DNA of 64,000 nucleotides. It comes from Colwellia sp. RSH04. Its GTDB lineage: Bacteria; Pseudomonadota; Gammaproteobacteria; Enterobacterales; Alteromonadaceae. Location: assembly GCF_003545765.1 (NCBI RefSeq), contig NZ_QXIO01000006.1, positions 124,001 to 188,000 of the forward strand. The letters run 5' to 3'. Numbering within the stretch: position 1 is the stretch's first letter; each line of letters starts with the position of its first letter. The notes beneath the pieces were generated by a model that made no database searches, had not been told where the DNA came from, and was given only the letters and a program-made list of their open reading frames with translations. Both the position numbers and the translations under genes were made by a program. Shown here one piece after another: positions 1-64,000 of this stretch.

Positions 1-648
1 TATTGGCAAGCAAAGCATGCTATAACAGGCAGTGCACAAGGTCGCGGAACAACATGGTTTATTCAATATCATGACGACGATAAGCCAGAAAACCCCGATC
101 AGCAATGGGTACTTCGTCACTATTATCGTGGTGGGCTCATTGGAAAAATAATTAACGACAGTTACCTTTTTACGGGAATGGAACAAACTCGCGCAGCAAA
201 AGAATTTACCCTACTTCATCATTTACACACCCTTGATTTACCTGCCCCCATGCCTATTGCCTTTCGCGTTAAGCGTCGTGGTTTATTTTATCAGGCTGAT
301 TTATTATCGAGTCGCATTGAGAATGCCCAAGATTTAGTGGCAATACTTAGTGAAAAAGCGCTTGATGACACAGTTTGGCAACGTATTGGCGCCATCATAA
401 AACGATTTCACCAACACAATATTTATCACCATGATTTAAATGCGCACAATATTTTAATCAATGATAAACAACAAGTGTTTATTATCGATTTCGATCAAGG
501 TGAAGTAAGAACAAACCATAGTAATAAGTGGCAGCAAGGAAATATTGATCGCCTAAAACGTTCCTTTCTAAAAGAGCTAAACAAGCTCCCAAAGTTTCAT
601 TTTAATGAAGAGCATTGGCAACAATTATTATCTGGATATAGCGAGTAG
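1..648 (+). CDS. kdkA: 3-deoxy-D-manno-octulosonic acid (Kdo) kinase, 5' end outside the window
   Basis: KdkA phosphorylates the Kdo residue of Kdo-lipid A at the inner face of the cytoplasmic membrane during LPS core assembly. The reading frame is open from base 1, so the first ATG (178) is internal and 215 codons of the protein are present. The N-terminal part shows the family motif GSAQGRGTTWFI and RHYYRGGLIGK. The kinase-like catalytic core is clear: HHDLNAHNIL (catalytic loop) followed by IIDFDQGE (metal-binding Asp). The protein is complete at its C-terminus. It stands alone; the next gene is 72 bp downstream with its own ribosome binding site. The assignment is firm because both motifs are diagnostic of the Kdo kinase / RIO-like family. 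Confidence 0.93.
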   Translation, partial: YWQAKHAITGSAQGRGTTWFIQYHDDDKPENPDQQWVLRHYYRGGLIGKIINDSYLFTGMEQTRAAKEFTLLHHLHTLDLPAPMPIAFRVKRRGLFYQADLLSSRIENAQDLVAILSEKALDDTVWQRIGAIIKRFHQHNIYHHDLNAHNILINDKQQVFIIDFDQGEVRTNHSNKWQQGNIDRLKRSFLKELNKLPKFHFNEEHWQQLLSGYSE

Positions 649-720
649 AAATACCTTAAAATAGCGCACATCCGTCGTATTAAAAAGTACAGAGATATTG
701 TAAAAGTAAAGAGAATCCCT

Positions 721-1038
721 ATGAATTTCATCACGCTAATATTTATTGCATTAACTCTTTTCTCTAACCTTGCTTTTGCTGAAAAAAGCAAAACGCGTGA
801 TATCAGTCACCTTATTTCTAAAGAAGAGTTCTTAACATATGCAGATGTCGCTGACTTTATTGATAAATCACCGAAAGTGAGTGAGATGTTGCCTGCCTCA
901 ACGGATGATGTTGATGAACAAGGTCGCCCTTTTGTTACAATGTTAACCGGCTCTGACTGTGATCGTGATGGTAAAATGGACGATAACCCAACCTGTAATG
1001 CAGTGTTCTTTAAACTGTGGTTAAAGTACGCGCGCTAA
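721..1038 (+). CDS. Small exported protein of unknown function
   Basis: A 105-aa protein with a clear Sec signal peptide (about residues 1-20, ending SNLAFA before EKS). The mature part is short and acidic, with one Cys pair near the C-terminus inside SDCDRDGKMDDNPTC, which could form a disulfide or, with its Asp/Asn-rich DxDxDGxxDDN stretch, a calcium-binding loop; both readings are inference. An AAAGAG ribosome binding site precedes the ATG. I do not recognise the family. It follows kdkA but is probably its own unit, ended by the hairpin at 1110-1138. Confidence 0.7.
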   Translation: MNFITLIFIALTLFSNLAFAEKSKTRDISHLISKEEFLTYADVADFIDKSPKVSEMLPASTDDVDEQGRPFVTMLTGSDCDRDGKMDDNPTCNAVFFKLWLKYAR

Positions 1039-1109
1039 AAACCAGCACTTTCATTGGCGCTAGTCTTTAGTTCATCATGAAAAACTCATATTCGCATTTT
1101 ACATTGACA

Positions 1110-1146
1110 TGGGCGACTTCATTACATTGAGTCGCCCACTCTTTTT
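1110..1146 (+). terminator. Rho-independent terminator after the small exported gene
   Basis: TGGGCGACT (1110-1118) pairs perfectly with AGTCGCCCA (1130-1138) around an 11-nt loop, followed by a T-rich run (ctcttttta). It sits between the convergent genes ending at 1038 and 1145. Confidence 0.8.
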
Positions 1147-1630
1147 ATTCCTCTAATTCAATGTCAGTATCTTGAATTAAACCAGTATCTGTCTTGTTAG
1201 CACAGGCTTTATCACGAATATTCTTTTGCATTACAACGACAGAGAAAATACTTAAGGTATAGGCCATGGCATAAAAGCCTTTTTCGCTTAATAACAATTG
1301 CGCATTATATAAACCTATGATTAATAAACTAATGGCAATAGCGGAAGACGCCCAACAAATACGTGTATAAATTTTAGAAGTTTGAATACCTTCACGTTCA
1401 TCTCTTACTGCTTTTTGCACTGACACCATAGAGAATAAACCAAACAACAGAACAATTAAGTAATAGCCTTTTTCATTAAGCGCCATATCAGCATTATATA
1501 AACCAATTGCATAAGCAAAGCTGCCAATAAGTAAAGCGGCTACAGAAGCTAAGGTATATGATTTTGTCGGAATAGTGGCTTGAATTGTTGCTTGAGTCGT
1601 TACTTGTGTCGCTAAAGTCGGTGTAGTCAT
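1145..1630 (-). CDS. YiaA/YiaB-family inner membrane protein
   Basis: A 161-aa membrane protein with two tandem copies of the YiaAB two-helix unit. Copy 1 reads IGLYNADMALNEKGYYL...VQKAVRD and copy 2 IGLYNAQLLLSEKGFYA...MQKNIRD, so the internal duplication is directly visible. Each copy gives two hydrophobic segments, four in total. Escherichia coli YiaA (about 145 aa) has the same duplicated layout; the molecular function of the family is unknown. The N-terminus is Thr/Gln-rich (TQVTTQATIQATIPT) and the C-terminus acidic, probably cytoplasmic. It is monocistronic on the minus strand. Confidence 0.85.
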   Translation of the reverse strand: MTTPTLATQVTTQATIQATIPTKSYTLASVAALLIGSFAYAIGLYNADMALNEKGYYLIVLLFGLFSMVSVQKAVRDEREGIQTSKIYTRICWASSAIAISLLIIGLYNAQLLLSEKGFYAMAYTLSIFSVVVMQKNIRDKACANKTDTGLIQDTDIELEE

Positions 1631-1797
1631 TTTTGATTCCTTTTAAGTGTTTCGTCTTGTTGACAAGAGACACTATGAATCAAAGAATACACTAAATAAA
1701 CCTTGTTATCATAAGTAGCTTAACATACAGCTTAAAGTATTTTAATACTATACCTTAAGCTATGCTTTAAGCTGTATGTAGGGGTTGTTCATTGCGG
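1631..1797. repeat. Intergenic region with a perfect 15-bp inverted repeat
   Basis: ACATACAGCTTAAAG (1723-1737) is repeated as its exact reverse complement CTTTAAGCTGTATGT (1765-1779) with a 27-bp spacer that itself contains CTTAAG. There is no T-run on either strand, so a simple terminator is not obvious. It lies upstream of the yiaA-like gene and downstream of the hydrolase gene, both on the minus strand. Confidence 0.7.
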
Positions 1798-3165
1798 TTA
1801 CTTAATCGCTGCAATAAATTGTTGTAAGGATTTCAACATGTCTTGGTAATGGGGATTGTAGGTTAAGCGCTGTAGTAAGTTAGCATTCGTTAAGTTTTCT
1901 TCGGTCAGTTCACCTTTGATCACCTCTTGGCTCGTTTTACAGGCACTAAAGCGGGCAATATCTTTAATGTAGTGTTCACAATTTCGATACTGCCCATTAA
2001 TACCGTAATGTGGATTATCTGGTGAGTTGGTCGTGGCGGTATGCGCAATATTATATATGTCTTTACACAATGAGTTACTTTCACACTGAGGATTAATTAC
2101 TTGAATACTTTCTTGTAAAGACGCAGGAATACTTGCTTTATTGCCATAAAAGACAAAACGACTTGGATCGTCCTTATAGCTTTCTTTTCCTTGTTGCCAC
2201 TCATTAATTAACACATATGTTTGTTGAGTTTCTATAGTTTGATCATGCTCGCTAGCGACTACAAATAATGGGATGTTGTGCATTTTTCTTTCACTAGATG
2301 CATCTTTACCGACAATTCGACTCATTAAGCTGTGCACTTGCGCCCCTGCGTTATACGGAAATGATTCATACTTGGCAAAATCAGCATCCATCGACAAATC
2401 AATCCAATCAACAAAAGGAATATAATCGACATATTTCGCTAACCAAGCCAGATCACTCTTTGCTTTAGAGGCAGGCGACCACATCAGTAAGCCTGAAATT
2501 TTTTCATCAACTACTTCTTGGTGCATTAAGTAGTCAAAAATCAGTGCGCCACCTGTAGAAAATCCGCCGAGATAAACTTGCTCAAAATCTTGTAGGGTGC
2601 GCTCAATGCCATACTTTGCTGCTTGCTGCCATTCTTGATAACTCACATCCTGCAATTGTGCTGGAGCAGTACCATGACCAGGTAATAATAACGTTCTTAC
2701 CGTAAAACCTTGTTGATAAAAGAACTGCGCTAAATCATGGAATGAGTATGGCGAATCAGTTAAGCCATGAATCAATAAAACCGCTTTTTTAGCATCGGGT
2801 TGTGTTAATTCAAAGGGAGCAACTAACTGAGCTATCGTCGGCTCTTTAGCCCAGCTATTTAATACAGCAAGTTGATTAAAGGTTTTAGTATAAATTGGGC
2901 AAGGTAATTCAGCTCTCGGGTTTTGCGCTGCAATAAGCTGATGGCTATATTGTATATATTGATCAAAGCTTAAATTCGTTTCAAAACTAAAGTGAATGCG
3001 CTCATCTGCCAAAGGGTTATGGCTTTCTCGATATTTTCCTGCTGCTATTTGCTGCTCAATATCTTTTTGCTCAAATGAAAAATCTAAACACGTTGCTTGC
3101 TTAGCGAAAAGAGTCGGCGAAGTAACCATTAAAAAGCCGATAATTAATTGACTAAATAATTTCAT
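1798..3165 (-). CDS. Secreted alpha/beta hydrolase (lipase/esterase-like)
   Basis: A 455-aa exported serine hydrolase. Residues 1-21 form a signal peptide (LFA before KQA). The alpha/beta-hydrolase core begins near residue 128 with VLLIHGLTDSPYSF (oxyanion-hole HG), then LLLPGHGTAP, and the nucleophile elbow GGFSTGG with Ser203 in a G-x-S-x-G motif. The region FVVASEHDQTI carries a plausible acid residue and NIAHTATTNSPDNPHYG a candidate His. Closest in style to monoacylglycerol-lipase / carboxylesterase-like proteins of the serine-aminopeptidase S33 fold. Substrate unknown. It is 10 bp downstream of the XRE regulator on the same strand, so the two are probably co-transcribed. Confidence 0.8.
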   Translation of the reverse strand: MKLFSQLIIGFLMVTSPTLFAKQATCLDFSFEQKDIEQQIAAGKYRESHNPLADERIHFSFETNLSFDQYIQYSHQLIAAQNPRAELPCPIYTKTFNQLAVLNSWAKEPTIAQLVAPFELTQPDAKKAVLLIHGLTDSPYSFHDLAQFFYQQGFTVRTLLLPGHGTAPAQLQDVSYQEWQQAAKYGIERTLQDFEQVYLGGFSTGGALIFDYLMHQEVVDEKISGLLMWSPASKAKSDLAWLAKYVDYIPFVDWIDLSMDADFAKYESFPYNAGAQVHSLMSRIVGKDASSERKMHNIPLFVVASEHDQTIETQQTYVLINEWQQGKESYKDDPSRFVFYGNKASIPASLQESIQVINPQCESNSLCKDIYNIAHTATTNSPDNPHYGINGQYRNCEHYIKDIARFSACKTSQEVIKGELTEENLTNANLLQRLTYNPHYQDMLKSLQQFIAAIK

Positions 3166-3175
3166 GAATATTCCT

Positions 3176-3913
3176 TTATGTCGGTTTTCTTAATTTAGCA
3201 AACGGGGTGTATTCCCACGGTCTCATGGCGCACAACATACCAATATGCTGTCTTTTGTCTAGCGGTATTTTTGCATCTTCTTGATTAAGTAAGGCCGCTT
3301 CTTTGGTTAATTGATTAAGTTTACGTTGAATAATATCAATAGAAGATTGCGAATACGTACCACGCAAATAAAAGCGAAAATTATTTTCACCTTTAAAGCG
3401 AGAATGCATAAATTCACTAAATACGTCGGTGGCAATATTTTGCTCAAGCGGTCCATTGGGTATCCAGCGAAAATCTTGTGCAATTAATAACTTATATTCA
3501 TTATTAGGCAGTAGCTGAATCATTTTAAGCTTATCTAATTTAGCCAATAATCGAATACATTCATGCTCAGTGATTTGATAATATTTAAGAATATCAGCAA
3601 AGGTCCACGAGTCTTTCACACAAACGGCAACTAAGAACAGTTTAGTGTCAGTCACTAATTCTTTTTCTTGTTCTGGTGTTAGTTGCGAGATTTGATCTTG
3701 TTGCTTTTCAGCAATTAAAAACAAATCTGACAAACTCAAATTGAGTAACTGACAAATCTCCTCCAATCGGTCTAAGGCAAAAGATTGCGTGGAAAAAATT
3801 CGCTTAACATTAGCCTCACTCATCGATAAATGGTTAGCAATATCTTTATAAGTAATGTGCTGTTGACGTAACAACGCCTTTAACGTGTTGCTTATTTGTT
3901 TAATTTGGCTCAT
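3176..3913 (-). CDS. XRE-type HTH transcriptional regulator
   Basis: A 245-aa cytoplasmic regulator with an N-terminal Cro/CI helix-turn-helix at about residues 10-60: TYKDIANHLSMSEANVKRIF (recognition helix) followed by LDRLEEICQLLNLSLSDLF. The C-terminal 180 residues form a helical domain (LAKLDKLKMIQLLPNNEYKL looks like a second wing-type segment) with no catalytic motif. It is divergent from the exported-protein pair starting at 4055 and precedes the secreted hydrolase on its own strand, so it likely controls one or both; this is inference from position. Confidence 0.8.
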   Translation of the reverse strand: MSQIKQISNTLKALLRQQHITYKDIANHLSMSEANVKRIFSTQSFALDRLEEICQLLNLSLSDLFLIAEKQQDQISQLTPEQEKELVTDTKLFLVAVCVKDSWTFADILKYYQITEHECIRLLAKLDKLKMIQLLPNNEYKLLIAQDFRWIPNGPLEQNIATDVFSEFMHSRFKGENNFRFYLRGTYSQSSIDIIQRKLNQLTKEAALLNQEDAKIPLDKRQHIGMLCAMRPWEYTPFAKLRKPT

Positions 3914-4054
3914 AACAACTTCAAGGTATATTTATTTAATACTTTTAGTGGTTTAACAGTATACACACGACAACATAGTTTACACAAACAATCCTTAAAT
4001 CTATATTTGCACTCAGTTAGCAAGGGCTAGCAACTAAAACAAATAAGGAAAATA

Positions 4055-4579
4055 ATGATGTTTACTACTAACACAATGACTCAAATTCAATCGACAACAA
4101 AACAACCGACTTCAAAGAAATTTATTAATAGCATTGCCGTAATGCTATTAGCCGCTTCATTAACCACTAATGCTGTTGCGGCTGATTCAGCCCAGCATAC
4201 TAGTAAAGCAGGTAAGCATTCTGCACTAGCCGTTTCTCATGGTGCAGCCTCGACGGCAAAGGTTGCAGCTGCAGTGGTCGCTGTACCCGTTGCTGTTTCA
4301 GGAGGTGCAATGCTTGGTACCGGCGTAGTAAGTGCTGGTGCAGGTTCAGACAAAGTAGGTAGTCAAATTGCCACCTCAGGTGCCGCAACAATGAGTGCTG
4401 CAGCCCAAACAGTACAAAGCATTAAATTTGAACATAAAGATGAAGATGAATTGATAATATCTGATATCACAATCACCGCAGATCCAGCACCCGCAACGGT
4501 AATGCAACAAAAAAGCGTAGAAACGACTAAAACCAAAGTTACCACTAAGACCACAATTAAAACAACGGAGCAAAAATAA
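4055..4579 (+). CDS. Exported Ala/Thr-rich protein of unknown function
   Basis: A 174-aa protein with a long N-region (MMFTTNTMTQ... before the hydrophobic core IAVMLLAASLTTNAVAA) and a probable signal peptide cleavage near residue 43. The mature part is Ala/Val/Gly-rich (a hydrophobic stretch around residues 68-95: KVAAAVVAVPVAVSGGAMLG) and ends in a Thr/Lys-rich tail (KTKVTTKTTIKTTEQK). Two adjacent ATGs (4055, 4058) follow AAGGA; either may start. Its stop overlaps the ATG of the next gene (TAATG), which indicates translational coupling. No family recognised. Confidence 0.7.
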   Translation: MMFTTNTMTQIQSTTKQPTSKKFINSIAVMLLAASLTTNAVAADSAQHTSKAGKHSALAVSHGAASTAKVAAAVVAVPVAVSGGAMLGTGVVSAGAGSDKVGSQIATSGAATMSAAAQTVQSIKFEHKDEDELIISDITITADPAPATVMQQKSVETTKTKVTTKTTIKTTEQK

Positions 4580-5409
4580 TGAGCGCCTTCAATTTATTTG
4601 CTACATCAAAATACACAATTTTTGCGTTATCTATTGCGGTAATTTCTAGCATCACCACAGCACATGCTGGCAGTACAAAAAATGTAGATCCTAAGCATTC
4701 TGCCAACGAAATAACCACATTTGCCAAACAGGTAGAAAAATATGCAGCCAAACAAGGTGCTAGGGCTTTTATTATTGCCCGCATGGGTCGCCCTAAAAAA
4801 GATTTACCAAAAGGCATTAGTTTTACCCACACGGCAATTGCTGTTTACTCAAACATTGAATTAGGAAACGGTAAAACAGCCAGAGGTTATGCGATTCATA
4901 ACCTGTATCAAAATGAAGGGCAGTTAGACACCAGCTCTTTAGTTGTTGATTACCCTACTGACTTCTTTTGGGGGGCAGAAGAGTTAAAAGCAGGCATTAT
5001 TATTCCGACTAAAGATTTGCAGCATCGTTTAATCGAAGCTATTGCTTCTGGTAAAAACAAAGCAGTTCACAATAGTCACTATTCGGTTATTGCGAACCCG
5101 TTTAATGATCAATTTCAAAATTGTACAGAACATACCTTGGATATAATAAATGCGTCGATTTACCAAACAACCGATATAGCACGATTAAAGCGTAACGCTA
5201 AAAACCATTTTCAGCCACAACGCGTAAAAACTAGCCCGTTTAAATTAATGCTAGGCAGTGCGTTTATGGATGATGTGACGACTAAAGATCATGATGGCAA
5301 GGTTTATACAACAACCTTTACCACCATTGCCAAATATTTAAACAAGAACCAATTAATGCAATCAAGCGTGGTGTTTGATCAACAAGGAAAAGCAGCAAAG
5401 TTAATATAA
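4579..5409 (+). CDS. DUF2145-like exported protein
   Basis: A 276-aa exported protein with signal peptide (cleavage about residue 31, TTAHA before GST). It shows the pattern I associate with DUF2145: RMGRPKKDLPKG, then SFTHTAIAVYS with a conserved His, a GYAIHNLYQ segment, YPTDFFWG, and QNCTEHTLDII with a Cys and a His. A Cys plus His in a fold entered through HTAI is reminiscent of NlpC/P60-like enzymes, but catalytic function is not established. It overlaps the preceding gene by 1 bp and ends before a strong bidirectional terminator, so 4055-5409 forms one operon. Confidence 0.72.
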   Translation: MSAFNLFATSKYTIFALSIAVISSITTAHAGSTKNVDPKHSANEITTFAKQVEKYAAKQGARAFIIARMGRPKKDLPKGISFTHTAIAVYSNIELGNGKTARGYAIHNLYQNEGQLDTSSLVVDYPTDFFWGAEELKAGIIIPTKDLQHRLIEAIASGKNKAVHNSHYSVIANPFNDQFQNCTEHTLDIINASIYQTTDIARLKRNAKNHFQPQRVKTSPFKLMLGSAFMDDVTTKDHDGKVYTTTFTTIAKYLNKNQLMQSSVVFDQQGKAAKLI

Positions 5410-5450
5410 TTCTTTCTAAAAATTAAATTCCTTTAGATTAAAACCAATAA

Positions 5451-5486
5451 AAAAGCCTTTAAGTCGAAACACTTAAAGGCTTTTTA
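5451..5486. terminator. Bidirectional terminator between DUF2145 gene and pyrE
   Basis: AAAAGCCTTTAAGT (5451-5464) pairs with ACTTAAAGGCTTTT (5471-5484) around a 6-nt loop, with A-run upstream and T-run downstream, so it can stop transcription from both convergent operons. Confidence 0.88.
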
Positions 5487-5508
5487 TAAGTAATATAGAG
5501 CTAATATA

Positions 5509-6174
5509 TTAAATACCGTAGGCTTCGCGATACTGATTAATACTGGCTAAACTTGTAGCCAACTCATCAGCGTTGTCTGGTTTAGTCGCTAACTTCTCTT
5601 CTAAGTAGGTTACCACGTCAGCCAATTTTACGATTGACACAACTTGTGTACCAAAATCACGCTCAACTTCTTGAATGGCTGATAACTCACCTTGGCCTTT
5701 TTCTTGGCGATCAAGTGCAATTAATACGCCTGATAATTCAGCGTTATGCGCTTTGATGATTTCCATTGATTCACGAATGGCTGTACCTGCGGTAATAACA
5801 TCATCAACCAACATCACCTTACCATTAAGATCTGCACCCACTAATGAACCACCTTCACCGTGCGTTTTCGCTTCTTTACGGTTAAAACAGTAAGGTACAT
5901 CAAGGTTATGTTGATCAAACAAAGCAACGGTAGTCGTTGTCGCAATAGGAATGCCTTTATAAGCTGGGCCAAAAACTAAATCAAACTCAATGTTGGCATC
6001 AACTAGTGCAGCAGCATAAAAACGCCCTAAACGCGCTAAATCACCACCAGTTTTAAATAATCCAGCATTAAAAAAGTAAGGGCTAGTACGGCCAGATTTT
6101 AAAGTAAACTCACCAAAACGTAATACCTGTTTTGATAATGCAAATTCTATGAAATCGCGTTGATAATCTTTCAT
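5509..6174 (-). CDS. pyrE: Orotate phosphoribosyltransferase
   Basis: PyrE converts orotate and PRPP to orotidine 5'-phosphate in pyrimidine synthesis. The 221-aa protein is slightly longer than the 213-aa E. coli enzyme. Diagnostic segments: [18 protein letters not shown] near the N-terminus, [24 protein letters not shown] (flexible loop), and the PRPP-binding motif [14 protein letters not shown]. It is 27 bp downstream of rph on the same strand, the classical rph-pyrE operon. Confidence 0.98.
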
Positions 6175-6201
6175 GTGTAAATTCCCTAAAGATTAATTAA
6201 A

Positions 6202-6915
6202 TTAGCTTAATGCTGCTTTTTGAAGATCGAATAATTCATTAATACCATCTTTTGCTAATTGCATCATGGCATTCATTTCATCAAAGCTAAACGGCTCTTC
6301 TTCCGCTGTACCTTGTACTTCAATGAGCTTGCCTGTATCTGTCATGACTACATTCATGTCTGTTTCAGCACATGAATCTTCAGCGTAGTCTAAATCAGCA
6401 ACAGGCTCACCTTGATAAACCCCAACAGAGACTGCTGCAATCATGTATTTTAACGGGTTCGTTTTAATAATGTCTTTTGCACGCATGTAGTTAAGTGCGT
6501 CAACTAAAGCAACACAAGCACCTGTGATAGAGGCTGTACGTGTACCGCCATCCGCTTGAATAACATCACAATCAACCGAAATTGTGTTTTCGCCTAAGGC
6601 TTTTAAATCAACCGCGCCACGAAGTGCACGCGCGATTAAACGAGAAATTTCTAATGTACGACCGCTTTGCTTACCAGAAGCCGCTTCACGACGCATACGC
6701 GTGTGTGTAGAACGAGGTAACATACCATATTCAGCAGTAACCCAACCTTTACCTTGGCCCTTTAAAAAGCGTGGCACACCTTCTTCAACCGATGCAGTAC
6801 AAATGACTTTAGTATCACCAAATTCAATTAATACTGAACCTTCAGCATGACTAGTAAATTGACGAGTGATCGTTACTGGGCGAATTTGCCCTAATGTTCT
6901 GCCGCTTGGACGCAT
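6202..6915 (-). CDS. rph: Ribonuclease PH
   Basis: Phosphorolytic 3'-5' exoribonuclease that trims tRNA 3' ends; forms a hexameric ring. The 237-aa protein starts [14 protein letters not shown] and has the typical [38 protein letters not shown] and the phosphate-binding [14 protein letters not shown]. Length matches intact RNase PH (about 238 aa), with no sign of the frameshift known in E. coli K-12. First gene of the rph-pyrE operon. Confidence 0.98.
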
Positions 6916-7084
6916 GAAGAATTCCTCAAATTAGTTAATTGCGGCTATTATAAAGCCAAGTTAAGAAATTTGACATAAAGACAGACCAACTATTTTGAAA
7001 TATAGTTATTCTTTACAAGGTCTCTTGTTTTAACCGAGCAATTTATACCAAAGCTAACTAGCTAGATAATGTGAAATACAAACA

Positions 7085-7657
7085 ATGAAGCAATTAATAT
7101 CTATTATACTTGGCGTAACATTTTTATTTTCTGTGAATGTACTTGCCTCAACAACGCTAAACTCAATTGTTAACGAGTTGCCTGAATACAGTAAAATCTA
7201 TGACGATACGCGTGATCCCTTTGAAGATGCTCGAAGCGCATTAACCTTAGCCAAAGAAACCAATCGCCAGGTATTAATAGAAATAGGCGGTAACTGGTGT
7301 AGCTGGTGTCATAAAATGGATGACTTCTTAGCAAAAAATCCCGATATATTTCAAGCGCTTCATGCTAATTATGTGCTGTTAAAAATTAATGTCAGCGACA
7401 GTAATGAAAACGAAGCCTTTATGGATGCCTTACCTCCTGTATTAGGTTACCCACATATGTATGTATCTACCGCATCAGGCAAAATGATTTTATCGAAAGA
7501 CACCGCTGAGTTGCTTGCTGGTAGTGAATACTCAAGAGAACAGTGGTTAACATTTATTGATAAATGGTCACTGAACCAGTGGCTTGCAAACAGTAAAGAG
7601 AATCAACCCTCGCCTAATACTGGTTCTTCAAATAGCCGACAAGAAACTGAGGAATAA
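7085..7657 (+). CDS. Periplasmic thioredoxin-like protein
   Basis: A 190-aa exported protein with signal peptide (residues 1-21, NVLA before STT) and a thioredoxin fold of the Thioredoxin_7 / DsbD-C-terminal-like type. The active site is NWCSWCHKM with Cys72 and Cys75 (CxxC). A cis-Pro is likely in VLGYPHMYV. The C-terminus is a disordered NQPSPNTGSSNS tail. It lies 3 bp before a TAT-type protein and a GMC oxidoreductase, so it may act as a periplasmic reductant or cofactor chaperone for that complex; the role is inferred from context. Confidence 0.8.
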   Translation: MKQLISIILGVTFLFSVNVLASTTLNSIVNELPEYSKIYDDTRDPFEDARSALTLAKETNRQVLIEIGGNWCSWCHKMDDFLAKNPDIFQALHANYVLLKINVSDSNENEAFMDALPPVLGYPHMYVSTASGKMILSKDTAELLAGSEYSREQWLTFIDKWSLNQWLANSKENQPSPNTGSSNSRQETEE

Positions 7658-7660
7658 TCA

Positions 7661-8314
7661 TTGAATTTTATAAAATCATTTTTTGATATCGCTTTCACTA
7701 CACCAGAGTTTCTTAAAGAAAAACAACAAACAAGACGTCGATTACTCAAATCTGCTGCGGGAGTTTCTGCGTTAACGCTTTTTCCCGCATGGACGGTTAC
7801 CGCGACTCAAAACAAACAACTAAGCACATTACTGACCACAGATCCGTGGAAAACCTTAAACAGCGTAATGAATCATTTATTGCCGGCCTCAAAAACAGGC
7901 CCAAGCGCTGAAGAGATTCAAGCGATGCCATTTTTATATAACTTAGTCTTTGAGCGCCCAACTCCCAAAGATGAAATAGAGTTTATTTTTAAAGGTGTAG
8001 AATGGCTAAATGGTTATACAAACCAGAAACTTAATCGTTCATTTGTTAAATTAACTTTTGACGAGAAAGAAACAATGTTACGCGATATTAGCCAATCGAA
8101 CGCAGGCAGTAACTGGATAAATATGATGCTGACTAACCTATTAGAAGCCATGTTATCGCCACCCGCTTATGGTGGAAACCCTAATGGTATTGGCTGGCAA
8201 TGGCTAGAACATAAAGCGGGCTTTCCTTTACCAGCAAAAGGGCAGCGCTATTTTGAATTACCTAAACGCGCTAGCATTATTAAATTGTCGCGTTTATCAG
8301 AGGAAAGCAGCTAA
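7661..8314 (+). CDS. Gluconate 2-dehydrogenase subunit 3-like protein (TAT-type leader)
   Basis: A 217-aa protein resembling the small subunit of membrane-associated GMC dehydrogenases. It carries a twin-arginine-like leader, QTRRRLLKSAAGVSALTLF, at about residues 24-42, and the typical pattern of a helical small subunit that starts with a His (MNHLLPAS) and includes PPAYGGNPNGIGWQWLEH near the C-terminus. Start codon is TTG at 7661, supported by GAGGA upstream and the absence of a nearby ATG. Its stop overlaps the ATG of the GMC gene (TAATG). In known systems this subunit is needed for export and assembly of the flavoprotein, which has no leader of its own. Confidence 0.78.
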   Translation: MNFIKSFFDIAFTTPEFLKEKQQTRRRLLKSAAGVSALTLFPAWTVTATQNKQLSTLLTTDPWKTLNSVMNHLLPASKTGPSAEEIQAMPFLYNLVFERPTPKDEIEFIFKGVEWLNGYTNQKLNRSFVKLTFDEKETMLRDISQSNAGSNWINMMLTNLLEAMLSPPAYGGNPNGIGWQWLEHKAGFPLPAKGQRYFELPKRASIIKLSRLSEESS

Positions 8315-10053
8315 TGGATTATGATATTTGTATTGTTGGCTCAGGCGCTGGTGCTTCCCCTATCGCTTATCGGTTATCGCAAGCTGGCGCAAAAGTTGTG
8401 GTGTTAGAAAAAGGCCCATGGTTAACCGAAAAAGAGTTTTTTAAAGACGAACAAACGATTAGTTTACATGATGCTTACAACCCATCTTTAGCTGACGAAC
8501 AACACGTTATTGAAGAAGAATACCTTAACGATAAAAACGAAAGCTATTGGCAAGGCGAGCCAACTAGTGAGTCAGGCTGGAGTTGGTGGAACGGTACTGT
8601 GGTAGGTGGTTCATCAAATTTTATGAGTGGTTATTTTCATCGCTTAAAACCGATAGATTTTCGTTTGAAATCTGAATTTGGTGATATAGCAGGTGCCAAT
8701 GTCGCAGACTGGCCTATTAGTTACGACGAACTAGAGCCATTCTACGCTATGGTAGAAAAAGAAGTAGGCGTTTCTGGCAAAACAGTTAAACACCCCCATC
8801 AAGAGCCACGTTCTACCGACTTCCCTTACCCTCCTGTTGCTGAGTTACCTGTTGCTTCATGGATAGATAAAGCAGCGGCAGATATCGGTTTTCATGCTAT
8901 TCCGGTACCTAGAGCCATATTATCGCAACCTGATAAAGGCCGACGTAGTTGTGAATACTCAGGCTATTGCAGTAGCTATGGCTGCTCTTCAGGCGCTAAA
9001 GGTAGCGGTCGTGCCGCGTTATTAAATCAAGCTGTTGCTTCAGGTAATTGCACCATAAAACCTAACTCAAAAGTTTATAATATTGCCACTGATAGCGAAG
9101 GAAAAATCACGGCCGTGCAGTATTACGACGGAGTAGGTAAAAAACAACAAATCAGCGCAAAAATATATGTTGTCGCCTGCCAAGCGGTTGAAACATCACG
9201 TTTATTATTAGCTTCAAAGGGCGAGAAATTCCCTCATGGATTAGCGAATAATAGTAAACAAGTGGGAAAAAACTTACTCTTTAGTGGTGGTGGTACAGGC
9301 CAAGGTGACTTTATTTTTGACGAATTCAATGATGAAAAGGTTGCACAGTTAAAGCAAGTAGGGCCTTTTATCAATCGAGCATTGCAAGATTGGTATCAAA
9401 TAAACGATGAACAATTTGCCAAATCAAACGCAGGTATTAGTCAAGATGGCCAAGCAAAAGGCGGCACTATAGACTTTCTTTTTCATCAAAACCCTATCGC
9501 GCGCGCGCAAGGTAGTCAATGGCAAGAAGATAACAATAGTGTTGAAAGCTTAGTATGGGGTGAACAACTTAAACAAGCTTTGAAGCAAGAGTTCACTACC
9601 TATAAAACATTACGATTTGAAGTATTTAACGATTGGCTACCCACCGACGATTGCTTTGTCAGTTTAGACGAAGACATTACCGATAAATGGGGCGACCCAG
9701 TCGCTAAAGTACGTATTGGCTATCATAATCATGACCTTGAAGTAGGTGAGTTTTTGGCTCAAAAAGGTGAGCAATTACTAACGGCAATGGGTGCTAAAAA
9801 CGTTTCATCTTCGATAAGCGGATCTCCTTCGAGTAATTTAATGGCTGGCGGTTGTCGCTTTGGTAATGACCCCAAAACATCAGTATTAAATAAAAATTGT
9901 AGGGCACATGAAGTAGACAATCTTTATGTAACAGACGGTTCATTTATGCCAACGGGAGGGAGCGTACCCTATACCTTCACCATTTACGCTAACTCATTTA
10001 GGGTGGCTGAGAAAATAACCAAACATTGGCAAAGTTTATCGCAGCAAAGCTAA
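8314..10053 (+). CDS. GMC-family FAD-dependent dehydrogenase with three clustered cysteines
   Basis: A 579-aa flavoprotein. The N-terminal FAD-binding motif is CIVGSGAGASPIAYRL with VVLEKGPW; the GMC signature GTVVGGSSNFMSGYFHR follows at about residues 94-110; the C-terminal GMC domain has LMAGGCRFGNDP and NLYVTDGSFMPTGGSVPYTFTIYAN. Cys213, Cys219 and Cys224 lie in RRSCEYSGYC/SSYGC. FAD glucose and fructose dehydrogenases bind a 3Fe-4S cluster with cysteines at this position, usually spaced CX5CX3C; here the spacing is CX5CX4C. Probably exported with the TAT-type subunit upstream. No cytochrome c subunit gene follows, so the electron acceptor is unclear. Substrate is likely a sugar or alcohol but is not readable from the sequence. 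Confidence 0.85.
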   Translation: MDYDICIVGSGAGASPIAYRLSQAGAKVVVLEKGPWLTEKEFFKDEQTISLHDAYNPSLADEQHVIEEEYLNDKNESYWQGEPTSESGWSWWNGTVVGGSSNFMSGYFHRLKPIDFRLKSEFGDIAGANVADWPISYDELEPFYAMVEKEVGVSGKTVKHPHQEPRSTDFPYPPVAELPVASWIDKAAADIGFHAIPVPRAILSQPDKGRRSCEYSGYCSSYGCSSGAKGSGRAALLNQAVASGNCTIKPNSKVYNIATDSEGKITAVQYYDGVGKKQQISAKIYVVACQAVETSRLLLASKGEKFPHGLANNSKQVGKNLLFSGGGTGQGDFIFDEFNDEKVAQLKQVGPFINRALQDWYQINDEQFAKSNAGISQDGQAKGGTIDFLFHQNPIARAQGSQWQEDNNSVESLVWGEQLKQALKQEFTTYKTLRFEVFNDWLPTDDCFVSLDEDITDKWGDPVAKVRIGYHNHDLEVGEFLAQKGEQLLTAMGAKNVSSSISGSPSSNLMAGGCRFGNDPKTSVLNKNCRAHEVDNLYVTDGSFMPTGGSVPYTFTIYANSFRVAEKITKHWQSLSQQS

Positions 10054-10187
10054 GGCTTTAACATGTCGAGATACTTGTTTACTAATAAATATTTAATGCC
10101 TTTTCAGTTTTGTGATTATCAGGCTAAATATCAATATTATTCATCCTCTTAACAATACCCTAGCTACGTATTAAAAGGTAAGGCATA

Positions 10188-10265
10188 ATTGCGTTAACTT
10201 AAGTATCAAAAAACTATTGCAGGTATTCAATTCACTGCATTTAAGATACTTACCATTAACGCAAT
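10188..10265. repeat. Interrupted inverted repeat upstream of yicC
   Basis: ATTGCGTTAA (10188-10197) and TAAGTATC (10200-10207) reappear in reverse complement as GATACTTA (10245-10252) and TTAACGCAAT (10256-10265). The 78-bp element ends 15 bp before the yicC ATG and could fold in the 5' leader or be a palindromic miniature repeat. Confidence 0.65.
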
Positions 10266-10279
10266 GATAGGTAATTATT

Positions 10280-11143
10280 ATGATCCACAGTATGACAGCA
10301 TTCGCACGCCACGAAGTAAAAGGCGATTGGGGCAATGCTATTTGGGAAATTCGCTCAGTAAACCAACGTTTTTTAGAAACCTACTTTAGATTACCTGAAC
10401 AATTTAGAGGCATAGAGCCCCTATTGCGAGAGCGCTTTAGAAAACAATTAAACCGAGGCAAAGTAGAATGTAGTCTTCGTTTTAATGCCAACCCTGCCGC
10501 TAAAAGTGAAGTAACCATTAACGAAAAATTAGCCCTGCAACTTATTCAGCATGCCAACTGGGTTAATGAACAAACCTTAAATAGCCAAGTAAACCCAATT
10601 GAAGTTATGCGCTGGCCTGGTGTTATGGAAGCAGCAGAAGCAGACATATCAACGATTCAAGCAGAACTACTCGCAGGCTTTGATATTGCAATTAAAGACT
10701 TTATTAACGCAAGAGCCAGCGAAGGTGAAAACCTTAAAGCGATGATTGAACAGCGCTTAGACGCTATAACCATTGAAGCAGATAAAGTTCAAGAACAAAT
10801 GCCAGCCATTATAGAATGGCAGCGTACCCGTATTACCGATAAATTTACCGACGCCAAAATAGATCTAGACTCAAGCCGCGTAGAACAAGAATTAGTATTA
10901 CTTGCACAAAAAATGGATGTTGCTGAAGAAATTGATCGCCTAAAAAGCCATGTAAGCGAAACTCAAAAAATCTTGAAAAAAGGTGGTGCACAAGGTCGTC
11001 GCTTAGATTTCATGATGCAAGAGTTTAACCGTGAAGCGAATACCTTAGGCTCCAAATCAATCAATACCGACATAACTGCTAGCGCTGTAGAATTAAAAGT
11101 ACTGATTGAGCAAATGCGCGAGCAGATCCAAAATATTGAGTAA
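10280..11143 (+). CDS. yicC: YicC-family endoribonuclease; 3' end used as island attachment site
   Basis: A 287-aa protein, the same length as E. coli YicC, starting MIHSMTAFAR and containing EIRSVNQRFLETYFRLPEQFR and the DUF1732 C-terminal part with LDSSRVEQELVLLAQKMDVAEEIDRL and GRRLDFMMQEFNREANTLGSKS. The family has been described as an endoribonuclease. The last codons, QIQNIE-stop, overlap the attL core at 11123-11142: the downstream island integrated here without disrupting the protein. yicC close to rph-pyrE is an old gammaproteobacterial arrangement. Confidence 0.96.
   Translation: MIHSMTAFARHEVKGDWGNAIWEIRSVNQRFLETYFRLPEQFRGIEPLLRERFRKQLNRGKVECSLRFNANPAAKSEVTINEKLALQLIQHANWVNEQTLNSQVNPIEVMRWPGVMEAAEADISTIQAELLAGFDIAIKDFINARASEGENLKAMIEQRLDAITIEADKVQEQMPAIIEWQRTRITDKFTDAKIDLDSSRVEQELVLLAQKMDVAEEIDRLKSHVSETQKILKKGGAQGRRLDFMMQEFNREANTLGSKSINTDITASAVELKVLIEQMREQIQNIE
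11123..11142 (+). other. attL core of the yicC genomic island
   Basis: CAGATCCAAAATATTGAGTA, the last codons of yicC. The partner at 19969-19988 matches 18 of 20 bases and also encodes QIQNIE followed by a stop, with changes only at synonymous positions. This is what is expected when an element carries its own version of the gene tail used as target. Confidence 0.88.
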
Positions 11144-11180
11144 TTTTACCACCCGTTACCATTTGCAATAAATAACAATT

Positions 11181-11212
11181 AAAGCCTCGTTTTGCGGGGC
11201 TTTTTTGTTTCT
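11181..11212 (+). terminator. Terminator downstream of yicC, inside the island
   Basis: AAAGCCTCG (11181-11189) pairs with CGGGGCTTT (one G-U pair) across a short T-rich loop, followed by a run of T. It lies to the right of attL, so the yicC terminator in this genome is supplied by the island. Confidence 0.85.
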
Positions 11213-11249
11213 GTGTATTTCCATTCGTTCATAGGTGTTGTAGTATTTC

Positions 11250-11305
11250 TGGTGGGCAATATGGTGAGCGCATGATCACCATTAAAACATCATTGGTGGG
11301 CAATT
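11250..11305 (+). repeat. Left arm-type integrase binding repeats
   Basis: TGGTGGGCAAT occurs at 11250-11260 and TGGTGGGCAATT at 11294-11305, with a degenerate copy ATGGTGAGC at 11261-11269, all just upstream of the integrase gene. The same TGGTGGGC core occurs twice at the far end of the island (19875 and 19887), the expected distribution for arm-type sites bound by the N-terminal domain of the integrase. Confidence 0.7.
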
Positions 11306-11311
11306 AACAAT

Positions 11312-12529
11312 ATGGCAACTATCACAGCAAAACAAATACAGGCTTTTGTAAAAGGTGAACCTAAAAGACACCCCATCGGTAGTGGCTTGTATTTAGTTGT
11401 AAGAAACTCAGCAACTCCTTATTGGATGTTGCGCTATTCATCAAATGGTAAGAGAAAAGAAATTACATTAGGTCAGTACCCTGATTTATCATTAGCCGAT
11501 GCTAAAGCTGATGCAGCTATAAAAAAGCGTGAAGTCAATTTAGGATATGACCCTCTAATCGCTAGAAAACGAATTAAAGAGCAATCCATTAAGCTAGTTG
11601 ATGATCTCTTTGCTGATTGGTTTGATAATGATATTGCTAAGCGCCTTAAACACCCGAATATACCCAAACGAGTTTATACCAATGATGTTAAGCCCTTTAT
11701 CGGTGATATACCCCTTGATCAAGTAAATGCCCGTGATATTCGCAAAATCATTCAAGCGATATCTGATGATCGGCCAACAATTGCTAATGATGCGTTAATG
11801 TATTTAAAGCAATTATTCAGGCATGGCATAAAGTTGGATTTGATTGCTCATAATCCTGCTAGCGCGTTTACTGTTTCTGATGCTGGTGGTGTTGAAAAAA
11901 GTAAAGATAGATATTTAACTTTGGATGAAATCACCAAAGCTTTCAAAATATTTAAACAGCACCAAGCGAAGTTTAATCGAGATAACTATTTAGCTTGTGC
12001 TTTGCTTGTGACGTTAGGTGTTCGTAAAAGTGAGCTTTGTTGCGCTAAGTGGAAAGAATTTGAACTTGATAAAGCTTTGTGGCACTTGCCCGAAGGGAGA
12101 AGTAAAACAGGTGCACCAATTACCATTCCTTTACCTAAACAAGTATTAGTATGGCTAAATGAGCTAACTATACGCGCTTGTGGTTCTGATTATGTATTCC
12201 CCGCAAGGCGAGCATCGAAAAAACCTCACATGGGCGACGATACGTTAAATAGGGCTATTTCATCAATGTTTGGGCGTGAAGCTGGTCGTAAAATACAACC
12301 ACCCAATTTAATGGGGGATATGAAACCATTCTCACCGCATGACCTAAGACGAACATTTAGAAGTTTAGCGGCTTCTCAAGGAGTACCTGGTCATGTAGCT
12401 GAACGATGTCTTAATCATAAATTAAAAGGTGTTGAGGGGATTTATGATCGCCATGATTATCTTGAAGAGCGCAAAGAGGCGCATACTCTAGTCACAAACT
12501 TATTAGAGCCCGTTATCAATGGAAAATAA
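11312..12529 (+). CDS. int: P4-type tyrosine integrase of the yicC island
   Basis: A 405-aa site-specific recombinase. The N-terminal DUF4102 arm-binding domain is visible in residues 1-90 (GSGLYLVVRNS, YWMLRYSSNGKRKEITLGQYPDLSLADA). The core-binding domain follows (about 95-190), and the catalytic domain has the tyrosine-recombinase residues: Arg in LGVRKSEL, the basic beta-hairpin region around GRSKTGAPI, HDLRRTFRS (H-x-x-R), LNHKLKGVEGIYDRHDY with the final His and catalytic Tyr. It starts 169 bp after yicC and reads away from attL. It would excise or integrate the island between the yicC tail repeats. A DUF6387-like gene overlaps its end by 11 bp. Confidence 0.95.
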   Translation: MATITAKQIQAFVKGEPKRHPIGSGLYLVVRNSATPYWMLRYSSNGKRKEITLGQYPDLSLADAKADAAIKKREVNLGYDPLIARKRIKEQSIKLVDDLFADWFDNDIAKRLKHPNIPKRVYTNDVKPFIGDIPLDQVNARDIRKIIQAISDDRPTIANDALMYLKQLFRHGIKLDLIAHNPASAFTVSDAGGVEKSKDRYLTLDEITKAFKIFKQHQAKFNRDNYLACALLVTLGVRKSELCCAKWKEFELDKALWHLPEGRSKTGAPITIPLPKQVLVWLNELTIRACGSDYVFPARRASKKPHMGDDTLNRAISSMFGREAGRKIQPPNLMGDMKPFSPHDLRRTFRSLAASQGVPGHVAERCLNHKLKGVEGIYDRHDYLEERKEAHTLVTNLLEPVINGK

Positions 12530-13328
12530 CCCGAAAAAAATAGATTGTGTGCGCAGGCTAAAAAGATTAGCGAAGTGGTATCGGCCAAATAGGTATGCTT
12601 GGGTGAAAGATGCCTCATTATCTAAGATTAGTGATGAGCTATCGAGCAGACGAGTGGCTTATCATGAGTTAAAAAATAATAGCTTTGAAGATGGTTATAT
12701 CGGGGATTTATTTTCTATAACTTTAGAGGAGTTACCTGCCAAAGAACCAAGTAATATTGAGTGTGAAAGAATTCACGAAGAGTTATATAAAAGTGATGTT
12801 TATCCTGTTTCCATGGGGCATATACTTTTATGTGAAAAGAAATATAAAACGCGCTCAGATTATGATGCAGATCCGTTTTCACAAAAGAATACTATGCAAT
12901 TTCTGGCAGATAGCGATGAAGACATTTGGGTTAACTTACCGCTTTATATGCGAGATTCAGATATATTGGACGAAGTTCAAAAACTATTAAACCAGCTTAG
13001 AGCTAAGCTCAATAAGCCTCAACCAGATAATTACAAAATGAAGTCCCGTATAGAAAGACTAAAAAGAGGTGGGATTTTTGAGTATTTGGATTTAGATATT
13101 TGGGCGAAAGCAAATGGCTATTTACTTAATTTAAGTACCATTGCTCAAGCTATTAATTCGCATACTGTAGATACAGACCTTTATAGTTCAGGTTCAGAAA
13201 AGAAAGTTTATGATAAAAGAACTGTTTCGGATGATATAAAGCGACAAGCTGAAATTGCGATTACATTAAAGTTTTCTGATAAATTAGATTTAATTTTAGC
13301 TAATCAAAATAACGAAGATGTTGCGTAG
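12519..13328 (+). CDS. DUF6387-like island protein
   Basis: A 269-aa soluble protein whose ATG overlaps the end of the integrase gene by 11 bp. I read it as DUF6387-like: a central segment DIWVNLPLYMRDSDILDEVQKLL, then the C-terminal pattern IFEYLDLDIWAKANGY followed by a conserved KRTVSDDIKRQAEIAI helix. Such proteins are often encoded directly after P4-type integrases in islands. Function is unknown; involvement in excision or element maintenance is only a guess from position. N-terminus is Arg/Lys-rich (RRLKRLAKWYRPNRYAW). Confidence 0.62.
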   Translation: MENNPKKIDCVRRLKRLAKWYRPNRYAWVKDASLSKISDELSSRRVAYHELKNNSFEDGYIGDLFSITLEELPAKEPSNIECERIHEELYKSDVYPVSMGHILLCEKKYKTRSDYDADPFSQKNTMQFLADSDEDIWVNLPLYMRDSDILDEVQKLLNQLRAKLNKPQPDNYKMKSRIERLKRGGIFEYLDLDIWAKANGYLLNLSTIAQAINSHTVDTDLYSSGSEKKVYDKRTVSDDIKRQAEIAITLKFSDKLDLILANQNNEDVA

Positions 13329-13345
13329 CCCTTTAAAATCAATAC

Positions 13346-13395
13346 AACCACGTATCGTGGTTTCTCCACTGTAGTTTTTATCAAAAAATCTACGG
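13346..13395. promoter_or_regulatory. Two hairpins upstream of the AlpA-like gene
   Basis: AACCACG-TAT-CGTGGTT (13346-13362) is a perfect hairpin after the DUF6387-like gene, probably a terminator though the T-run is weak. It is followed by an imperfect palindrome from CTGTAG to CTACGG (13369-13395) that could be an operator for the AlpA-like regulator. Confidence 0.5.
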
Positions 13396-13456
13396 ACAAC
13401 AGCAATATTTTACGCACTAGTATATGCCAATCCCTATACGAACAGGCAGAGGCATT

Positions 13457-13726
13457 ATGACAGCACAATACACCCAACCCACCCCAGAGAAACGAAAAGA
13501 ACTACTACAAATAGTTGGTGAATCAGATCGCTTAGTAAAGGATCTAGAACGTAAGAAGCTGACAACTTTGAGTCGAACACAGACGTGGAAGTTAGAAAAG
13601 CAAGGCCTACACCCACAACGCCGTCAACTCAGCACTAACTCAGTAGCTTGGTTATTGTCAGACCTTTTATGGTTTATCTATAAGCAGGAACCAACAAGCA
13701 ACACTAATAAAAAATCTAATTCCTAA
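13457..13726 (+). CDS. AlpA-like HTH regulator (candidate excision factor)
   Basis: An 89-aa protein from the ATG at 13457, chosen because GCAGAGG lies just upstream; a longer frame could start at 13424 without such a site. The middle contains the MerR/AlpA-type winged helix: DRLVKDLERKKLTTLSRTQT (helix-turn-helix) then WKLEKQGLHPQRRQLSTNS and VAWLLSDLLWFI, the usual AlpA pattern of 'GLSRST...P...RAVGWxxSEIxxWI'. AlpA-type proteins activate integrase genes or act as recombination directionality factors in P4-like and MGI-type islands, so that is the likely job here. Confidence 0.8.
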   Translation: MTAQYTQPTPEKRKELLQIVGESDRLVKDLERKKLTTLSRTQTWKLEKQGLHPQRRQLSTNSVAWLLSDLLWFIYKQEPTSNTNKKSNS

Positions 13727-13779
13727 AATATTTAACCATGTAAATAGTAATCGGTCTTCAATATTCTTATAGGTAATTT

Positions 13780-14178
13780 ATGGGGTTTGAAAAAAATAAG
13801 CGGTCTAAGCCTAAAGAGCGTTTTGCTGGTATTCCTCATGTTGTTATGAATCATATTGATTATATTGAACTCAGTGGTAATGCTATCAAATTATTGCTAG
13901 AGGCTGCTAGGCAATACAATGGCAGAAATAACGGAAAACTATGCTTTGTTTGGTCACAAATGGTTGAACGTGGCTGGAAATCTAAAACGACTTTAAGCTC
14001 TGCAAAAAAGGAATTATTAGCAAAAAACTTACTTGTTATTAGCAAATATGGGGGCTTACTCCATGGTAAGGGAATACCTCAATATTATGCTTTAACTTGG
14101 CAAGCGATAGATGAAATTAACGGCTTTGAAATTGATGTTGAGCCAACAATAAAACCGATGAGAAACTTTCGGTTATAA
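13780..14178 (+). CDS. Rep-like winged-helix protein
   Basis: A 132-aa protein with the style of an N-terminal replication-initiator winged helix: FAGIPHVVMNHIDYIELSGNAIKLLLEAA, then MVERGWKSKTTLSSAKKELLAKNLLVISKYGG, a helix-turn-helix with wing, then GIPQYYALTWQAIDEI. It ends in KPMRNFRL. An iteron-like array begins 8 bp after its stop. The frame stays open for a further 34 codons after the stop, across most of the array, so the gene may once have been longer with the repeats inside its coding sequence. It may bind the repeats to control replication, copy number or its own expression; this is inference. Confidence 0.6.
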   Translation: MGFEKNKRSKPKERFAGIPHVVMNHIDYIELSGNAIKLLLEAARQYNGRNNGKLCFVWSQMVERGWKSKTTLSSAKKELLAKNLLVISKYGGLLHGKGIPQYYALTWQAIDEINGFEIDVEPTIKPMRNFRL

Positions 14179-14185
14179 AAATATC

Positions 14186-14361
14186 CTAGTCCAGTTTCTA
14201 TACCGTATCAGTCCAAAAGCTGGACTAGTATCGGTACAAAATATGGACTAGGGCTATATTTTTCGGTACAGAAATTGGACTAAGAGAGAAAGCTTAAACC
14301 CTAATTTTTAAATACGCATAAAGTTAGTGTTTGCAAACTACTGTAGTCCAGTTATTGGACT
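14186..14361 (+). repeat. Iteron-like array (AGTCCA/TGGACT units) and palindromes
   Basis: Three related 19-bp units: TAGTCCAGTTTCTATACCG at 14187-14205, and in the opposite orientation CGGTACAAAATATGGACTA at 14232-14250 and CGGTACAGAAATTGGACTA at 14264-14282. Two compact inverted repeats AGTCCA-N5-TGGACT occur at 14210-14226 and 14345-14361. A separate palindrome GTTTGCAAAC lies at 14329-14338. The array sits directly after the Rep-like gene, as origin iterons do on plasmids. Confidence 0.72.
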
Positions 14362-14451
14362 CCTATATATATAACCATATTCCAAGTATGCGAAAACGCT
14401 TGGTTAAGTGAAAAAATTAAATAAATTTAAAAAACATTAAGTGGAAATAGT

Positions 14452-14649
14452 ATGTGTAAGCAATTAAAAATAATAGAAGTGATAACTAGTAAAGCAGATC
14501 AAATAAACGTCATAGCATCAGTTGCACAACAAGGCAGTATAGAAGAGTTAAATGCAGATAAAATTGAAAGTCTATTCGGGCTAATAATGCAGATATCTAA
14601 AGACATATCATTGATAGCGAATCAGAGTGTATTTACAGAGGGTGCATAA
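14452..14649 (+). CDS. Small island protein, 65 aa
   Basis: A 65-aa predicted soluble helical protein (IEVITSKADQINVIASVAQQGSIEELNADKIESLFGLIMQI). No known family recognised. It ends 9 bp before the short tyrosine recombinase, in the same orientation, so the two are probably co-transcribed. A weak ribosome binding site (AAGTGG) precedes the ATG. It could be a real accessory subunit or a leader ORF. Confidence 0.5.
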   Translation: MCKQLKIIEVITSKADQINVIASVAQQGSIEELNADKIESLFGLIMQISKDISLIANQSVFTEGA

Positions 14650-14658
14650 ATTCTAATT

Positions 14659-15261
14659 ATGCCTAGAGTACATTCAACCAGAGATCGTGACGAGTTTAAT
14701 ATTGTCCTTAAAGCGTTAGAGAGGAATCGTGGTATTAAAGCTCGTTGGATCGCAGAACTTACAGCACTTTGGGCATTGAGAATTAGTGATTTACTTGTAA
14801 TCACAACAAGTCAAATTGATCAGTCATTTAATACTGGTGAGTTTGTAATCATTGAAAGCAAAACTAAAAAAAGGAAGGTCATTACCCTAACCAAACATGC
14901 AATAAAGTTGCTAGACGAAATGCGACTAACATTTCCAAATGATGTTTATTTATTTGAGAGTAGATATGGTGGGAAAAGGAAACCGATTAGTCGTAAAACT
15001 GTTTGGCGTTGGATGTGTGAAGTTGAACCTGATGTTATTAAATGGCGTAGATCTTGTGGCCGTCTGGGTGGAGTTAACTTAGGTACTCATTCATTACGAA
15101 AGTCAGGATCAAGGTTAAGGCAGCAAGCGGGTGTTTCATTGGAAGAACTCCAACAGTTATTGAACCATAGTAAACCAGAAACGACGATTAATTATCTTGA
15201 TAACAATGAGCAAGATTTGGTAGATACGTTTGTTGCTGGTGATAAAGCTTTGTTTGGATAA
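14659..15261 (+). CDS. Short tyrosine recombinase (catalytic domain only)
   Basis: A 200-aa protein made almost entirely of the tyrosine-recombinase catalytic domain, a size like the FimB/FimE invertases. Active-site residues seen: Arg in ALRISDLL, Lys in SKTKKRKVITL, THSLRKSGS (H-x-L-R), LLNHSKPETTINYLDN with the last His and nucleophilic Tyr. It lacks an arm-binding domain. It is the second recombinase in the island and lies next to the iteron array, so a plasmid-type resolvase role fits; an invertase acting on nearby inverted repeats is an alternative. Start ATG at 14659. Confidence 0.85.
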   Translation: MPRVHSTRDRDEFNIVLKALERNRGIKARWIAELTALWALRISDLLVITTSQIDQSFNTGEFVIIESKTKKRKVITLTKHAIKLLDEMRLTFPNDVYLFESRYGGKRKPISRKTVWRWMCEVEPDVIKWRRSCGRLGGVNLGTHSLRKSGSRLRQQAGVSLEELQQLLNHSKPETTINYLDNNEQDLVDTFVAGDKALFG

Positions 15262-15665
15262 GTTAATTAACTTGAGACAGTTTATAAGTTACGTCCCAAC
15301 AGTAAGTTAATGTATTGATATTTAAGGAATCATAGTCCTGTAGATTTAACATGACTTTAATATTGACATTTATGTTATTGGTAAGAGATAAAGCTATATA
15401 TATCAAATGACTACTTGTAAATAGATGTTCTGAAAACTATAGGGGACCCTGAGAGTTTCATTAGTAACCACGGGTGCGAGGCTCGCGGTAATTGAAAAAT
15501 ATTTACGTCTACCATAGTGCAGCATCAGCTTTACCACTTGGGTGGTAAATTACTTGTATTTATTGGGCTGTAGCTTGCTGAATTTGAGTTTTTAAATACT
15601 GTAAATACTATTTTCAATTTATAGATAAAGAAAATGTAATATTTAAACAATAAGGATAGAAAGTC
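15262..15665 (+). other. 404-bp non-coding stretch with stable hairpins, possible small RNA or leader
   Basis: A TTGACA box (about 15362) with an AT-rich GATAAA 18 bp downstream could be a promoter. About 70 nt further, GCGAG-G-CTCGC (15476-15486) and the perfect hairpin TTTACCAC-TTGG-GTGGTAAA (15530-15549) follow in a locally GC-richer block (15440-15550) inside otherwise very AT-rich sequence. No ORF fits it. An ncRNA, a 5' leader of the 70-aa gene or a recombination site are all possible. Confidence 0.45.
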
Positions 15666-15878
15666 ATGACTTCATGGTACAAAGTAGAGATAAATAAAAG
15701 AATAATTTATGCAGTAAGAATAGACGATGATAAATTAAGTGATGAAAAAAAATTAGATGAAGCTGCCCATTTAGCCGCTAATCATGAAAATGATTTTGAA
15801 GAACTTATTTGTTCACCACTTGAAGTGGGTGATATTACTAAAGTATTAAATGAGGCTGATACTGTGATAACTCACTGA
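15666..15878 (+). CDS. Small acidic island protein, 70 aa
   Basis: A 70-aa acidic protein (SWYKVEINKRIIYAVRIDDDKLSDEKK...NDFEELICSPLEVG), with a good AAGGA site before the ATG. N-terminal half looks like a short beta-sheet, C-terminal half helical. Strongly negative charge is typical of DNA-mimic or antitoxin-like proteins, but no family is recognised and no DNA-binding motif is present. It is 260 bp upstream of the methyltransferase gene and could regulate or protect against it; that is conjecture. Confidence 0.6.
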   Translation: MTSWYKVEINKRIIYAVRIDDDKLSDEKKLDEAAHLAANHENDFEELICSPLEVGDITKVLNEADTVITH

Positions 15879-16079
15879 ATTTCTACCTATAAGACCAACC
15901 TCGATATTTTACATGCAGGCATGAGAAATTGTTTATTGCAATAAGAATCTAGCGCTATATTTCATATCGAAATAGGAAATCGCATACTGTTTAAATGTAC
16001 AGTATTGGTTTGGCGTGTTATAATAAAGTAGTTATTACTAGTAAAAGTATGACACTATACAAGTTGTAGCTTATAAAGT

Positions 16080-16105
16080 GCCATTATTTCCTTGGAAATA
16101 GTGGC
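16080..16105 (+). promoter_or_regulatory. Hairpin in the leader of the methyltransferase gene
   Basis: GCCATTATTTCC (16080-16091) and GGAAATAGTGGC (16094-16105) form a near-perfect inverted repeat (one mismatch) 33 bp before the TTG start. There is no T-run, so an operator or RNA-level control of the R-M genes is more likely than termination. Confidence 0.5.
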
Positions 16106-16138
16106 CTATTGTTAGATTAAAGAAAAAGAAGAAAACTG

Positions 16139-19100
16139 TTGAACCGTCTAAATCATATATTTAAAAAGTTGAATTTGACGAAAGAAAATGGCCTTTATGT
16201 TGCTGGTGAGCATAGAGAAAGCTTATTTTCTAATCGTGTAGAAAGACTTTTACTTAAAACTATTCAACCTGATGCTTTCTTCTGTATCGATAATAAACCA
16301 CTGATTCTTTTTTTTGAAAATTTAGGAAATGAAAAAGAAGCTAAGCTTAGGGATATTTGGAATTTCAATGAATCGCCAATAATAATTATATCAGAATCGG
16401 ATTCTGTAGAAATTTATAACGGCTTTAAATATTTGACTGATGAAAATACTCTTGAATTATTTGGTAAAGATGAAGCTTTGTCAGATTTTTCATATTTTGA
16501 GTTAGTTACAGGTAATACGTGGGAAAAACATCAAAAAGGTTTTGAATCTACCAATCGAATAGATTACCACTTACTCGAAAATATTAAGTCAGCGAGAGAT
16601 ATCCTAATTTCAAAGTTTTTATCTCCCGAGCTCACAAATTCTCTTATTGGTAAAGTTATTTTTGTTCGTTATTTAATTGATAGAAAAATCAAATTGGATT
16701 TTGAGCAGCGTGGACAGTCTCGAATATGGAGCAATTCTGATTTTTGTTCTCTCCTTTCAGACAAAATTAAAGTTAACGACTTCTTTAATTACTTAAAAGA
16801 AAAATTCAATGGTGATTTATTTCCAATTACTAAAAATGAAATTGATGATATCCCTAAAGAATGTCTGGATGTATTAGTTGACTTGTTATCTGGTGACAAA
16901 GTAGGACTAGGGCAAAGATCACTTTTCGATTTATATGATTTTTCAATTATCCCTGTTGAATTCATTAGTAATGTATATGAGTTATTCATTGGGCAAGTTC
17001 AGCAAGAAGAACAAGGTGCATACTACACACCATTGTTTCTAGTAGATTATATTTTAGCTGAAACTGTTGAGAAGAAAATCTCTAAGGACGCTATTTATAG
17101 CTGTAAAGTACTTGATCCATCATGTGGTTCAGGGATTTTTCTTGTTGAAACTTTAAGAAAAATTATTGAGCAATACCAAAAGCAGAATCCGAACTACTTA
17201 TCAAATCACATTCAATATACAAATGATTTGAAGCATCTTGCTTTAGATAATATCTTTGGAGTAGATAAGGATAGGAGCGCAATTAATGTAGCTATTTTTT
17301 CTATATATTTAACTCTTTTAGATTACCAAACCCCTTCCGATATAGAGTCTTTCAGATTTCCCGTTTTACTTAATAATAATTTCTTTGCATCTGATTTTTT
17401 TGATCAAGAAGCAAACTTTAATGAAGTGTTCAGAGAGAAAGATTTTGATTTTATTCTAGGGAACCCTCCTTGGAAAGGTAATGGAATTGGACAAGAAGGA
17501 AAGAAATATTTAAAAGATAGATTAAATAGAGAAAAGGACAAAGATAAGAAATATCCCATTGCTATCAATAATGGAGAGATTGTCGAAGGTTTTATTTTTA
17601 GAGTAAGTGATTTTAGTAGTCATGATACTAAAACAGCCCTTATTGTAAGAAGCACAATTCTTTACAACAAAGGGTATTCAGAACAAAGTAAATTTAGACA
17701 ATACCTTTTAGAAGAATTTTATGTGGATAGAATTTTCGAGTTAGCTCCTGTTCGATTTGAAGTTTTTGATAGGTCTAATGACCCTGCTGTAGCCCCTGCA
17801 GCTGTATTATTTTATAGGTATGCACATGGATTAAATACTGATGATAATACCGTAGAACATATAACTTTAAAGCCAAGTCGTTTTTTCTCTTTATTTAAAG
17901 TTTTCTCTATTAGTAGGCCAGACTATAAGAAGCTTATACAAATTAAGTTAAAAAAGTATGACTGGTTATGGAAAACATTAGTTTATGGCTCTTACCTTGA
18001 CTTTAATTTCATTGCTCGATTAAAGGCGGATTTTAAATCCTTGAAGTCAGTCTTGGCGAACAAAAAACTTTTTAAAAAAGGCACAGGGGTAAAGCTAAGC
18101 AAGACTCCTTTAGAAGACACATCTCATCTTATTGGGAAGCCTTTTATTGATAGTAGAGATATTGAACCATTTTGGGCAAATACAAATGAATTACCTGAAT
18201 TTACTTTAGATAAAGTAGGAAGAAAACGAGATTTAGACCTGTTTAAAGGAACTGTTTTATTAGTTAGAAATGGACTTGATACCCACTTGTTTAAACCACG
18301 AGCAGCAATCGTTGAATCTGATATTGTTTATAAAAACTCATTAACGGGTATAAAGCCCATTTCTGGTAAAGCTAAAAGAATTCTAAAAAATATTTCAGCT
18401 AACCTTTATTCTGATTTATATCCGTATATAGCAATACATACTTTTTGTTCAATAGGAATTGAAAGAGAGCAAACTAAAGAATATGAAAAATTTGATATCC
18501 CTTATGTTGATAACTCTTTAGATGAAATTGTTAATGAGATATCTAGAACTAAAGATCTCCTGTACTCCGAGAGGCAAGAAGTTCTTATCAATAACGCAAA
18601 AGTATCTAGTTTAAAAAAGGTTGTTGCTGAAAATCTAAAAATAATTAACCAGATTATTTTTGAAAAACTTTCTATTAATGAAAATAGTTTGGAGTCTTCT
18701 TTAATTGATTACGCTTTAAATGTAAGTAGGCCATTAATTACAAAAGATAAAGACCCGCTGATAGTAAAATCTTTGTTCGGCTCTATTCCTGAAAATAGTC
18801 AGTATTTAGAAGATTATTCGAAAATATTTTTTGATAGGTTTAACTGTATATATGAGAAGTTAGATAAGAAATTAATTGTTGAAATCAAACATACGGATAA
18901 AATCTTAGGATTGTTTTTTAAATTGGTACCTCTAAATTCATTAGATGATTCCTTGCAAATAACAAAATTAGAAAGCTCTTCGATTCTTAGTTTACTTTCG
19001 TCTATTGGCGTCGAAAAAATTACAGATAGGCTTTTTATACAAAAAGATGTTCGTGGATTTGAAAAAGATGGATTTTATATAATTAAACCGAATGAACAAA

Positions 19101-19195
19101 GGCTTTGGCATAAGGCTATGGCTCATTTTGATGTAAATGAATTCATGGATGCGATTTTAGTATCAGGTAGTAAAGGGAAAAGTGATGTTTCCTAG
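16139..19195 (+). CDS. Large N6-adenine DNA methyltransferase with specificity region (Eco57I/type I-IIG-like)
   Basis: A 1018-aa protein starting at TTG (no close ATG; purine-rich AGAAGAAAA upstream). Methylation motifs in order: GAYYTP (motif X-like, Tyr295-Pro298), VLDPSCGSGIF (AdoMet motif I, residues 325-334), and NPPW (catalytic motif IV, 442-445). The region from about 600 to 850 (GKPFIDSRDIEPFW, FKGTVLLVRNG, KPISGKAKRIL, HTFCSIGIERE) looks like a target-recognition domain of type I S or type IIG enzymes. The N-terminal 100 residues (PDAFFCIDNKPLILFFE, IWNFNESPIIIISESDSVEIYNGF) are a conserved accessory domain with no clear nuclease triad. It should methylate adenine in its own recognition sequence; the nuclease is probably the separate downstream gene, which overlaps by 11 bp. 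Confidence 0.86.
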   Translation: MNRLNHIFKKLNLTKENGLYVAGEHRESLFSNRVERLLLKTIQPDAFFCIDNKPLILFFENLGNEKEAKLRDIWNFNESPIIIISESDSVEIYNGFKYLTDENTLELFGKDEALSDFSYFELVTGNTWEKHQKGFESTNRIDYHLLENIKSARDILISKFLSPELTNSLIGKVIFVRYLIDRKIKLDFEQRGQSRIWSNSDFCSLLSDKIKVNDFFNYLKEKFNGDLFPITKNEIDDIPKECLDVLVDLLSGDKVGLGQRSLFDLYDFSIIPVEFISNVYELFIGQVQQEEQGAYYTPLFLVDYILAETVEKKISKDAIYSCKVLDPSCGSGIFLVETLRKIIEQYQKQNPNYLSNHIQYTNDLKHLALDNIFGVDKDRSAINVAIFSIYLTLLDYQTPSDIESFRFPVLLNNNFFASDFFDQEANFNEVFREKDFDFILGNPPWKGNGIGQEGKKYLKDRLNREKDKDKKYPIAINNGEIVEGFIFRVSDFSSHDTKTALIVRSTILYNKGYSEQSKFRQYLLEEFYVDRIFELAPVRFEVFDRSNDPAVAPAAVLFYRYAHGLNTDDNTVEHITLKPSRFFSLFKVFSISRPDYKKLIQIKLKKYDWLWKTLVYGSYLDFNFIARLKADFKSLKSVLANKKLFKKGTGVKLSKTPLEDTSHLIGKPFIDSRDIEPFWANTNELPEFTLDKVGRKRDLDLFKGTVLLVRNGLDTHLFKPRAAIVESDIVYKNSLTGIKPISGKAKRILKNISANLYSDLYPYIAIHTFCSIGIEREQTKEYEKFDIPYVDNSLDEIVNEISRTKDLLYSERQEVLINNAKVSSLKKVVAENLKIINQIIFEKLSINENSLESSLIDYALNVSRPLITKDKDPLIVKSLFGSIPENSQYLEDYSKIFFDRFNCIYEKLDKKLIVEIKHTDKILGLFFKLVPLNSLDDSLQITKLESSSILSLLSSIGVEKITDRLFIQKDVRGFEKDGFYIIKPNEQRLWHKAMAHFDVNEFMDAILVSGSKGKSDVS

Positions 19196-19862
19196 TTTAG
19201 ATGCCACAAACTTTCAATCTTCTACATTGGTTTACGCAATAAAATTTGAAGACATACTCTCTAAAATTGTTCGCTGTTATAACATGATGGTTTCTGATTG
19301 TGTAGCTTTAGAAAATAATGAAAATGAGATAAGAGATGTGCTCTTATATAAGTATTTAAAGAATAATAGTGTAAGACAGAGTTTAGGGTTCGTTTCGGAT
19401 CAAATTCATTTTGAAAGTGAAGTAAGAGAAGATCACTCTGTTGGTAGAACTGATTTAAAAATAATTTCACCTAATATATTTGAAAAGCAAGAAGCTTATT
19501 ACATAATTGAATGTAAAAGATTGGATAAAAAATATGCAACAGGGAGTTCTGGATTAAATAAAAAATATATTGATGAAGGCATGTTTCGTTTTACTTCAAA
19601 GTATTATTCTTCTTATTACAGAGTGAATGCAATGCTTGGTTTTGTTGTTGATGACATGGATATTCGATTAAATACCAATCATATAAATCAACTCTTACTT
19701 GATACATCTTCAATTATAACTTTAAAGAAAATAACTCAGGGTAATTTTATAAATAACTTTGAGTATCACTATCATTCACAACATAGAGATGTTGATAACG
19801 AAGAATTGAAGATCTATCATTTAATGCTAGATTTTAATTTGAATATCCAAAAGCCTAAGTAA
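19185..19862 (+). CDS. PD-(D/E)XK nuclease-like partner of the methyltransferase
   Basis: A 225-aa protein from ATG 19185 (GTG at 19182 is also possible), overlapping the methyltransferase gene by 11 bp, which implies coupled translation. A compact PD-(D/E)XK site is visible: GRTDLKI with Asp90, then AYYIIECKRLD with Glu109 and Lys111 (E-C-K). The rest is helical, with no helicase or DNA-binding domain. I infer it is the restriction subunit of a split R-M system whose DNA specificity is provided by the large methyltransferase. I do not recognise an established family name. Confidence 0.75.
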   Translation: MFPSLDATNFQSSTLVYAIKFEDILSKIVRCYNMMVSDCVALENNENEIRDVLLYKYLKNNSVRQSLGFVSDQIHFESEVREDHSVGRTDLKIISPNIFEKQEAYYIIECKRLDKKYATGSSGLNKKYIDEGMFRFTSKYYSSYYRVNAMLGFVVDDMDIRLNTNHINQLLLDTSSIITLKKITQGNFINNFEYHYHSQHRDVDNEELKIYHLMLDFNLNIQKPK

Positions 19863-19874
19863 AAACTTATTCGA

Positions 19875-19897
19875 ATGGTGGGCTAAATGGTGGGCTA
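19875..19897 (+). repeat. Right arm-type integrase binding repeats
   Basis: TGGTGGGCTAA occurs twice in tandem with a 12-bp period (19875-19885 and 19887-19897), about 70 bp before attR. The TGGTGGGC core matches the left-end copies at 11250 and 11294. Confidence 0.7.
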
Positions 19898-19968
19898 AAG
19901 AGAGCTCCTATGTGGATTGATTATCCAAACTCATGTTTTTAAATGTTTTTTCACTAATACTCTATATT

Positions 19969-19988
19969 CAGATCCAAAACATAGAGTA
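19969..19988 (+). other. attR core of the yicC genomic island
   Basis: CAGATCCAAAACATAGAGTA, followed by G, reads in frame QIQNIE-stop exactly as the end of yicC, but with different third-position bases. Upstream sequence does not resemble yicC, so only the core is shared. The 19862-20155 interval holds nothing else that I can support apart from these att features. Confidence 0.86.
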
Positions 19989-20155
19989 GACAATTTAGTA
20001 CCTGTTATTTAGCGGCATTGATATATTAAGTGTTAACAACCGCTAACTACAATTTGAAAGCAGGATAATCAGTTATTCACATTGCTAATGTAGAAATAAA
20101 ACTCGCTATCATTTACAATCTTTTTTTTGGAAGTAACTTAAAAAATGGATTCAAT

Positions 20156-20545
20156 GTGAAAAAAATAATCTTAGTAGTCATTGCAGTTTTTATTTTATCA
20201 GCTTGTAAAACAACGCCTGTTTATAACGTAGATAATTCGAACGTACCTGAGGGCATAACTGCAAAACAAGTAGAAAAAAATATAGTAAAGGCTTTAAACC
20301 AAAAAGGTTGGAAAATTACTGATAAAAGTAAAGATGCGATTATTGCTGAAATCAACGTAAGATCACATTTTGCTAAAATTAAAATATCTTTTGATGAAAA
20401 ACAATATGCTATCGATTATGTAGACAGTACAAACTTAAAATATAATGCTCAAAAAAATACGATTCACAAAAACTATAATAACTGGATTATCTATATAGAC
20501 AGGTTAATTCAATCGGGTTTAATAGAAGACAGTTATAACAATTAA
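20156..20545 (+). CDS. Conserved small lipoprotein
   Basis: A 129-aa lipoprotein with GTG start (the ATG two bases earlier is out of frame). Lipobox FILSAC puts the lipidated Cys at residue 17. The mature protein follows a pattern known in a conserved proteobacterial lipoprotein group: PVYNVDNSNVPEGITAKQVEKNIVKALNQKGW, then IIAEINVRSHFAKIKISFD and a YNNWIIYIDRLIQ end. Function unknown. Its stop is 2 bp from the end of the convergent PPTase gene. It is the first gene beyond attR and may be outside the APE operon proper. Confidence 0.78.
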   Translation: MKKIILVVIAVFILSACKTTPVYNVDNSNVPEGITAKQVEKNIVKALNQKGWKITDKSKDAIIAEINVRSHFAKIKISFDEKQYAIDYVDSTNLKYNAQKNTIHKNYNNWIIYIDRLIQSGLIEDSYNN

Positions 20546-20547
20546 TT

Positions 20548-21159
20548 TTAAATCTTTGTTGCTATTGAAACAACATAGTCATCTTCGATTAGACTAGACA
20601 GCTGATAGTTACGTTTCAGCACACTTGAAGATTCATTTAACGTATTGAATATTGAGGTGTTTAACAATTTGGTTAGCGCCTCTTTTTCAGTCCAGATCTT
20701 ATAAAATTCATTAATTGGATTCTGCGATGAATGTATTAATTCACGATCTTCTTCACAATAAAAATTAAGTGCTATTGATGCTATATCTCTGTTAGTTTTC
20801 TGCTCAATATCTACGCCTATACTTTCATTTAAGGCACAAAAGCTAAAAGCGATATATTCTCCACTATGACTTAAGGAAAGTTTTTGTATTAATTCTTGCT
20901 GTTGAAATACACCTGCAGCGCCAATTTCAGGGCAGTATTTTATAGTGAGTATTTTTGCTTGCTGCTTTTTCTTGTTCAACGCTTTCTTTATCAAATAACG
21001 GCTAAATATAAACTCTGAAGCTTTACGTTGCCTCTTTGCAAGGATCAACAACTCTTCAGAGCTTAAATAATCCTGTTGGTATTGGTTTTTTGAGGTGTCC
21101 ATTTTGCCAATATATAGCGTTTTATCCTTCCCTTGCTGCTTGATTAAAAAAGATTTCAT
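20548..21159 (-). CDS. 4'-phosphopantetheinyl transferase (APE cluster)
   Basis: A 203-aa Sfp/AcpT-type enzyme that loads the phosphopantetheine arm onto acyl carrier proteins. Diagnostic motifs: ESIGVDIEQK (metal and CoA binding, GVDIE) and FYKIWTEKEALTK (W-x-x-KEA). It is divergent from the APE operon and shares its 80-bp intergenic region, so it most likely activates the two ACPs encoded at 22740 and 23005. Confidence 0.9.
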   Translation of the reverse strand: MKSFLIKQQGKDKTLYIGKMDTSKNQYQQDYLSSEELLILAKRQRKASEFIFSRYLIKKALNKKKQQAKILTIKYCPEIGAAGVFQQQELIQKLSLSHSGEYIAFSFCALNESIGVDIEQKTNRDIASIALNFYCEEDRELIHSSQNPINEFYKIWTEKEALTKLLNTSIFNTLNESSSVLKRNYQLSSLIEDDYVVSIATKI

Positions 21160-21171
21160 AATGTAACAATA

Positions 21172-21200
21172 TTGTAGAGAAAATACCTATTTGGTAAAAT
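21172..21200 (+). promoter_or_regulatory. Candidate promoter of the aryl-polyene operon
   Basis: TTGTAG (-35-like, 21172-21177) and TAAAAT (-10-like, 21195-21200) are separated by 17 bp, 40 bp upstream of the first plus-strand APE gene. Confidence 0.55.
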
Positions 21201-21239
21201 AAATGAGAAATCACCCAGTTATAGCAAAAGCATAACGTA

Positions 21240-21977
21240 ATGAAACTATATATAAATAAAATTCACGTATGGCTAAATGGACTTAATGATAGCACTTCGC
21301 TAAATTCATGGGCAAATGGCGATATAGAATTACCGAATACTTATGCTTTACCAAAACCGGCATATTACCCAAAAACTCAACTAAGGCGATTAAGTCCCTT
21401 TAGTAGAGTAGCCCTGCATTGTTTAGATATGCCACAAGTCCTAACTGCGTCACTTCCTTTGATTTTTGCATCACGACACGGTGATTTAGCTAAGACAGTG
21501 AAGCTAATTAAAGATTCAGCATCTGGCGAAGACTTATCACCAACACAATTTGCATTATCAGTTCATAATGCAACCTCAGGCCTGTTTGGTATAGCAACAA
21601 AAAATACCACTGCAACCACAACGATTAGTGCTAGTAAAAATACCTTTATCGAGGGGTTGATTGAAGCGTTAATGCAATGTCAAAAAAATCACGAAGAAGT
21701 ACTTTATTGTTATTGTGATTTTGATGTTCCTGATGAATATCGTCAATATGAAGAGAAGCAACCGGCAAGATGTATTGCATTATTGCTTTCCGCCGTTAAA
21801 AGTAAAGAGACGCTTGTAAGTATCGATTTATCGCCAAATAGCACCTTATCAAATAAAAAAAGCGTACAAAGCAAGCAAGAAACCCCGCCCTGTATTGATT
21901 TTATTCGACACATGTACTGTCAAAGTCAAGAGAATATAGCGTGTAAAAACTACACTCTCTCTTTAGGCTTTCATTAA
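21240..21977 (+). CDS. apeC: Beta-ketoacyl synthase chain-length factor, APE biosynthesis
   Basis: A 245-aa shortened ketosynthase-like protein without the catalytic Cys: INKIHVWLNGLND at the start, LRRLSPFSRVALHC, SLPLIFASRHGDL, and SPTQFALSVHNATSGLFGIATKN, the regular pattern of APE chain-length factors. In the described aryl-polyene pathway it forms a heterodimer with a full ketosynthase (ApeO type, here 34015). First gene of the long plus-strand operon; its stop overlaps the next ATG. Confidence 0.88.
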   Translation: MKLYINKIHVWLNGLNDSTSLNSWANGDIELPNTYALPKPAYYPKTQLRRLSPFSRVALHCLDMPQVLTASLPLIFASRHGDLAKTVKLIKDSASGEDLSPTQFALSVHNATSGLFGIATKNTTATTTISASKNTFIEGLIEALMQCQKNHEEVLYCYCDFDVPDEYRQYEEKQPARCIALLLSAVKSKETLVSIDLSPNSTLSNKKSVQSKQETPPCIDFIRHMYCQSQENIACKNYTLSLGFH

Positions 21978-22747
21978 TGCAAAAGTTAAATTATTTGTGG
22001 CGTATTGTCGCGACTGGAATATGCTTTTTTACTTTTGGTCTTGGTGCATTGTTCATTTCTTCTCTTATCTTCCCACTACAAGCATTGTTTATTAAAAATA
22101 AATCAAAACGCAAACAAAAAGCGAGATTTACGATTCATAAATCGTTTGCTTTTTTTATCCACCTAATGCAATGCTTGGGAATTTTAACAGTAAACAAGCA
22201 TAATTTCAGTCAACTGCAGGCTTTGCGAGGCAAAGTAGTGATAGCCAATCATCCATCATTAATAGATGTAGTTGCCATAATTGCTTACCTTCCTAATGCC
22301 AACTGTGTAGTGAAATCAGCACTTTTTAAAAACCCTTTTTTGCGAGGAGTTGTAAAACGTGTAGGGTATATAGACAACGACAGTTCAGAGCAATTGTTTA
22401 TTGATTGTGCCAATAGCTTGTCTGAAGGTAGTAATATTGTTGTTTTTCCTGAGGGCACGCGTAGTAAGAGTGGACAACCACTTAAATTTAAAAGAGGTGC
22501 CGCAAATATTGCAATACGTTGTCAAACAAATTACCAACCAATCACCATTTCTGTTGTTCCAACTACACTAACTAAACAAGAATCATGGTATGATGTGCCG
22601 CATAAAAAATTTGTAATTACCCTAACTGCCTTAGCAGAAATTGATAACAGCAAATATTTTAATCATGAAAACATTTCATTGGCAGTACGAGCACTTACCC
22701 GTGAAACAGAGCAGTATTTTTGTAAGGAATTAAAATTAAATGGCTGA
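21977..22747 (+). CDS. apeD: Lysophospholipid acyltransferase-like (PlsC family), APE cluster
   Basis: A 256-aa membrane-associated acyltransferase. N-terminal hydrophobic anchor (residues about 10-38), then the PlsC motifs: ANHPSLIDVVA (H-x4-D catalytic pair) and VVFPEGTRSKSGQP (glycerol-phosphate/acceptor site), plus GAANIAIRC. Such enzymes are standard APE cluster members, probably esterifying the polyene or a lipid intermediate. Overlaps apeC (1 bp) and the first ACP gene (8 bp). Confidence 0.88.
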   Translation: MQKLNYLWRIVATGICFFTFGLGALFISSLIFPLQALFIKNKSKRKQKARFTIHKSFAFFIHLMQCLGILTVNKHNFSQLQALRGKVVIANHPSLIDVVAIIAYLPNANCVVKSALFKNPFLRGVVKRVGYIDNDSSEQLFIDCANSLSEGSNIVVFPEGTRSKSGQPLKFKRGAANIAIRCQTNYQPITISVVPTTLTKQESWYDVPHKKFVITLTALAEIDNSKYFNHENISLAVRALTRETEQYFCKELKLNG

Positions 22748-22991
22748 CATTAAAGCGACATTAAAAGCATTGATTATTGACACTCTAGACTTAGAAGATA
22801 TTTCACCTGAAGATATCATTGATAATGAACCACTCTTCGGTGATGGTTTAGGGTTGGACTCTATCGATGCCTTAGAATTAGGCTTAGCAATAAAGAAAAC
22901 TTTTGATGTGAAAATTGAAGCTAACTCTGAAAAAACTAAAGAACATTTTTACTCTATTGATAACTTAGTTAAATTTATTGAACAAAATTAG
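22740..22991 (+). CDS. apeE: Acyl carrier protein 1, APE cluster
   Basis: An 83-aa ACP carrying growing polyene chains as thioesters. The phosphopantetheine site is GLDSIDALEL with Ser41; the surrounding acidic helices are typical. Overlaps the acyltransferase gene by 8 bp and lies 13 bp before a second ACP. Confidence 0.92.
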   Translation: MADIKATLKALIIDTLDLEDISPEDIIDNEPLFGDGLGLDSIDALELGLAIKKTFDVKIEANSEKTKEHFYSIDNLVKFIEQN

Positions 22992-23004
22992 TATTGAGAA
23001 AACC

Positions 23005-23256
23005 ATGCAAACTAAAGAAGAACTACTAACCATGTTAACCGAATTATTGGTTAATGAATTTGAAATTCCAGCAGAGGATATTACCTTAGGAGCATCATTA
23101 TATGAAGAATTAGACCTTGATAGTATTGATGCCGTTGACCTTGTAGTTCGTTTACGCGAAATAACTGGCAAAAAAATTGCGCCTGAATCTTTTAAAGAAG
23201 TGCGTACCGTTGAAGATATCGTTAATGCATTATTACAACTAACTTCAGCAGCATAA
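23005..23256 (+). CDS. apeF: Acyl carrier protein 2, APE cluster
   Basis: An 83-aa ACP starting at the ATG at 23005 (preceded by TTGAGAA); an in-frame extension back to 22978 would overlap the first ACP. The attachment site is LDLDSIDAVDL with Ser40. Two ACPs are the rule in APE clusters, one thought to carry the starter and one the extender steps. Confidence 0.92.
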   Translation: MQTKEELLTMLTELLVNEFEIPAEDITLGASLYEELDLDSIDAVDLVVRLREITGKKIAPESFKEVRTVEDIVNALLQLTSAA

Positions 23257-23292
23257 CCCTCACGACAATAGAGTATCGGTAATAATATCGTA

Positions 23293-23871
23293 ATGAAAAT
23301 TATCCTAACGCTAATATCGATACTTTACCCTTTGGTAGTGTTTTATGGTTTAGCTGAGTTTTCTGTACGTTGGGTTAGCCTGATACTCTTATTGCTTTTT
23401 CTAACGCGACTTTTACTGCTTAAAAAAAGTAACACTCTAGAAAAGCAAAACAAACAATTACTGAGTGACAAAGCCAGCAAAATAATTACCATTTGGGTAG
23501 CAAGCTTTTTATTGATGAGTTTTATTTTTGGCAATGATACTGGCTTATTATTTTACCCAGTTATCATCAATGCTGCCTTAGCGTTAGTTTTCTCTTACTC
23601 TTTGGCTAACCCACCACCAGTTATAGAGCGCCTTGCGCGTTTAACACAAGCCGAATTGCCGCCTCATGCGATAGCGTATACCCGAAAGGTAACCAAAGTT
23701 TGGTTAGGCTTTTTTATTATCAATGCCATTATCGCTTGTTATACCGCGTTATTTACTAGCCTAGCAACTTGGACTTTATATAACGGATTAATTGCTTATA
23801 TCTTGATGGGCGTGCTTTTTACAACTGAGTATTTAGTGCGATTAAGGGTACAAAAGCTTAATGACAATTAA
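23293..23871 (+). CDS. apeG: COG4648-type membrane protein, APE cluster
   Basis: A 192-aa integral membrane protein with about four to five hydrophobic segments (ILTLISILYPLVVFYGL, VSLILLLLFLTRLLLL, IIINAALALVFSY after LLFYPV, WLGFFIINAIIACY, LIAYILMGVLF). The motif GNDTGLLFYPVIINA and RLTQAELPP are characteristic of the family found in APE loci. Function unknown; a role in membrane assembly of the pigment complex is likely. Overlaps the ligase gene by 11 bp. Confidence 0.8.
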   Translation: MKIILTLISILYPLVVFYGLAEFSVRWVSLILLLLFLTRLLLLKKSNTLEKQNKQLLSDKASKIITIWVASFLLMSFIFGNDTGLLFYPVIINAALALVFSYSLANPPPVIERLARLTQAELPPHAIAYTRKVTKVWLGFFIINAIIACYTALFTSLATWTLYNGLIAYILMGVLFTTEYLVRLRVQKLNDN

Positions 23872-25210
23872 CACTTACCTTTTCCCGAGAAGCCCTAAAG
23901 GCTTCTTTATTTGTCATGACACTGTTATTAGTGGTCAACAATGGGCTCAAGAATGTATTGCTTTAGCGCAAGATATTTCCAGCTATAAAGAACAAAGTTG
24001 GTTACTCTATCATGATGATTTTTATCAATATAGCGTGCTGTTCTTTGCTTTATTAATCGCTAAAAAAAATATCGTTTTAGCACAAGGCAATCAGTCTGAA
24101 CGACTTAAGCAGGCTGCCAATTTTGCCGATATTTCAATTGGTGACTTTGAACTTAAAAAGAATGCCAAAGAGTTAATCCCTCACTTTAAAAAGTCGATTA
24201 ATCAGCGAGTTAAAAGCTCTTTAGCTAAACTAACCATTGATGAAAACACTAACATAACCTTATTTACCTCAGGCTCAAGCGGTAAAGCAAAGGCGATTAA
24301 AAAGTACTGGTACCAGCTTGCCAGTGAAGTAGAAACACTACAAGCACTCTTTCCGCATACAAAAAACAATGTTATAGCAACAGTTACCCACAAACATATT
24401 TATGGCTTGTTATTTAAGTTAATCTGGCCTGTGTTTACTGATAAAAATATCATTTGTCAGTGCATTGAATACCCTGAGCAAGTTGAGCTTTTTACTCAGC
24501 AATACTCAAACATATTGCTCGTTTCCAGTCCAAGTTATCTAGCTCGCACCAGTCATCAATTTTCATCTCAGGCGATTAATGCAATTGATGAAATATTTTG
24601 CTCAGGTGGTGCTTTGGCAACCTCAACCGCTGAAGATTTCTTTCAATTTAATCAACAAGCAATTACTGAGGTCTATGGAAGCACAGAAACCGGCGGCATC
24701 GCTTGGCGACAACAGGCAAGAAGTGCTTTATGGCAACTTTTCCCCGAGCACCAAGTAAGCTTAACATCGCAAAACACCCTGTTATTGCAATCTCGCTTTT
24801 TAGCAAAAGGTGAATATTACGAAACCGATGACAGCGTTGAGCTTAATGGACGTTTCTTTACCTTATTAGGCCGTGTAGATCGCATCATCAAGTTGCATGA
24901 AAAACGCTTATCACTTGATGAGATGGAAACCAAGTTAACAAGCTTAACCAATGTTAAAGCTTGCCGCTGTTTCATCTTAGATAATTCATTAAGTAAAACC
25001 ACATTAGTGGCTGTGATAGAATTACCTGCAACAACTTTAATACCTAAAAGTAACATAGAAAAAAAACAGCTTGTTAACCTGCTTAAAAAGGCATTATCGA
25101 CAACATTTGAAGCTTCTTTATTACCAAGGAAATGGCGTTTTGTAGAGCAATTACCTTTTAATAGTGAAGGTAAATTAGTTAAAAGTGAACTAAGCAAACT
25201 GTTTAAATAG
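23861..25210 (+). CDS. apeH: AMP-dependent acyl/aryl-CoA or ACP ligase, APE cluster
   Basis: A 449-aa adenylate-forming enzyme. The P-loop-like motif is LFTSGSSGKAKAIKKYW (about residues 133-149), then EVYGSTETGGIAWR (A5) and the ...FTLLGRVDRIIKLHEKRLSLDE motif (A8-A9), ending with a catalytic Lys region NSEGKLVKSEL. In APE biosynthesis this enzyme activates the aromatic starter (for example 4-hydroxybenzoate or a hydroxycinnamate) and loads it on an ACP. Here the ammonia-lyase gene 2 kb downstream probably supplies that acid. Confidence 0.88.
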   Translation: MTINTYLFPRSPKGFFICHDTVISGQQWAQECIALAQDISSYKEQSWLLYHDDFYQYSVLFFALLIAKKNIVLAQGNQSERLKQAANFADISIGDFELKKNAKELIPHFKKSINQRVKSSLAKLTIDENTNITLFTSGSSGKAKAIKKYWYQLASEVETLQALFPHTKNNVIATVTHKHIYGLLFKLIWPVFTDKNIICQCIEYPEQVELFTQQYSNILLVSSPSYLARTSHQFSSQAINAIDEIFCSGGALATSTAEDFFQFNQQAITEVYGSTETGGIAWRQQARSALWQLFPEHQVSLTSQNTLLLQSRFLAKGEYYETDDSVELNGRFFTLLGRVDRIIKLHEKRLSLDEMETKLTSLTNVKACRCFILDNSLSKTTLVAVIELPATTLIPKSNIEKKQLVNLLKKALSTTFEASLLPRKWRFVEQLPFNSEGKLVKSELSKLFK

Positions 25211-25222
25211 AGTGAAATTTCA

Positions 25223-25576
25223 ATGAACAACAGCAAAGAGCAACGATTACCAACCATTACCCAAGTTGAACAAGAAACAGACAAGCTGGTATTAGCGCTC
25301 ACCATTGATGCCGAATTACGGTGCTTTAAAGGGCACTTTGATGATGCCGCGATTGTCCCTGGTGTAGTGCAATTAGATTGGGCTGTCACTTTTGCTAAAA
25401 CCTATTTAACCATGCAAGGTGATGTACAAGATGTTGGCGTATTAAAATTTCAAAACTTATTATTACCCAATACACAGGTTCAGCTAGAAATAATCAAAAA
25501 ATCATCTGCTAAATTCACTTTCAGTTATACCGCTGAAGATGAAAAGTACTCTTCTGCTCGGGTTGAGTTGGCGTAA
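25223..25576 (+). CDS. apeI: Hot-dog 3-hydroxyacyl-ACP dehydratase, APE cluster
   Basis: A 117-aa FabA/FabZ-like protein. The central helix segment CFKGHFDDAAIVPGVVQLDWAVTFAK matches the FabZ pattern GHFPxxPIxPGVxQ. In the described pathway ApeI works together with the other dehydratase (here 35227) to create each new double bond. Its stop overlaps the next start (TAATG). Confidence 0.88.
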   Translation: MNNSKEQRLPTITQVEQETDKLVLALTIDAELRCFKGHFDDAAIVPGVVQLDWAVTFAKTYLTMQGDVQDVGVLKFQNLLLPNTQVQLEIIKKSSAKFTFSYTAEDEKYSSARVELA

Positions 25577-26346
25577 TGACAAGCAGACACAATGCTTGTG
25601 CCGTTATTCCAAGTTATAACCACAGTGCAAAATTGGCAGCGATCACCGAATTACTCTTGGCTAAAGATTTGCAAGTGATTATTGTTGATGATGCTAGCAG
25701 CGAAGAACACAAAAATAAATTACAGCAGATCACCAACAGCCATACAGACATTGAATTAGTCCGCCACAAAGAAAACCAAGGTAAAGGTGGTGCAGTCATC
25801 ACAGGTTTGCTAAAAGCACAGCAAATGGGCTTTACTCATGCATTGCAAGTAGACGCTGACGGCCAACATGACCTTGATGATATGAGTGCTTTACTTGAAA
25901 TGTCTACGGCATGTCCTCAAGCACTTATTAGTGGCCAACCTATCTATGACGATAGCATACCTAAAGGTCGTTTATGGGGGCGCTCAATCACACACTTTTG
26001 GGTGCATATTGAAACACTTTCCTTTCAAGTTAAAGACACCATGTGCGGCTTTCGTATATATCCTTTATCTTCTAGCTGCGCGTTAATAAAACAAATAGAG
26101 TTAGGTAAACGGATGGATTTTGATATTGAAATTATGGTTCGACTCTTCTGGCGTAATGTGCCAGTAAAGTTTGTCAAAACAAAAGTCGACTACCCTGAAG
26201 ATGGACAATCTCATTTCAGAGCCTTACACGACAATTTACTGATTAGCTGGTTACATACCCGCCTAGTTTTTGGCATGTTATTGCGCTCTCCTGTTATGAT
26301 TGTACAGCGATTGCACAAAAATCGAGAGGCCAATAATGACTTCTAG
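25576..26346 (+). CDS. Glycosyltransferase family 2, APE cluster
   Basis: A 256-aa GT2 enzyme with AVIPSYNH at the N-terminus, IIVDDASSE, NQGKGGAVITG, and the metal-binding LQVDADGQHD. Mid-region FQVKDTMCGFRIYP is typical of polyprenol-phosphate or lipid glycosyltransferases. In several APE clusters GT2 and a LpxL-like acyltransferase are fused in one protein (ApeJ); here they are separate, overlapping genes. Likely involved in linking the polyene to its lipid/sugar anchor. Confidence 0.85.
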   Translation: MTSRHNACAVIPSYNHSAKLAAITELLLAKDLQVIIVDDASSEEHKNKLQQITNSHTDIELVRHKENQGKGGAVITGLLKAQQMGFTHALQVDADGQHDLDDMSALLEMSTACPQALISGQPIYDDSIPKGRLWGRSITHFWVHIETLSFQVKDTMCGFRIYPLSSSCALIKQIELGKRMDFDIEIMVRLFWRNVPVKFVKTKVDYPEDGQSHFRALHDNLLISWLHTRLVFGMLLRSPVMIVQRLHKNREANNDF

Positions 26347-27319
26347 CTCTCATTGGTCTTCAATGCGTGAACGTGGTTCATTACTAGGGCTAAAAATCAT
26401 TTTTGCCTTTTATAAATGTGGCGGTCGTTACCTGGCGGTAGTACTATTATATCCAATAATATTTTATTTTCTCCTCACCGATAAAGTCACACGCAGTGCT
26501 TCTCAAGATTACCTAGAAAAAATGTATCGTCTTGGTTATTTAAAACAAAAACCAAGTTTTTGGCTCAGTTTTCAACATTTTTTATCGATGGGTTTTGCTG
26601 CTCTAGATAAAGTTGATGTCTGGTTAGGCAACATCGATATAGATTCAATCAATTATGTTAATTATAACCTCTTTGAAGAGTTACTATTTAGAAAACAGGG
26701 GGCGCTAATTGTTGGCTCACATATAGGGAATTTAGAAATCTGTAGAGCTCTTTCTAGTAAAAAAACTGACGCACAATTTAACGTGCTAGTTTTTACTGAG
26801 CACGCACAAAAATTCAATGACTTCATCAATGGGCTTAATGACCAAGCCAAAGTCAATTTAATTGAAGTCTCCGAAATGGGACCTGATCTTGCTATTTTGC
26901 TGCAAGAAAAAATTGACCAAGGAGAGTATGTGGTTATCGCTGGCGATAGAACCTCAACCACGGTGGCTGGACGCGTAATTTACAATGACTTTTTAGGCAA
27001 GAAAGCGCCCTTCTCCCAAGGTCCATTTATATTAGCTGGTATTTTGCAATGCCCAGTATTAATGATGTTTTGTTTAAAAACAAAATCAGCGGAAAAACAA
27101 CAATACGATTTAATCTTTGAGCAGTTATCAACGGGTGTTCAATGGAATAGAAAAACACGCGATAGCGAGTTAAATAAATTAGTAGCAATTTACGCTAAAA
27201 CGTTAGAGAAGTATTGCAGCAAATACCCATTGCAATGGTTTAACTTTTTTAACTTTTGGCAGCGAGACAATCTTAGCAGAGGCACGGTTAGCCCAAATGC
27301 TAATAGCAGTAATAAGTAG
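26336..27319 (+). CDS. LpxL/HtrB-like acyltransferase, APE cluster
   Basis: A 327-aa membrane-bound acyltransferase of the lipid A biosynthesis type. Start at ATG 26336 (GAGAGG upstream, overlapping the GT2 gene by 11 bp); an upstream in-frame start at 26300 lacks such a site. It has one N-terminal transmembrane stretch (YLAVVLLYPIIFYFLL), the GSHIGNLEICRALS motif (H-x4-E catalytic pair), GEYVVIAGDRTS, and YPLQWFNFFNFW near the C-terminus. Corresponds to the C-terminal half of fused ApeJ proteins. Confidence 0.85.
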   Translation: MTSSSHWSSMRERGSLLGLKIIFAFYKCGGRYLAVVLLYPIIFYFLLTDKVTRSASQDYLEKMYRLGYLKQKPSFWLSFQHFLSMGFAALDKVDVWLGNIDIDSINYVNYNLFEELLFRKQGALIVGSHIGNLEICRALSSKKTDAQFNVLVFTEHAQKFNDFINGLNDQAKVNLIEVSEMGPDLAILLQEKIDQGEYVVIAGDRTSTTVAGRVIYNDFLGKKAPFSQGPFILAGILQCPVLMMFCLKTKSAEKQQYDLIFEQLSTGVQWNRKTRDSELNKLVAIYAKTLEKYCSKYPLQWFNFFNFWQRDNLSRGTVSPNANSSNK

Positions 27320-27328
27320 GATTTAAAA

Positions 27329-28876
27329 ATGTTAGAAAATAAAGCCAGCACCTATTTTGGTGCCGAGCCATTAACCATTGAAGATATTGTCGCCATAGCC
27401 AAAGATCAAAAAAAAGTCGCCCTGACCGATGATAAAGGTTTTGCTGAAAAAATAAATGCCGGTGTTGCCTTTCTTGATACGCTATTAAAAGAAGATGGTG
27501 TGATCTATGGTGTAACAACAGGTTACGGTGAATCATGTACCGTTGAAATTCCAACCGAACTAGCTAATGAGCTCCCTTTACATTTAACCCGCTTTCATGG
27601 CTGTGGTTTAGGCGATTACTTCTCACCTGAGCAAGGCCGTGCAATATTAGCAACACGACTTGCATCTTTAAGTCGTGGCTATTCTGGCGTTAGCTGGGCA
27701 TTACTTAGTCAAATCACTGATTTTTTAAATAAAAACATTATCCCAGTGATTCCACAAGAAGGCTCTGTAGGCGCCAGCGGTGATTTAACGCCGCTTTCAT
27801 ATGTTGGTGCTGCGCTTTGTGGCGAGCGAGATGTTTATTATCAAGGTAAAAAAGTTAGCGCAAGTGTTGCACTTAACAATGAAAACCTTGAGCCAATTAC
27901 CTTAAGACCTAAAGAAGGTCTGGCAATTATGAATGGTACGGCGGTAATGACAGCTTTAGCCTGTCAAGCGTATGATAGAGCAGCCTATTTAACTAAGTTA
28001 AGTGCGCGCATTACCGCATTAAGCAGCTTGGGTTTAAAAGGGAACAGTAATCACTTTGATGATATTTTATTTTCGGTAAAACCTCATCAAGGTCAAGCTA
28101 ATGTTGCCTCGTGGATCCAACACGACTTACATCATCATCATCACCCAAGAAATTCACATCGCTTACAAGATAGATACTCTATTCGTTGTGCGCCGCATGT
28201 AATTGGTGTACTAGCAGATTCACTTCCTTGGTTAAGGCAATTTATTGAAAATGAACTAAATAGTGCCAATGACAACCCAATCATTGATGGAATTGGTGAG
28301 CATGTTTTACATGGCGGTCATTTTTATGGCGGCCATATTGCCATGGCTATGGATAGTATGAAGGCAGCCGTTGCTAATATTTCCGATTTACTTGATAGGC
28401 AAATTGCCAGTCTAGTCGATGTTAAATACAATAATGGTTTACCTGCAAACTTATCAGCGGCGTCACCAGAACGTATAGCCATCAATCACGGCTTTAAAGC
28501 AGTACAAATTGGTGCCTCAGCATGGACAGCAGAAGCATTAAAACTCACCATGCCAGCCAGCGTATTCTCTCGCTCAACGGAATGCCATAACCAAGACAAG
28601 GTTAGCATGGGTACAATCGCTGCTAGAGACTGTTTACGTGTATTAGAGCTTACTGAACAAGTAGTTGCAGCAACTTTATTAGCCAGTTATCAAGCGGTGA
28701 CTCTGCGCATTTCACAAGGTGAATTAAAACGTGAAACCTTATCAGCCCCCATTGCCGAAATGTTGACTGATATTGGTGAGTTTTTTCAATTAGTCACTGA
28801 AGATAGACCGCTTGAAGGGGTGTTACGCGAAACCGTCAGCCATATTCAAGCACAACGATGGGCTCTTTATGAGTAA
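27329..28876 (+). CDS. MIO-dependent aromatic amino acid ammonia-lyase (HAL/PAL/TAL family), APE cluster
   Basis: A 515-aa lyase that removes ammonia from an aromatic amino acid to give an aryl-acrylate. The MIO-forming triad is Ala149-Ser150-Gly151 in GSVGASGDLTPLS. Other family segments: YGVTTGYGES with the catalytic Tyr loop, GLAIMNGTAVM, NPIIDG, PERIAINHGF. The substrate-selectivity pair aligned to His-Leu in TAL and Ser-His in HAL reads Phe-His (RFHGCG), so the substrate is not readable with certainty. A five-His run (LHHHHHPRNSH) sits in a loop around residue 270. In the APE context it most likely makes 4-coumarate or cinnamate as starter for the ligase. Confidence 0.87.
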   Translation: MLENKASTYFGAEPLTIEDIVAIAKDQKKVALTDDKGFAEKINAGVAFLDTLLKEDGVIYGVTTGYGESCTVEIPTELANELPLHLTRFHGCGLGDYFSPEQGRAILATRLASLSRGYSGVSWALLSQITDFLNKNIIPVIPQEGSVGASGDLTPLSYVGAALCGERDVYYQGKKVSASVALNNENLEPITLRPKEGLAIMNGTAVMTALACQAYDRAAYLTKLSARITALSSLGLKGNSNHFDDILFSVKPHQGQANVASWIQHDLHHHHHPRNSHRLQDRYSIRCAPHVIGVLADSLPWLRQFIENELNSANDNPIIDGIGEHVLHGGHFYGGHIAMAMDSMKAAVANISDLLDRQIASLVDVKYNNGLPANLSAASPERIAINHGFKAVQIGASAWTAEALKLTMPASVFSRSTECHNQDKVSMGTIAARDCLRVLELTEQVVAATLLASYQAVTLRISQGELKRETLSAPIAEMLTDIGEFFQLVTEDRPLEGVLRETVSHIQAQRWALYE

Positions 28877-29309
28877 ACAAACATGTTTATCTACCTCGGT
28901 AGATATTGAAATTCCGTTTCATGACTGTGACCCAATGCATATTGTATGGCATGGCAACTACCCGCGTTACTTTGAAGTAGCGCGTTGTCAGCTATTACGC
29001 TTATTTAATTATGATTACCTTGATATGCAAGAGTCTGGCTATATGTGGCCGATTGTTGATATGCGAGTTAAATATGTCGGCTCTGCAAAGTTTACCCAAG
29101 TGATTACCGTTACTGCAACCTTGGTTGAGTATGAACATAGGATCAAAATTAACTACCTGATCACTGATAAGGTCTCTGGCGCAAAGTTAACAAAAGGTCA
29201 TACCGTACAAGCGGCTGTTTCAATCGCAACTGATGAATTGCAACTTGAATCACCTGCCATTTTACTGGAAAAGCTACAACCGTTATTAGCAACGTTAAAA
29301 GAAGACTAG
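28869..29309 (+). CDS. apeK: Hot-dog thioesterase, APE cluster
   Basis: A 146-aa 4-hydroxybenzoyl-CoA-thioesterase-type protein. Start at ATG 28869, overlapping the lyase gene by 8 bp; the in-frame ATG at 28812 would overlap much more. The catalytic segment is FHDCDPMHIVWHGNYPRYFEVAR with an Asp in DCDPMHIVWHG. It probably releases stalled or finished acyl chains. Confidence 0.88.
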   Translation: MSKQTCLSTSVDIEIPFHDCDPMHIVWHGNYPRYFEVARCQLLRLFNYDYLDMQESGYMWPIVDMRVKYVGSAKFTQVITVTATLVEYEHRIKINYLITDKVSGAKLTKGHTVQAAVSIATDELQLESPAILLEKLQPLLATLKED

Positions 29310-29311
29310 CC

Positions 29312-29956
29312 ATGAATAAAACAAAGACAACATTGTTCAACAAATTGCAGCTACCAATCGCTACACTGCTGTTTATTTTATTGTCTTTGTCGTCAGTAGC
29401 CTTTAATAGTCATGCTGAGTCTGAAACTAAAGCTCAAAGCAACGCTGAAGCCATTGAACCTTTAAAAGGAACGTTTTTACAAAGTAAAAATATCAAACCG
29501 TTAAAGCGCCCTTTTAAATCGTCTGGTCACTTTGTCTATTTCCCGACAAAAGGGCTACTTTGGCAAACAGAAAAACCCGTTAAGTCAGTAAAACTTTTTG
29601 CCAACGAAGGGGTTTATAAAGTTGATCAACACGGGACATTACAAAAAGAAGCACAACTCGACAATGCTTTCTTTTTAGCGTTATTTGCCGGAGATGAACA
29701 AAAACTTGCTCAGTTTTTTATTACTCAACCCATAACAAATGATGATGCAACATTAACGTGCCTAGCATTAACACCAAAAAGTGACACAATGAAAAGCTTG
29801 TTTGCTCAAATTCAACTATGCACAAAGGCGATGAATAATAATGTTAAGCTGCCAGTGACTATTGCATTACTTGAAGAAAAAGGTAATCGCACCGATATTA
29901 ACTTTCAGTTATCAGATACGCCATTAACCGCACAGGAGTTGGCTTATTTTGACTAA
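29312..29956 (+). CDS. apeL: LolA-like outer membrane carrier protein, APE cluster
   Basis: A 214-aa exported protein with a signal peptide (residues 1-35, NSHAES) and the LolA-like beta-sheet pattern LKGTFLQSKNIKPLKRPFKSSGHFVYFPTKGLLWQTEKP. It would ferry the hydrophobic pigment or its lipid form across the periplasm. It overlaps the exporter gene by 8 bp. Confidence 0.85.
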   Translation: MNKTKTTLFNKLQLPIATLLFILLSLSSVAFNSHAESETKAQSNAEAIEPLKGTFLQSKNIKPLKRPFKSSGHFVYFPTKGLLWQTEKPVKSVKLFANEGVYKVDQHGTLQKEAQLDNAFFLALFAGDEQKLAQFFITQPITNDDATLTCLALTPKSDTMKSLFAQIQLCTKAMNNNVKLPVTIALLEEKGNRTDINFQLSDTPLTAQELAYFD

Positions 29957-32255
29957 GCAGCCCATAACATCTGATAATTTGTTATCTCGCTTAAGCCCTA
30001 AGGCATCATTTGTCTTATGGTTTGTCATGGTGGTTACTTGTTGCCTCGTTTTACTCGCTGAATTTAGCAAAGCAGAGGCAAAATATAATGCTGGTTTACT
30101 GGCCGCACTTGAGATTAATTCAGCAGAACATCAAGCGGCTATCGCCTTAGGTCAAAACTACCAAAATAAATTGTTAGTGCTAGTTGGTGATAAGCAACTA
30201 CAAAGCGCAACAAGTACCGCCAGTGATATACGTAAGCAACTTCAAGGTAAAGCTTGGTTAGAAAGCATTTATTCAAACCCGCTTGATGCCAAAAAGCTAC
30301 AACAACTAATAAGCTATTATGGCGCTTCTCCCTTTAGTTATTTAGCCTCCGAACACAAGGCAAGGTTGCAAAAAGCAATTGCTGAAAAAAAAGCACAGCC
30401 AGTTAGTGATAACTTCTTTTCTTTGCTTAACCAATGGTCAGACCCTATTGTCAGTCAATCGTTAGAGCAAGATGCAACCCTGACTTTAGCCTCCTTTTTA
30501 AAAGAGCGCTTATTCGCGCAAAGCAGTGGCGCATCAAAGTGGCAATTTAGCCAACAAGAATTCATGCTTACAGGTGATGAGCTAAATTACATTCCTATTT
30601 TTATCACCATCAAGGCAAGTCACCTCAACATGCGTGATTCGGTCGATATTTATAAAACCCTGCAAAGCATTAAAAGTGACTATAGCCAAGTAAATACAGA
30701 AGCTGACACTAGCTCAGAAATACTAATGACAGGGATGATTTTGCACTCTGCAGCAGCAAGTTTACAGGCTCAATCGGAAATCAGTAGCTTTGGTGTATTT
30801 TCATTGGTCGGCGTAATGCTAATTATTTTCTTGGCTTTTCGCGCAATAACGCCACTAATTGCTTCGTTAGCGGTTATTGGTTGTGCACTCTTAGTGGGAC
30901 TTGTTGCCCTGACCTTAGTATTTGAATCAATACACCTACTGGCTTTTGTTTTTGCTGTAAGTATTTTAGGCATTGCCGTTGATTATGGTTTTCACGTCTT
31001 GGTCCTACGACAGCATACTCAAGCATCGGCACAAGTTATTCGTAATAAGGTCTTTCTACCATTAACCATTGCGTTGGCTTCAACCATTGCCGGTTATAGT
31101 TTATTTTTCACCACACCGATTGAGCTATTACACCAAGTTGTTATCTTTGTTGGTTTTGGCTTGGTCGGCGCATACCTTAGTGCTTTGTTACTACTGCCAC
31201 ATATCCACTTTAAAAATATTGGCAGCTCATTTGCCCTGCAACCGAAACAACACAGTACTTACCTTACTATCGCCACCATATTGATGCTCGCAGGCATTAG
31301 TATACTGAACTTTGATGACAGCATAGCTAACCTCAATACCAAAGCAGAAGTTCTGGTAAAACAAGAACAAAAAGTATCAAGCTTAACCGGAGAGACGGTT
31401 TATCCCCATATGGTGGTGATTAGCGACAAAGACCAAGAGGCACTGCTGAATAAAACTCAAGAATTAGCCGAAAACTTACGCGCTCAAGGTGCAATACTAA
31501 AAAGCATTGCTGATTGGCAACTTAGTAAATCAGCACAGCAAAATAATATCGATTTGGTGCAAGCAAACTGGCAACTAAATAACTACCAAGACGTTTCCTC
31601 ATACTTGGCTGACAACGCAATCGAGAGAAGCTTAAAGCAAGCAAAACCACTTGAGTTAGACCCTGCTTTTATTGCTCAGTATACCGGAGTCAACATTAAA
31701 GAAATTGATAATAAGTATTGGACGGCACTACTGCTTAACGAATTGCCATCAAAGAATCAAAAACAGTTAATAGCACAAAGCCTTGATAGTCACTATATCA
31801 ATCTACCACAAGCGCTATCACAGCAATTAACACAGGTTAGAACAGACATTATATATGTCGCCTTACCTGCCGCCATCATTATTCTAGTAATTTTATCACT
31901 GTATTTTGGTTTCTCTAGTGCTGTAGTGATGTTACTCGTGCCTGTAGTTTCTTCTGGTTTAGCGTTAGTTTTCAGCCAATTGTTTCAAACCAGTTTAAAT
32001 ATATTTAATGTCTTGGCTTGTTTGCTAATTATTACCTTAGCTATTGATTATATGGTTTTTTTCCGCGCTCATGGCGCGACAAAGCTGATTAGCCATACCG
32101 TAAGCTTATCAGCAATATCTTCAGCACTAACCTTTGGTATAATGTCTTTTAGTACTACACCCGCGGTCAGTAGCTTTGGTTTAACACTATTACTTGGTAT
32201 CTCACTAGCTTGGCTACTAAGCCACCTAACCCCTTTAACAAATATAAAAAAATAA
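29949..32255 (+). CDS. apeM: MMPL/RND-type exporter, APE cluster
   Basis: A 768-aa transporter with two symmetric halves: TM1 near residues 17-37, a large periplasmic loop (about 40-270), a bundle of TMs (about 275-415), a second loop and a final bundle (about 635-765). Motifs ILGIAVDYGFHVLVLRQ and LIITLAIDYMVFFRAH are the paired Asp-containing TM4/TM10 proton-relay segments of RND proteins. The start is TTG at 29949, with AGGAG upstream. Probably moves the polyene lipid from the inner membrane to the LolA-like carrier. Confidence 0.87.
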   Translation: MTKQPITSDNLLSRLSPKASFVLWFVMVVTCCLVLLAEFSKAEAKYNAGLLAALEINSAEHQAAIALGQNYQNKLLVLVGDKQLQSATSTASDIRKQLQGKAWLESIYSNPLDAKKLQQLISYYGASPFSYLASEHKARLQKAIAEKKAQPVSDNFFSLLNQWSDPIVSQSLEQDATLTLASFLKERLFAQSSGASKWQFSQQEFMLTGDELNYIPIFITIKASHLNMRDSVDIYKTLQSIKSDYSQVNTEADTSSEILMTGMILHSAAASLQAQSEISSFGVFSLVGVMLIIFLAFRAITPLIASLAVIGCALLVGLVALTLVFESIHLLAFVFAVSILGIAVDYGFHVLVLRQHTQASAQVIRNKVFLPLTIALASTIAGYSLFFTTPIELLHQVVIFVGFGLVGAYLSALLLLPHIHFKNIGSSFALQPKQHSTYLTIATILMLAGISILNFDDSIANLNTKAEVLVKQEQKVSSLTGETVYPHMVVISDKDQEALLNKTQELAENLRAQGAILKSIADWQLSKSAQQNNIDLVQANWQLNNYQDVSSYLADNAIERSLKQAKPLELDPAFIAQYTGVNIKEIDNKYWTALLLNELPSKNQKQLIAQSLDSHYINLPQALSQQLTQVRTDIIYVALPAAIIILVILSLYFGFSSAVVMLLVPVVSSGLALVFSQLFQTSLNIFNVLACLLIITLAIDYMVFFRAHGATKLISHTVSLSAISSALTFGIMSFSTTPAVSSFGLTLLLGISLAWLLSHLTPLTNIKK

Positions 32256-32303
32256 ATTAAGTTGGCGCGCTATTAAAGACGTCAAAAAAATGGAAGTAAC
32301 AAG

Positions 32304-33404
32304 ATGATCAAATTACCTGAACAAGGCGAACTCTCAGCAGTAGATGCTAAATCTATGGCGCAACATATCGCATTTTCGCCTTATATTTTCCAAGCCACGG
32401 CTGCATTGAAAGACTTAGGTATTTTACAGTATATTGATAAAAACAGGCGTAAAGGTGTACCGTTAGCTGACATTGTTGCAGCAGTTGGCGTAACAGAATA
32501 CGGCGTTAGTGTTTTATTAGACTTTGCCTTAACCTGTGGCCTAGTCACCCTAACAACTGATGAGAGTCAGCCTGAAGCTCAACCTCGCTATAGCTTAACT
32601 AAAGTGGCTTTTTTCCTTTTACATGACGAGATGTCGGTAGTTAATTTTGATTTCACTCAGCACTTTGGTTACCAAGGGCTAGCAAACCTGACCGAGTCAA
32701 TTAAAACCGGTAAGCCTGAAGGCTTAAGAGTTTTTGGCGACTGGTCTACATTGTACCCTCACCTACCTGAATTACCCGATGAAACAAAAACAAGTTGGTT
32801 TGCTTTTGATCATTTTTACTCAGATCATGCTTTTGATGAAATTTTACCTCTCATCTTTGCCAACAACCCGAGACATATTGTTGATATTGGTGGTAATACC
32901 GGGCGCTTTACCACCAAGTGTTTACAACACGATAGTAACGTAGAAGTCACCATTATGGACTTACCGCCACAACTTGCTAAGGCCCAAGAGAATATCTCTG
33001 CTGCAGGTTTAGCCGATCGTTTTACACCATTTCCTTGTGATATGCTAGATCCTAAGCAAGAGCTAGCACAAAATGCCGATGTTTATTGGATGAGCCAATT
33101 TTTAGATTGTTTCTCAGAGCCGCAAATCAAAATCATTTTGTCGAACATCGCCAAGGGTATTTCAGGAGAACAACGTGTGCTTATTCTAGAAACCTTCTGG
33201 GATGCACAAAAATTTGATGCTGCAGCGTTTAGCTTAAATGCAACATCACTTTATTTCACTTGTTTTGCTAACGGCAATAGCCGTATGTATGCAGCAGATA
33301 AATTTACCGCCTTAGTAGAAGCAAGCGGTCTAAAAATCGAAAAACAAATTGATGATATCGGTTTAGGTCATAGCTTGTTAGTTTGTCGTAAAGCTGGTGA
33401 GTAA
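32304..33404 (+). CDS. SAM-dependent O-methyltransferase, APE cluster
   Basis: A 366-aa class I methyltransferase with an N-terminal winged-helix dimerisation domain (residues 20-100: ADIVAAVGVTEYGVSVLLDFALTCGLV) and the AdoMet fold: HIVDIGGNTGRFTTKCL (motif I), VEVTIMDLPPQL, DMLDP. The plant-type O-methyltransferase layout suggests methylation of a phenolic OH on the aryl head group, a known APE tailoring step. 48 bp after the exporter gene. Confidence 0.85.
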   Translation: MIKLPEQGELSAVDAKSMAQHIAFSPYIFQATAALKDLGILQYIDKNRRKGVPLADIVAAVGVTEYGVSVLLDFALTCGLVTLTTDESQPEAQPRYSLTKVAFFLLHDEMSVVNFDFTQHFGYQGLANLTESIKTGKPEGLRVFGDWSTLYPHLPELPDETKTSWFAFDHFYSDHAFDEILPLIFANNPRHIVDIGGNTGRFTTKCLQHDSNVEVTIMDLPPQLAKAQENISAAGLADRFTPFPCDMLDPKQELAQNADVYWMSQFLDCFSEPQIKIILSNIAKGISGEQRVLILETFWDAQKFDAAAFSLNATSLYFTCFANGNSRMYAADKFTALVEASGLKIEKQIDDIGLGHSLLVCRKAGE

Positions 33405-33406
33405 CC

Positions 33407-34018
33407 ATGTACTTAGGTAGTACTGTGTTAAAACAAATGAAGCGAGGCATTTTATTGTTGTGCACACTTGCGTTTATCAGCGCGTGTGTAAGTCAGCTCA
33501 ATAATGTACACCAGGTTCAACTTGATGACAATATTACTTATGTATTACAACCTATTCCTGAGGAATTAATTAATACCGGTATTTTGGCATCTTTTAGTGT
33601 TAATCAGCAGGGCAAGGAAGAACAGCTGTTAATGCAAGTGGAAATGAGCCCTTCGCGATTATTAATTTCGGGTATGACTGTTGAAGGATTATCGCTATTC
33701 TCTCTTGATTGGCATACCTCACTCGGCACGCTCAATATCGATAAAAAAATAGTTATTGAGCCACTACGCATTTTAGCCGAATTACAATTGGCACTATGGC
33801 CTAGCACCAGTATTTCTCAAGGATTAGCGCAAGGACAACTTCACGTTAAAGAAAATAAACGTGAAATAACCGCTGCTGGGGAAGTGATTTATCAAATCAC
33901 TGTAAACGAGAATAATAGCGAATTAATTAACCTTAAACAAAATTACACCATCGCTGTTGATGAAATAGAGCGTTGGCTGTTAACCACTGAACAAGGCAAG
34001 TTGGAAACTAAACCATGA
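33407..34018 (+). CDS. apeN: DUF3261 lipoprotein, APE cluster
   Basis: A 203-aa lipoprotein: LCTLAFISACVSQ gives lipobox ISAC with the lipidated Cys at about residue 27. The mature part has the DUF3261 pattern (MQVEMSPSRLLISGMTVEGLSLFSL, ALWPSTSISQGLAQ). Typical of APE loci and probably part of the outer membrane attachment machinery. A GGTGAG site lies before ATG 33407. Stop and the next start overlap (ATGA). Confidence 0.83.
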   Translation: MYLGSTVLKQMKRGILLLCTLAFISACVSQLNNVHQVQLDDNITYVLQPIPEELINTGILASFSVNQQGKEEQLLMQVEMSPSRLLISGMTVEGLSLFSLDWHTSLGTLNIDKKIVIEPLRILAELQLALWPSTSISQGLAQGQLHVKENKREITAAGEVIYQITVNENNSELINLKQNYTIAVDEIERWLLTTEQGKLETKP

Positions 34019-35217
34019 CCATCTATTTGAACGAACTCGGTTTAGCTTGTGCTCTGGGCTCAGATAAACAAACTGTATTGAATAACTTTCTTGCTGGTGA
34101 TGCTTCTTTTATGAAAAGAGATAACACCTTTGGTATTGAGACAGTTATTGGGCAAGTGGATGATAACTTACCCGATTTATCAACTTACGGCCCTTATCAA
34201 AAAAGCCGAAATAACCAATTAGCGTTACTCGCTTTTCAACAAATAGAAGGTAAGCTAAGTAAGTTAAAATCAAGCCTAGCTAATAAGTTGCAGCGAGACA
34301 TCAATATTGCGGTGATTATTGGTACCAGTACTTCAGGTATAGCTAGCGGCGAAGCGTCAATGCAAAATTATTTAGCAACGGGTGAGCATAACGCTAATTT
34401 TAACTACACAATGCAAGAAATGGGCGCTACTGCGGAGTTTATTGCACTGCTAGCTCAGGCTAACGCCAGCGTTTACGGTATTTCAACAGCTTGTACCTCA
34501 AGCGCCAAAGCATTAATTAGCGGTCAGCGTTTATTAGCTAGCGGCTTAGCTGACATTGTTATTGCTGGTGGTGTTGATAGCTTATGTAAAATGACCATTA
34601 ATGGCTTTAATGCTCTTGAGTCAATATCAGCTAACCATACCCAACCAATGCAAGAGACTCGTTGTGGCATCAATATTGGTGAAGCTGCTGCTTTATTTAT
34701 TATGAGTCAAGAACAAAGTGAAATTACACTTTCTGGCTTTGGTGAAAGTAGTGATGCGCATCATATTTCAGCGCCACAACCAGAAGGCATAGGTGCCCGT
34801 AAGGCCATGTTATCCGCCCTTGAAAGTGCTAACTTGACGGCAAAAGAAATTAATTACATTAACTTGCATGCAACAGGCACCCTGCAAAATGATGCAATGG
34901 AAGCGAAAGCTGTTGCGAGTATTTTTTCTAACATAACCCCTTGTAGTGCCAGTAAACAATTGCATGGGCATTGTCTTGGCGCTGCAGGTGCGCTTGAAGC
35001 GGGATTGTGTTGGTTGTTATTGAGTACTGAAAATAATGACAATAACTACCCAGTAATGCACCTTTTAGCAGACGTTGATGATAATATTGATGAAATTAAC
35101 CTCATCAGCGAAAGTTGTAACATCGATAAAAAGCTTAACCACTGCATGTCAAACTCCTATGCTTTTGGTGGCAACAATGCCAGCTTAGTCTTATCACGCA
35201 CACACAAACGAAGTTAA
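34015..35217 (+). CDS. apeO: Beta-ketoacyl-ACP synthase I, APE cluster
   Basis: A 400-aa KAS I/II-type condensing enzyme. Catalytic Cys160 in YGISTACTSSAK, His285 in NLHATGT, His319 in LHGHCLGAAG; C-terminal SNSYAFGGNNASLV. It should pair with the chain-length factor at 21240 as the main chain-elongating heterodimer. Overlaps the DUF3261 gene by 4 bp (ATGA). Confidence 0.92.
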   Translation: MTIYLNELGLACALGSDKQTVLNNFLAGDASFMKRDNTFGIETVIGQVDDNLPDLSTYGPYQKSRNNQLALLAFQQIEGKLSKLKSSLANKLQRDINIAVIIGTSTSGIASGEASMQNYLATGEHNANFNYTMQEMGATAEFIALLAQANASVYGISTACTSSAKALISGQRLLASGLADIVIAGGVDSLCKMTINGFNALESISANHTQPMQETRCGINIGEAAALFIMSQEQSEITLSGFGESSDAHHISAPQPEGIGARKAMLSALESANLTAKEINYINLHATGTLQNDAMEAKAVASIFSNITPCSASKQLHGHCLGAAGALEAGLCWLLLSTENNDNNYPVMHLLADVDDNIDEINLISESCNIDKKLNHCMSNSYAFGGNNASLVLSRTHKRS

Positions 35218-35226
35218 TAAATAGTC

Positions 35227-35679
35227 ATGTACAATATTGAAGAAGTAATCAAGCATAGGAAACCTATGCGCCTTGTTGATGAATTAATCTCTTTTGATGA
35301 AGAGAATGCTTGTGTCTCCGTTACGATTGATGAAAACAGTGAGTTTTATCAAGTAGAACGCCAAGGTGTGCCTAGCTATATTGGCATTGAATATATGGCT
35401 CAAGCGATTGCGGCTCAAGCTGGCGCAAATGAACTAGCTAATGGTAAAAACATACGTTTAGGTTTTTTATTGGGGACACGTAAATATAAACCAAGCATTA
35501 ACTATTTTGACTTAGACACTACGCTGCATATTACCGTAAAAAGGTTATTAATTGATGCTGCTGGTTTATCAGTTTTTGACTGTAGCATTGTCGATAAAGC
35601 GCAACCTGAAATAATGTTAGCAAAAGCAAAAGTCAACGTCTATCAACCTGAAGACTCAACAGAATATGTCAGTAAGTGA
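35227..35679 (+). CDS. apeP: Hot-dog 3-hydroxyacyl-ACP dehydratase, APE cluster
   Basis: A 150-aa FabA/FabZ-related dehydratase: IKHRKPMRLVDEL (start of the fold), GVPSYIGIEYMAQAIAAQAG (central helix) and GFLLGTRKY. Partner of the shorter dehydratase at 25223 according to the published APE pathway. Confidence 0.88.
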   Translation: MYNIEEVIKHRKPMRLVDELISFDEENACVSVTIDENSEFYQVERQGVPSYIGIEYMAQAIAAQAGANELANGKNIRLGFLLGTRKYKPSINYFDLDTTLHITVKRLLIDAAGLSVFDCSIVDKAQPEIMLAKAKVNVYQPEDSTEYVSK

Positions 35680-35690
35680 CAGGAAGAATA

Positions 35691-36422
35691 ATGAATAATA
35701 CAGTTTTAGTAACGGGATCGAGTAAGGGCATAGGTAGAGCTATTGCCATTGAGTTGGCAAAAAGTGGTTTTGACATCGTTGTTCACTTTCATAGTGACAG
35801 CCAAGGTGCCAAAGAAACCTTAGCACAAGTGAAAACTCACCAACCAGCGGGTAAGAGTCGCATAGTTCAGTTTGATATTGCTGATGGCGAACAAAGTAAA
35901 CAAGTATTAACGGATGATATTGAACAATTTGGTGCCTACTATGGCGTAGTATGTAACGCTGGCGTACACAGTGATAATGCCTTCCCGGCTATGACTGAAG
36001 ATGAATGGCATAAAGTTATTCATACCAACCTTGATGGTTTTTATCATGTGGTGCATCCTCTCGTTATGCCAATGATTCAATTACGAAAAGGCGGCCGTAT
36101 TGTCGCCATATCTTCGGTATCAGGTATTTTAGGCAATCGTGGCCAAGTTAACTACAGCGCATCAAAAGCTGGATTAATCGGCGCGGTTAAAGCACTTGCT
36201 TTAGAGTTAGCGAAAAGAAAAATCACTGTAAACTGTGTTGCTCCGGGCATTATTCAAACTGAAATGACCGAAGATATGCCAAAAGATATGATCAAACAAA
36301 TGGTGCCAATGCGCCGCGCAGGTAATGATATTGAAGTGGCAGCGACAGTTAACTTTTTATTCTCACAAGGGGCAAACTATATTACCAAACAGGTGATTAG
36401 TGTCGATGGAGGATTAAGTTAA
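35691..36422 (+). CDS. apeQ: 3-oxoacyl-ACP reductase, APE cluster
   Basis: A 243-aa FabG-type short-chain dehydrogenase. Start ATG 35691 with AGGAAG; an upstream in-frame start at 35676 would read through this site. NADPH motif VTGSSKGIGRAIA, NAG in VCNAGVH, catalytic Ser...Tyr-x3-Lys in ISSVSG...YSASKAG, PGIIQTEM. Reduces the keto group in each cycle. Stop overlaps the next ATG. Confidence 0.93.
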   Translation: MNNTVLVTGSSKGIGRAIAIELAKSGFDIVVHFHSDSQGAKETLAQVKTHQPAGKSRIVQFDIADGEQSKQVLTDDIEQFGAYYGVVCNAGVHSDNAFPAMTEDEWHKVIHTNLDGFYHVVHPLVMPMIQLRKGGRIVAISSVSGILGNRGQVNYSASKAGLIGAVKALALELAKRKITVNCVAPGIIQTEMTEDMPKDMIKQMVPMRRAGNDIEVAATVNFLFSQGANYITKQVISVDGGLS

Positions 36423-37651
36423 TGCAGCGTGTTGTGGTAACAGGCATGTCAGCTATAACTGCCTTAGGGGACAATTGGAAAGATTTCTCTGACAATCTAA
36501 AAAAAGGTAAGAATGCAGTTCAAACTTATCAGCCGTGGAATGACTATAAGGAATTAAATACTCGCTTAGCTGCACCTGTCGTTAACTTTGAAAAGCCTAA
36601 CCATTATAACCGAAAGCAATGTCGCTCAATGGGACGAGTATCTTTGATGGCAACTACGTCGACAGAAGCCGCTTTAAAACAAGCAAACTTGCTCAACAGT
36701 GAGCTACTTACCAATGGTGAAATGGGTATTGCCTATGGTTCAAGTACTGGCTCTACTGCGCCATTTATTGATTTTGCTAACTTGTTAAGTAACAAGAGTA
36801 TGACGAGTATAACCTCAACTAGTTATATCAAAATGATGGCGCATACAACAGCAGTAAATGTTGGTGTCTTTTTTGGTATTAAAGGTCGAGTTTATACTAC
36901 AAGCTCAGCGTGCACCTCTGGCTCTCAGGCATTAGGGTATGCTTATGAAGCGATAAAATATGGCAAGCAAACAGCTATGGTTGCTGGTGGCGCAGAGGAA
37001 TTATGTGTCACAATTGCAGCAGTCTTTGATACCTTATTTGCAACAAGCACAAAAAACACTTCACCCGAAAAAAACCCTAAACCTTATGATATAGATAGAG
37101 ATGGGCTCGTTATAGGTGAAGGCGCTTGTACATTTATTTTAGAAAGTTATGACTCTGCCAAGGCTCGTGGCGCTACAATTCTTGCCGAACTTGTAGGCTA
37201 TGGCACCAATTCAGACGGGAAACATGTAACGCAACCATCTGCTGATACAATGAAAATAGCAATGGAAATGGCCATTAAAGATGCAGGTATTGATGCAGAA
37301 AATATCGGCTATGTAAACGGTCATGGTACGGCCACCTTAAAAGGAGATATTGCAGAAACTCAAGCTACTGAAAGGGCACTCGGAAAACAGACACCAATTA
37401 GCTCTTTGAAAAGCTATTTAGGTCATACTTTAGGTGCCTGTGGAAGTATTGAAGCATGGGCAAGTATAAATATGATGAATGATAATTGGTTTGCACCTAC
37501 ATTAAATTTAACTGAAGTAGACCCTGCATGCGGTAAATTAGATTACATCAAAAGTAGCGGATTATTTAAGCATACCGATTTTATTATGAGTAATAATTTT
37601 GCCTTTGGCGGAATCAATACCTCATTAATTTTTAAACGTTTGAATAATTAA
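36422..37651 (+). CDS. apeR: Beta-ketoacyl-ACP synthase II, APE cluster (last gene)
   Basis: A 409-aa KAS I/II-type enzyme with Cys164 in TTSSACTSGSQ, His301 in YVNGHGTATLKGD and His335 in YLGHTLGACG, plus SNNFAFGGINTSL. In the described pathway this homodimeric ketosynthase does the initial condensation. Last gene of the operon; a long hairpin follows at 37699. Confidence 0.92.
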   Translation: MQRVVVTGMSAITALGDNWKDFSDNLKKGKNAVQTYQPWNDYKELNTRLAAPVVNFEKPNHYNRKQCRSMGRVSLMATTSTEAALKQANLLNSELLTNGEMGIAYGSSTGSTAPFIDFANLLSNKSMTSITSTSYIKMMAHTTAVNVGVFFGIKGRVYTTSSACTSGSQALGYAYEAIKYGKQTAMVAGGAEELCVTIAAVFDTLFATSTKNTSPEKNPKPYDIDRDGLVIGEGACTFILESYDSAKARGATILAELVGYGTNSDGKHVTQPSADTMKIAMEMAIKDAGIDAENIGYVNGHGTATLKGDIAETQATERALGKQTPISSLKSYLGHTLGACGSIEAWASINMMNDNWFAPTLNLTEVDPACGKLDYIKSSGLFKHTDFIMSNNFAFGGINTSLIFKRLNN

Positions 37652-37948
37652 TGAGGTATAGCAAGGTGAACACACATCATCCTCTGAATTAACATCATCA
37701 TCTCGTTTGCACTAAAGGCGCAAACGAGATGAAAAATCTTCCATTATTCGCCTACTGCCAAGTTCATTGTAAATGATACCTTAAAACAAATTAGATTTTA
37801 GCTGAGGCTACAAATTAATAGCGAGCAGTATTCTAAGCGTAGTAAGTTAAATTATCCCGAGCTGAAGTTAAATTAGATTTCCTTGATGATTTACTGTATT
37901 TTTTATGTCAATTAACAGTTCAATTGATGCCTAACTTAGAAATAACAC
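37652..37948 (+). terminator. Intergenic region with a strong hairpin ending the APE operon
   Basis: CATCTCGTTTGC (37699-37710) and GCAAACGAGATG (37720-37731) form a perfect 12-bp stem around 9 nt. The T-run is missing on the plus strand (AAAAATCTT follows), so efficiency is uncertain. The remaining 210 bp show nothing I can support. Confidence 0.55.
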
Positions 37949-39175
37949 ATGTCGATATTATTAGAAAAAGAAGACTTAATTGCGTTAAATCGCACGGGTG
38001 AAAACTTAAAGAGTGTTTTGCGTCACTTAGTGGATAAATTTCCGGCCAGCGCACAAACTATTTCAGGTATGTCGAATTGGCTCGACTATAACCGCTCAAA
38101 TTGTCAACGAATACTCAATGGTATTAATAAAAGCAGAGATGGCAAAGAAGTATTATGTTATTTGCCTGGTCAAGCAGGCTTGCAAGAATTTTTAGTGCAA
38201 GTCGATAAAAAACCATTAGAGCAACAATTAATTCTCCAAGCCCAAAGTGCTGTAGAATCATTTAATGTACAAATTAAAAAGTATGCTCGAAGTCATGCCG
38301 AGTTAAAACGTTTACTAAGCAATAAGCCAGTAAAAAACAACCTTGATAAACACTTACTCAGTGCTGAAGAAAAACGAGAACAACATTATCTCGCGTCTAA
38401 GCAAATTATTGGCTCTTCAGTAGAAACGCTTTTCAGTTGCTATATATTAAAAGAGAGCGATGAAAATAAAGAGTATTTGCAAGAAGTTGCTATGATTTCT
38501 AAGCAAAATATTGTTAGATCTAAAGCAGCGCCACCTTTTGTCCAGTTTTACACTCATCCACACCCTGAAGGCTTTACTGTTCCTGAGAATCTAACTTTAC
38601 ACTCTCGAATTAAACCAAGCCATTTTCATATTGGTGTTGTTAATGAATACTCAACTGCAGGCTTATTGTCTGCTTATTCAAGTTATTCACCCAGTAATTC
38701 TGGAATTGTATTTAATGATTTAGAGGGTGTTGATAAATTTGATGCTACCTTCTTATTTAGTAATCCAGATGAACTAGCGAACCCGCTAGAGCACCAGAGC
38801 AAATGCAGCTCAACCAGTATTTCTATTAAAAACCCAACAAAAAAATTAGTCATGCTAGTTTTTTTAGAAAAAAAGCTCGATATGCGCAGCAGTGTTAATG
38901 TTGGTTGCTATTCTGGTAATCAGAAGGTTAAAGAAGGAAAGTTACGCTCAGATGATATGTGGACAGAACGTTTGCCTGAATTTCCAGAGTTAAAGGTACT
39001 TCATCCCGACTCTCCTGGTGCGCAGTTTAACGGCACAATTCCTATTGGTGAAATGAGTGATTATGTTTTTTCTTTTGCTGAATTAAATAAGAAAGACTTT
39101 ACCTGTTACCTATTAGATGTTGATTTTCCAATTTGGTCATCTACTTATAGAATATATTTTGAACATAGCCTTTAA
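37949..39175 (+). CDS. Hypothetical 408-aa protein with a possible N-terminal HTH
   Basis: A 408-aa cytoplasmic protein without signal peptide or membrane segment. Residues 25-60 (LVDKFPASAQTISGMSNWLDYNRSNCQRILNGI) resemble a helix-turn-helix. The central part is helical; the C-terminal part (from about residue 190) is beta-rich and contains VQFYTHPHPEGFTVPENLTLHSRIKPSHFHIG. No enzyme motif is recognised. It lies downstream of the APE operon on the same strand and could be a regulator of it or unrelated. I assign only 'hypothetical'. Confidence 0.6.
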   Translation: MSILLEKEDLIALNRTGENLKSVLRHLVDKFPASAQTISGMSNWLDYNRSNCQRILNGINKSRDGKEVLCYLPGQAGLQEFLVQVDKKPLEQQLILQAQSAVESFNVQIKKYARSHAELKRLLSNKPVKNNLDKHLLSAEEKREQHYLASKQIIGSSVETLFSCYILKESDENKEYLQEVAMISKQNIVRSKAAPPFVQFYTHPHPEGFTVPENLTLHSRIKPSHFHIGVVNEYSTAGLLSAYSSYSPSNSGIVFNDLEGVDKFDATFLFSNPDELANPLEHQSKCSSTSISIKNPTKKLVMLVFLEKKLDMRSSVNVGCYSGNQKVKEGKLRSDDMWTERLPEFPELKVLHPDSPGAQFNGTIPIGEMSDYVFSFAELNKKDFTCYLLDVDFPIWSSTYRIYFEHSL

Positions 39176-39650
39176 CGAAATATCTGAGATACTCTTTATA
39201 TACAGACGTTCTATTGAACTTGGTATTGGCTATTTTGCCATAGACTTCTCTTGATTATCTCGTCATATCTATAAATATTAGGCTTAGTAAAATTCACTCA
39301 ATCAAAAGCCAAGCTAAATAATAGATAAGTTGCTTCGAAAAACCACTGCTCGAACCCACAACATTGCGATACTTACCATTAAAATGCTTCAAATCGATGT
39401 CATTAATCACATATAAGTAATATATTTTTTTCTTTCTTAACCCGTTCGTAAAGAAAGGATTACACCTAAATTCCTTTCTACCATTACTATTGCTGGTTTT
39501 TCATACAGCAACCCAACTGGTAAGATCAGTATAAAATTCACAAATAAAGTTGAAAAACAAAATATCTCAGATACTATTTAAGATTCTTACTAGATGAATT
39601 AGATACTACTTCTCTAAGTGAGACATTTACAATAATTATAAAGAGATAAA
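39176..39650. other. 475-bp intergenic region with two copies of a near-identical 16-bp palindromic motif
   Basis: AAATATCTGAGATACT (39178-39193) right after the previous gene and AAATATCTCAGATACT (39560-39575), about 75 bp before the protease start, differ at one central base. The core ATCTSAGAT is palindromic, as expected of an operator. The rest of the region is AT-rich without ORF or stable hairpin; a ribosome binding site (AAGAGAT) precedes the protease ATG. Confidence 0.5.
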
Positions 39651-41336
39651 ATGATGAAAAAATTATTCAATAAAAACAAGCTGAGCAGTAGTATTTGTTC
39701 ATTAGGTGCTTTAATTGCCATTACGTCACTCAGTACGGTAGCTCAACCTGGTGATTTAAAAACGCAAATAGTTGGTGGCGTAGAAACCACACCTAATTCG
39801 CGGCCTTATCAAGTCGCGTTATTAATGAATGGTCGCCAAGGATGTGGTGGTACATTAATTAGTAAAGACTGGGTTTTAACCGCGGCACATTGTTTAGACA
39901 GTGCTTCTACCAGCAGCTTAACCGTTAAAGTCGGTGCCCACCGCATGAGTGCTGGCGACGGTACTACTCACAGAGTGAGTCAAATAATTTCACATGAAAA
40001 TTGGCGTGGAGCTAATAATATAACATCAGGGTATGATATTGCAGTGCTTCGCTTAGCCACACCAGCAAGTGGTAATGTAACTCCTGCTTCCCTTCCAACC
40101 AATTCAATAGCAAATCAAATAGCAGCAGTGGGTGAGTACGCTACAGTATCAGGCTGGGGGTTAACTTACGGTGGTAGTAGAACACCTAGTGATATTCTGC
40201 GTGAAGTATCACTTCCTATTATTTCAAATGCTGTCTGTTCAAATCAATTAGGCACTAACGTAGATAATGGTGCAATTTGTGGTGGTGGCCCTAACGGCAC
40301 TTCAGCTTGTAATGGTGATAGTGGTGGTCCTTTTGCAATCAAGTCTGGTGGCAAATATTATAGTATTGGTACCGTAAGTTGGGGCAAAAACTGCGTGGGA
40401 GCTACAGCATTTACACGTACTTCTGCTTACCTTAATTGGATAGAGGCTAAAACAGGCGTCACACCTAACGATGGCACAATAACCGATACCGCACCTGAAG
40501 CACGCTTTACTTCAAAAGTGAGTGGTAACACAGTGTCGTTTACTAATAATTCAACAGATGATAATGGCATAGCTAGTTCAAAATGGAACTTTGGCGATGG
40601 CAATGCTAGTACTGATTCTTCTCCTTCACATACCTTTGAAAGTTCAGGAAGTTTCACCGTAACACTTGAGGTAACCGACACAAAAGGACAAACAGATTCT
40701 ACCGCAGCAACAGTTGTTATTGCTGGCGATAGCTGCTCAACAGGAAACCAAAGTACTTATCCTGCTTGGAGTGCCCTAACCAATTACACTATTGGAGATC
40801 GTGTTACGCATCAAAACAGTAATTATGAAGCCACTTGGTGGTCTACAGGCGCTGAGCCAACAATTTATACTAACGTATGGAAAGCAGTTGGTGATACTGG
40901 TAGTGAGTGCCCAAATGACAATCAAGCACCTGTATCAAGCTTCTCTTCTCAAGAAACAGGTTTATCTGTAAGTTTCAGCAGTAGTTCAACAGATGATAAA
41001 GCAGTAACGAATTATCGTTGGGATTTTGGTGATAACACTGTTTCTATGAATGCGAACCCCAGTCATACCTATGCTGTAGCAGGAAGTTATGAAGTTACGT
41101 TAACCGTATATGATGCTGAAGGATTGAACCATACGTCGAGTCAGTGGCTAACGGTTAAAGAAAATAATGGTAATGATGGTTGTGATGGACTTGAAGAATG
41201 GTCAATATCTAAGTCTTACGCGCTAGGTGACAAGGTTTCTTATAAAGGCGCAAAGTATGATGCTATATGGTGGTCTACAGGCGCATCACCTGAAATTTAT
41301 AATAATGTTTGGTATCGAACGGGTTATTGTCAGTAA
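39651..41336 (+). CDS. Secreted trypsin-like serine protease with PKD and CBM5/12 modules
   Basis: A 561-aa secreted S1 protease. Signal peptide at about residues 1-32. The catalytic domain starts at IVGGVETTPNSRPYQVAL and has the triad His80 (LTAAHCL), Asp129 (GYDIAVLRL) and Ser224 (NGDSGGPF). Two PKD domains follow (WNFGDG...SHTFESSGSFTVTLEV and WDFGDN...SHTYAVAGSYEVTLTV), alternating with two CBM5/12-like modules (YTIGDRVTHQNSNYEATWWSTG and YALGDKVSYKGAKYDAIWWSTG). Order: protease-PKD-CBM-PKD-CBM. The binding modules suggest attachment to chitin or a similar particulate substrate. Start is one of two ATGs at 39651/39654. Well separated from its neighbours. Confidence 0.93.
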   Translation: MMKKLFNKNKLSSSICSLGALIAITSLSTVAQPGDLKTQIVGGVETTPNSRPYQVALLMNGRQGCGGTLISKDWVLTAAHCLDSASTSSLTVKVGAHRMSAGDGTTHRVSQIISHENWRGANNITSGYDIAVLRLATPASGNVTPASLPTNSIANQIAAVGEYATVSGWGLTYGGSRTPSDILREVSLPIISNAVCSNQLGTNVDNGAICGGGPNGTSACNGDSGGPFAIKSGGKYYSIGTVSWGKNCVGATAFTRTSAYLNWIEAKTGVTPNDGTITDTAPEARFTSKVSGNTVSFTNNSTDDNGIASSKWNFGDGNASTDSSPSHTFESSGSFTVTLEVTDTKGQTDSTAATVVIAGDSCSTGNQSTYPAWSALTNYTIGDRVTHQNSNYEATWWSTGAEPTIYTNVWKAVGDTGSECPNDNQAPVSSFSSQETGLSVSFSSSSTDDKAVTNYRWDFGDNTVSMNANPSHTYAVAGSYEVTLTVYDAEGLNHTSSQWLTVKENNGNDGCDGLEEWSISKSYALGDKVSYKGAKYDAIWWSTGASPEIYNNVWYRTGYCQ

Positions 41337-41372
41337 TAACTATTTGACTCTATTTACCCTAAGGTAATACAA

Positions 41373-41398
41373 AACATGAGGCGTGATAGCCTCATGTT
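41373..41398 (+). terminator. Hairpin after the protease gene
   Basis: AACATGAGGC (41373-41382) and GCCTCATGTT (41389-41398) form a perfect 10-bp stem with a 6-nt loop. The following sequence GTGTAAG has no T-run, so termination strength is uncertain. Confidence 0.65.
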
Positions 41399-41715
41399 GT
41401 GTAAGTATATCTCAATGATTGCGATTATTACTTTTTTGCCTCAATACCTATCTACAATTGCTGAAGCAACGCTAAGCGACTTTGATCCATTAACTGTACT
41501 TCTTTTACCGTTTCGTCTAATTATATCCACACGATAAACTTAACCTCATACAAGGTAATCGGTTAATTATCAACCGTGTTTAAAACAGTATTAAAAATAT
41601 TTTTATCATTATTTACCAATGGGTTGTGCTTCAACCTTGTATAATGTCAGTTATTTTTGTTATTTTAATTCTTTCGGTTAATTGTAATTTAATTATTTTC
41701 AAAGGATGCCTTCAT
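41399..41715. other. 317-bp intergenic region, nothing supportable
   Basis: AT-rich; an open frame exists in the last 90 bp (from 41626) but it has no ribosome binding site and encodes a hydrophobic extension not found in YceH proteins, so I treat it as leader. No repeat or clear promoter. Confidence 0.5.
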
Positions 41716-42381
41716 ATGATCTCTCTTTCTCCTGAACAAGCCCGTGTCATTGGTGTGATGTTAGAAAAAGAAACAACCACGCCTGAGCAATACCCTCTTT
41801 CCATCAATGCCTTAACCAATGGCTGCAATCAGAAAAGCAACCGTGAACCCGTTTTATCATTAACAGAAAGTAACGTGCAAAATGTGGTTGATGAGCTAGT
41901 GCAAAATAACCAGCTTATGGTTGATCAAAAAGCATCTGGCAGAGTAAATAAGTACTTCCATCGCTTTTGTAATACTGAATTTGGTAGTCTGCAACTAACA
42001 CCACAGCAACGTGCAATTATTTGCGTGTTATTACTTAGAGGCCCACAAACGCCAGGCGAGCTTAGAACGCGTACTAACCGTTTAGCTGATTTTACTGATG
42101 TTAATGAGGTTGAAACGGCACTAACTGAATTACAAGATTTAGGCGGTAATGTTTTAGTAAAAAAACTAGCGCGAGAACCTGGTAAAAGAGAATCTCGATA
42201 CGTGCAACTTTTCTCAGATGCTGAAGGTAATCACTTAGTAGAGGATTCAGAAGTACAGAATGAAAGTGCTTTAACTGCCAGCGATCATCAGTTGTTGTCA
42301 GAGCGAATTATCGTACTAGAAGAACAAGTTGCTAAGTTAGCTGAAAAATTAACGCATTTATCGGCTCAGTTAGGGGAATAA
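41716..42381 (+). CDS. yceH: YceH-family protein (DUF480)
   Basis: A 221-aa cytoplasmic protein close to the 215 aa of E. coli YceH. ATG 41716 is chosen because [19 protein letters not shown] is the standard family start; the longer frame from 41626 adds a hydrophobic 30-residue extension. Typical segments: [62 protein letters not shown]. Two winged-helix units suggest nucleic-acid binding. Function unknown. A short coiled-coil ([19 protein letters not shown]) closes the protein. Confidence 0.92.
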
Positions 42382-42548
42382 ACTGTTCAACCTATCGCTA
42401 CGCCGCTAAAGCTACTTATTAACATCAGTAAAATCAACTAAACGCTCAACACGCCCTGTTTCGTGTAGTTGGTTTCCCTTTAAAATGGAAAAAACATTGC
42501 TATATGCCATAGTTATTACAATACATTAAAATAATTTAGGGTATTGAA

Positions 42549-43868
42549 ATGTTAGAAAAGATTCGAGATATCATTGAGGGTGTTTCAAATAGCTATGGTG
42601 AAGAGTTCACCAACAATATCATGTTATCTCTGAATAAAGCGATTAACGCAGATTATACTTTTATTGCTCAGTTAAATGAAAAGCAATTTACTGCTCAAAC
42701 TATTGGTCTGGTAGCACAGGGACAATTAATACCTAATATAGAATACTCTTTAGAAAATACGCCTTGTGCCAATGTTATTGAAAATACCGTATGTTGTTAC
42801 AGTAAAGAGGTATGTAAGATATTCCCTAAAGATCAATTACTTATTGATATGCATATTCAGGCATATTTGGGCACTCCTTTGCATAATTCTAAGCAACAAG
42901 TCATAGGTCTTATTGTTGCGTTATATGAGCAACCTATCAACGATGAAGATGAAGCCTTAGCCTTGTTTCAAGTGTTTTCAGGGCGAATAGCCGCTGAGTT
43001 AGAACGAAGGGAACACGAGAACTCATTAGAACAAACCGTCGCTAGTAGAACAAAAGAGCTATCTGCTACAGTTAAAAAAATGCAAATAATGCAAAAGCAG
43101 TTAATTGAATCGGAAAAAATGGCGGCTCTAGGTGATTTAGTTGCCGGTATTTCACATGAAGTAAATACGCCATTAGGAATTGCCATTACCACCCACAGCA
43201 TTATGCATGATGAACATAAGCAATTAACCAAGTCTTTGAGCGACAATACACTTTCAAAAAAAGCTATGCAACATTACCAAAAGGCAGTTGAAAATGCCTT
43301 AAATTTACAGGGTGAGAACCTAGCTAGAGCAAAAAAATTAATAGAAAACTTTAAAGAAACTGCTGCAGATCAACACCAACTTGAAATCGAAATGGTTAAT
43401 ATTAGTGATTACTATCATAGAGTTATTTCAACCCTTCACTCTCTTATCAAAACGAAAAAGGTGACTTTGTCTGTTGATTGCTATGACGATATTGAAATCG
43501 CAACTTATCCCGGAATACATGCACAAATAATTACTAACCTTATCAGTAATAGTATTCGTCATGGTTTCAATCAAGTTAATAAAAACCATGAAAATCAGAT
43601 AAAGTTCACGATAAACAAAGCTGACGAAGACATAGTACAAATTATTTATCAAGATAATGGCATTGGCTTATCTGAAGAAGCTAAAACCCATGTATTTGAA
43701 CCCTTTTATACAACCGCAAGAGATAAGGGCGGAGTAGGTCTAGGTATGTCTATTATCTATAATCTTATCAATCAAAAGCTTGATGGTAATATTACATACA
43801 AAGAGACTACTGAAGGGGCATGTTTTGTTTATCAATTTAAAACAAGTCAGTCTGCGCCAACCGTTTAA
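42549..43868 (+). CDS. Soluble sensor histidine kinase with GAF domain
   Basis: A 439-aa kinase without membrane segments. GAF-like sensor domain at about residues 15-160 (IPNIEYSLENTPCANVIENTVCCYSKEVC... GLIVALYEQP), a coiled-coil linker, the H-box MAALGDLVAGISHEVNTPLG with phospho-acceptor His203, and a HATPase_c domain with NLISNSIRHGF (N box), YQDNGIGL (G1) and GGVGLGMSI (G2). No response regulator gene is adjacent, so it is an orphan kinase. The double Cys pair in the GAF part (CCYSKEVC) is noteworthy for a redox or ligand sensor but is not evidence on its own. Confidence 0.88.
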   Translation: MLEKIRDIIEGVSNSYGEEFTNNIMLSLNKAINADYTFIAQLNEKQFTAQTIGLVAQGQLIPNIEYSLENTPCANVIENTVCCYSKEVCKIFPKDQLLIDMHIQAYLGTPLHNSKQQVIGLIVALYEQPINDEDEALALFQVFSGRIAAELERREHENSLEQTVASRTKELSATVKKMQIMQKQLIESEKMAALGDLVAGISHEVNTPLGIAITTHSIMHDEHKQLTKSLSDNTLSKKAMQHYQKAVENALNLQGENLARAKKLIENFKETAADQHQLEIEMVNISDYYHRVISTLHSLIKTKKVTLSVDCYDDIEIATYPGIHAQIITNLISNSIRHGFNQVNKNHENQIKFTINKADEDIVQIIYQDNGIGLSEEAKTHVFEPFYTTARDKGGVGLGMSIIYNLINQKLDGNITYKETTEGACFVYQFKTSQSAPTV

Positions 43869-44036
43869 CAATAAAATATTCATCAAGATTTTTTTCTAAA
43901 TAATATAAATACCTTTTAAAGCTTAAAAGAACCTTACGCTTGATACTAATAAATCAACATGTAGTGCAATGGCATTAGCCATTAGCACTATATGTAGTTT
44001 TTTATTTTGTCTAACAATACAAAAATGTGATCGAGA

Positions 44037-44079
44037 TCAACTATCAGCCACCATTAATTACTATATATTGTGTTTAACA
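44037..44079 (+). promoter_or_regulatory. FNR-type promoter upstream of nrdG-nrdD
   Basis: GTGATCGAGATCAA (44037-44050) matches the FNR consensus TTGAT-N4-ATCAA at 9 of 10 positions. TATATT at 44074-44079 lies about 30 bp downstream of the box centre, close to the spacing of class II FNR-activated promoters. It precedes the anaerobic ribonucleotide reductase genes, a known class of FNR target. Confidence 0.7.
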
Positions 44080-44109
44080 AAACAATTATATCTATATATA
44101 GGTTTCAAA

Positions 44110-44610
44110 ATGGACTTCAATTGCATTGCACCTACCGTAGTTTTTCAAGAGGTACCTAATGAAATTAGCTTATGCTTTAGCATTACCGGCTGCAAAGTAG
44201 GCTGTAAAGGTTGCCATAGTACCGAGTTATGGAATGAAAACTACGGTATGTCTTTATCTAAAAATAATTATCTACATTGGTTAAAAAAATATAAAGGCTT
44301 GATCAGTTGTGTTGTTTTTTTTGGTGGTGAATGGCAACCCAATGCACTTATTGAAAAACTTCTTATCGCAAAAAATTTAGGCTTAAAAACCTGCTTATAC
44401 TCTGGTGAAAAACATATAGGTATTAATATTAGTCAACATTTAGATTTTCTAAAAACAGGTGACTGGCGTGCAGAACTTGGCGGTCTTGAAAGTGTTACCA
44501 CTAATCAAATATTTCGCGATATGAACACCGGCGAAAAACTCAACCATTTATTTATTAAAGACCCAATTAATACAAACTTATTACAAGGAGCAAACAATGT
44601 TGCGGCTTAA
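44110..44610 (+). CDS. nrdG: Anaerobic ribonucleotide reductase activating protein
   Basis: A 166-aa radical-SAM enzyme that generates the glycyl radical on NrdD. Start ATG 44110 (MDFNCIAPTVVF); an in-frame upstream start at 43969 would run through the FNR box. The 4Fe-4S motif is Cys28-x3-Cys32-x2-Cys35 in CKVGCKGC. SAM-binding part VVFFGGEWQPN. E. coli NrdG is 154 aa. It overlaps nrdD by 14 bp; the order nrdG-nrdD is reversed with respect to E. coli. Confidence 0.93.
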   Translation: MDFNCIAPTVVFQEVPNEISLCFSITGCKVGCKGCHSTELWNENYGMSLSKNNYLHWLKKYKGLISCVVFFGGEWQPNALIEKLLIAKNLGLKTCLYSGEKHIGINISQHLDFLKTGDWRAELGGLESVTTNQIFRDMNTGEKLNHLFIKDPINTNLLQGANNVAA

Positions 44611-46378
44611 TCAAGAACAATTAGATGATAAGAAAGATTTTATAAAACATTATTTTGCAGCACAAAATGCCGCAGATGGTTCAAAGATGGATGCCAATGC
44701 TAATGTTAGCCATAAAAACATTGCCACCCTTGAAGCCGAATTATTAAAAGACTGCTTCGTGCAAATAAATCGTACCTTAGTACATGATAAAATTAGTGAA
44801 AAATTTGATGCTGACTTAGCTAAAGAGTATTTACGCCAAATAGAAGACCATGAGATTTACGTACACGATGAAACCAGTTTAAAACCCTATTGTACTTCAA
44901 TTAGTATGTACCCTTTTTTATTAGATGGCTTAACTAAACTCGGTGGAGAATCAAAAGCACCGAAGCATTTAGAGTCATTTTGTGGTTCTTTTGTAAATCT
45001 TATTTTTGCCATTTCGGCACAATTTGCCGGTGCAGTTGCCACGGTAGAGTTCTTAACCTATTTTGATTACTTTGCTCGTCTTGAATACGGCAATGATTAT
45101 TTAGAAACCAATAAATTTGAAATATCAAACCATTTACAACATGTAGTATATGCAATTAACCAACCTGCTGCTGCGCGTGGCTACCAAAGTGTTTTTTGGA
45201 ATATTTCGCTCTTTGATCAACATTATTTTGAGTCAATGTTTGGTGAGTTTGTATTTCCTGACTTTTCTAAACCTAATTGGCAGACGGTAGACAAATTACA
45301 GCACTTTTTCTTAAGTTGGTTAAACAAAGAACGTGAACAATCTGTATTGACCTTCCCAGTAGTTACCGCCGCTATGTTAACTGAAAATGGTCAGTGTAAA
45401 GATCAAGCATTTGCCTTAAAATTAGCAGAAGAAAAAGCACAGGGTAATTCTTTCTTTATCTATTTATCTGACAGCGCAGATTCATTGGCCTCATGTTGTC
45501 GCCTACGAAATGAAATTTCAGACAATACCTTTTCTTATACCTTAGGTGCTGGGGGTGTCGCTACTGGATCAATAAATGTAATTACCTTAAATATGAATCG
45601 CCTTATTCAAGATGGACGTGATTTAAAAACAGAAATTGAGAAAATACAAAAATATCAAGTTGCTTATCGAAAACTGATGGAAGAATACAAAGCGCAAGGT
45701 GCACTATCGGTATACGATGCTGGCTTCATCAGCCTTGATAAACAGTTTTTAACTATTGGTATTAATGGTATGGCTGAAGCCGCTGAATACTCTAATATTA
45801 AGGTCGGTAACAATGCCGAATACAAATCTTTTGTTAGTGATCATCTGCAAGTCATTTATCAAGCCAACCAACAAGCAAAACAAGAATATGGCTATATGTT
45901 TAACACTGAATTTGTCCCAGCAGAAAACTTAGGTGTTAAAAATGCTAAATGGGATAGTAAAGACGGTTACCAAGTTAATCGTGAGTGCTACAACTCTTAC
46001 TTTTATTTAGTAGAAGATGACGAAACTAATCACCTTGATAAGTTTGTTATGCACGGAAAAGAGATGACTCAATACCTTGATGGTGGCTCTGCATTGCATT
46101 TAAATTTAGATGAATCTCTATCAGCAGATGCTTATGTTAAACTTTTTAATGTTGCCGCTTCGACAGGCTGTAATTATTTCTGTATCAACGTAAAAATTAC
46201 TATTTGTAACGCCTGTGAAAAAATAGATAAGAGAACATTACATTATTGCCCTGAATGTGGCAGCGATAATATTGACCATGGCACGCGAGTTATTGGCTAC
46301 TTAAAACGAGTTACTGCATTTAGCCAAGGAAGACAAAAAGAACATGGATTAAGGCATTACCACAGGAAAAGCGCTTAA
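44597..46378 (+). CDS. nrdD: Anaerobic (class III) ribonucleoside-triphosphate reductase
   Basis: A 593-aa NrdD, clearly shorter than the 712-aa E. coli enzyme because the N-terminal ATP-cone regulatory domain is missing. It reduces ribonucleoside triphosphates under anoxia. The glycyl-radical motif RVIGY carries Gly567 near the C-terminus. A four-Cys zinc site reads CNAC...CPEC. Active-site cysteines in KPYCTSISM and ASCCRLRNE. Without the ATP-cone, overall activity is probably not controlled by dATP in the usual way. Confidence 0.95.
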   Translation: MLRLNQEQLDDKKDFIKHYFAAQNAADGSKMDANANVSHKNIATLEAELLKDCFVQINRTLVHDKISEKFDADLAKEYLRQIEDHEIYVHDETSLKPYCTSISMYPFLLDGLTKLGGESKAPKHLESFCGSFVNLIFAISAQFAGAVATVEFLTYFDYFARLEYGNDYLETNKFEISNHLQHVVYAINQPAAARGYQSVFWNISLFDQHYFESMFGEFVFPDFSKPNWQTVDKLQHFFLSWLNKEREQSVLTFPVVTAAMLTENGQCKDQAFALKLAEEKAQGNSFFIYLSDSADSLASCCRLRNEISDNTFSYTLGAGGVATGSINVITLNMNRLIQDGRDLKTEIEKIQKYQVAYRKLMEEYKAQGALSVYDAGFISLDKQFLTIGINGMAEAAEYSNIKVGNNAEYKSFVSDHLQVIYQANQQAKQEYGYMFNTEFVPAENLGVKNAKWDSKDGYQVNRECYNSYFYLVEDDETNHLDKFVMHGKEMTQYLDGGSALHLNLDESLSADAYVKLFNVAASTGCNYFCINVKITICNACEKIDKRTLHYCPECGSDNIDHGTRVIGYLKRVTAFSQGRQKEHGLRHYHRKSA

Positions 46379-46455
46379 ACTCAAATATAAACATTGATAA
46401 ATATCAACAAGTTAAATTAGTTGTATATACATTAAAGGTTGTATTGTATATACAA

Positions 46456-47082
46456 CTAGTCAATTTCATTTGGCGTCACTTTATAGGCGCATCGCCTTGC
46501 TCCTTCAATAATATGCTCTTCTCGAGTTACCTGTGCAACATCAGCCATTAATGTTTGAAATAAATGCAATTCTGAACGACAAAAATTAACACACTTACTT
46601 GCCGCTGCACAAATTGGACAATGATTTTCTAGTAACCAAAAGATGTCTCCCTCTTGCTCAACCGTTGCCATGTAGCCTTCATCTGAACGTATTTTCGCCA
46701 ACGTCTCGAGTTTTTCTGCCACGCCGTATCGATCTGCTAATGCCAATCGATAGTTAGCCATTGAACTACTTTCTCGATGTTCAATTAATTTGTCTAAACC
46801 ATCATCACCGAAAATGGCAATAACAGAGTCAATGATTTGAACGGTTAATTCGTCATGTCTATCATCAAAAAGACTATTACTCTTGTCAGTGAGTAACCAT
46901 GAACGTGTAGGCCGACCACGAGCGGCCTTTTCATCTTTAAAAACCACATCACCCGACTCTTCGAGCGCTTGCATATGTTGTCGCACACCCATCGTGGTTA
47001 ATTGCAATTCATTTGCCAAAAATTTTGCCGTTAGTGCGCCATGCGTTTTTAATAAATGGAGTATCTTGTCATGTGTTTTCAT
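46456..47082 (-). CDS. SufR-like Fe-S helix-turn-helix regulator
   Basis: A 208-aa DeoR/ArsR-type regulator. Start ATG 47082 has GAGGTG 7 nt upstream; an ATG at 47097 would lack it. N-terminal winged helix TAKFLANELQLTTMGVRQHMQALEESGDV. The C-terminal part has the cysteines typical of SufR-like Fe-S sensors: HCPICAAASKCVNFCRSELHLF and ARRCAYKV. Such proteins sense Fe-S or redox state and repress their targets. It is divergent from the FMN reductase/VOC operon with paired 23-bp repeats in the shared intergenic region. Confidence 0.86.
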   Translation of the reverse strand: MKTHDKILHLLKTHGALTAKFLANELQLTTMGVRQHMQALEESGDVVFKDEKAARGRPTRSWLLTDKSNSLFDDRHDELTVQIIDSVIAIFGDDGLDKLIEHRESSSMANYRLALADRYGVAEKLETLAKIRSDEGYMATVEQEGDIFWLLENHCPICAAASKCVNFCRSELHLFQTLMADVAQVTREEHIIEGARRCAYKVTPNEID

Positions 47083-47144
47083 TTGGTAGCACCTCAAATC
47101 AATGTTTTTTTCATACTAACTCTCCTTATTATCAACCATTTAAT

Positions 47145-47206
47145 CATTAAGTAAACTTTTTAATTTATTTTATTACTTGACACCATTAAGTAAACAATTT
47201 AATTTA
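47145..47206 (+). promoter_or_regulatory. Paired operator-like repeats overlapping the reductase operon promoter
   Basis: CATTAAGTAAAC, two variable bases, then TTTAATTTA occurs at 47145-47167 and 47184-47206: 21 of 23 bases identical, 39 bp apart. The second copy lies between and over TTGACA (47177-47182) and TAATTT (47200-47205), which are 17 bp apart and read toward the FMN reductase gene. The layout is that of a repressor operator controlling both divergent genes. Confidence 0.68.
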
Positions 47207-47302
47207 CATAATAATTAGTAAACAAAAAACATTATTAATTATTGAGCGATGTTTTTAGTCATTTAGACTGATCTTTTATTAAATACATAAGGAGTGATGG
47301 TT

Positions 47303-47923
47303 ATGAAAATAGTCATAATTAGCGCAAGCCAAAGAGCGGAGTCTCAAAGTGCCAAAGTAGCCAACTATTTAGCTGAAATAGTGCAAGGCTTTGAAAGTAT
47401 TAACCATATTGAACTATGCAAGCAGAATTTACCTTTATGGGACGGCAAAGAAATTAGCAAAGTGGATAATGCTAGTGATTGGCTAGCCATTAATAGTGAG
47501 TTGAAAAAAGCAGATGCCTTCATTTTAATCACGCCCGAATGGGGCGGAATGGCATCACCATTATTAAAAAATTTTCTGCTTATGTGTACCAGTGAAGATG
47601 TTGCCCATAAACCAACACTACTAGTTTCTGTTGTCAGTGGTATTAATGGTGCTTATCCCATTGCAGAATTAAATATGAGTGCTTTTAAAAATAATAAATT
47701 GGTGAGCATTCCCGATCATTTAATTATTCGATATGTAGAAGATGTTTTAAATACGCATACCGACAAAAACAAAAAACTGTCCGACAGAGATAACAGCATT
47801 AGACAGCGAATAAATTATAGCCTGCATACGCTAACACATTACAGCAAGGCGCTAAAAGGGCTACGTAACCATTTCGCAATGCAGCCATACTTAGGCCAAG
47901 AGAAATACAACTTCGGCATGTAA
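47303..47923 (+). CDS. NAD(P)H-dependent FMN reductase
   Basis: A 206-aa flavodoxin-fold oxidoreductase: VIISASQRAESQSAKVANYL (FMN phosphate loop) and LITPEWGGMASPLLKNFLL (YPEYNG-type motif, here PEWGG). Start at ATG 47303 with AAGGAG at 47289; the frame's earlier GTG and ATG codons overlap that site. First gene of a three-gene operon with two VOC proteins. Quinone or flavin reduction in a stress response is likely. Confidence 0.86.
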   Translation: MKIVIISASQRAESQSAKVANYLAEIVQGFESINHIELCKQNLPLWDGKEISKVDNASDWLAINSELKKADAFILITPEWGGMASPLLKNFLLMCTSEDVAHKPTLLVSVVSGINGAYPIAELNMSAFKNNKLVSIPDHLIIRYVEDVLNTHTDKNKKLSDRDNSIRQRINYSLHTLTHYSKALKGLRNHFAMQPYLGQEKYNFGM

Positions 47924-47946
47924 CACGCTAATCAAAGGAGTACATC

Positions 47947-48330
47947 ATGAATATGAACCAAATAACTCTACCTGTTATTAATATCGAAGAAGCAAATAAC
48001 TTTTACCTCGCATTGGGTTTTATACAAATAGTGGCTACTGAGCATTATTCCCGATTTGAATGTCCAGAGGGTCAAGCAACCTTTTCATTAAGTTTACATG
48101 AACAAAAAGTTCCACACGACGTAGTCATGTATTTTGAACACGAAAAGTTAGACGACTGGGTAAAACAGTGCCAACAACGAGGAATTGTTTTTGAGCAATT
48201 ACCAACCGACCAACGCTACCTATGGCGAGAAGCCAGTTTATCTGACCCAAGCGGCAATAAATTAAAACTTTATTGGGCTGGGAATAATAGATTAAACCCG
48301 CCATGGCGAGTACATAAGACATATCAATAA
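47947..48330 (+). CDS. VOC-family (glyoxalase/bleomycin resistance-like) protein 1
   Basis: A 127-aa single-module VOC protein: INMNQITLPV-type start (MNMNQITLPVINIEEANNFYLALGF), SRFECPEGQATFSL, VMYFEHEKLDDWV and WREASLSDPSGNKLKLYWAG with the C-terminal metal-ligand position. 23 bp after the FMN reductase gene with AAAGGAG. Substrate unknown. Confidence 0.82.
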   Translation: MNMNQITLPVINIEEANNFYLALGFIQIVATEHYSRFECPEGQATFSLSLHEQKVPHDVVMYFEHEKLDDWVKQCQQRGIVFEQLPTDQRYLWREASLSDPSGNKLKLYWAGNNRLNPPWRVHKTYQ

Positions 48331-48346
48331 ACAAAACGATTAGCAA

Positions 48347-48400
48347 AGAGCTAAGTCAATACAACAACACAACAATACAACGACACAACAACAATACAAA
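48347..48400 (+). repeat. Low-complexity CAACA-type repeat
   Basis: About 40 bases of repeated caaca/acaacaa units between the two VOC genes (clear from about 48358). It is a simple-sequence tract without coding frame. It may vary in length between strains and so alter the spacing before the second VOC gene. Confidence 0.6.
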
Positions 48401-48412
48401 AAGGATAAAATT

Positions 48413-48832
48413 ATGATTACATTAGAGCATTTAAATTTAGTGGTGAGTGATTTAGAAAAAAGTTTAGCTTTTTACCAAGCCGCTTTTCCTCATTGGTCAG
48501 TACGCGGTGGAGACAATGGCGAATGGTATGGTAAAAAAAGGCAATGGCTTCATTTTGGTGATGATTATCAATACTTATCACTCAATGATAATGGTGAAGG
48601 CATTAACCGCGATTTAACGGGACATCAAATCGGCTTATCGCATTTTGCCTTTGTCACCAGTGACATTAAAGGTGTCGTTCAGCGCTTAGCAGACGCTGGC
48701 TTTAATGTAGACAAAGACGGCGCTGAAGATGAATTTAGAGATAATGTGTATTACATTGACCCCGATGGCTATGAAGTAGAATTTGTGCAATACCACAGTG
48801 ATTTACCTGAGCAACGTAATCGCTATGGATAA
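48413..48832 (+). CDS. VOC-family protein 2
   Basis: A 139-aa VOC protein: LEHLNLVVSDLEKSLAFYQAAF, RQWLHFGDDYQYLSL, GLSHFAFVTSDI and YYIDPDGYEVEFVQY, with His and Glu at metal-ligand positions (EHLN, HFAF, EVEF). Third gene of the reductase/VOC operon, behind the CAACA tract with AAGGAT before the ATG. Enzymatic role unknown; glyoxalase- or dioxygenase-like. Confidence 0.84.
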   Translation: MITLEHLNLVVSDLEKSLAFYQAAFPHWSVRGGDNGEWYGKKRQWLHFGDDYQYLSLNDNGEGINRDLTGHQIGLSHFAFVTSDIKGVVQRLADAGFNVDKDGAEDEFRDNVYYIDPDGYEVEFVQYHSDLPEQRNRYG

Positions 48833-49136
48833 TCACTAGGACTATTCTATTAATAGCCTAAACACAGGCAGGTTTAAGCTATCTTTAAATGCGTAATCCT
48901 TCTATAGCAAAACTTGATTACGCTGAAAATATTACCGCTTATCGCCTCAAATATATTACTGAAAAAGCTATTTTAATGATTATAATTTTAAAATATGCCG
49001 CTTAATATGGGGTGTATAGAAAAATTTAATACCCGCTATTCTTTACAGTGAAGCGCTAGGTTACTAAAATTGCACTAATTCCTACTATGAACACGTCAAT
49101 TTATCTATAGTAACTTCAACATTGATAAGGCTATCC
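48833..49136. other. 304-bp intergenic region, nothing supportable
   Basis: AT-rich without ORF, clear terminator or promoter that I would claim. An AAGG site close to the end serves the isomerase gene. Confidence 0.5.
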
Positions 49137-51500
49137 ATGCGCACTTTTCATTACTTGCTATTATTTCTTTTTCTTTCAGGTTGTGCCACTTTGGGCGTTC
49201 TTGAGTACGACAAACACTATGGTATTGCGAAAGTTGAAAATAGATTTCAGCAAAACACACAGGCTGACATTGAATCAGCTAATTTTAATAACGAAGTAAA
49301 ACCGATACTAGATAATCGCTGTGTGGTTTGCCACGGTTGTTACGATGCGCCATGCCAATTGAAAATGGAAAACCCAGTAGGTATCGAACGCGGTGCTAAC
49401 AAAACGTTGGTATATAATGGTGAACGCTTACTTACAGCCAAAAATAGCCAAAGCATAAGTACGACGACTCAGCTAACCCCTGAGTTAATTAGCTCATTTC
49501 GTCATGAAGGCTTTTTTCCTGTACTCAACGAACGTCAACAAAGTACTCAAGCTAATACACAAGCTAGTGTGTTTTATCAAATGTTAGCCTTGAAACAAAA
49601 ACATCCATTGCCTAAAGACAATATTCTTGGTGATGATTTTGATTTTTCACTAGATCGAAATCAACAATGTCCTACCATTGAAGAGTTTGCTCAATATGAG
49701 AAGGAGTTTCCTTTAGCAGGTATGCCTTATGGCCTACCTGCATTAACAATGCAAGAGCACAACACATTAACTGAATGGTTAGCGAAAGGGGCAATAATGC
49801 CTAAGGCTGAAGTTTCCACCCATACTGAGCAAGAAATGGTTAACCAGTGGGAAACGCTTCTTAATGGCAGCAGTAAAAAAGCACAATTAGTGTCGAGGTA
49901 TCTTTTTGAGCATTTATACCTTGCCAACTTATATTTTGATGAAAAACGTACCAGCTATTTTAAGTTAGTGAGATCTTCTACACCTCCAGGAGAACAAGTT
50001 TCAGTTATTTATACCCGACGCCCATTTGATTCGCCGTTTACTAAAAATCAAACACAAGTATTTTATCGATTGGTCAAAAATAACGATACAATTATTGCTA
50101 AAAGACACATGCCTTACCCTTTTGGTAACGATAAATTTAAACGACTTAACGAGTTATTCTATTCACTTGATTTCACTGTTAAGGACTTACCTGATTATCA
50201 ACTGAAAAGCTCATCAAACCCATTTGTTACTTTTAAAGAAATTCCGGCTATATCACGCTATAAGTTTTTGTTAGAGCAATCGCAATTCTCAATCATGAAT
50301 TTCATTAAAGGGCCAGTATGTCGAGGCCAAGTTGCACTGAATGTTATCGACGATCATTTTTGGGTGGCTTTTCATGATCCTGAAACAATTGATGCTTATC
50401 ACACCGACGAGTTTATTGTTAAAAATAGTGAGTTATTACAATTACCTGCTAGTACGAGTGACAAAACAATGTCACTTATATATTGGCGACAATACGCAAA
50501 AAACCAAGAAGAATATCTGCAAAAGAAACTGGAGTATTTAGACAAAATAAACTTAAAACAACGTGATCTTGATCTAGATTTATTGTGGAAAGGCAATGGC
50601 AACCCTAATGCGACGTTAACCGTCTTTAGACATTTCGATAGTGCTTCTGTTTTACAAGGTTTTGTTGGCGAAGCGCCAAAAACGGCATGGTTAATTAGCT
50701 ACCCACTTCTTGAGCGCATTCATTATTTGCTCGTTGCTGGGTTTGACGTTTATGGCAATGTTGGTCATCAATTAAAAACACGTTTATACATGGACTTTTT
50801 ACGTATGGAAGCAGAAAGCGCCTTTATTGCATTATTACCAGCAAAAGATCGCAAACGTATTCATGAACATTGGTATAGGGATACTAGTGATACCGTAAAA
50901 GATTATATTTTCTCTGATGACTTTAAACAGTTACCTGAGACCAATATTAACTATAAAACTGATGATCCTAAAACTGAATTATTTCAGTTGATTAAGGCGC
51001 ATACTCAATCTTCCATTGCTGATAAATATACTATTTCTTCAATAGATAACGGCATTGAAAAATCATTATCAAAACTTAACCGTATGGTAGGCAGCTCTAT
51101 CGCCATATTGCCACAAGTGAGTTATGTAATGATTAACACTAAGCAAGGTAACCAAGTATATAGCTTGATAAATAATTCAGCTCATACCAATGTTGCCCAC
51201 TTATTTGCCGAAGATAATAGACGTCAACCTGAAGAAGATACCTTAACGGTAACACGAGGAATTGTCGGCACCTATCCCAATGCTTTTTTTGAGCTTTCAG
51301 TTGAACAAGTTGATGATTTTGTAATGCAATTATCTCAAATACAATCAGAACAAGATTATCGTCAAATAAAAGATAATTATGCCATTCGCCGCACTAGCCC
51401 AAACTTTTGGTCCTTTGCCGATAAATTACACCAATGGTACTTAACTCAACAACCAGCATCAGCCGGATTACTAGATTTTAACCGTCTTGAAAACCGCTAA
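49137..51500 (+). CDS. cti: Fatty acid cis/trans isomerase
   Basis: A 787-aa periplasmic lipoprotein that converts cis to trans unsaturated fatty acids in membrane phospholipids as a stress response. Start ATG 49137 (AAGG upstream); an upstream TTG at 49122 is less likely. Lipobox LFLSGC near residue 17. The heme c motif C-V-V-C-H is at Cys62/Cys65/His66, followed by the Cys-rich GCYDAPC that marks the family. Other Cti segments: SRYLFEHLYLANLYF and VIYTRRPFDSPF. The full length agrees with Cti proteins (about 760-790 aa). Confidence 0.92.
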   Translation: MRTFHYLLLFLFLSGCATLGVLEYDKHYGIAKVENRFQQNTQADIESANFNNEVKPILDNRCVVCHGCYDAPCQLKMENPVGIERGANKTLVYNGERLLTAKNSQSISTTTQLTPELISSFRHEGFFPVLNERQQSTQANTQASVFYQMLALKQKHPLPKDNILGDDFDFSLDRNQQCPTIEEFAQYEKEFPLAGMPYGLPALTMQEHNTLTEWLAKGAIMPKAEVSTHTEQEMVNQWETLLNGSSKKAQLVSRYLFEHLYLANLYFDEKRTSYFKLVRSSTPPGEQVSVIYTRRPFDSPFTKNQTQVFYRLVKNNDTIIAKRHMPYPFGNDKFKRLNELFYSLDFTVKDLPDYQLKSSSNPFVTFKEIPAISRYKFLLEQSQFSIMNFIKGPVCRGQVALNVIDDHFWVAFHDPETIDAYHTDEFIVKNSELLQLPASTSDKTMSLIYWRQYAKNQEEYLQKKLEYLDKINLKQRDLDLDLLWKGNGNPNATLTVFRHFDSASVLQGFVGEAPKTAWLISYPLLERIHYLLVAGFDVYGNVGHQLKTRLYMDFLRMEAESAFIALLPAKDRKRIHEHWYRDTSDTVKDYIFSDDFKQLPETNINYKTDDPKTELFQLIKAHTQSSIADKYTISSIDNGIEKSLSKLNRMVGSSIAILPQVSYVMINTKQGNQVYSLINNSAHTNVAHLFAEDNRRQPEEDTLTVTRGIVGTYPNAFFELSVEQVDDFVMQLSQIQSEQDYRQIKDNYAIRRTSPNFWSFADKLHQWYLTQQPASAGLLDFNRLENR

Positions 51501-51502
51501 GT

Positions 51503-51576
51503 CAGCAAACGAGTTTTAAAATCGTTTGCTGTAACAAAAAACTGCCGCTTGCCCCCTAAACCATTTAGGGGCAAGC
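51503..51576 (+). terminator. Two hairpins after cti
   Basis: CAGCAAACGA (51503-51512) pairs with TCGTTTGCTG (51522-51531), and GCTTGCCCC...TAAA pairs with TTTAGGGGCAAGC (about 51547-51576) with one bulged C. The first directly follows the stop codon. Neither has a long T-run. Confidence 0.7.
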
Positions 51577-51717
51577 CATAGTCATACCCTAAATAGTTCT
51601 GCTACACTGCCCAATGAAATGTTAAATAGTTGTGAATTTCTACCGCCTATTTTATACATATATCCTAAAAACTGCTTAAGCCAAGCTTATTTCAACAATA
51701 GTTACGTGAGAACTGCA

Positions 51718-53883
51718 ATGAAGAAGAATGCTATTTTATTAACCAGTATACTTGTTACAGGTATACTGGCTGGCTGTACAGGTAACAGCGCAGATCAAGT
51801 ATTGAGTAGTGATACCGCTCAACAAAATATTAAACTTTCTTACCCTACCACGCAAAAAGGCACAGTCACTGATACCTATTTTGGTACTGAAGTTGCCGAC
51901 CCATACCGTTGGTTAGAAGATGACCGCAGTGAAGAAACTGGCGCATGGGTAAAAACACAAAACAAAGTGACCTTTAATTATCTCGCGCAAATACCTTATC
52001 GTGAACAATTAAAAGAACGCTTAGGTGAGCTATGGAACTACGAGAAAGTGGGCGCACCATTTAAAGAAGGTAAATACACTTATTTCTATAAAAACGATGG
52101 TTTACAAAACCAATATGTTATTTATCGTCAGCTTGATGGCGGTGAGGCTGAAGTGTTTTTAGATCCCAATACCTTCAGTGAAGATGGCACTACATCACTA
52201 GGGCAATTAAGTTTTTCTAAAGATGGTTCAATTGCCGCCTATGCTATTTCTGAAGGTGGTAGTGACTGGCGTAAAATCATCATTATTGATGTTGAAACTA
52301 AAAAACAATTAGAAACACCTTTAGTTGACGTGAAGTTTTCTGGCATCTCTTGGTTTGGTAATGAAGGCTTTTATTACTCAAGCTATGATAAGCCAAAAGG
52401 CAGTGAATTATCAGCAAAAACAGATCAACATAAACTTTACTACCACAAGTTAGGTCAAGCTCAAAAAGATGATGCGGTAATATTTGGTGCAACAGCAGAA
52501 GAAAAACGACGTTATGTCGGTGGCTCTGTTACAGAAGATGATCGTTATTTACTTATCTCTGGTGCTGTGTCTACTTCAGGTAACGACCTTTACCTTAAAG
52601 ATTTAACTAAACCTAATAGCCCATTAGTGACAATTACTGACAATTTCGATGCAGATACCTACGTTATTGAAAACGAAGGTAGCAAGTTGTACCTTGTTAC
52701 TAACTTAAATGCGCCGAATAAAAAGATTGTTACCGTTGATGCTTCAGCACCTGCTGCAAGCAACTGGCAAGACTTTATCGCTGAAACTGACAATGTACTC
52801 ACTGCTTCCACAGGTGGTGGTTATTTCTTTGCTGAATACATGGTTGATGCGATTTCAAAAGTATTCCAATACGACTATCAAGGTAATAAGGTACGTGAAG
52901 TTGCCTTACCAGGTGTAGGTAGTTCTAATGCTTTAGATGGTAAGAAAAAAGAACAGACACTTTATTACTCATTCAGTAACTATAAAACACCAGGCACTAT
53001 TTATAGCTTTAATACTAAAACAGGTAAAAGCGACGTCTATCAAAAATCTGGTGCTAAGTTTGATAGTAATGACTATGAATCTAAACAGGTCTTTTATAAA
53101 TCTAAAGATGGTACCAAAGTACCCATGATCATTACCTATAAAAAAGGATTAGCTCTTAACGGTAAAAATCCTACCATTTTGTATGGTTATGGTGGTTTCA
53201 ATGTAAGCTTAACACCAAGATTCAGTGTTTCTCGCGCAGTTTGGTTAGAACAAGGCGGTATCTACGCTGTTGCTAACTTGCGTGGCGGTGGTGAATACGG
53301 TAAAAAATGGCACAAAGCAGGAACACAATTAGATAAGCAAAATGTCTTTGATGATTTTATCGCAGCGGGCGAATACTTAATTGACCAAAACTACACGTCA
53401 AGTAACTACTTAGCCATTAACGGCGGCTCAAATGGTGGTTTATTAGTCGGTGCAGTAATGACGCAACGTCCTGATTTAATGCAAGTAGCATTGCCAGCAG
53501 TGGGTGTTTTAGACATGTTAAGATACCACACATTTACTGCCGGAGCAGGTTGGGCTTACGACTACGGTACAGCTGAACAAAGTGAAGAAATGTTCAAGTA
53601 CTTAAAAGGTTACTCTCCAGTACACAATGTTAAGCAAGGAATTAGCTACCCAGCAACGATGGTTACCACAGGTGATCACGATGACCGTGTAGTACCTGCT
53701 CACTCATTTAAATTTGCAGCAGAACTACAAGCGAAACAAGCAGGCAATGCACCAACATTAATTCGTATTGAAACTAATGCTGGTCATGGCGCAGGTACAC
53801 CGGTATCTAAAACGATTGAGCAATACGCAGACATTTATGCATTCACTTTATTTAATATGGGTTTCACTAGCCTACCAAAGTAA
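51718..53883 (+). CDS. Prolyl oligopeptidase family serine peptidase (S9A), lipoprotein
   Basis: A 721-aa peptidase cleaving after proline in short peptides. ATG 51718 follows GTGAGAA; the extra 33 residues of an upstream in-frame start do not look like a leader. Signal with lipobox TGILAGC (Cys near residue 18) anchors it to a membrane. Seven-bladed propeller in the middle (residues about 110-430), starting with [41 protein letters not shown]. Catalytic Ser571 (NGGSNGGLL), Asp in DHDDRV and His690 (NAGHGAG). Confidence 0.93.
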
Positions 53884-53919
53884 GACTAACCACTAGAGAG
53901 ACGCTAAAAAGAACAAATG

Positions 53920-53961
53920 CTGATCTCGATCAAGTACCTGACTAAATTAGTCGGGTACTAT
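53920..53961 (+). promoter_or_regulatory. FNR-like promoter upstream of the cysteine-rich 36-aa gene
   Basis: CTGATCTCGATCAA (53920-53933) matches TTGAT-N4-ATCAA at 9 of 10 positions. TACTAT at 53956-53961 lies at the same distance from the box centre as the -10-like hexamer of the nrdG promoter, the geometry of class II FNR activation. Confidence 0.58.
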
Positions 53962-53998
53962 CACATCATACCAACTAGCTGATACCTAATAGGAGTAA

Positions 53999-54109
53999 AT
54001 GATGGGATGTTGTGGTGGATGTGGCGGTGAAGGCCACGAAGAGAAAAAAGAGCAAGAAACAGCTCAAGACAATGCGACTGAACAAGCTGAATCAAAAGAA
54101 GAAGCTTAA
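53999..54109 (+). CDS. Cysteine-rich 36-aa protein (CCGGCGG motif)
   Basis: A very short gene: MMGCCGGCGGEGHEEKKEQ... with AGGAG 5 nt before the first ATG (the second ATG at 54002 is also possible), and a perfect terminator 29 bp after the stop. Three Cys in CCGGC, then a Glu/Lys-rich hydrophilic tail (ETAQDNATEQAESKEEA). It resembles short CCGSCS-motif proteins known in Alteromonadales, presumably metal or Fe-S binding, but no function is established. The FNR-like box upstream suggests oxygen-dependent expression. Confidence 0.75.
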   Translation: MMGCCGGCGGEGHEEKKEQETAQDNATEQAESKEEA

Positions 54110-54137
54110 TTGACGTCACAAAATGCTTTGTTTAAAG

Positions 54138-54175
54138 AACCGATTAACTGTTTGCCCTGTTAGTCGGTTTTTTTT
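54138..54175. terminator. Terminator after the cysteine-rich gene
   Basis: AACCGATTAAC (54138-54148) pairs with GTTAGTCGGTT (54159-54169; one mismatch), followed by a run of T to 54175. Confidence 0.9.
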
Positions 54176-54190
54176 GCATATCTGTATAGT

Positions 54191-56020
54191 TTACTGATGC
54201 TCTTTAATTAACGCTAAAAATGGCTGACCATAGCGTTCCAGCTTAATATCACCAATGCCACTCACGCTCAACATTTGATTTAAAGTTTGCGGTTGCACTC
54301 TCGCTAATTCAGATAACGTCGCGTCATTAAAAACAATAAAAGGTGCAATATCTTCCGCATCAGCAATAGTTTTTCTCAACTCTCTTAATTTAGTAAATAG
54401 CACGCGATCGTAACCTTTTTGCGGTGTTTTTTGTTGCCAGTAGCTAGCTTTTTGTAAGCGAGGGCTCGCTAACATCAATGGCTCACTTGCTTTTAGCACA
54501 CTACGTGACGCTTCTGTTAAACACAGATTTGATTGTTGTTCGATATCTTGCTGTAAGTAACCTAAATGGATAAGTTGCCCAATAATCGCATACCAGTAAC
54601 CTGGCGTTTTGCCTTTACCTAAACCAAAAGTCGACACATTTTGATGATCGAGTTGTTTAACTTTTGCACTCGCTTCGCCACGAAGTACAGCAATAACATG
54701 GTTAATATCACCTTGTTGGTTAATACGATAGACACACGATAGTACCTTTTGTGCTTCTAGCGTTGCATCAAATTGACTAGGCGGATCTAAACAAATATCA
54801 CAGTTACCACAGCCTTTTTTAGTGAACTCGGCAAAATAATTAAGTACTACTTGTCGACGACAGGTTTGTGCATCAACAAAGGCACTCATGGCAGCAAAAC
54901 GTTGTAATTCAACATTGACTCGTTTCGGGTTATCACCATCGCTAATACGCTTTTTAATGCGATTAATATCTTTATCATCAACCAAAAATAATGCTTCAGC
55001 AGGTAAACCATCACGCCCTGCCCTGCCAATTTCTTGATAATAAGACTCTAACGTACGTGGCGGCTCATAGTGAATGACATAGCGCACATTAGGTTTATTA
55101 ATTCCCAGACCAAAAGCAACAGTGGCAACTACCACTTGAATATTGTCTTTAGTAAAGCCTTCTTGAACTAAGCTACGAATATCATTTTCTAACCCTGCAT
55201 GATAGGCAGCGCAATTGACGCCGCTATTGGCTAAAAACTTTGCTAATTTCTCAACTTGCCAACGGCTATTACAATAAATAATACCGCTGTCTTCGCCTTT
55301 TTTTCGGATATAACCGAGTAACTGACTTTCGCCATTATATTTTTGCGCCAACGTAAAGCGAATATTCGCTCGATCAAAACTATCTAAATGAATATAAGGC
55401 TGTTCTAAATTTAATTGCTGCAAAATGTCTTTACGTGTCGTGACATCAGCCGTCGCTGTTAACGCCATAACGGGCACAAAAGGAAAGTGCTCTTTCAAAC
55501 ATGCTAGCTTGGTATAGGCAGGTCGAAAATCATGACCCCACTGAGAAATACAATGCGCTTCATCGATGGCAAATAAACTAAGCGGCAATTCAGCTAAATT
55601 CTGTAAAAAGTAGTAATTAGTTAATCGTTCCGGTGCTACATACAGTAATTTAATATCACCTTGTGCCATGCGCTGAAATATATCGGTAATTTCAGATTGC
55701 TCAAGGCTTGAATTAATAAAGGCGGCTGAAATACCCTGCCTAGTTAACCCATCAACTTGATCTTTCATCAGGGCGATTAATGGAGAAACCACTACGGTAA
55801 TGCCAGGTAATAATACTGCAGGTAATTGGTAGCATAATGATTTCCCTCCACCCGTTGGCATCAATACCAGTGAGTCTTGCCCTTGCATTAATCGGGAAAT
55901 AATTTCTTCTTGGCCTGAGCGAAAGCTTTCATAACCAAAATGATGCTTTAACGTTTCAAGCAGCTGGACGCTTTGTGGGTTATTTTCTTTTGCAGAGGCT
56001 AACAAAGTACTCAAAAACAA
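54191..56020 (-). CDS. recQ: ATP-dependent DNA helicase RecQ
   Basis: A 609-aa 3'-5' superfamily 2 helicase, the same length class as E. coli RecQ. Motifs: [24 protein letters not shown] (I), [18 protein letters not shown] (II), ALTATAD (III), [25 protein letters not shown] and [11 protein letters not shown] (VI). The four-Cys zinc domain reads [10 protein letters not shown]...[11 protein letters not shown], and the C-terminal HRDC domain starts at [26 protein letters not shown]. The start is a TTG (no early ATG exists) and is uncertain by some residues. Confidence 0.96.
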
Positions 56021-56184
56021 TTCGACTAGTAACTTGGATAATTTATCTATTTTAACCTAGGCCAGCGATGAATACCTAACTTTAATACCAGTGAAATAAC
56101 TTTATTACTTACGTAGTTTTTCTATTGGTTAAATATCATGCTAACCTAAACAATAAACACATCCGACCAGAGTAATTAGCCACT

Positions 56185-56640
56185 ATGCAACAAAATGAAA
56201 TACATCAACAACTTATTAATTTTTGGAACAATAATATGCCTTTCAATCAATTGCTTGGCTTAAAGCTTACCAAGTTTGATGCACAACACTCAGAAATTAG
56301 ATTTGACTGGCAAGATAAACTTATTGGTAACCCTATCCATAAAATACTCCATGGTGGCGTGACTGCGTCAGCCTTAGACTTAGCAGGCGGGGCTGTTGCC
56401 GCAGCTAACATCATTGAACAACTAGATGAAATTACACCTCAATCTATCGGTAGCAGCTTAGGGAAATTAAGTACTATAGATTTACGAACCGACTACTTAC
56501 GCCCTGGGCGAGGCAAACAGTTTATTGTTACCGCCCGTATTATTCGTAGTGGCAGTAAAGTGGCTGTTGCCAGAATGGAAATGCATAACGAAAGTGGCGA
56601 GCATATCGCTTTTGGTACGGGTACTTATATGGTTAGCTAA
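56185..56640 (+). CDS. yigI: YigI-like acyl-CoA thioesterase
   Basis: A 151-aa hot-dog thioesterase (PaaI type), similar in size to E. coli YigI (155 aa). Segments NPIHKILHGGVTASALDLAGG and LSTIDLRTDYLRPGRGK are characteristic; the Asp/His near HGG are at the active site. YigI hydrolyses medium- and long-chain acyl-CoAs. It is divergent from recQ; recQ, yigI and rarD are also neighbours in E. coli, which supports orthology. Confidence 0.85.
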   Translation: MQQNEIHQQLINFWNNNMPFNQLLGLKLTKFDAQHSEIRFDWQDKLIGNPIHKILHGGVTASALDLAGGAVAAANIIEQLDEITPQSIGSSLGKLSTIDLRTDYLRPGRGKQFIVTARIIRSGSKVAVARMEMHNESGEHIAFGTGTYMVS

Positions 56641-56822
56641 TTAACACTGCTGAAAAGCAACTTCAAAAAAGCCAATGACATAACCTTAAATTGTACTTAT
56701 GAAAATAATCAAAAATCCTTTAAGGCACTTTTCTTTCATATAAATAACCACTTTAAGCCCACTTTATTGATCAATCTGAATTTTATTCTATATTTAATTT
56801 GGACATACAACTAAATAAATTC

Positions 56823-56849
56823 AAAACGATAGCTTCAACTATCGTTTTT
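56823..56849 (+). terminator. Terminator between the thioesterase and porin genes
   Basis: AAAACGATAG (56823-56832) pairs perfectly with CTATCGTTTT (56839-56848) around CTTCAA, followed by T. It is 180 bp beyond the thioesterase stop and about 60 bp before the porin start, so it may also act as a leader element of the porin operon. Confidence 0.75.
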
Positions 56850-56909
56850 AGACCTAATATTTTTAATCATAATATTGTATATCAACCATGAAACTAAGGT
56901 GTGTAAATA

Positions 56910-57992
56910 ATGAACTTTTCTAAAGTAAAGTACGGCCTTGTCTTACTCACAGCAATGTCATCAAGTACTTTTGCCGATGTAGATTTTTCTGGGTTTGCTA
57001 GTATAAATGCTGGTAAAGTCCTTAGTGGGACAGGTGTTCCTCACTATGGCGTTGAACCATCATTTCTAGCAGATTACCCTATTGTATCTGCATATTATGA
57101 GGAATGGAGTTTTAAACCTGAAAGCTTGTTTGGATTACAAGCAAGTGCTGATTTATCAGACGGATTAAGCGTTACTGCTCAAATTGTTGCGCGTGGAGCT
57201 AATGAGTGGAAAGCAGAGTTTGAATGGGCTTATGTAACCTATGAGATCAATGAAAATTGGACAGTTCAAGCAGGTAAAAAGCGCTTACCACTATTTTATT
57301 ATTCTGACTTTTATGATGTTGGTTATGCCTATACTTGGATGCGCCCACCAGCAGATAATTATACTTGGCAAATATTTAACTATAATGGCCTGAACCTACT
57401 CTATAGTACTGAAATTGGTGATTGGTCTTTAAACACTAATATTTATGCTGGCACAGAGGATGATAATGACAACAAACTTTTAGGTGATTATTTCTTTGGC
57501 GGCGTAGAAACAAGAGAGATTTGGAAAGATATTCTGGGAGGTGTCGTTAATTTAAGTAAAGATTGGTTTGAAGTTAGGTTAACAGCCATGCAATATACCA
57601 ACGAACGCTATATTGATGGCGAACGCACTTATTGGGGTGATGAAGATCATCGTGATGGTAAATTTTACGGTGCCGCATTTAACTTTGATTTTGATAATTG
57701 GTTTATATTAACCGAACTTAGTCGATTAGATCTTGACGACACCTTTGACACTAGTATGATAACTTTTGGCTATAGAATTAATGATTTCACGCCATTTCTC
57801 GCTTATTCACAATTCGAGCAAGATTCGGATGACGGTGAAAACCACAACACTCAATCTGCTGGATTGAGATGGGATTTCCACCCTTCTGCTGCCTTTAAAG
57901 TACAGTATGATAAAGTTGAAGATAACTCATATAACTTAGCCGTCGCAGGTGATAGTGATTCTATTACTTTTGGTATTGATTTAGTTTTTTAA
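56910..57992 (+). CDS. Outer membrane porin-like beta-barrel protein
   Basis: A 360-aa exported protein with a signal peptide (STFA before DVDFSGFASINAGK) and alternating beta-strands: SLFGLQASADLSDGLSVTAQIVARG, WAYVTYEINENWTVQAGKKRLPLFYYS, FFGGVETREIWKD and the C-terminal strand ITFGIDLVF ending in Phe, the usual BAM signature. It resembles phosphate-selective or general diffusion porins of marine gammaproteobacteria. 12 bp upstream of the small phosphate-binding-like gene. Confidence 0.85.
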   Translation: MNFSKVKYGLVLLTAMSSSTFADVDFSGFASINAGKVLSGTGVPHYGVEPSFLADYPIVSAYYEEWSFKPESLFGLQASADLSDGLSVTAQIVARGANEWKAEFEWAYVTYEINENWTVQAGKKRLPLFYYSDFYDVGYAYTWMRPPADNYTWQIFNYNGLNLLYSTEIGDWSLNTNIYAGTEDDNDNKLLGDYFFGGVETREIWKDILGGVVNLSKDWFEVRLTAMQYTNERYIDGERTYWGDEDHRDGKFYGAAFNFDFDNWFILTELSRLDLDDTFDTSMITFGYRINDFTPFLAYSQFEQDSDDGENHNTQSAGLRWDFHPSAAFKVQYDKVEDNSYNLAVAGDSDSITFGIDLVF

Positions 57993-58003
57993 GGAATTTA
58001 ACA

Positions 58004-58417
58004 GTGAAAAATCTAAAAAAATTAATTATTGCCAGCATAGCCCTTATCAGTCTTAATACTTTTGCAGAGGTTTCAGTAATCGTTAATACCTCAAATGCTA
58101 ACAGTGTTGATCAATCTGTAATTAAAAAAATATTTTTAGGAAAAAGTAAAACCTTTCCTGATGGTAATAAGATCATCGTATATACTTTAAAAGATTCTAA
58201 CGCTGATGCAGTCGATTTTAGACAAAATGCATTGAAGAAGTCTAACAGTCAATACAAATCATATTGGGCAAAACTGGCTTTTACAGGTAAAGGTACTCCC
58301 CCTAAAGAAGCTGATGATAATGAAATGATCAATGCCATTAAGAACAACCCTAATGCCATTGGGTTCATAAATAGTAGTAAAGTTACAGCGGACGTAAAAG
58401 TGATAGCCACGTTCTAA
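58004..58417 (+). CDS. Small PstS-like phosphate-binding protein
   Basis: A 137-aa exported protein with a GTG start (AAGGA upstream) and signal peptide (NTFA before EVSVIVN). The segment NSVDQSVIKKIFLGKSKTFPDG and a terminal NPNAIGFINSSKV pattern are typical of PBP-like domain proteins related to the phosphate ABC substrate-binding protein, but only one lobe is present, so it cannot be a full PstS. It stands between a porin and a chemoreceptor in one operon and could present phosphate or another anion to the receptor. Confidence 0.75.
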   Translation: MKNLKKLIIASIALISLNTFAEVSVIVNTSNANSVDQSVIKKIFLGKSKTFPDGNKIIVYTLKDSNADAVDFRQNALKKSNSQYKSYWAKLAFTGKGTPPKEADDNEMINAIKNNPNAIGFINSSKVTADVKVIATF

Positions 58418-58422
58418 TGCAA

Positions 58423-58452
58423 AAAAGCATAATGGAAACATTATGCTTTTAA
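58423..58452 (+). terminator. Terminator between the phosphate-binding-like and MCP genes
   Basis: AAAAGCATAATG (58423-58434) pairs with CATTATGCTTTT (58439-58450) around GAAA, a tetraloop. It may reduce read-through into the MCP gene 46 bp downstream. Confidence 0.8.
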
Positions 58453-58496
58453 TTTTGAACACTTTAAATGAATACTTATAGTTGTAAGGGTTACTA

Positions 58497-60113
58497 ATGC
58501 AGTTTTTTCGAAAATTAAAAATTCTCTATAAAATTTATACCATTCTTATCATTGCTTTACTTAGCTTTGTTATTAATTTATCTATCAATATCTCGTCAAT
58601 ATCCAAGAACCAAGTATTACTCAAAAGCATGCAAAATACTGCTATTCATCTTGTCAATTTGACCAATGAAAATGTGACTACTTGGCAGCGAATTGATGAA
58701 AGTTATACCCAAAGTGTTTCTTTTGCTGATGAAGATTTAATTAGCGATGCTATAGAGCTTGCCAATAATTTAAATAAAAATTTAGATAGTATCAAAAGTT
58801 TAAAACCTGAATTTGCAGATATAAGTTCATTAACCAGTAAAGTACAACAATACAATAAGTTAGCCAAAGAAATTTCAGAAGGATTTATTAGCGAAACTAT
58901 CGACTTCCAAGCCGCACAAGGCAAAATTGATAAAAAGACTGAAATATATAATGATGTTTTTAGTATATTAAAATCAAAAAAAGAAAAGGCGGCTAAATAT
59001 TTCAATAGTCTTGTAGACGAAACCGTTTCCAATTCAAGTAACTCTCAAACCATGAGTATTACTGTGGGTATCGCTTTATTAGCCTTAATGACCTTAATGA
59101 GTATTATTATTGCTAGATCTATTAATAAGTCTGTTGTCTCATTAGATTCTTCACTGAAAGTACTTGCTGATGGTGATGGCGATCTGACCAATCAAATAGA
59201 AGTAGTGAGCCAAGATGAACTTGGCTCTGTGGTGATTCATTTTAATAAATTTACTCAGTTGTTACGTGGAATTGTGAAAGAGGTTGTTGAGGTTGTTAAC
59301 CCTTTAACATTAAGCGCGGAACAATTAACAGACAAAGTGCAGCAAGTAGACAGTAACATTAAGAGTCAATCAGAAATTGCTGAAGTAACCAAACAATCAA
59401 TGGTTGAAATGCAACACAGTGTAACCGACATTGCAAAATCAGCCGCTGAAGCCGCAAGTGCTGCAGATGCTGGTGAAACAGAGGTCAATGAAGGAATGAA
59501 CAATGTTCAACGTTCATTGAATGTATCTGGTGAATTATCAGAAGAAATTAGGAATGCTTCTAGTGTTATAAATCAATTAGCCGCTGATTCACAAAACATG
59601 AATCAAATCCTTGATGTAATTAATGGTATTGCTGAGCAGACAAACTTATTAGCGTTAAACGCAGCCATTGAAGCAGCGCGTGCAGGTGAACAAGGACGTG
59701 GTTTTGCAGTTGTAGCCGATGAAGTACGTAACTTAGCTTCACGCACAGCGCTTTCAACAACTGAAATTAGAGAGTTACTTGATAAGTTAATATCTGCAGC
59801 TAATCAATCTGTTAATTCAATGGAATTAGCTAGCGAAAAAGCCAGTAATAATGAAGAAATATCAAGAAATGTTGATTCATCGTTAAATACTATTAAAACG
59901 CAAATTGGCCATATCAGTTCAATGAATAGTCAAATTGCAACAGCAACTGAAGAGCAATCAAGCGTTGCAGAAACCGTAGTGAATAATATTGAAGACATGT
60001 ATAGCAGCTTCTCCTCAACAACCGCTGCCGTTGAAGAAATAGGTGAAGTTGCGCAACAGTTAGATGGCAACGCCTTACAAATAGGCCAAGCTACGTCGAA
60101 ATTTGTTGTTTAA
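58497..60113 (+). CDS. Methyl-accepting chemotaxis protein
   Basis: A 538-aa chemoreceptor. TM1 at about residues 10-32, a helical periplasmic sensor (33-185), TM2 at about 187-205 ([16 protein letters not shown]), HAMP, then the long coiled-coil signalling domain with the hairpin tip [27 protein letters not shown]. Methylation-type Glu/Gln pairs are present on both sides. ATG 58497 with TAAGGG. Placed behind the porin and the phosphate-binding-like genes, so it may sense the same compound. Confidence 0.93.
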
Positions 60114-60139
60114 ATAATATTGGCTAAAAGCACTTTATG

Positions 60140-60192
60140 CCAAGTAACTTAATGAGTTGGTCGCTTAGTGAAAAATTCATTTAGTTACTTGG
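60140..60192. repeat. Inverted repeat after the MCP gene
   Basis: CCAAGTAACT (60140-60149) reappears as AGTTACTTGG (60183-60192) with a 33-bp spacer, between the MCP and DUF3224 genes (convergent). It may be a weak terminator. Confidence 0.5.
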
Positions 60193-60221
60193 TATTCGTT
60201 ATGACTCAAGTGCTGCATCAC

Positions 60222-60593
60222 TTAAAAGTTATACTCAAAACGATAAGTATGAATACCATTATTTTGTGTAATAGTTAGTGTCCCATCAATCCCCTCAAGT
60301 TCACCATTTCCTGACCCTTCTACAACAGTAATATTTAGCTTTTGCGATGATTTTGACATAAAACCAGTATGATATAGCGTAAAGCTACCTTTTTTGCCAT
60401 TGACTGTTCCTTCAAACTCTTCAATAGCAGCATATACTGAAGCTCCTCTCTCAACCCTTTTACTTAGCATTTGACCTATTCCTGCTCCTTCAAGTCCCCC
60501 AGAGTATTTTTTATTTATAAGCATTCTCCCTGCGGGTGCTTGCTTATCTTGTTTCCCCTCCAGTGAAATTTCAAAGCTTCCCGTTAATAGCAT
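60222..60593 (-). CDS. DUF3224 protein
   Basis: A 123-aa cytoplasmic protein with the DUF3224 pattern: GSFEISLEGKQ at the start, SVYAAIEEFEGTVNGKKGSFTLYHTGFM, and VVEGSGNGELEGIDGTLTI. This fold is related to allene-oxide-cyclase-like small barrels; the function is unknown. Monocistronic, with AAGGAGAA before the ATG. Confidence 0.85.
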   Translation of the reverse strand: MLLTGSFEISLEGKQDKQAPAGRMLINKKYSGGLEGAGIGQMLSKRVERGASVYAAIEEFEGTVNGKKGSFTLYHTGFMSKSSQKLNITVVEGSGNGELEGIDGTLTITQNNGIHTYRFEYNF

Positions 60594-60815
60594 ACTCGTT
60601 CTCCTTTATTTTCAATAATTTTCGTTAATACCTTTTCTATGTGTTTCAAAATAACTCATAGCAGGGTATTCTTTAAACCGTATTTAAAATGCCAAAGTAA
60701 ATTGTTCTGTTGAGTAGACTTTACACTAAGCTACTTTGTTTCATTGTAACGGTGTGCTTAGCAAGGCTTTTCTCATGTTATAATAATTATCAACTCACAC
60801 TAATATGAACTTCCC

Positions 60816-61727
60816 ATGAACCCAGCGATAAACACACCGACCAATACAGAGTCGAAGTCAGGTATTTTTAATGCGCTTGGTGCATATTTCTTGTGGGGTT
60901 TTGCTCCTATATATTTTAAGTTACTCACTGAAATTTCTGCTGGTGAAATTTTAATGCACCGCGTTATTTGGTCGAGTATCTTTTTGCTGCTAATGATCTT
61001 AGCAATGAAAAAGTCTTCCGCTTTAATCGTCATATTGAAACAACCCAAGGTTATCGCTAACCTTACATTATCAGCCAGTTTTCTTGCCATAAATTGGTTT
61101 ATTTTTATTTGGGCTGTTAACAATAATCATCTTTTAGATGCCAGTTTAGGTTATTACATTAACCCACTGTTTAATGTCGCATTAGGGATGATATTTTTTC
61201 AAGAACGGTTGCGAAAAAATCAATCTATTGCTGTTGGGTTAGCTACCCTAGGCGTTTTAATTCAAGTGGTGACATTGGGCGAATTACCTATTATTTCGTT
61301 AGCACTTGCGAGTTCTTTTGGTATATACGGGTTATTAAGAAAAAAACTTCATGTCGATTCATTTATTGGTTTATTTATTGAATCATTACTGATGTTACCC
61401 ATAGCACTCGCCTATTGGGTTTTCTTTGTTGAAAGTGAAACAGCCAATATGCTATTAAATAGTACCAATCTAAATATTACTTTAATCATGGCAGGTATCG
61501 TCACAACCGCACCATTACTCTGCTTTACTGCAGCGGCTAAACGCTTAACATTATCAACTTTAGGCTTCTTCCAGTATTTAGGGCCAAGTATTATGTTTTT
61601 ATTAGCAACATTCTACTATCAAGAAAGCATGAAGCTGGCAGAGCTAATTACTTTTATCTTTATCTGGGCTGCATTAGTTATTTATAGTCTCGACTCTTTA
61701 AAAAATAAAAAAGCGAAAAAGGTCTAA
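60816..61727 (+). CDS. rarD: RarD/EamA-family permease
   Basis: A 303-aa inner membrane protein with ten predicted hydrophobic segments, close to the 296-aa E. coli RarD: GALGAYFLWGFAPIYFKLL-type start (IFNALGAYFLWGF), the RVIWS segment, NHLLDASLGYYINPLFNVALG, and FQYLGPSIMFLLA near the end. Drug/metabolite exporter superfamily; the original chloramphenicol-sensitivity phenotype in E. coli is not diagnostic of substrate. Lies in the recQ-yigI-rarD-uvrD neighbourhood. Confidence 0.93.
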   Translation: MNPAINTPTNTESKSGIFNALGAYFLWGFAPIYFKLLTEISAGEILMHRVIWSSIFLLLMILAMKKSSALIVILKQPKVIANLTLSASFLAINWFIFIWAVNNNHLLDASLGYYINPLFNVALGMIFFQERLRKNQSIAVGLATLGVLIQVVTLGELPIISLALASSFGIYGLLRKKLHVDSFIGLFIESLLMLPIALAYWVFFVESETANMLLNSTNLNITLIMAGIVTTAPLLCFTAAAKRLTLSTLGFFQYLGPSIMFLLATFYYQESMKLAELITFIFIWAALVIYSLDSLKNKKAKKV

Positions 61728-61740
61728 CCTTGTTCGCTTT
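61710..61740 (+). terminator. Terminator at the end of rarD
   Basis: AAAGCGAA (61710-61717) pairs with TTCGCTTT (61733-61740), with an inner AGGT/ACCT stem. It begins inside the last codons of rarD. Confidence 0.75.
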
Positions 61741-61791
61741 ACTTATTCTGAGTTTTTTTAAAACGCTTATACAAATAAACAGCTCTTTAAT

Positions 61792-63048
61792 TTAATCCTC
61801 ATCTGAGCCATATACCGCAATTTGATTACGACCATTCTCTTTCGCAGAGTAAAGTGAAACATCAGCTTCACTCATTTGTTTATCCAATGGCTCATGACTA
61901 CTAAATACAACTCCAATACTTATGCTGGTTGATAAGTGATTTTCACCTACAGGAATAGTTGCTACAGCAATTTCTCGTCTAAAGTCGTCTAGTTTATTAT
62001 ATAAATTGTCGGTATCGATGCCGTGCATTAAAACAGCAAACTCTTCTCCACCTAACCTAGCTGTTAAGCCAGAACCAAAATGTTTACGCATATACAATGC
62101 AAGTACTTTTAAAACTTGATCGCCAGAGTCATGCCCATATTGATCATTAATACGTTTAAAGTGATCGATATCAAGCACAGCTAAACAATAAGGTACTTGT
62201 TTTTTTATATACCCTTTTATTCTTTGTTCTGCACTTCTAAAAAATGACCGTCTATTAGCTAGTTCAGTTAAATAATCAGTATTGGCTGCATGCTGAATTT
62301 TGGCAATGTTATTCAAACTTTCGATATTCTGTGTGATACGACAGTAAAATTCTTCTGGACAAAATGGCTTACGCAGAAAGTCATCTGCGCCATTTTTAAT
62401 AAATCTCGCAGAATGTATGCCATTTGAAGCGCCTGAAATACCTATTACTGCAAGTTGTTCTCTAGAGTAAGCTTTGCGAATCTCATTGGTCAATTCAATG
62501 CCGTCCATTTCCGGCATTTCAAGATCAGTTATCACCATTTTAATGTTTTTTTGTTGCTTAAGTTTTTCTAGTGCTTGCACACCATTATTTGCAGTAAACA
62601 CGGTAAAATTTCGACGTTTCAATAACTCTACCACATGGTTTCTTGCCGAAGATGAGTCATCCACAACAAGAATGGCGTTATCTTGATTCGTTATTTGCCA
62701 ATGTAATACACGTTTTAAATATAGAAAGGCTTGGCTGTTTTCTTTTGGAATATAATCAATAACAGGTTGAGCCAGAATTTTCTGACGTGTTTTATCATCC
62801 ATTTTACCCGTAATAACAACCCCAGGAATACCATGAGATAACACACAAGCTATGGCTTCTCCATCAAGGGCATCTGGCAAAGAAAAATCTATCGTCGCAG
62901 CAAAAAAGTCGTTATCTGTTGATAAAAGGTTTTCAACCTCTGCCAAACTGGTGGTTATTACAACGTCATATTTTAACGATTGAGCAATTTGCTTAATAAC
63001 CGTTGCAATAGGCTTACTGTCTTCAACCACCAATAATCGTTTTGTCAT
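61792..63048 (-). CDS. REC-REC-GGDEF diguanylate cyclase
   Basis: A 418-aa two-receiver response regulator. REC1 (about 1-120) starts RLLVVEDSKPIA; REC2 (about 125-245) has ILVVDDSSSARNHVVELL and MVITDLEMPEMDGIELT with the phospho-acceptor Asp, then the FLRKPFCPEEF end. The GGDEF domain (about 255-415) contains DYLTELANRRSF, AVLDIDHFKRINDQYGHDSGD and the catalytic RLGGEEFAVL, so it should synthesise cyclic di-GMP. REC1 has DFSLPDALDG in the place of the usual acceptor motif. No kinase is adjacent. Confidence 0.93.
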   Translation of the reverse strand: MTKRLLVVEDSKPIATVIKQIAQSLKYDVVITTSLAEVENLLSTDNDFFAATIDFSLPDALDGEAIACVLSHGIPGVVITGKMDDKTRQKILAQPVIDYIPKENSQAFLYLKRVLHWQITNQDNAILVVDDSSSARNHVVELLKRRNFTVFTANNGVQALEKLKQQKNIKMVITDLEMPEMDGIELTNEIRKAYSREQLAVIGISGASNGIHSARFIKNGADDFLRKPFCPEEFYCRITQNIESLNNIAKIQHAANTDYLTELANRRSFFRSAEQRIKGYIKKQVPYCLAVLDIDHFKRINDQYGHDSGDQVLKVLALYMRKHFGSGLTARLGGEEFAVLMHGIDTDNLYNKLDDFRREIAVATIPVGENHLSTSISIGVVFSSHEPLDKQMSEADVSLYSAKENGRNQIAVYGSDED

Positions 63049-63078
63049 ACACCTTCACCTTTTATCTAATATTAGTTG

Positions 63079-64000
63079 TTAGATGGCTGTTAGCTTCGCA
63101 TATTCAACCACTAACCACTTCGTGCCTACATCAGCAAAATTTACTTGAATTCTACTTTGAGACCCTGAGCCTTCATAATTAAGTACTACACCTTCACCGA
63201 ATTTAGCATGAACAACACCTTGCCCCAAACTAAAACCCGTATTTTCAAAGGTTTCCATTGTGATTGTTGAAGAAAATCTGCCTTTATTTGCAGGCCTAGA
63301 TACTTGGTTTTGCATACGTATCTCTTCAACACAGTCTTCAGGTAACTCCCTGAGGAATCGACTCGCTTTATGAAATTTTTCTTGCCCATAAAGTCGACGA
63401 CTTTCTGCATGGCATAAGTATAGCTTATGCATCGCTCTTGTCATGCCAACATAGCAAAGTCTTCGTTCTTCTTCTAATCGGCCAATTTCTTCTACCGATT
63501 GCTGTGAAGGAAACATCCCTTCTTCAAGACCTGCAATAAACACCAGAGGAAACTCTAACCCTTTCGCTGAATGCATTGTCATCAATTGCACTGCGGGTTC
63601 ATAATCATCCGCTTGAGACTCTCCAGACTCTAAAGCAGCATGCGTTAAGAATGCCGTCAATGGTGTTTGCTCTTCTTCTAATTCAGGATCACTTTCAAAT
63701 GTTTGGCATGCCGTTACTAACTCGTTTAAGTTTTCAATACGTTGTGCTGCCCTTTCACCTTTTTCAGCTTGGTACATTGCTTTTAAACCGCTGTGCTGAA
63801 TAATAAAATTAGCTTGCTGATCTAAGTCCAAGTTGGTTGAATCATCTTCAAGTTGTTCAATTAACTCTATAAAAGCTTTAATGGTTTTCGCACTACGCCC
63901 TTTTAATAAGTTTTCTTGCAACATTTGCTGACAGGCTTGCCACAGGGTGATTTCTGAACCTCGGGCTGCGTCTCTCACTAACGCAATGGTTTGGTTACCA
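63079..64000 (-). CDS. uvrD: DNA helicase II, N-terminal part outside the window
   Basis: The last 307 codons of a UvrD helicase, open to the window edge (the V at 63978 is internal; GNQTIALVRDAARGSEITLWQACQQ continues upstream). Motifs: VQLMTMHSAKGLEFPLVFIAGLEEGMFPSQ (V), RLEEERRLCYVGMTRAMHKLYLCHAESRRLYG (VI), and the C-terminal beta-domain GQGVVHAKFGEGVVLNYEGSGSQSRIQVNFADVGTKWLVVEYAKL. Acts in nucleotide excision and mismatch repair. It completes the recQ-yigI-rarD-uvrD neighbourhood. Confidence 0.95.
   Translation of the reverse strand, partial: GNQTIALVRDAARGSEITLWQACQQMLQENLLKGRSAKTIKAFIELIEQLEDDSTNLDLDQQANFIIQHSGLKAMYQAEKGERAAQRIENLNELVTACQTFESDPELEEEQTPLTAFLTHAALESGESQADDYEPAVQLMTMHSAKGLEFPLVFIAGLEEGMFPSQQSVEEIGRLEEERRLCYVGMTRAMHKLYLCHAESRRLYGQEKFHKASRFLRELPEDCVEEIRMQNQVSRPANKGRFSSTITMETFENTGFSLGQGVVHAKFGEGVVLNYEGSGSQSRIQVNFADVGTKWLVVEYAKLTAI

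Follow-up and report, generated by a model that had tools for sequence, protein, structure and literature searches.

A 64-kb stretch of DNA from the marine bacterium Colwellia sp. RSH04 (the window; the genome is labelled G000) contains the end of the yicC gene twice on the + strand, which raises the question of whether the DNA between the two copies is a mobile island that entered at yicC and, if so, how the gene was kept intact. The left copy (CAGATCCAAAATATTGAGTA, 11123–11142) and the right copy (CAGATCCAAAACATAGAGTA, 19969–19988) are identical at 18 of 20 positions, or at 18 of 21 when each is extended by one base (11123–11143 and 19969–19989). Both read in frame as Q-I-Q-N-I-E-stop, with TAA as the stop on the left and TAG on the right, in agreement with the first-pass annotation, which had held that the two ends differ only synonymously. 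The left copy is the genuine 3′ end of yicC, and a pattern covering both tails finds no further site in the window at up to 3 mismatches. It is very probable that the DNA between the att cores is an 8,846-bp P4-type integrative island in the 3′ end of yicC, which recombined through a yicC-tail-like attP and whose own tail keeps the protein unchanged (Table 1).

Table 1. Features of the yicC island and its target gene, with positions in the window.
Feature	Position	Strand	Evidence
yicC (YicC/YloC family endoribonuclease), target gene, intact frame	10280..11143	+	TIGR00255, 380.7 bits, residues 1-287
attL, yicC tail CAGATCCAAAATATTGAGTAA; portion from about 11131 probably element-borne	11123..11143	+	tail and flank as in G029 and G003 islands
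Inferred 7-bp strand-exchange (overlap) region AGATCCA in attL	11124..11130	+	positions compared across 30 attL/attR pairs
Terminator-like hairpin behind yicC, probably element-borne	11181..11203	+	pattern match; 8 such sites in region vs 4.8 in shuffles
Three arm-type repeats TGGTGGGC / TGGTGAGC / TGGTGGGC	11250..11301 (at 11250, 11262, 11294)	+	sequence comparison
int, P4-type tyrosine integrase, 405 aa	11312..12529	+	Pfam Arm-DNA-bind_3 and Phage_integrase
DUF6387 protein (269 aa), overlaps int stop	12519..13328	+	PF19924, E 1e-49
AlpA-family excisionase/regulator, likely recombination directionality factor	13424..13726	+	PF05930; phrog_2790 excisionase
132-aa protein, possible winged-helix DNA-binding protein (weak model)	13780..14178	+	structure model; family searches negative
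Seven TGGACT/AGTCCA motifs, some as AGTCCA-N5-TGGACT dyads (iteron- or operator-like)	14188..14361		motif search
65-aa backbone ORF	14452..14649	+	ORF list
Second tyrosine recombinase, short (200 aa), catalytic domain only	14659..15261	+	PF00589, E 2.4e-17
70-aa ORF	15666..15878	+	ORF list; Pfam scan
Type IIG restriction enzyme-methyltransferase, 1018 aa, cargo	16139..19195	+	PADLOC PDLC03603, 1096 bits over 2-1010; N6_Mtase/Eco57I
226-aa partner ORF, overlaps type IIG gene	19182..19862	+	ORF list
Two arm-type repeats TGGTGGGC	19876..19895 (at 19876, 19888)	+	sequence comparison
attR CAGATCCAAAACATAGAGTAG; left part element's, right part probably displaced host tail	19969..19989	+	20/21 identical to G036 yicC end

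The integrase gene starts 168 bp past the yicC stop codon and reads away from yicC and attL, as had been described; its domains (PF13356, 5e-18; PF00589, 1.1e-17) assign it to the P4 type, and a profile search matched the CP4-like integrase chain 3jtz. The integrase family is yicC-specific. Of 80 homologues, 79 lie directly 3′ of a yicC gene, beginning 169–378 bp after its last sense codon, and the remaining one has just 107 bp of upstream sequence, too little to place it; a family with another target, which the first-pass annotation had named as grounds for abandoning the island, was not what we found. Among the 80 loci listed, ten show 78–95% identity and the remainder at most 64%. In phage and plasmid searches, the matches to the integrase and to the type IIG protein were all below 60% identity.

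Comparison of the same locus in relatives (one genome per species), also proposed at that stage, yielded both empty and filled sites. Among 27 Colwellia genomes with yceH, the conserved neighbour, yicC lies within 1 kb of yceH in 10, the empty state, and on the same contig at a distance of 2.8–56 kb in 14, the filled state; of the others, two have yicC on a different contig and one is without a yicC match. Eight junctions were read, and run yicC–terminator–yceH. The interval is a hotspot, with inserts of 0–56 kb. An attR copy stands immediately before the yceH flank in G029, G017, G034, G019 and G020, and additional DNA separates the two in G012 and G016. A right repeat in a genome that lacks the segment, which would have counted against the island, occurs once (G013), although there it sits at the yceH 3′ end and its flanks are different.

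In RSH04 itself, 21.6 kb of further DNA separates attR from yceH, and the right boundary therefore rests on attR and the arm-type repeats rather than on an empty junction of this lineage. The island, at 11.1–20.0 kb, might on this account be a relic, either degraded or composite: a single unit in a larger array that reaches to yceH (41.6 kb) and has lost its other ends. The extra 21.6 kb, the longer flanks of G012 and G016 and the range of inserts at the hotspot would suit such a history. However, no other att-like copy is present on the + strand between window positions 11144 and 64000 at up to 5 mismatches, an aryl-polyene-like cluster is found away from yicC in G003 and G034, and the named island ORFs are all open from start to stop, so we consider a relic unlikely. 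A composite of two islands was also considered from the odd attR arm, as the element side of attR (..ACTCTATATT) is unlike the ..AATAAG/AACAAG of G029, G016, G017, G034 and the integrase-less G020. It is not our main reading, since the arm repeats match and the corresponding arm of L108 (82% integrase identity), ..AATATT, is alike.

By its gene order, compared with the published order, the island fits the GI21/GISpuPO1-type yicC islands (PMC8978831). That source lists GI21, GISpuPO1, GISspANA3 and GIPspSM9913 as islands of Shewanella and Pseudoalteromonas, and describes GI21 and GISpuPO1 as excisable Shewanella islands. GISpuPO1-type islands target yicC, as here, with GI21 itself at a secondary site. 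From attL, its Table 3 gives GI21 an integrase, a 277-aa hypothetical protein and an AlpA-family Xis, the counterparts here being int, the DUF6387 protein and AlpA; the attachment sites given for GISpuPO1 and GISspANA3 are 21 bp, as are the copies here. On the same published account, GI21 is 21 kb long against 8.8 kb, and its restriction-modification cargo is type I whereas ours is type IIG. Unlike GI21, the present island has a second short recombinase, and HipAB was not seen in it (PMC8978831). IEEcoMOD1, a yicC-specific SGI1-like element, has the integration site and a tyrosine integrase in common with the island, but SGI1-like yicC elements are described as carrying mpsA, traG, traN and sgaC (PMC8409611), and domains of these were found in none of the nine island proteins scanned. 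The island is a fresh Colwellia example of an already known yicC-integrated type.

The first-pass annotation had instead assigned it to the SXT/R391-mobilizable islands of the MGIVflInd1 type, which would be moved in trans via an SXT-like oriT and activated by SetCD. Such islands are characterized by an SXT-like oriT (63% over 282 bp) and by SetCD-binding motifs ahead of rdfM and cds4. Both use the 3′ end of yicC, with a tyrosine integrase and a small directionality factor, here AlpA-type, and MGIVflInd1-type islands are likewise described without a relaxase (PMC4344509, PMC5704250); MGIVchMoz6, also in yicC, is tabulated with a type II restriction-modification system (PMC5704250). The tabulated family is much larger, however, at 18–33 kb (PMC5704250). 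No relaxase or MobI was recognised among the scanned island proteins, and a family search for MobI (PF19456), which detected it in 8 of 369 genomes, 7 of them above the cut-off, found it neither there nor elsewhere in the RSH04 genome. MGIs of the SXT type borrow MobI from the ICE; in the MobI-carrying IncC-mobilizable MGIs (MGIVmi1, MGIVchHai6) the gene is part of the element. A blastn comparison of the island with nine MobI loci drawn from eight genomes, loci not proven to be SXT-type references, gave chance-level matches only. With the island too small and MobI not found, the MGIVflInd1 label is not supported, and we regard it as very unlikely.

It is scarcely credible that the right repeat arose by chance and that the island really ends elsewhere: stray copies of the pattern do occur (G000:C1:277805; control matches in 2 of 39 genomes), but the chance expectation in the window is 0.02, none of 100 shuffles gave two sites, the right tail is in frame with its stop and agrees at 20 of 21 positions with the real yicC end of G036, and arm-type repeats lie 93 and 81 bp to its left. 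The spacing of these repeats, on both sides, is that of the islands in G029, G017 and G034, and they back the right repeat. The stray copy, a third exact tail match in the genome (C1:277805–277824), is antisense within a 98-aa ORF, and by eye no integrase is present among the 17 ORFs listed in the surrounding 16 kb; we rejected it as an att site and take it as chance.

Given a yicC-integrated island, the repeats alone do not reveal which tail arrived with the element. Of the 21 bases of the left tail, 20 agree with the G029 island, and positions 10 to 19 agree with the G003 island; starting at the base that follows yicC, the adjoining DNA is the island's, with 88% identity to the G029 island. 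RSH04 and G029 share one 5.3-kb alignment (88.7%) from yicC to window position ~15585, after which they diverge; their yicC genes are 80% identical. By eye, the same hairpin lies 3′ of yicC in the islands of G029, G003, G016, G017 and G034. The tails of other relatives are mixed evidence. G036, used as the host-type tail for the right copy, lacks this integrase and has 9.5 kb between yicC and yceH. In G025, the closest relative by yicC, the tail is nearer the left copy (18 of 21, vs 16 of 21 for the right), and in G031, also without this integrase, it agrees with 20 of the 21 left-copy bases, both of which weaken a simple argument from tail origin. Since the left tail and the sequence that follows it agree with sister islands, the most likely source of both the synonymous coding tail and the terminator is the element itself, the right copy being the displaced host tail. 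The earlier proposal that the element carries a coding copy of its target and restores yicC thus holds as the most likely account, though not from the repeats by themselves, as had been argued, and against the tails of G025 and G031.

Pairs of attL and attR point to where strands are exchanged. Across 30 pairs, silent position 6 differs in 3, where 15.3 would be expected (a count this low arose in 0 of 20,000 re-pairings), and silent positions 9, 12 and 18 differ at about chance frequency. We infer that exchange falls within the seven bases AGATCCA, before tail position 9. Differences within pairs are also scarce at position 13 (1 vs 10.4 expected), although it lies outside this putative overlap, and mildly reduced at position 15 (14 vs 20.8 expected), so lineage structure contributes to the signal; four of the 30 pairs (G012, G091, G066, G096) break the overlap rule. 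Twenty of the pairs were found by a pattern permitting almost only synonymous variation and for that reason cannot support synonymy. The shuffled control for the attR list gave 2/85. From that list we removed L113, L138 and L182, which matched the tail without a stop, and omitted L105, L106, L107, L111 and L114, which duplicate G genomes; L107 corresponds to G003, a genome whose contig stops within the island, leaving G003 outside the 85. L126 and L154 were retained in the list and omitted from the 30-pair count, and six genomes with tail copies on different contigs were not counted as pairs.

In the mechanism we propose, the integrase would have carried out recombination between the yicC tail and an attP resembling it, inside AGATCCA, giving an island of 11124–19969 or, equivalently, 11131–19976. 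The yicC body would be joined to the element tail from the third base of the second Gln codon, followed by Asn-Ile-Glu-stop and then by the element's own terminator-like hairpin; since the element tail is synonymous, the YicC protein would be unchanged. The original host tail would be displaced to the right end of the island, and the predicted attP junction is arm repeats–CAGATCCAA–element tail. By homology to related Shewanella islands, the AlpA-family protein is probably the excisionase. The tail pairs would thus show a mobile island swapping the last codons and terminator of a conserved gene for its own synonymous version, with strand exchange located to a 7-base stretch inside coding sequence.

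The predicted type IIG restriction-modification cargo is probably anti-phage or anti-plasmid; a PDB search with the protein gave two weak matches, to MmeI and to a subunit of a type I methylase. In sister islands the cargo is Gabija, Olokun or another system. Colwellia thereby joins the bacteria whose yicC end receives interchangeable defence cargo, a range that covers type IIG, type I and type II restriction-modification, Gabija, Olokun and a defence-type reverse transcriptase. The 226-aa partner ORF matched no family in Pfam, PADLOC, PHROGs (E 0.01) or NCBIfam and had no homologue in the 294 other genomes of the order (295 searched) or in viral contigs, and its structure model (mean pLDDT 30) is unusable. 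A FimB-like inverting role for the second recombinase, governing the restriction-modification gene, was rejected: among the longest 25 of 106 inverted pairs, none resembled an invertible promoter.

The 132-aa protein has no family match in Pfam or PHROGs, and a fold search with its model (mean pLDDT 50) returned weak matches, including the CodY winged-helix domain and Rep initiators, none reaching E ≤0.001. We speculate, with considerable doubt, that this putative DNA-binder and the adjoining repeat motif form an interchangeable immunity or replication code of yicC islands. Plasmids of different incompatibility groups coexist in one cell; were the protein and its sites to co-evolve, tandem islands with distinct codes could occupy a single yicC locus in the same way. 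By eye, the repeats at the same place in sister islands differ in sequence, and the AT-rich stretch beside them, TATATATATAACCATA, is conserved in G016, with similar versions in L108 and L110.

The yicC-bounded island proposed in the first-pass annotation is real: an 8,846-bp segment lies between two copies of the yicC tail, which are improbable as a chance pair, and the left copy ends an intact yicC. All genes of the segment are on the + strand. The island is a small, newly found one of the yicC-specific kind.

Features in and beside the yicC island, in island order where a position is not given (window coordinates)
Feature	Position	Remark
yicC	10280-11143	intact; ends in the left tail copy
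left yicC tail (attL)	11123-11143	
terminator-like hairpin	11181-11203	element-borne; same place as hairpins of sister islands
P4-type integrase		
DUF6387 protein		
AlpA-family excisionase-like protein		
132-aa protein		
TGGACT/AGTCCA motif	14188-14361	seven copies, after the 132-aa gene
65-aa ORF		
second short tyrosine recombinase	14659-15261	200 aa, without N-terminal domain
70-aa ORF		
type IIG restriction-modification protein		PADLOC 1096 bits
226-aa ORF		
right yicC tail (attR)	19969-19989	
aryl-polyene-like cluster (presumed)	20156-37651	between attR and yceH
yceH	41626-42381	

The integrase has 291 relatives among one genome each for 84,980 species. Among the best 80 of these 291, the integrase starts 169 to 378 bp past the last sense codon of yicC in 79, and the remaining locus has only 107 bp of upstream sequence. 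The yicC tails before the 79 read QIQNIE (56), QIQNVE (10), QVQNIE (7), QIANIE (5) or QAQNIE (1), with a stop present in each. Integrase identity is 78–95% in 10 of the best 80 loci and at most 64% in the others.

Across 61 relatives, yicC was detected in 59 and yceH (DUF480) in 37. In the 27 Colwellia genomes with yceH, yicC is at most 1 kb away in 10, 2.8–56 kb away on the same contig in 14, on another contig in two, and without a match in one. The order yicC, terminator-like hairpin, yceH is found at 8 of 17 candidate empty sites and is absent from nine, one of which (in relative G027) turned out to be occupied. A copy of attR immediately precedes the yceH-side flank in five relatives (G029, G017, G034, G019 and G020); G020 gave no integrase match, and the integrase of G019 is distant (47% identity). 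The longest candidate island in the Colwellia set lies in G024 (contig C15, 29784-83270), where two yicC-tail copies are 53.5 kb apart and yceH follows 2.6 kb past the far one.

Given the position of yceH, the attR-to-yceH gap in the window is 21.6 kb. Judging by gene content (ketoacyl synthases, acyl carriers and an ammonia-lyase-like protein), we take much of this DNA to be an aryl-polyene-like biosynthesis cluster. The cluster also occurs in G003 and G034, there apart from yicC, and parts of it in G001 and G035.

At two of 16 tested yceH ends we found likeness to the yicC tail. G013 lacks an island in the yicC-yceH interval. Its yceH ends ...SEQVRKQIQNIE-stop, and 21 bases there (locus L185, 2929-2949; contig C46, 41428-41448) match the attR of the window exactly; the resemblance to the yicC end extends further left, scoring 26 against a maximum of 13 in 200 shuffles. 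G019 has a weaker stretch after yceH (17 against a shuffled maximum of 13). Such stretches may be fossils of an earlier duplication of the yicC end in which yceH was carried along.

It had also been claimed that the element brings a coding copy of its target, and this is probable. The window matches the island of Colwellia sp. D2M02 (G029) at 88% identity right from the first base past yicC, so the island DNA starts there. The left tail agrees with the G029 island tail at 20 of 21 bases and with that of G003 over positions 10 to 19, whereas the right tail agrees at 20 of 21 with the end of yicC in G036, a genome without this integrase. By these likenesses, the left tail is most likely the element-borne, coding one and the right tail the displaced host tail. 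Two relatives do not fit this assignment. G025, the nearest by yicC (86% DNA identity), shares 18 of 21 bases with the left copy and 16 with the right, and G031, in which the integrase is absent, agrees with the left copy at 20 of 21. Since the relatives' tails disagree, the case for an element-borne left tail rests on the sister islands and the point of strand exchange.

To locate that point, we compared 30 attL/attR pairs. An unconstrained scan for attR gave candidates in 16 of 85 islands (2 of 85 in a shuffled control), of which 13 were retained; 11 of these entered the set alongside pairs from pattern searches, one of which assumes the partnership of left and right copies. Positions 2–8 of the 21-mer hold six differences altogether; positions 9, 12, 15, 18, 20 and 21 hold 7, 13, 14, 13, 8 and 12. 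Silent position 6 is strongly matched, with 3 differences against 15.3 in re-paired tails (11.8 if re-paired within Colwellia and within the rest), while silent positions 9, 12 and 18 are unmatched relative to re-paired tails. The pattern points to a putative 7-base overlap, AGATCCA in the window. Differences in G012 (positions 5 and 7), G091 (3 and 6), and G066 and G096 (both 6) run contrary to it. Beyond the overlap, position 15 shows a mild deficit and position 13 is also matched within pairs, the latter because amino acid and lineage coincide. The available text of PMC8978831 gives attachment sites of 21 bp in two yicC islands and 9 bp at a secondary site in GI21, lengths compatible with a short core. 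In the literature collection searched, that paper was the only one listed for Colwellia together with yicC.

The proposed link to SXT elements is unsupported. The island proteins include no recognisable relaxase or MobI, and a search of the whole genome for MobI, a protein scarce in the class (8 of 369 genomes), was also negative. Comparison of the island with MobI loci of other genomes, which may not be of SXT type, gave matches to a possible oriT at chance level only. By analogy with the GI21 and GISpuPO1 experiments, as the available text of PMC8978831 describes them, the AlpA protein would excise the island.

The window and G029 share a single 5.3-kb alignment (88.7%) from yicC to about 15585, diverging beyond. 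Within at most 10 kb downstream of the best 80 of 291 integrases, we found homologues of AlpA at 10, of the DUF6387 protein at 5, of the 132-aa protein at 5 and of the second recombinase at 8, three of these at just 26–28% identity. In a scan of ten selected cargo proteins from five sister islands, those of G034 matched Gabija A and B and those of G012 Olokun A and B. G017 yielded a UG17 reverse transcriptase besides a type I restriction enzyme and a type I methylase. In C. psychrerythraea GAB14E (G016) one protein matched a type II methylase and another lacked a match, and the G029 protein weakly matched an Argonaute-related one. The available text of PMC12016545 reports that yicC islands in Shewanella, Alteromonas and Proteus carry defence systems, so yicC was already known as a defence-carrying site.

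The second recombinase belongs to the island backbone and recurs at 77–96% identity in five sister islands. The TGGACT/AGTCCA motif has 11 further copies elsewhere in the window and is also present in the G029 island; at the equivalent place, G016 and two relatives' loci (L108 and L110) carry repeats that, judged by eye, differ in sequence.
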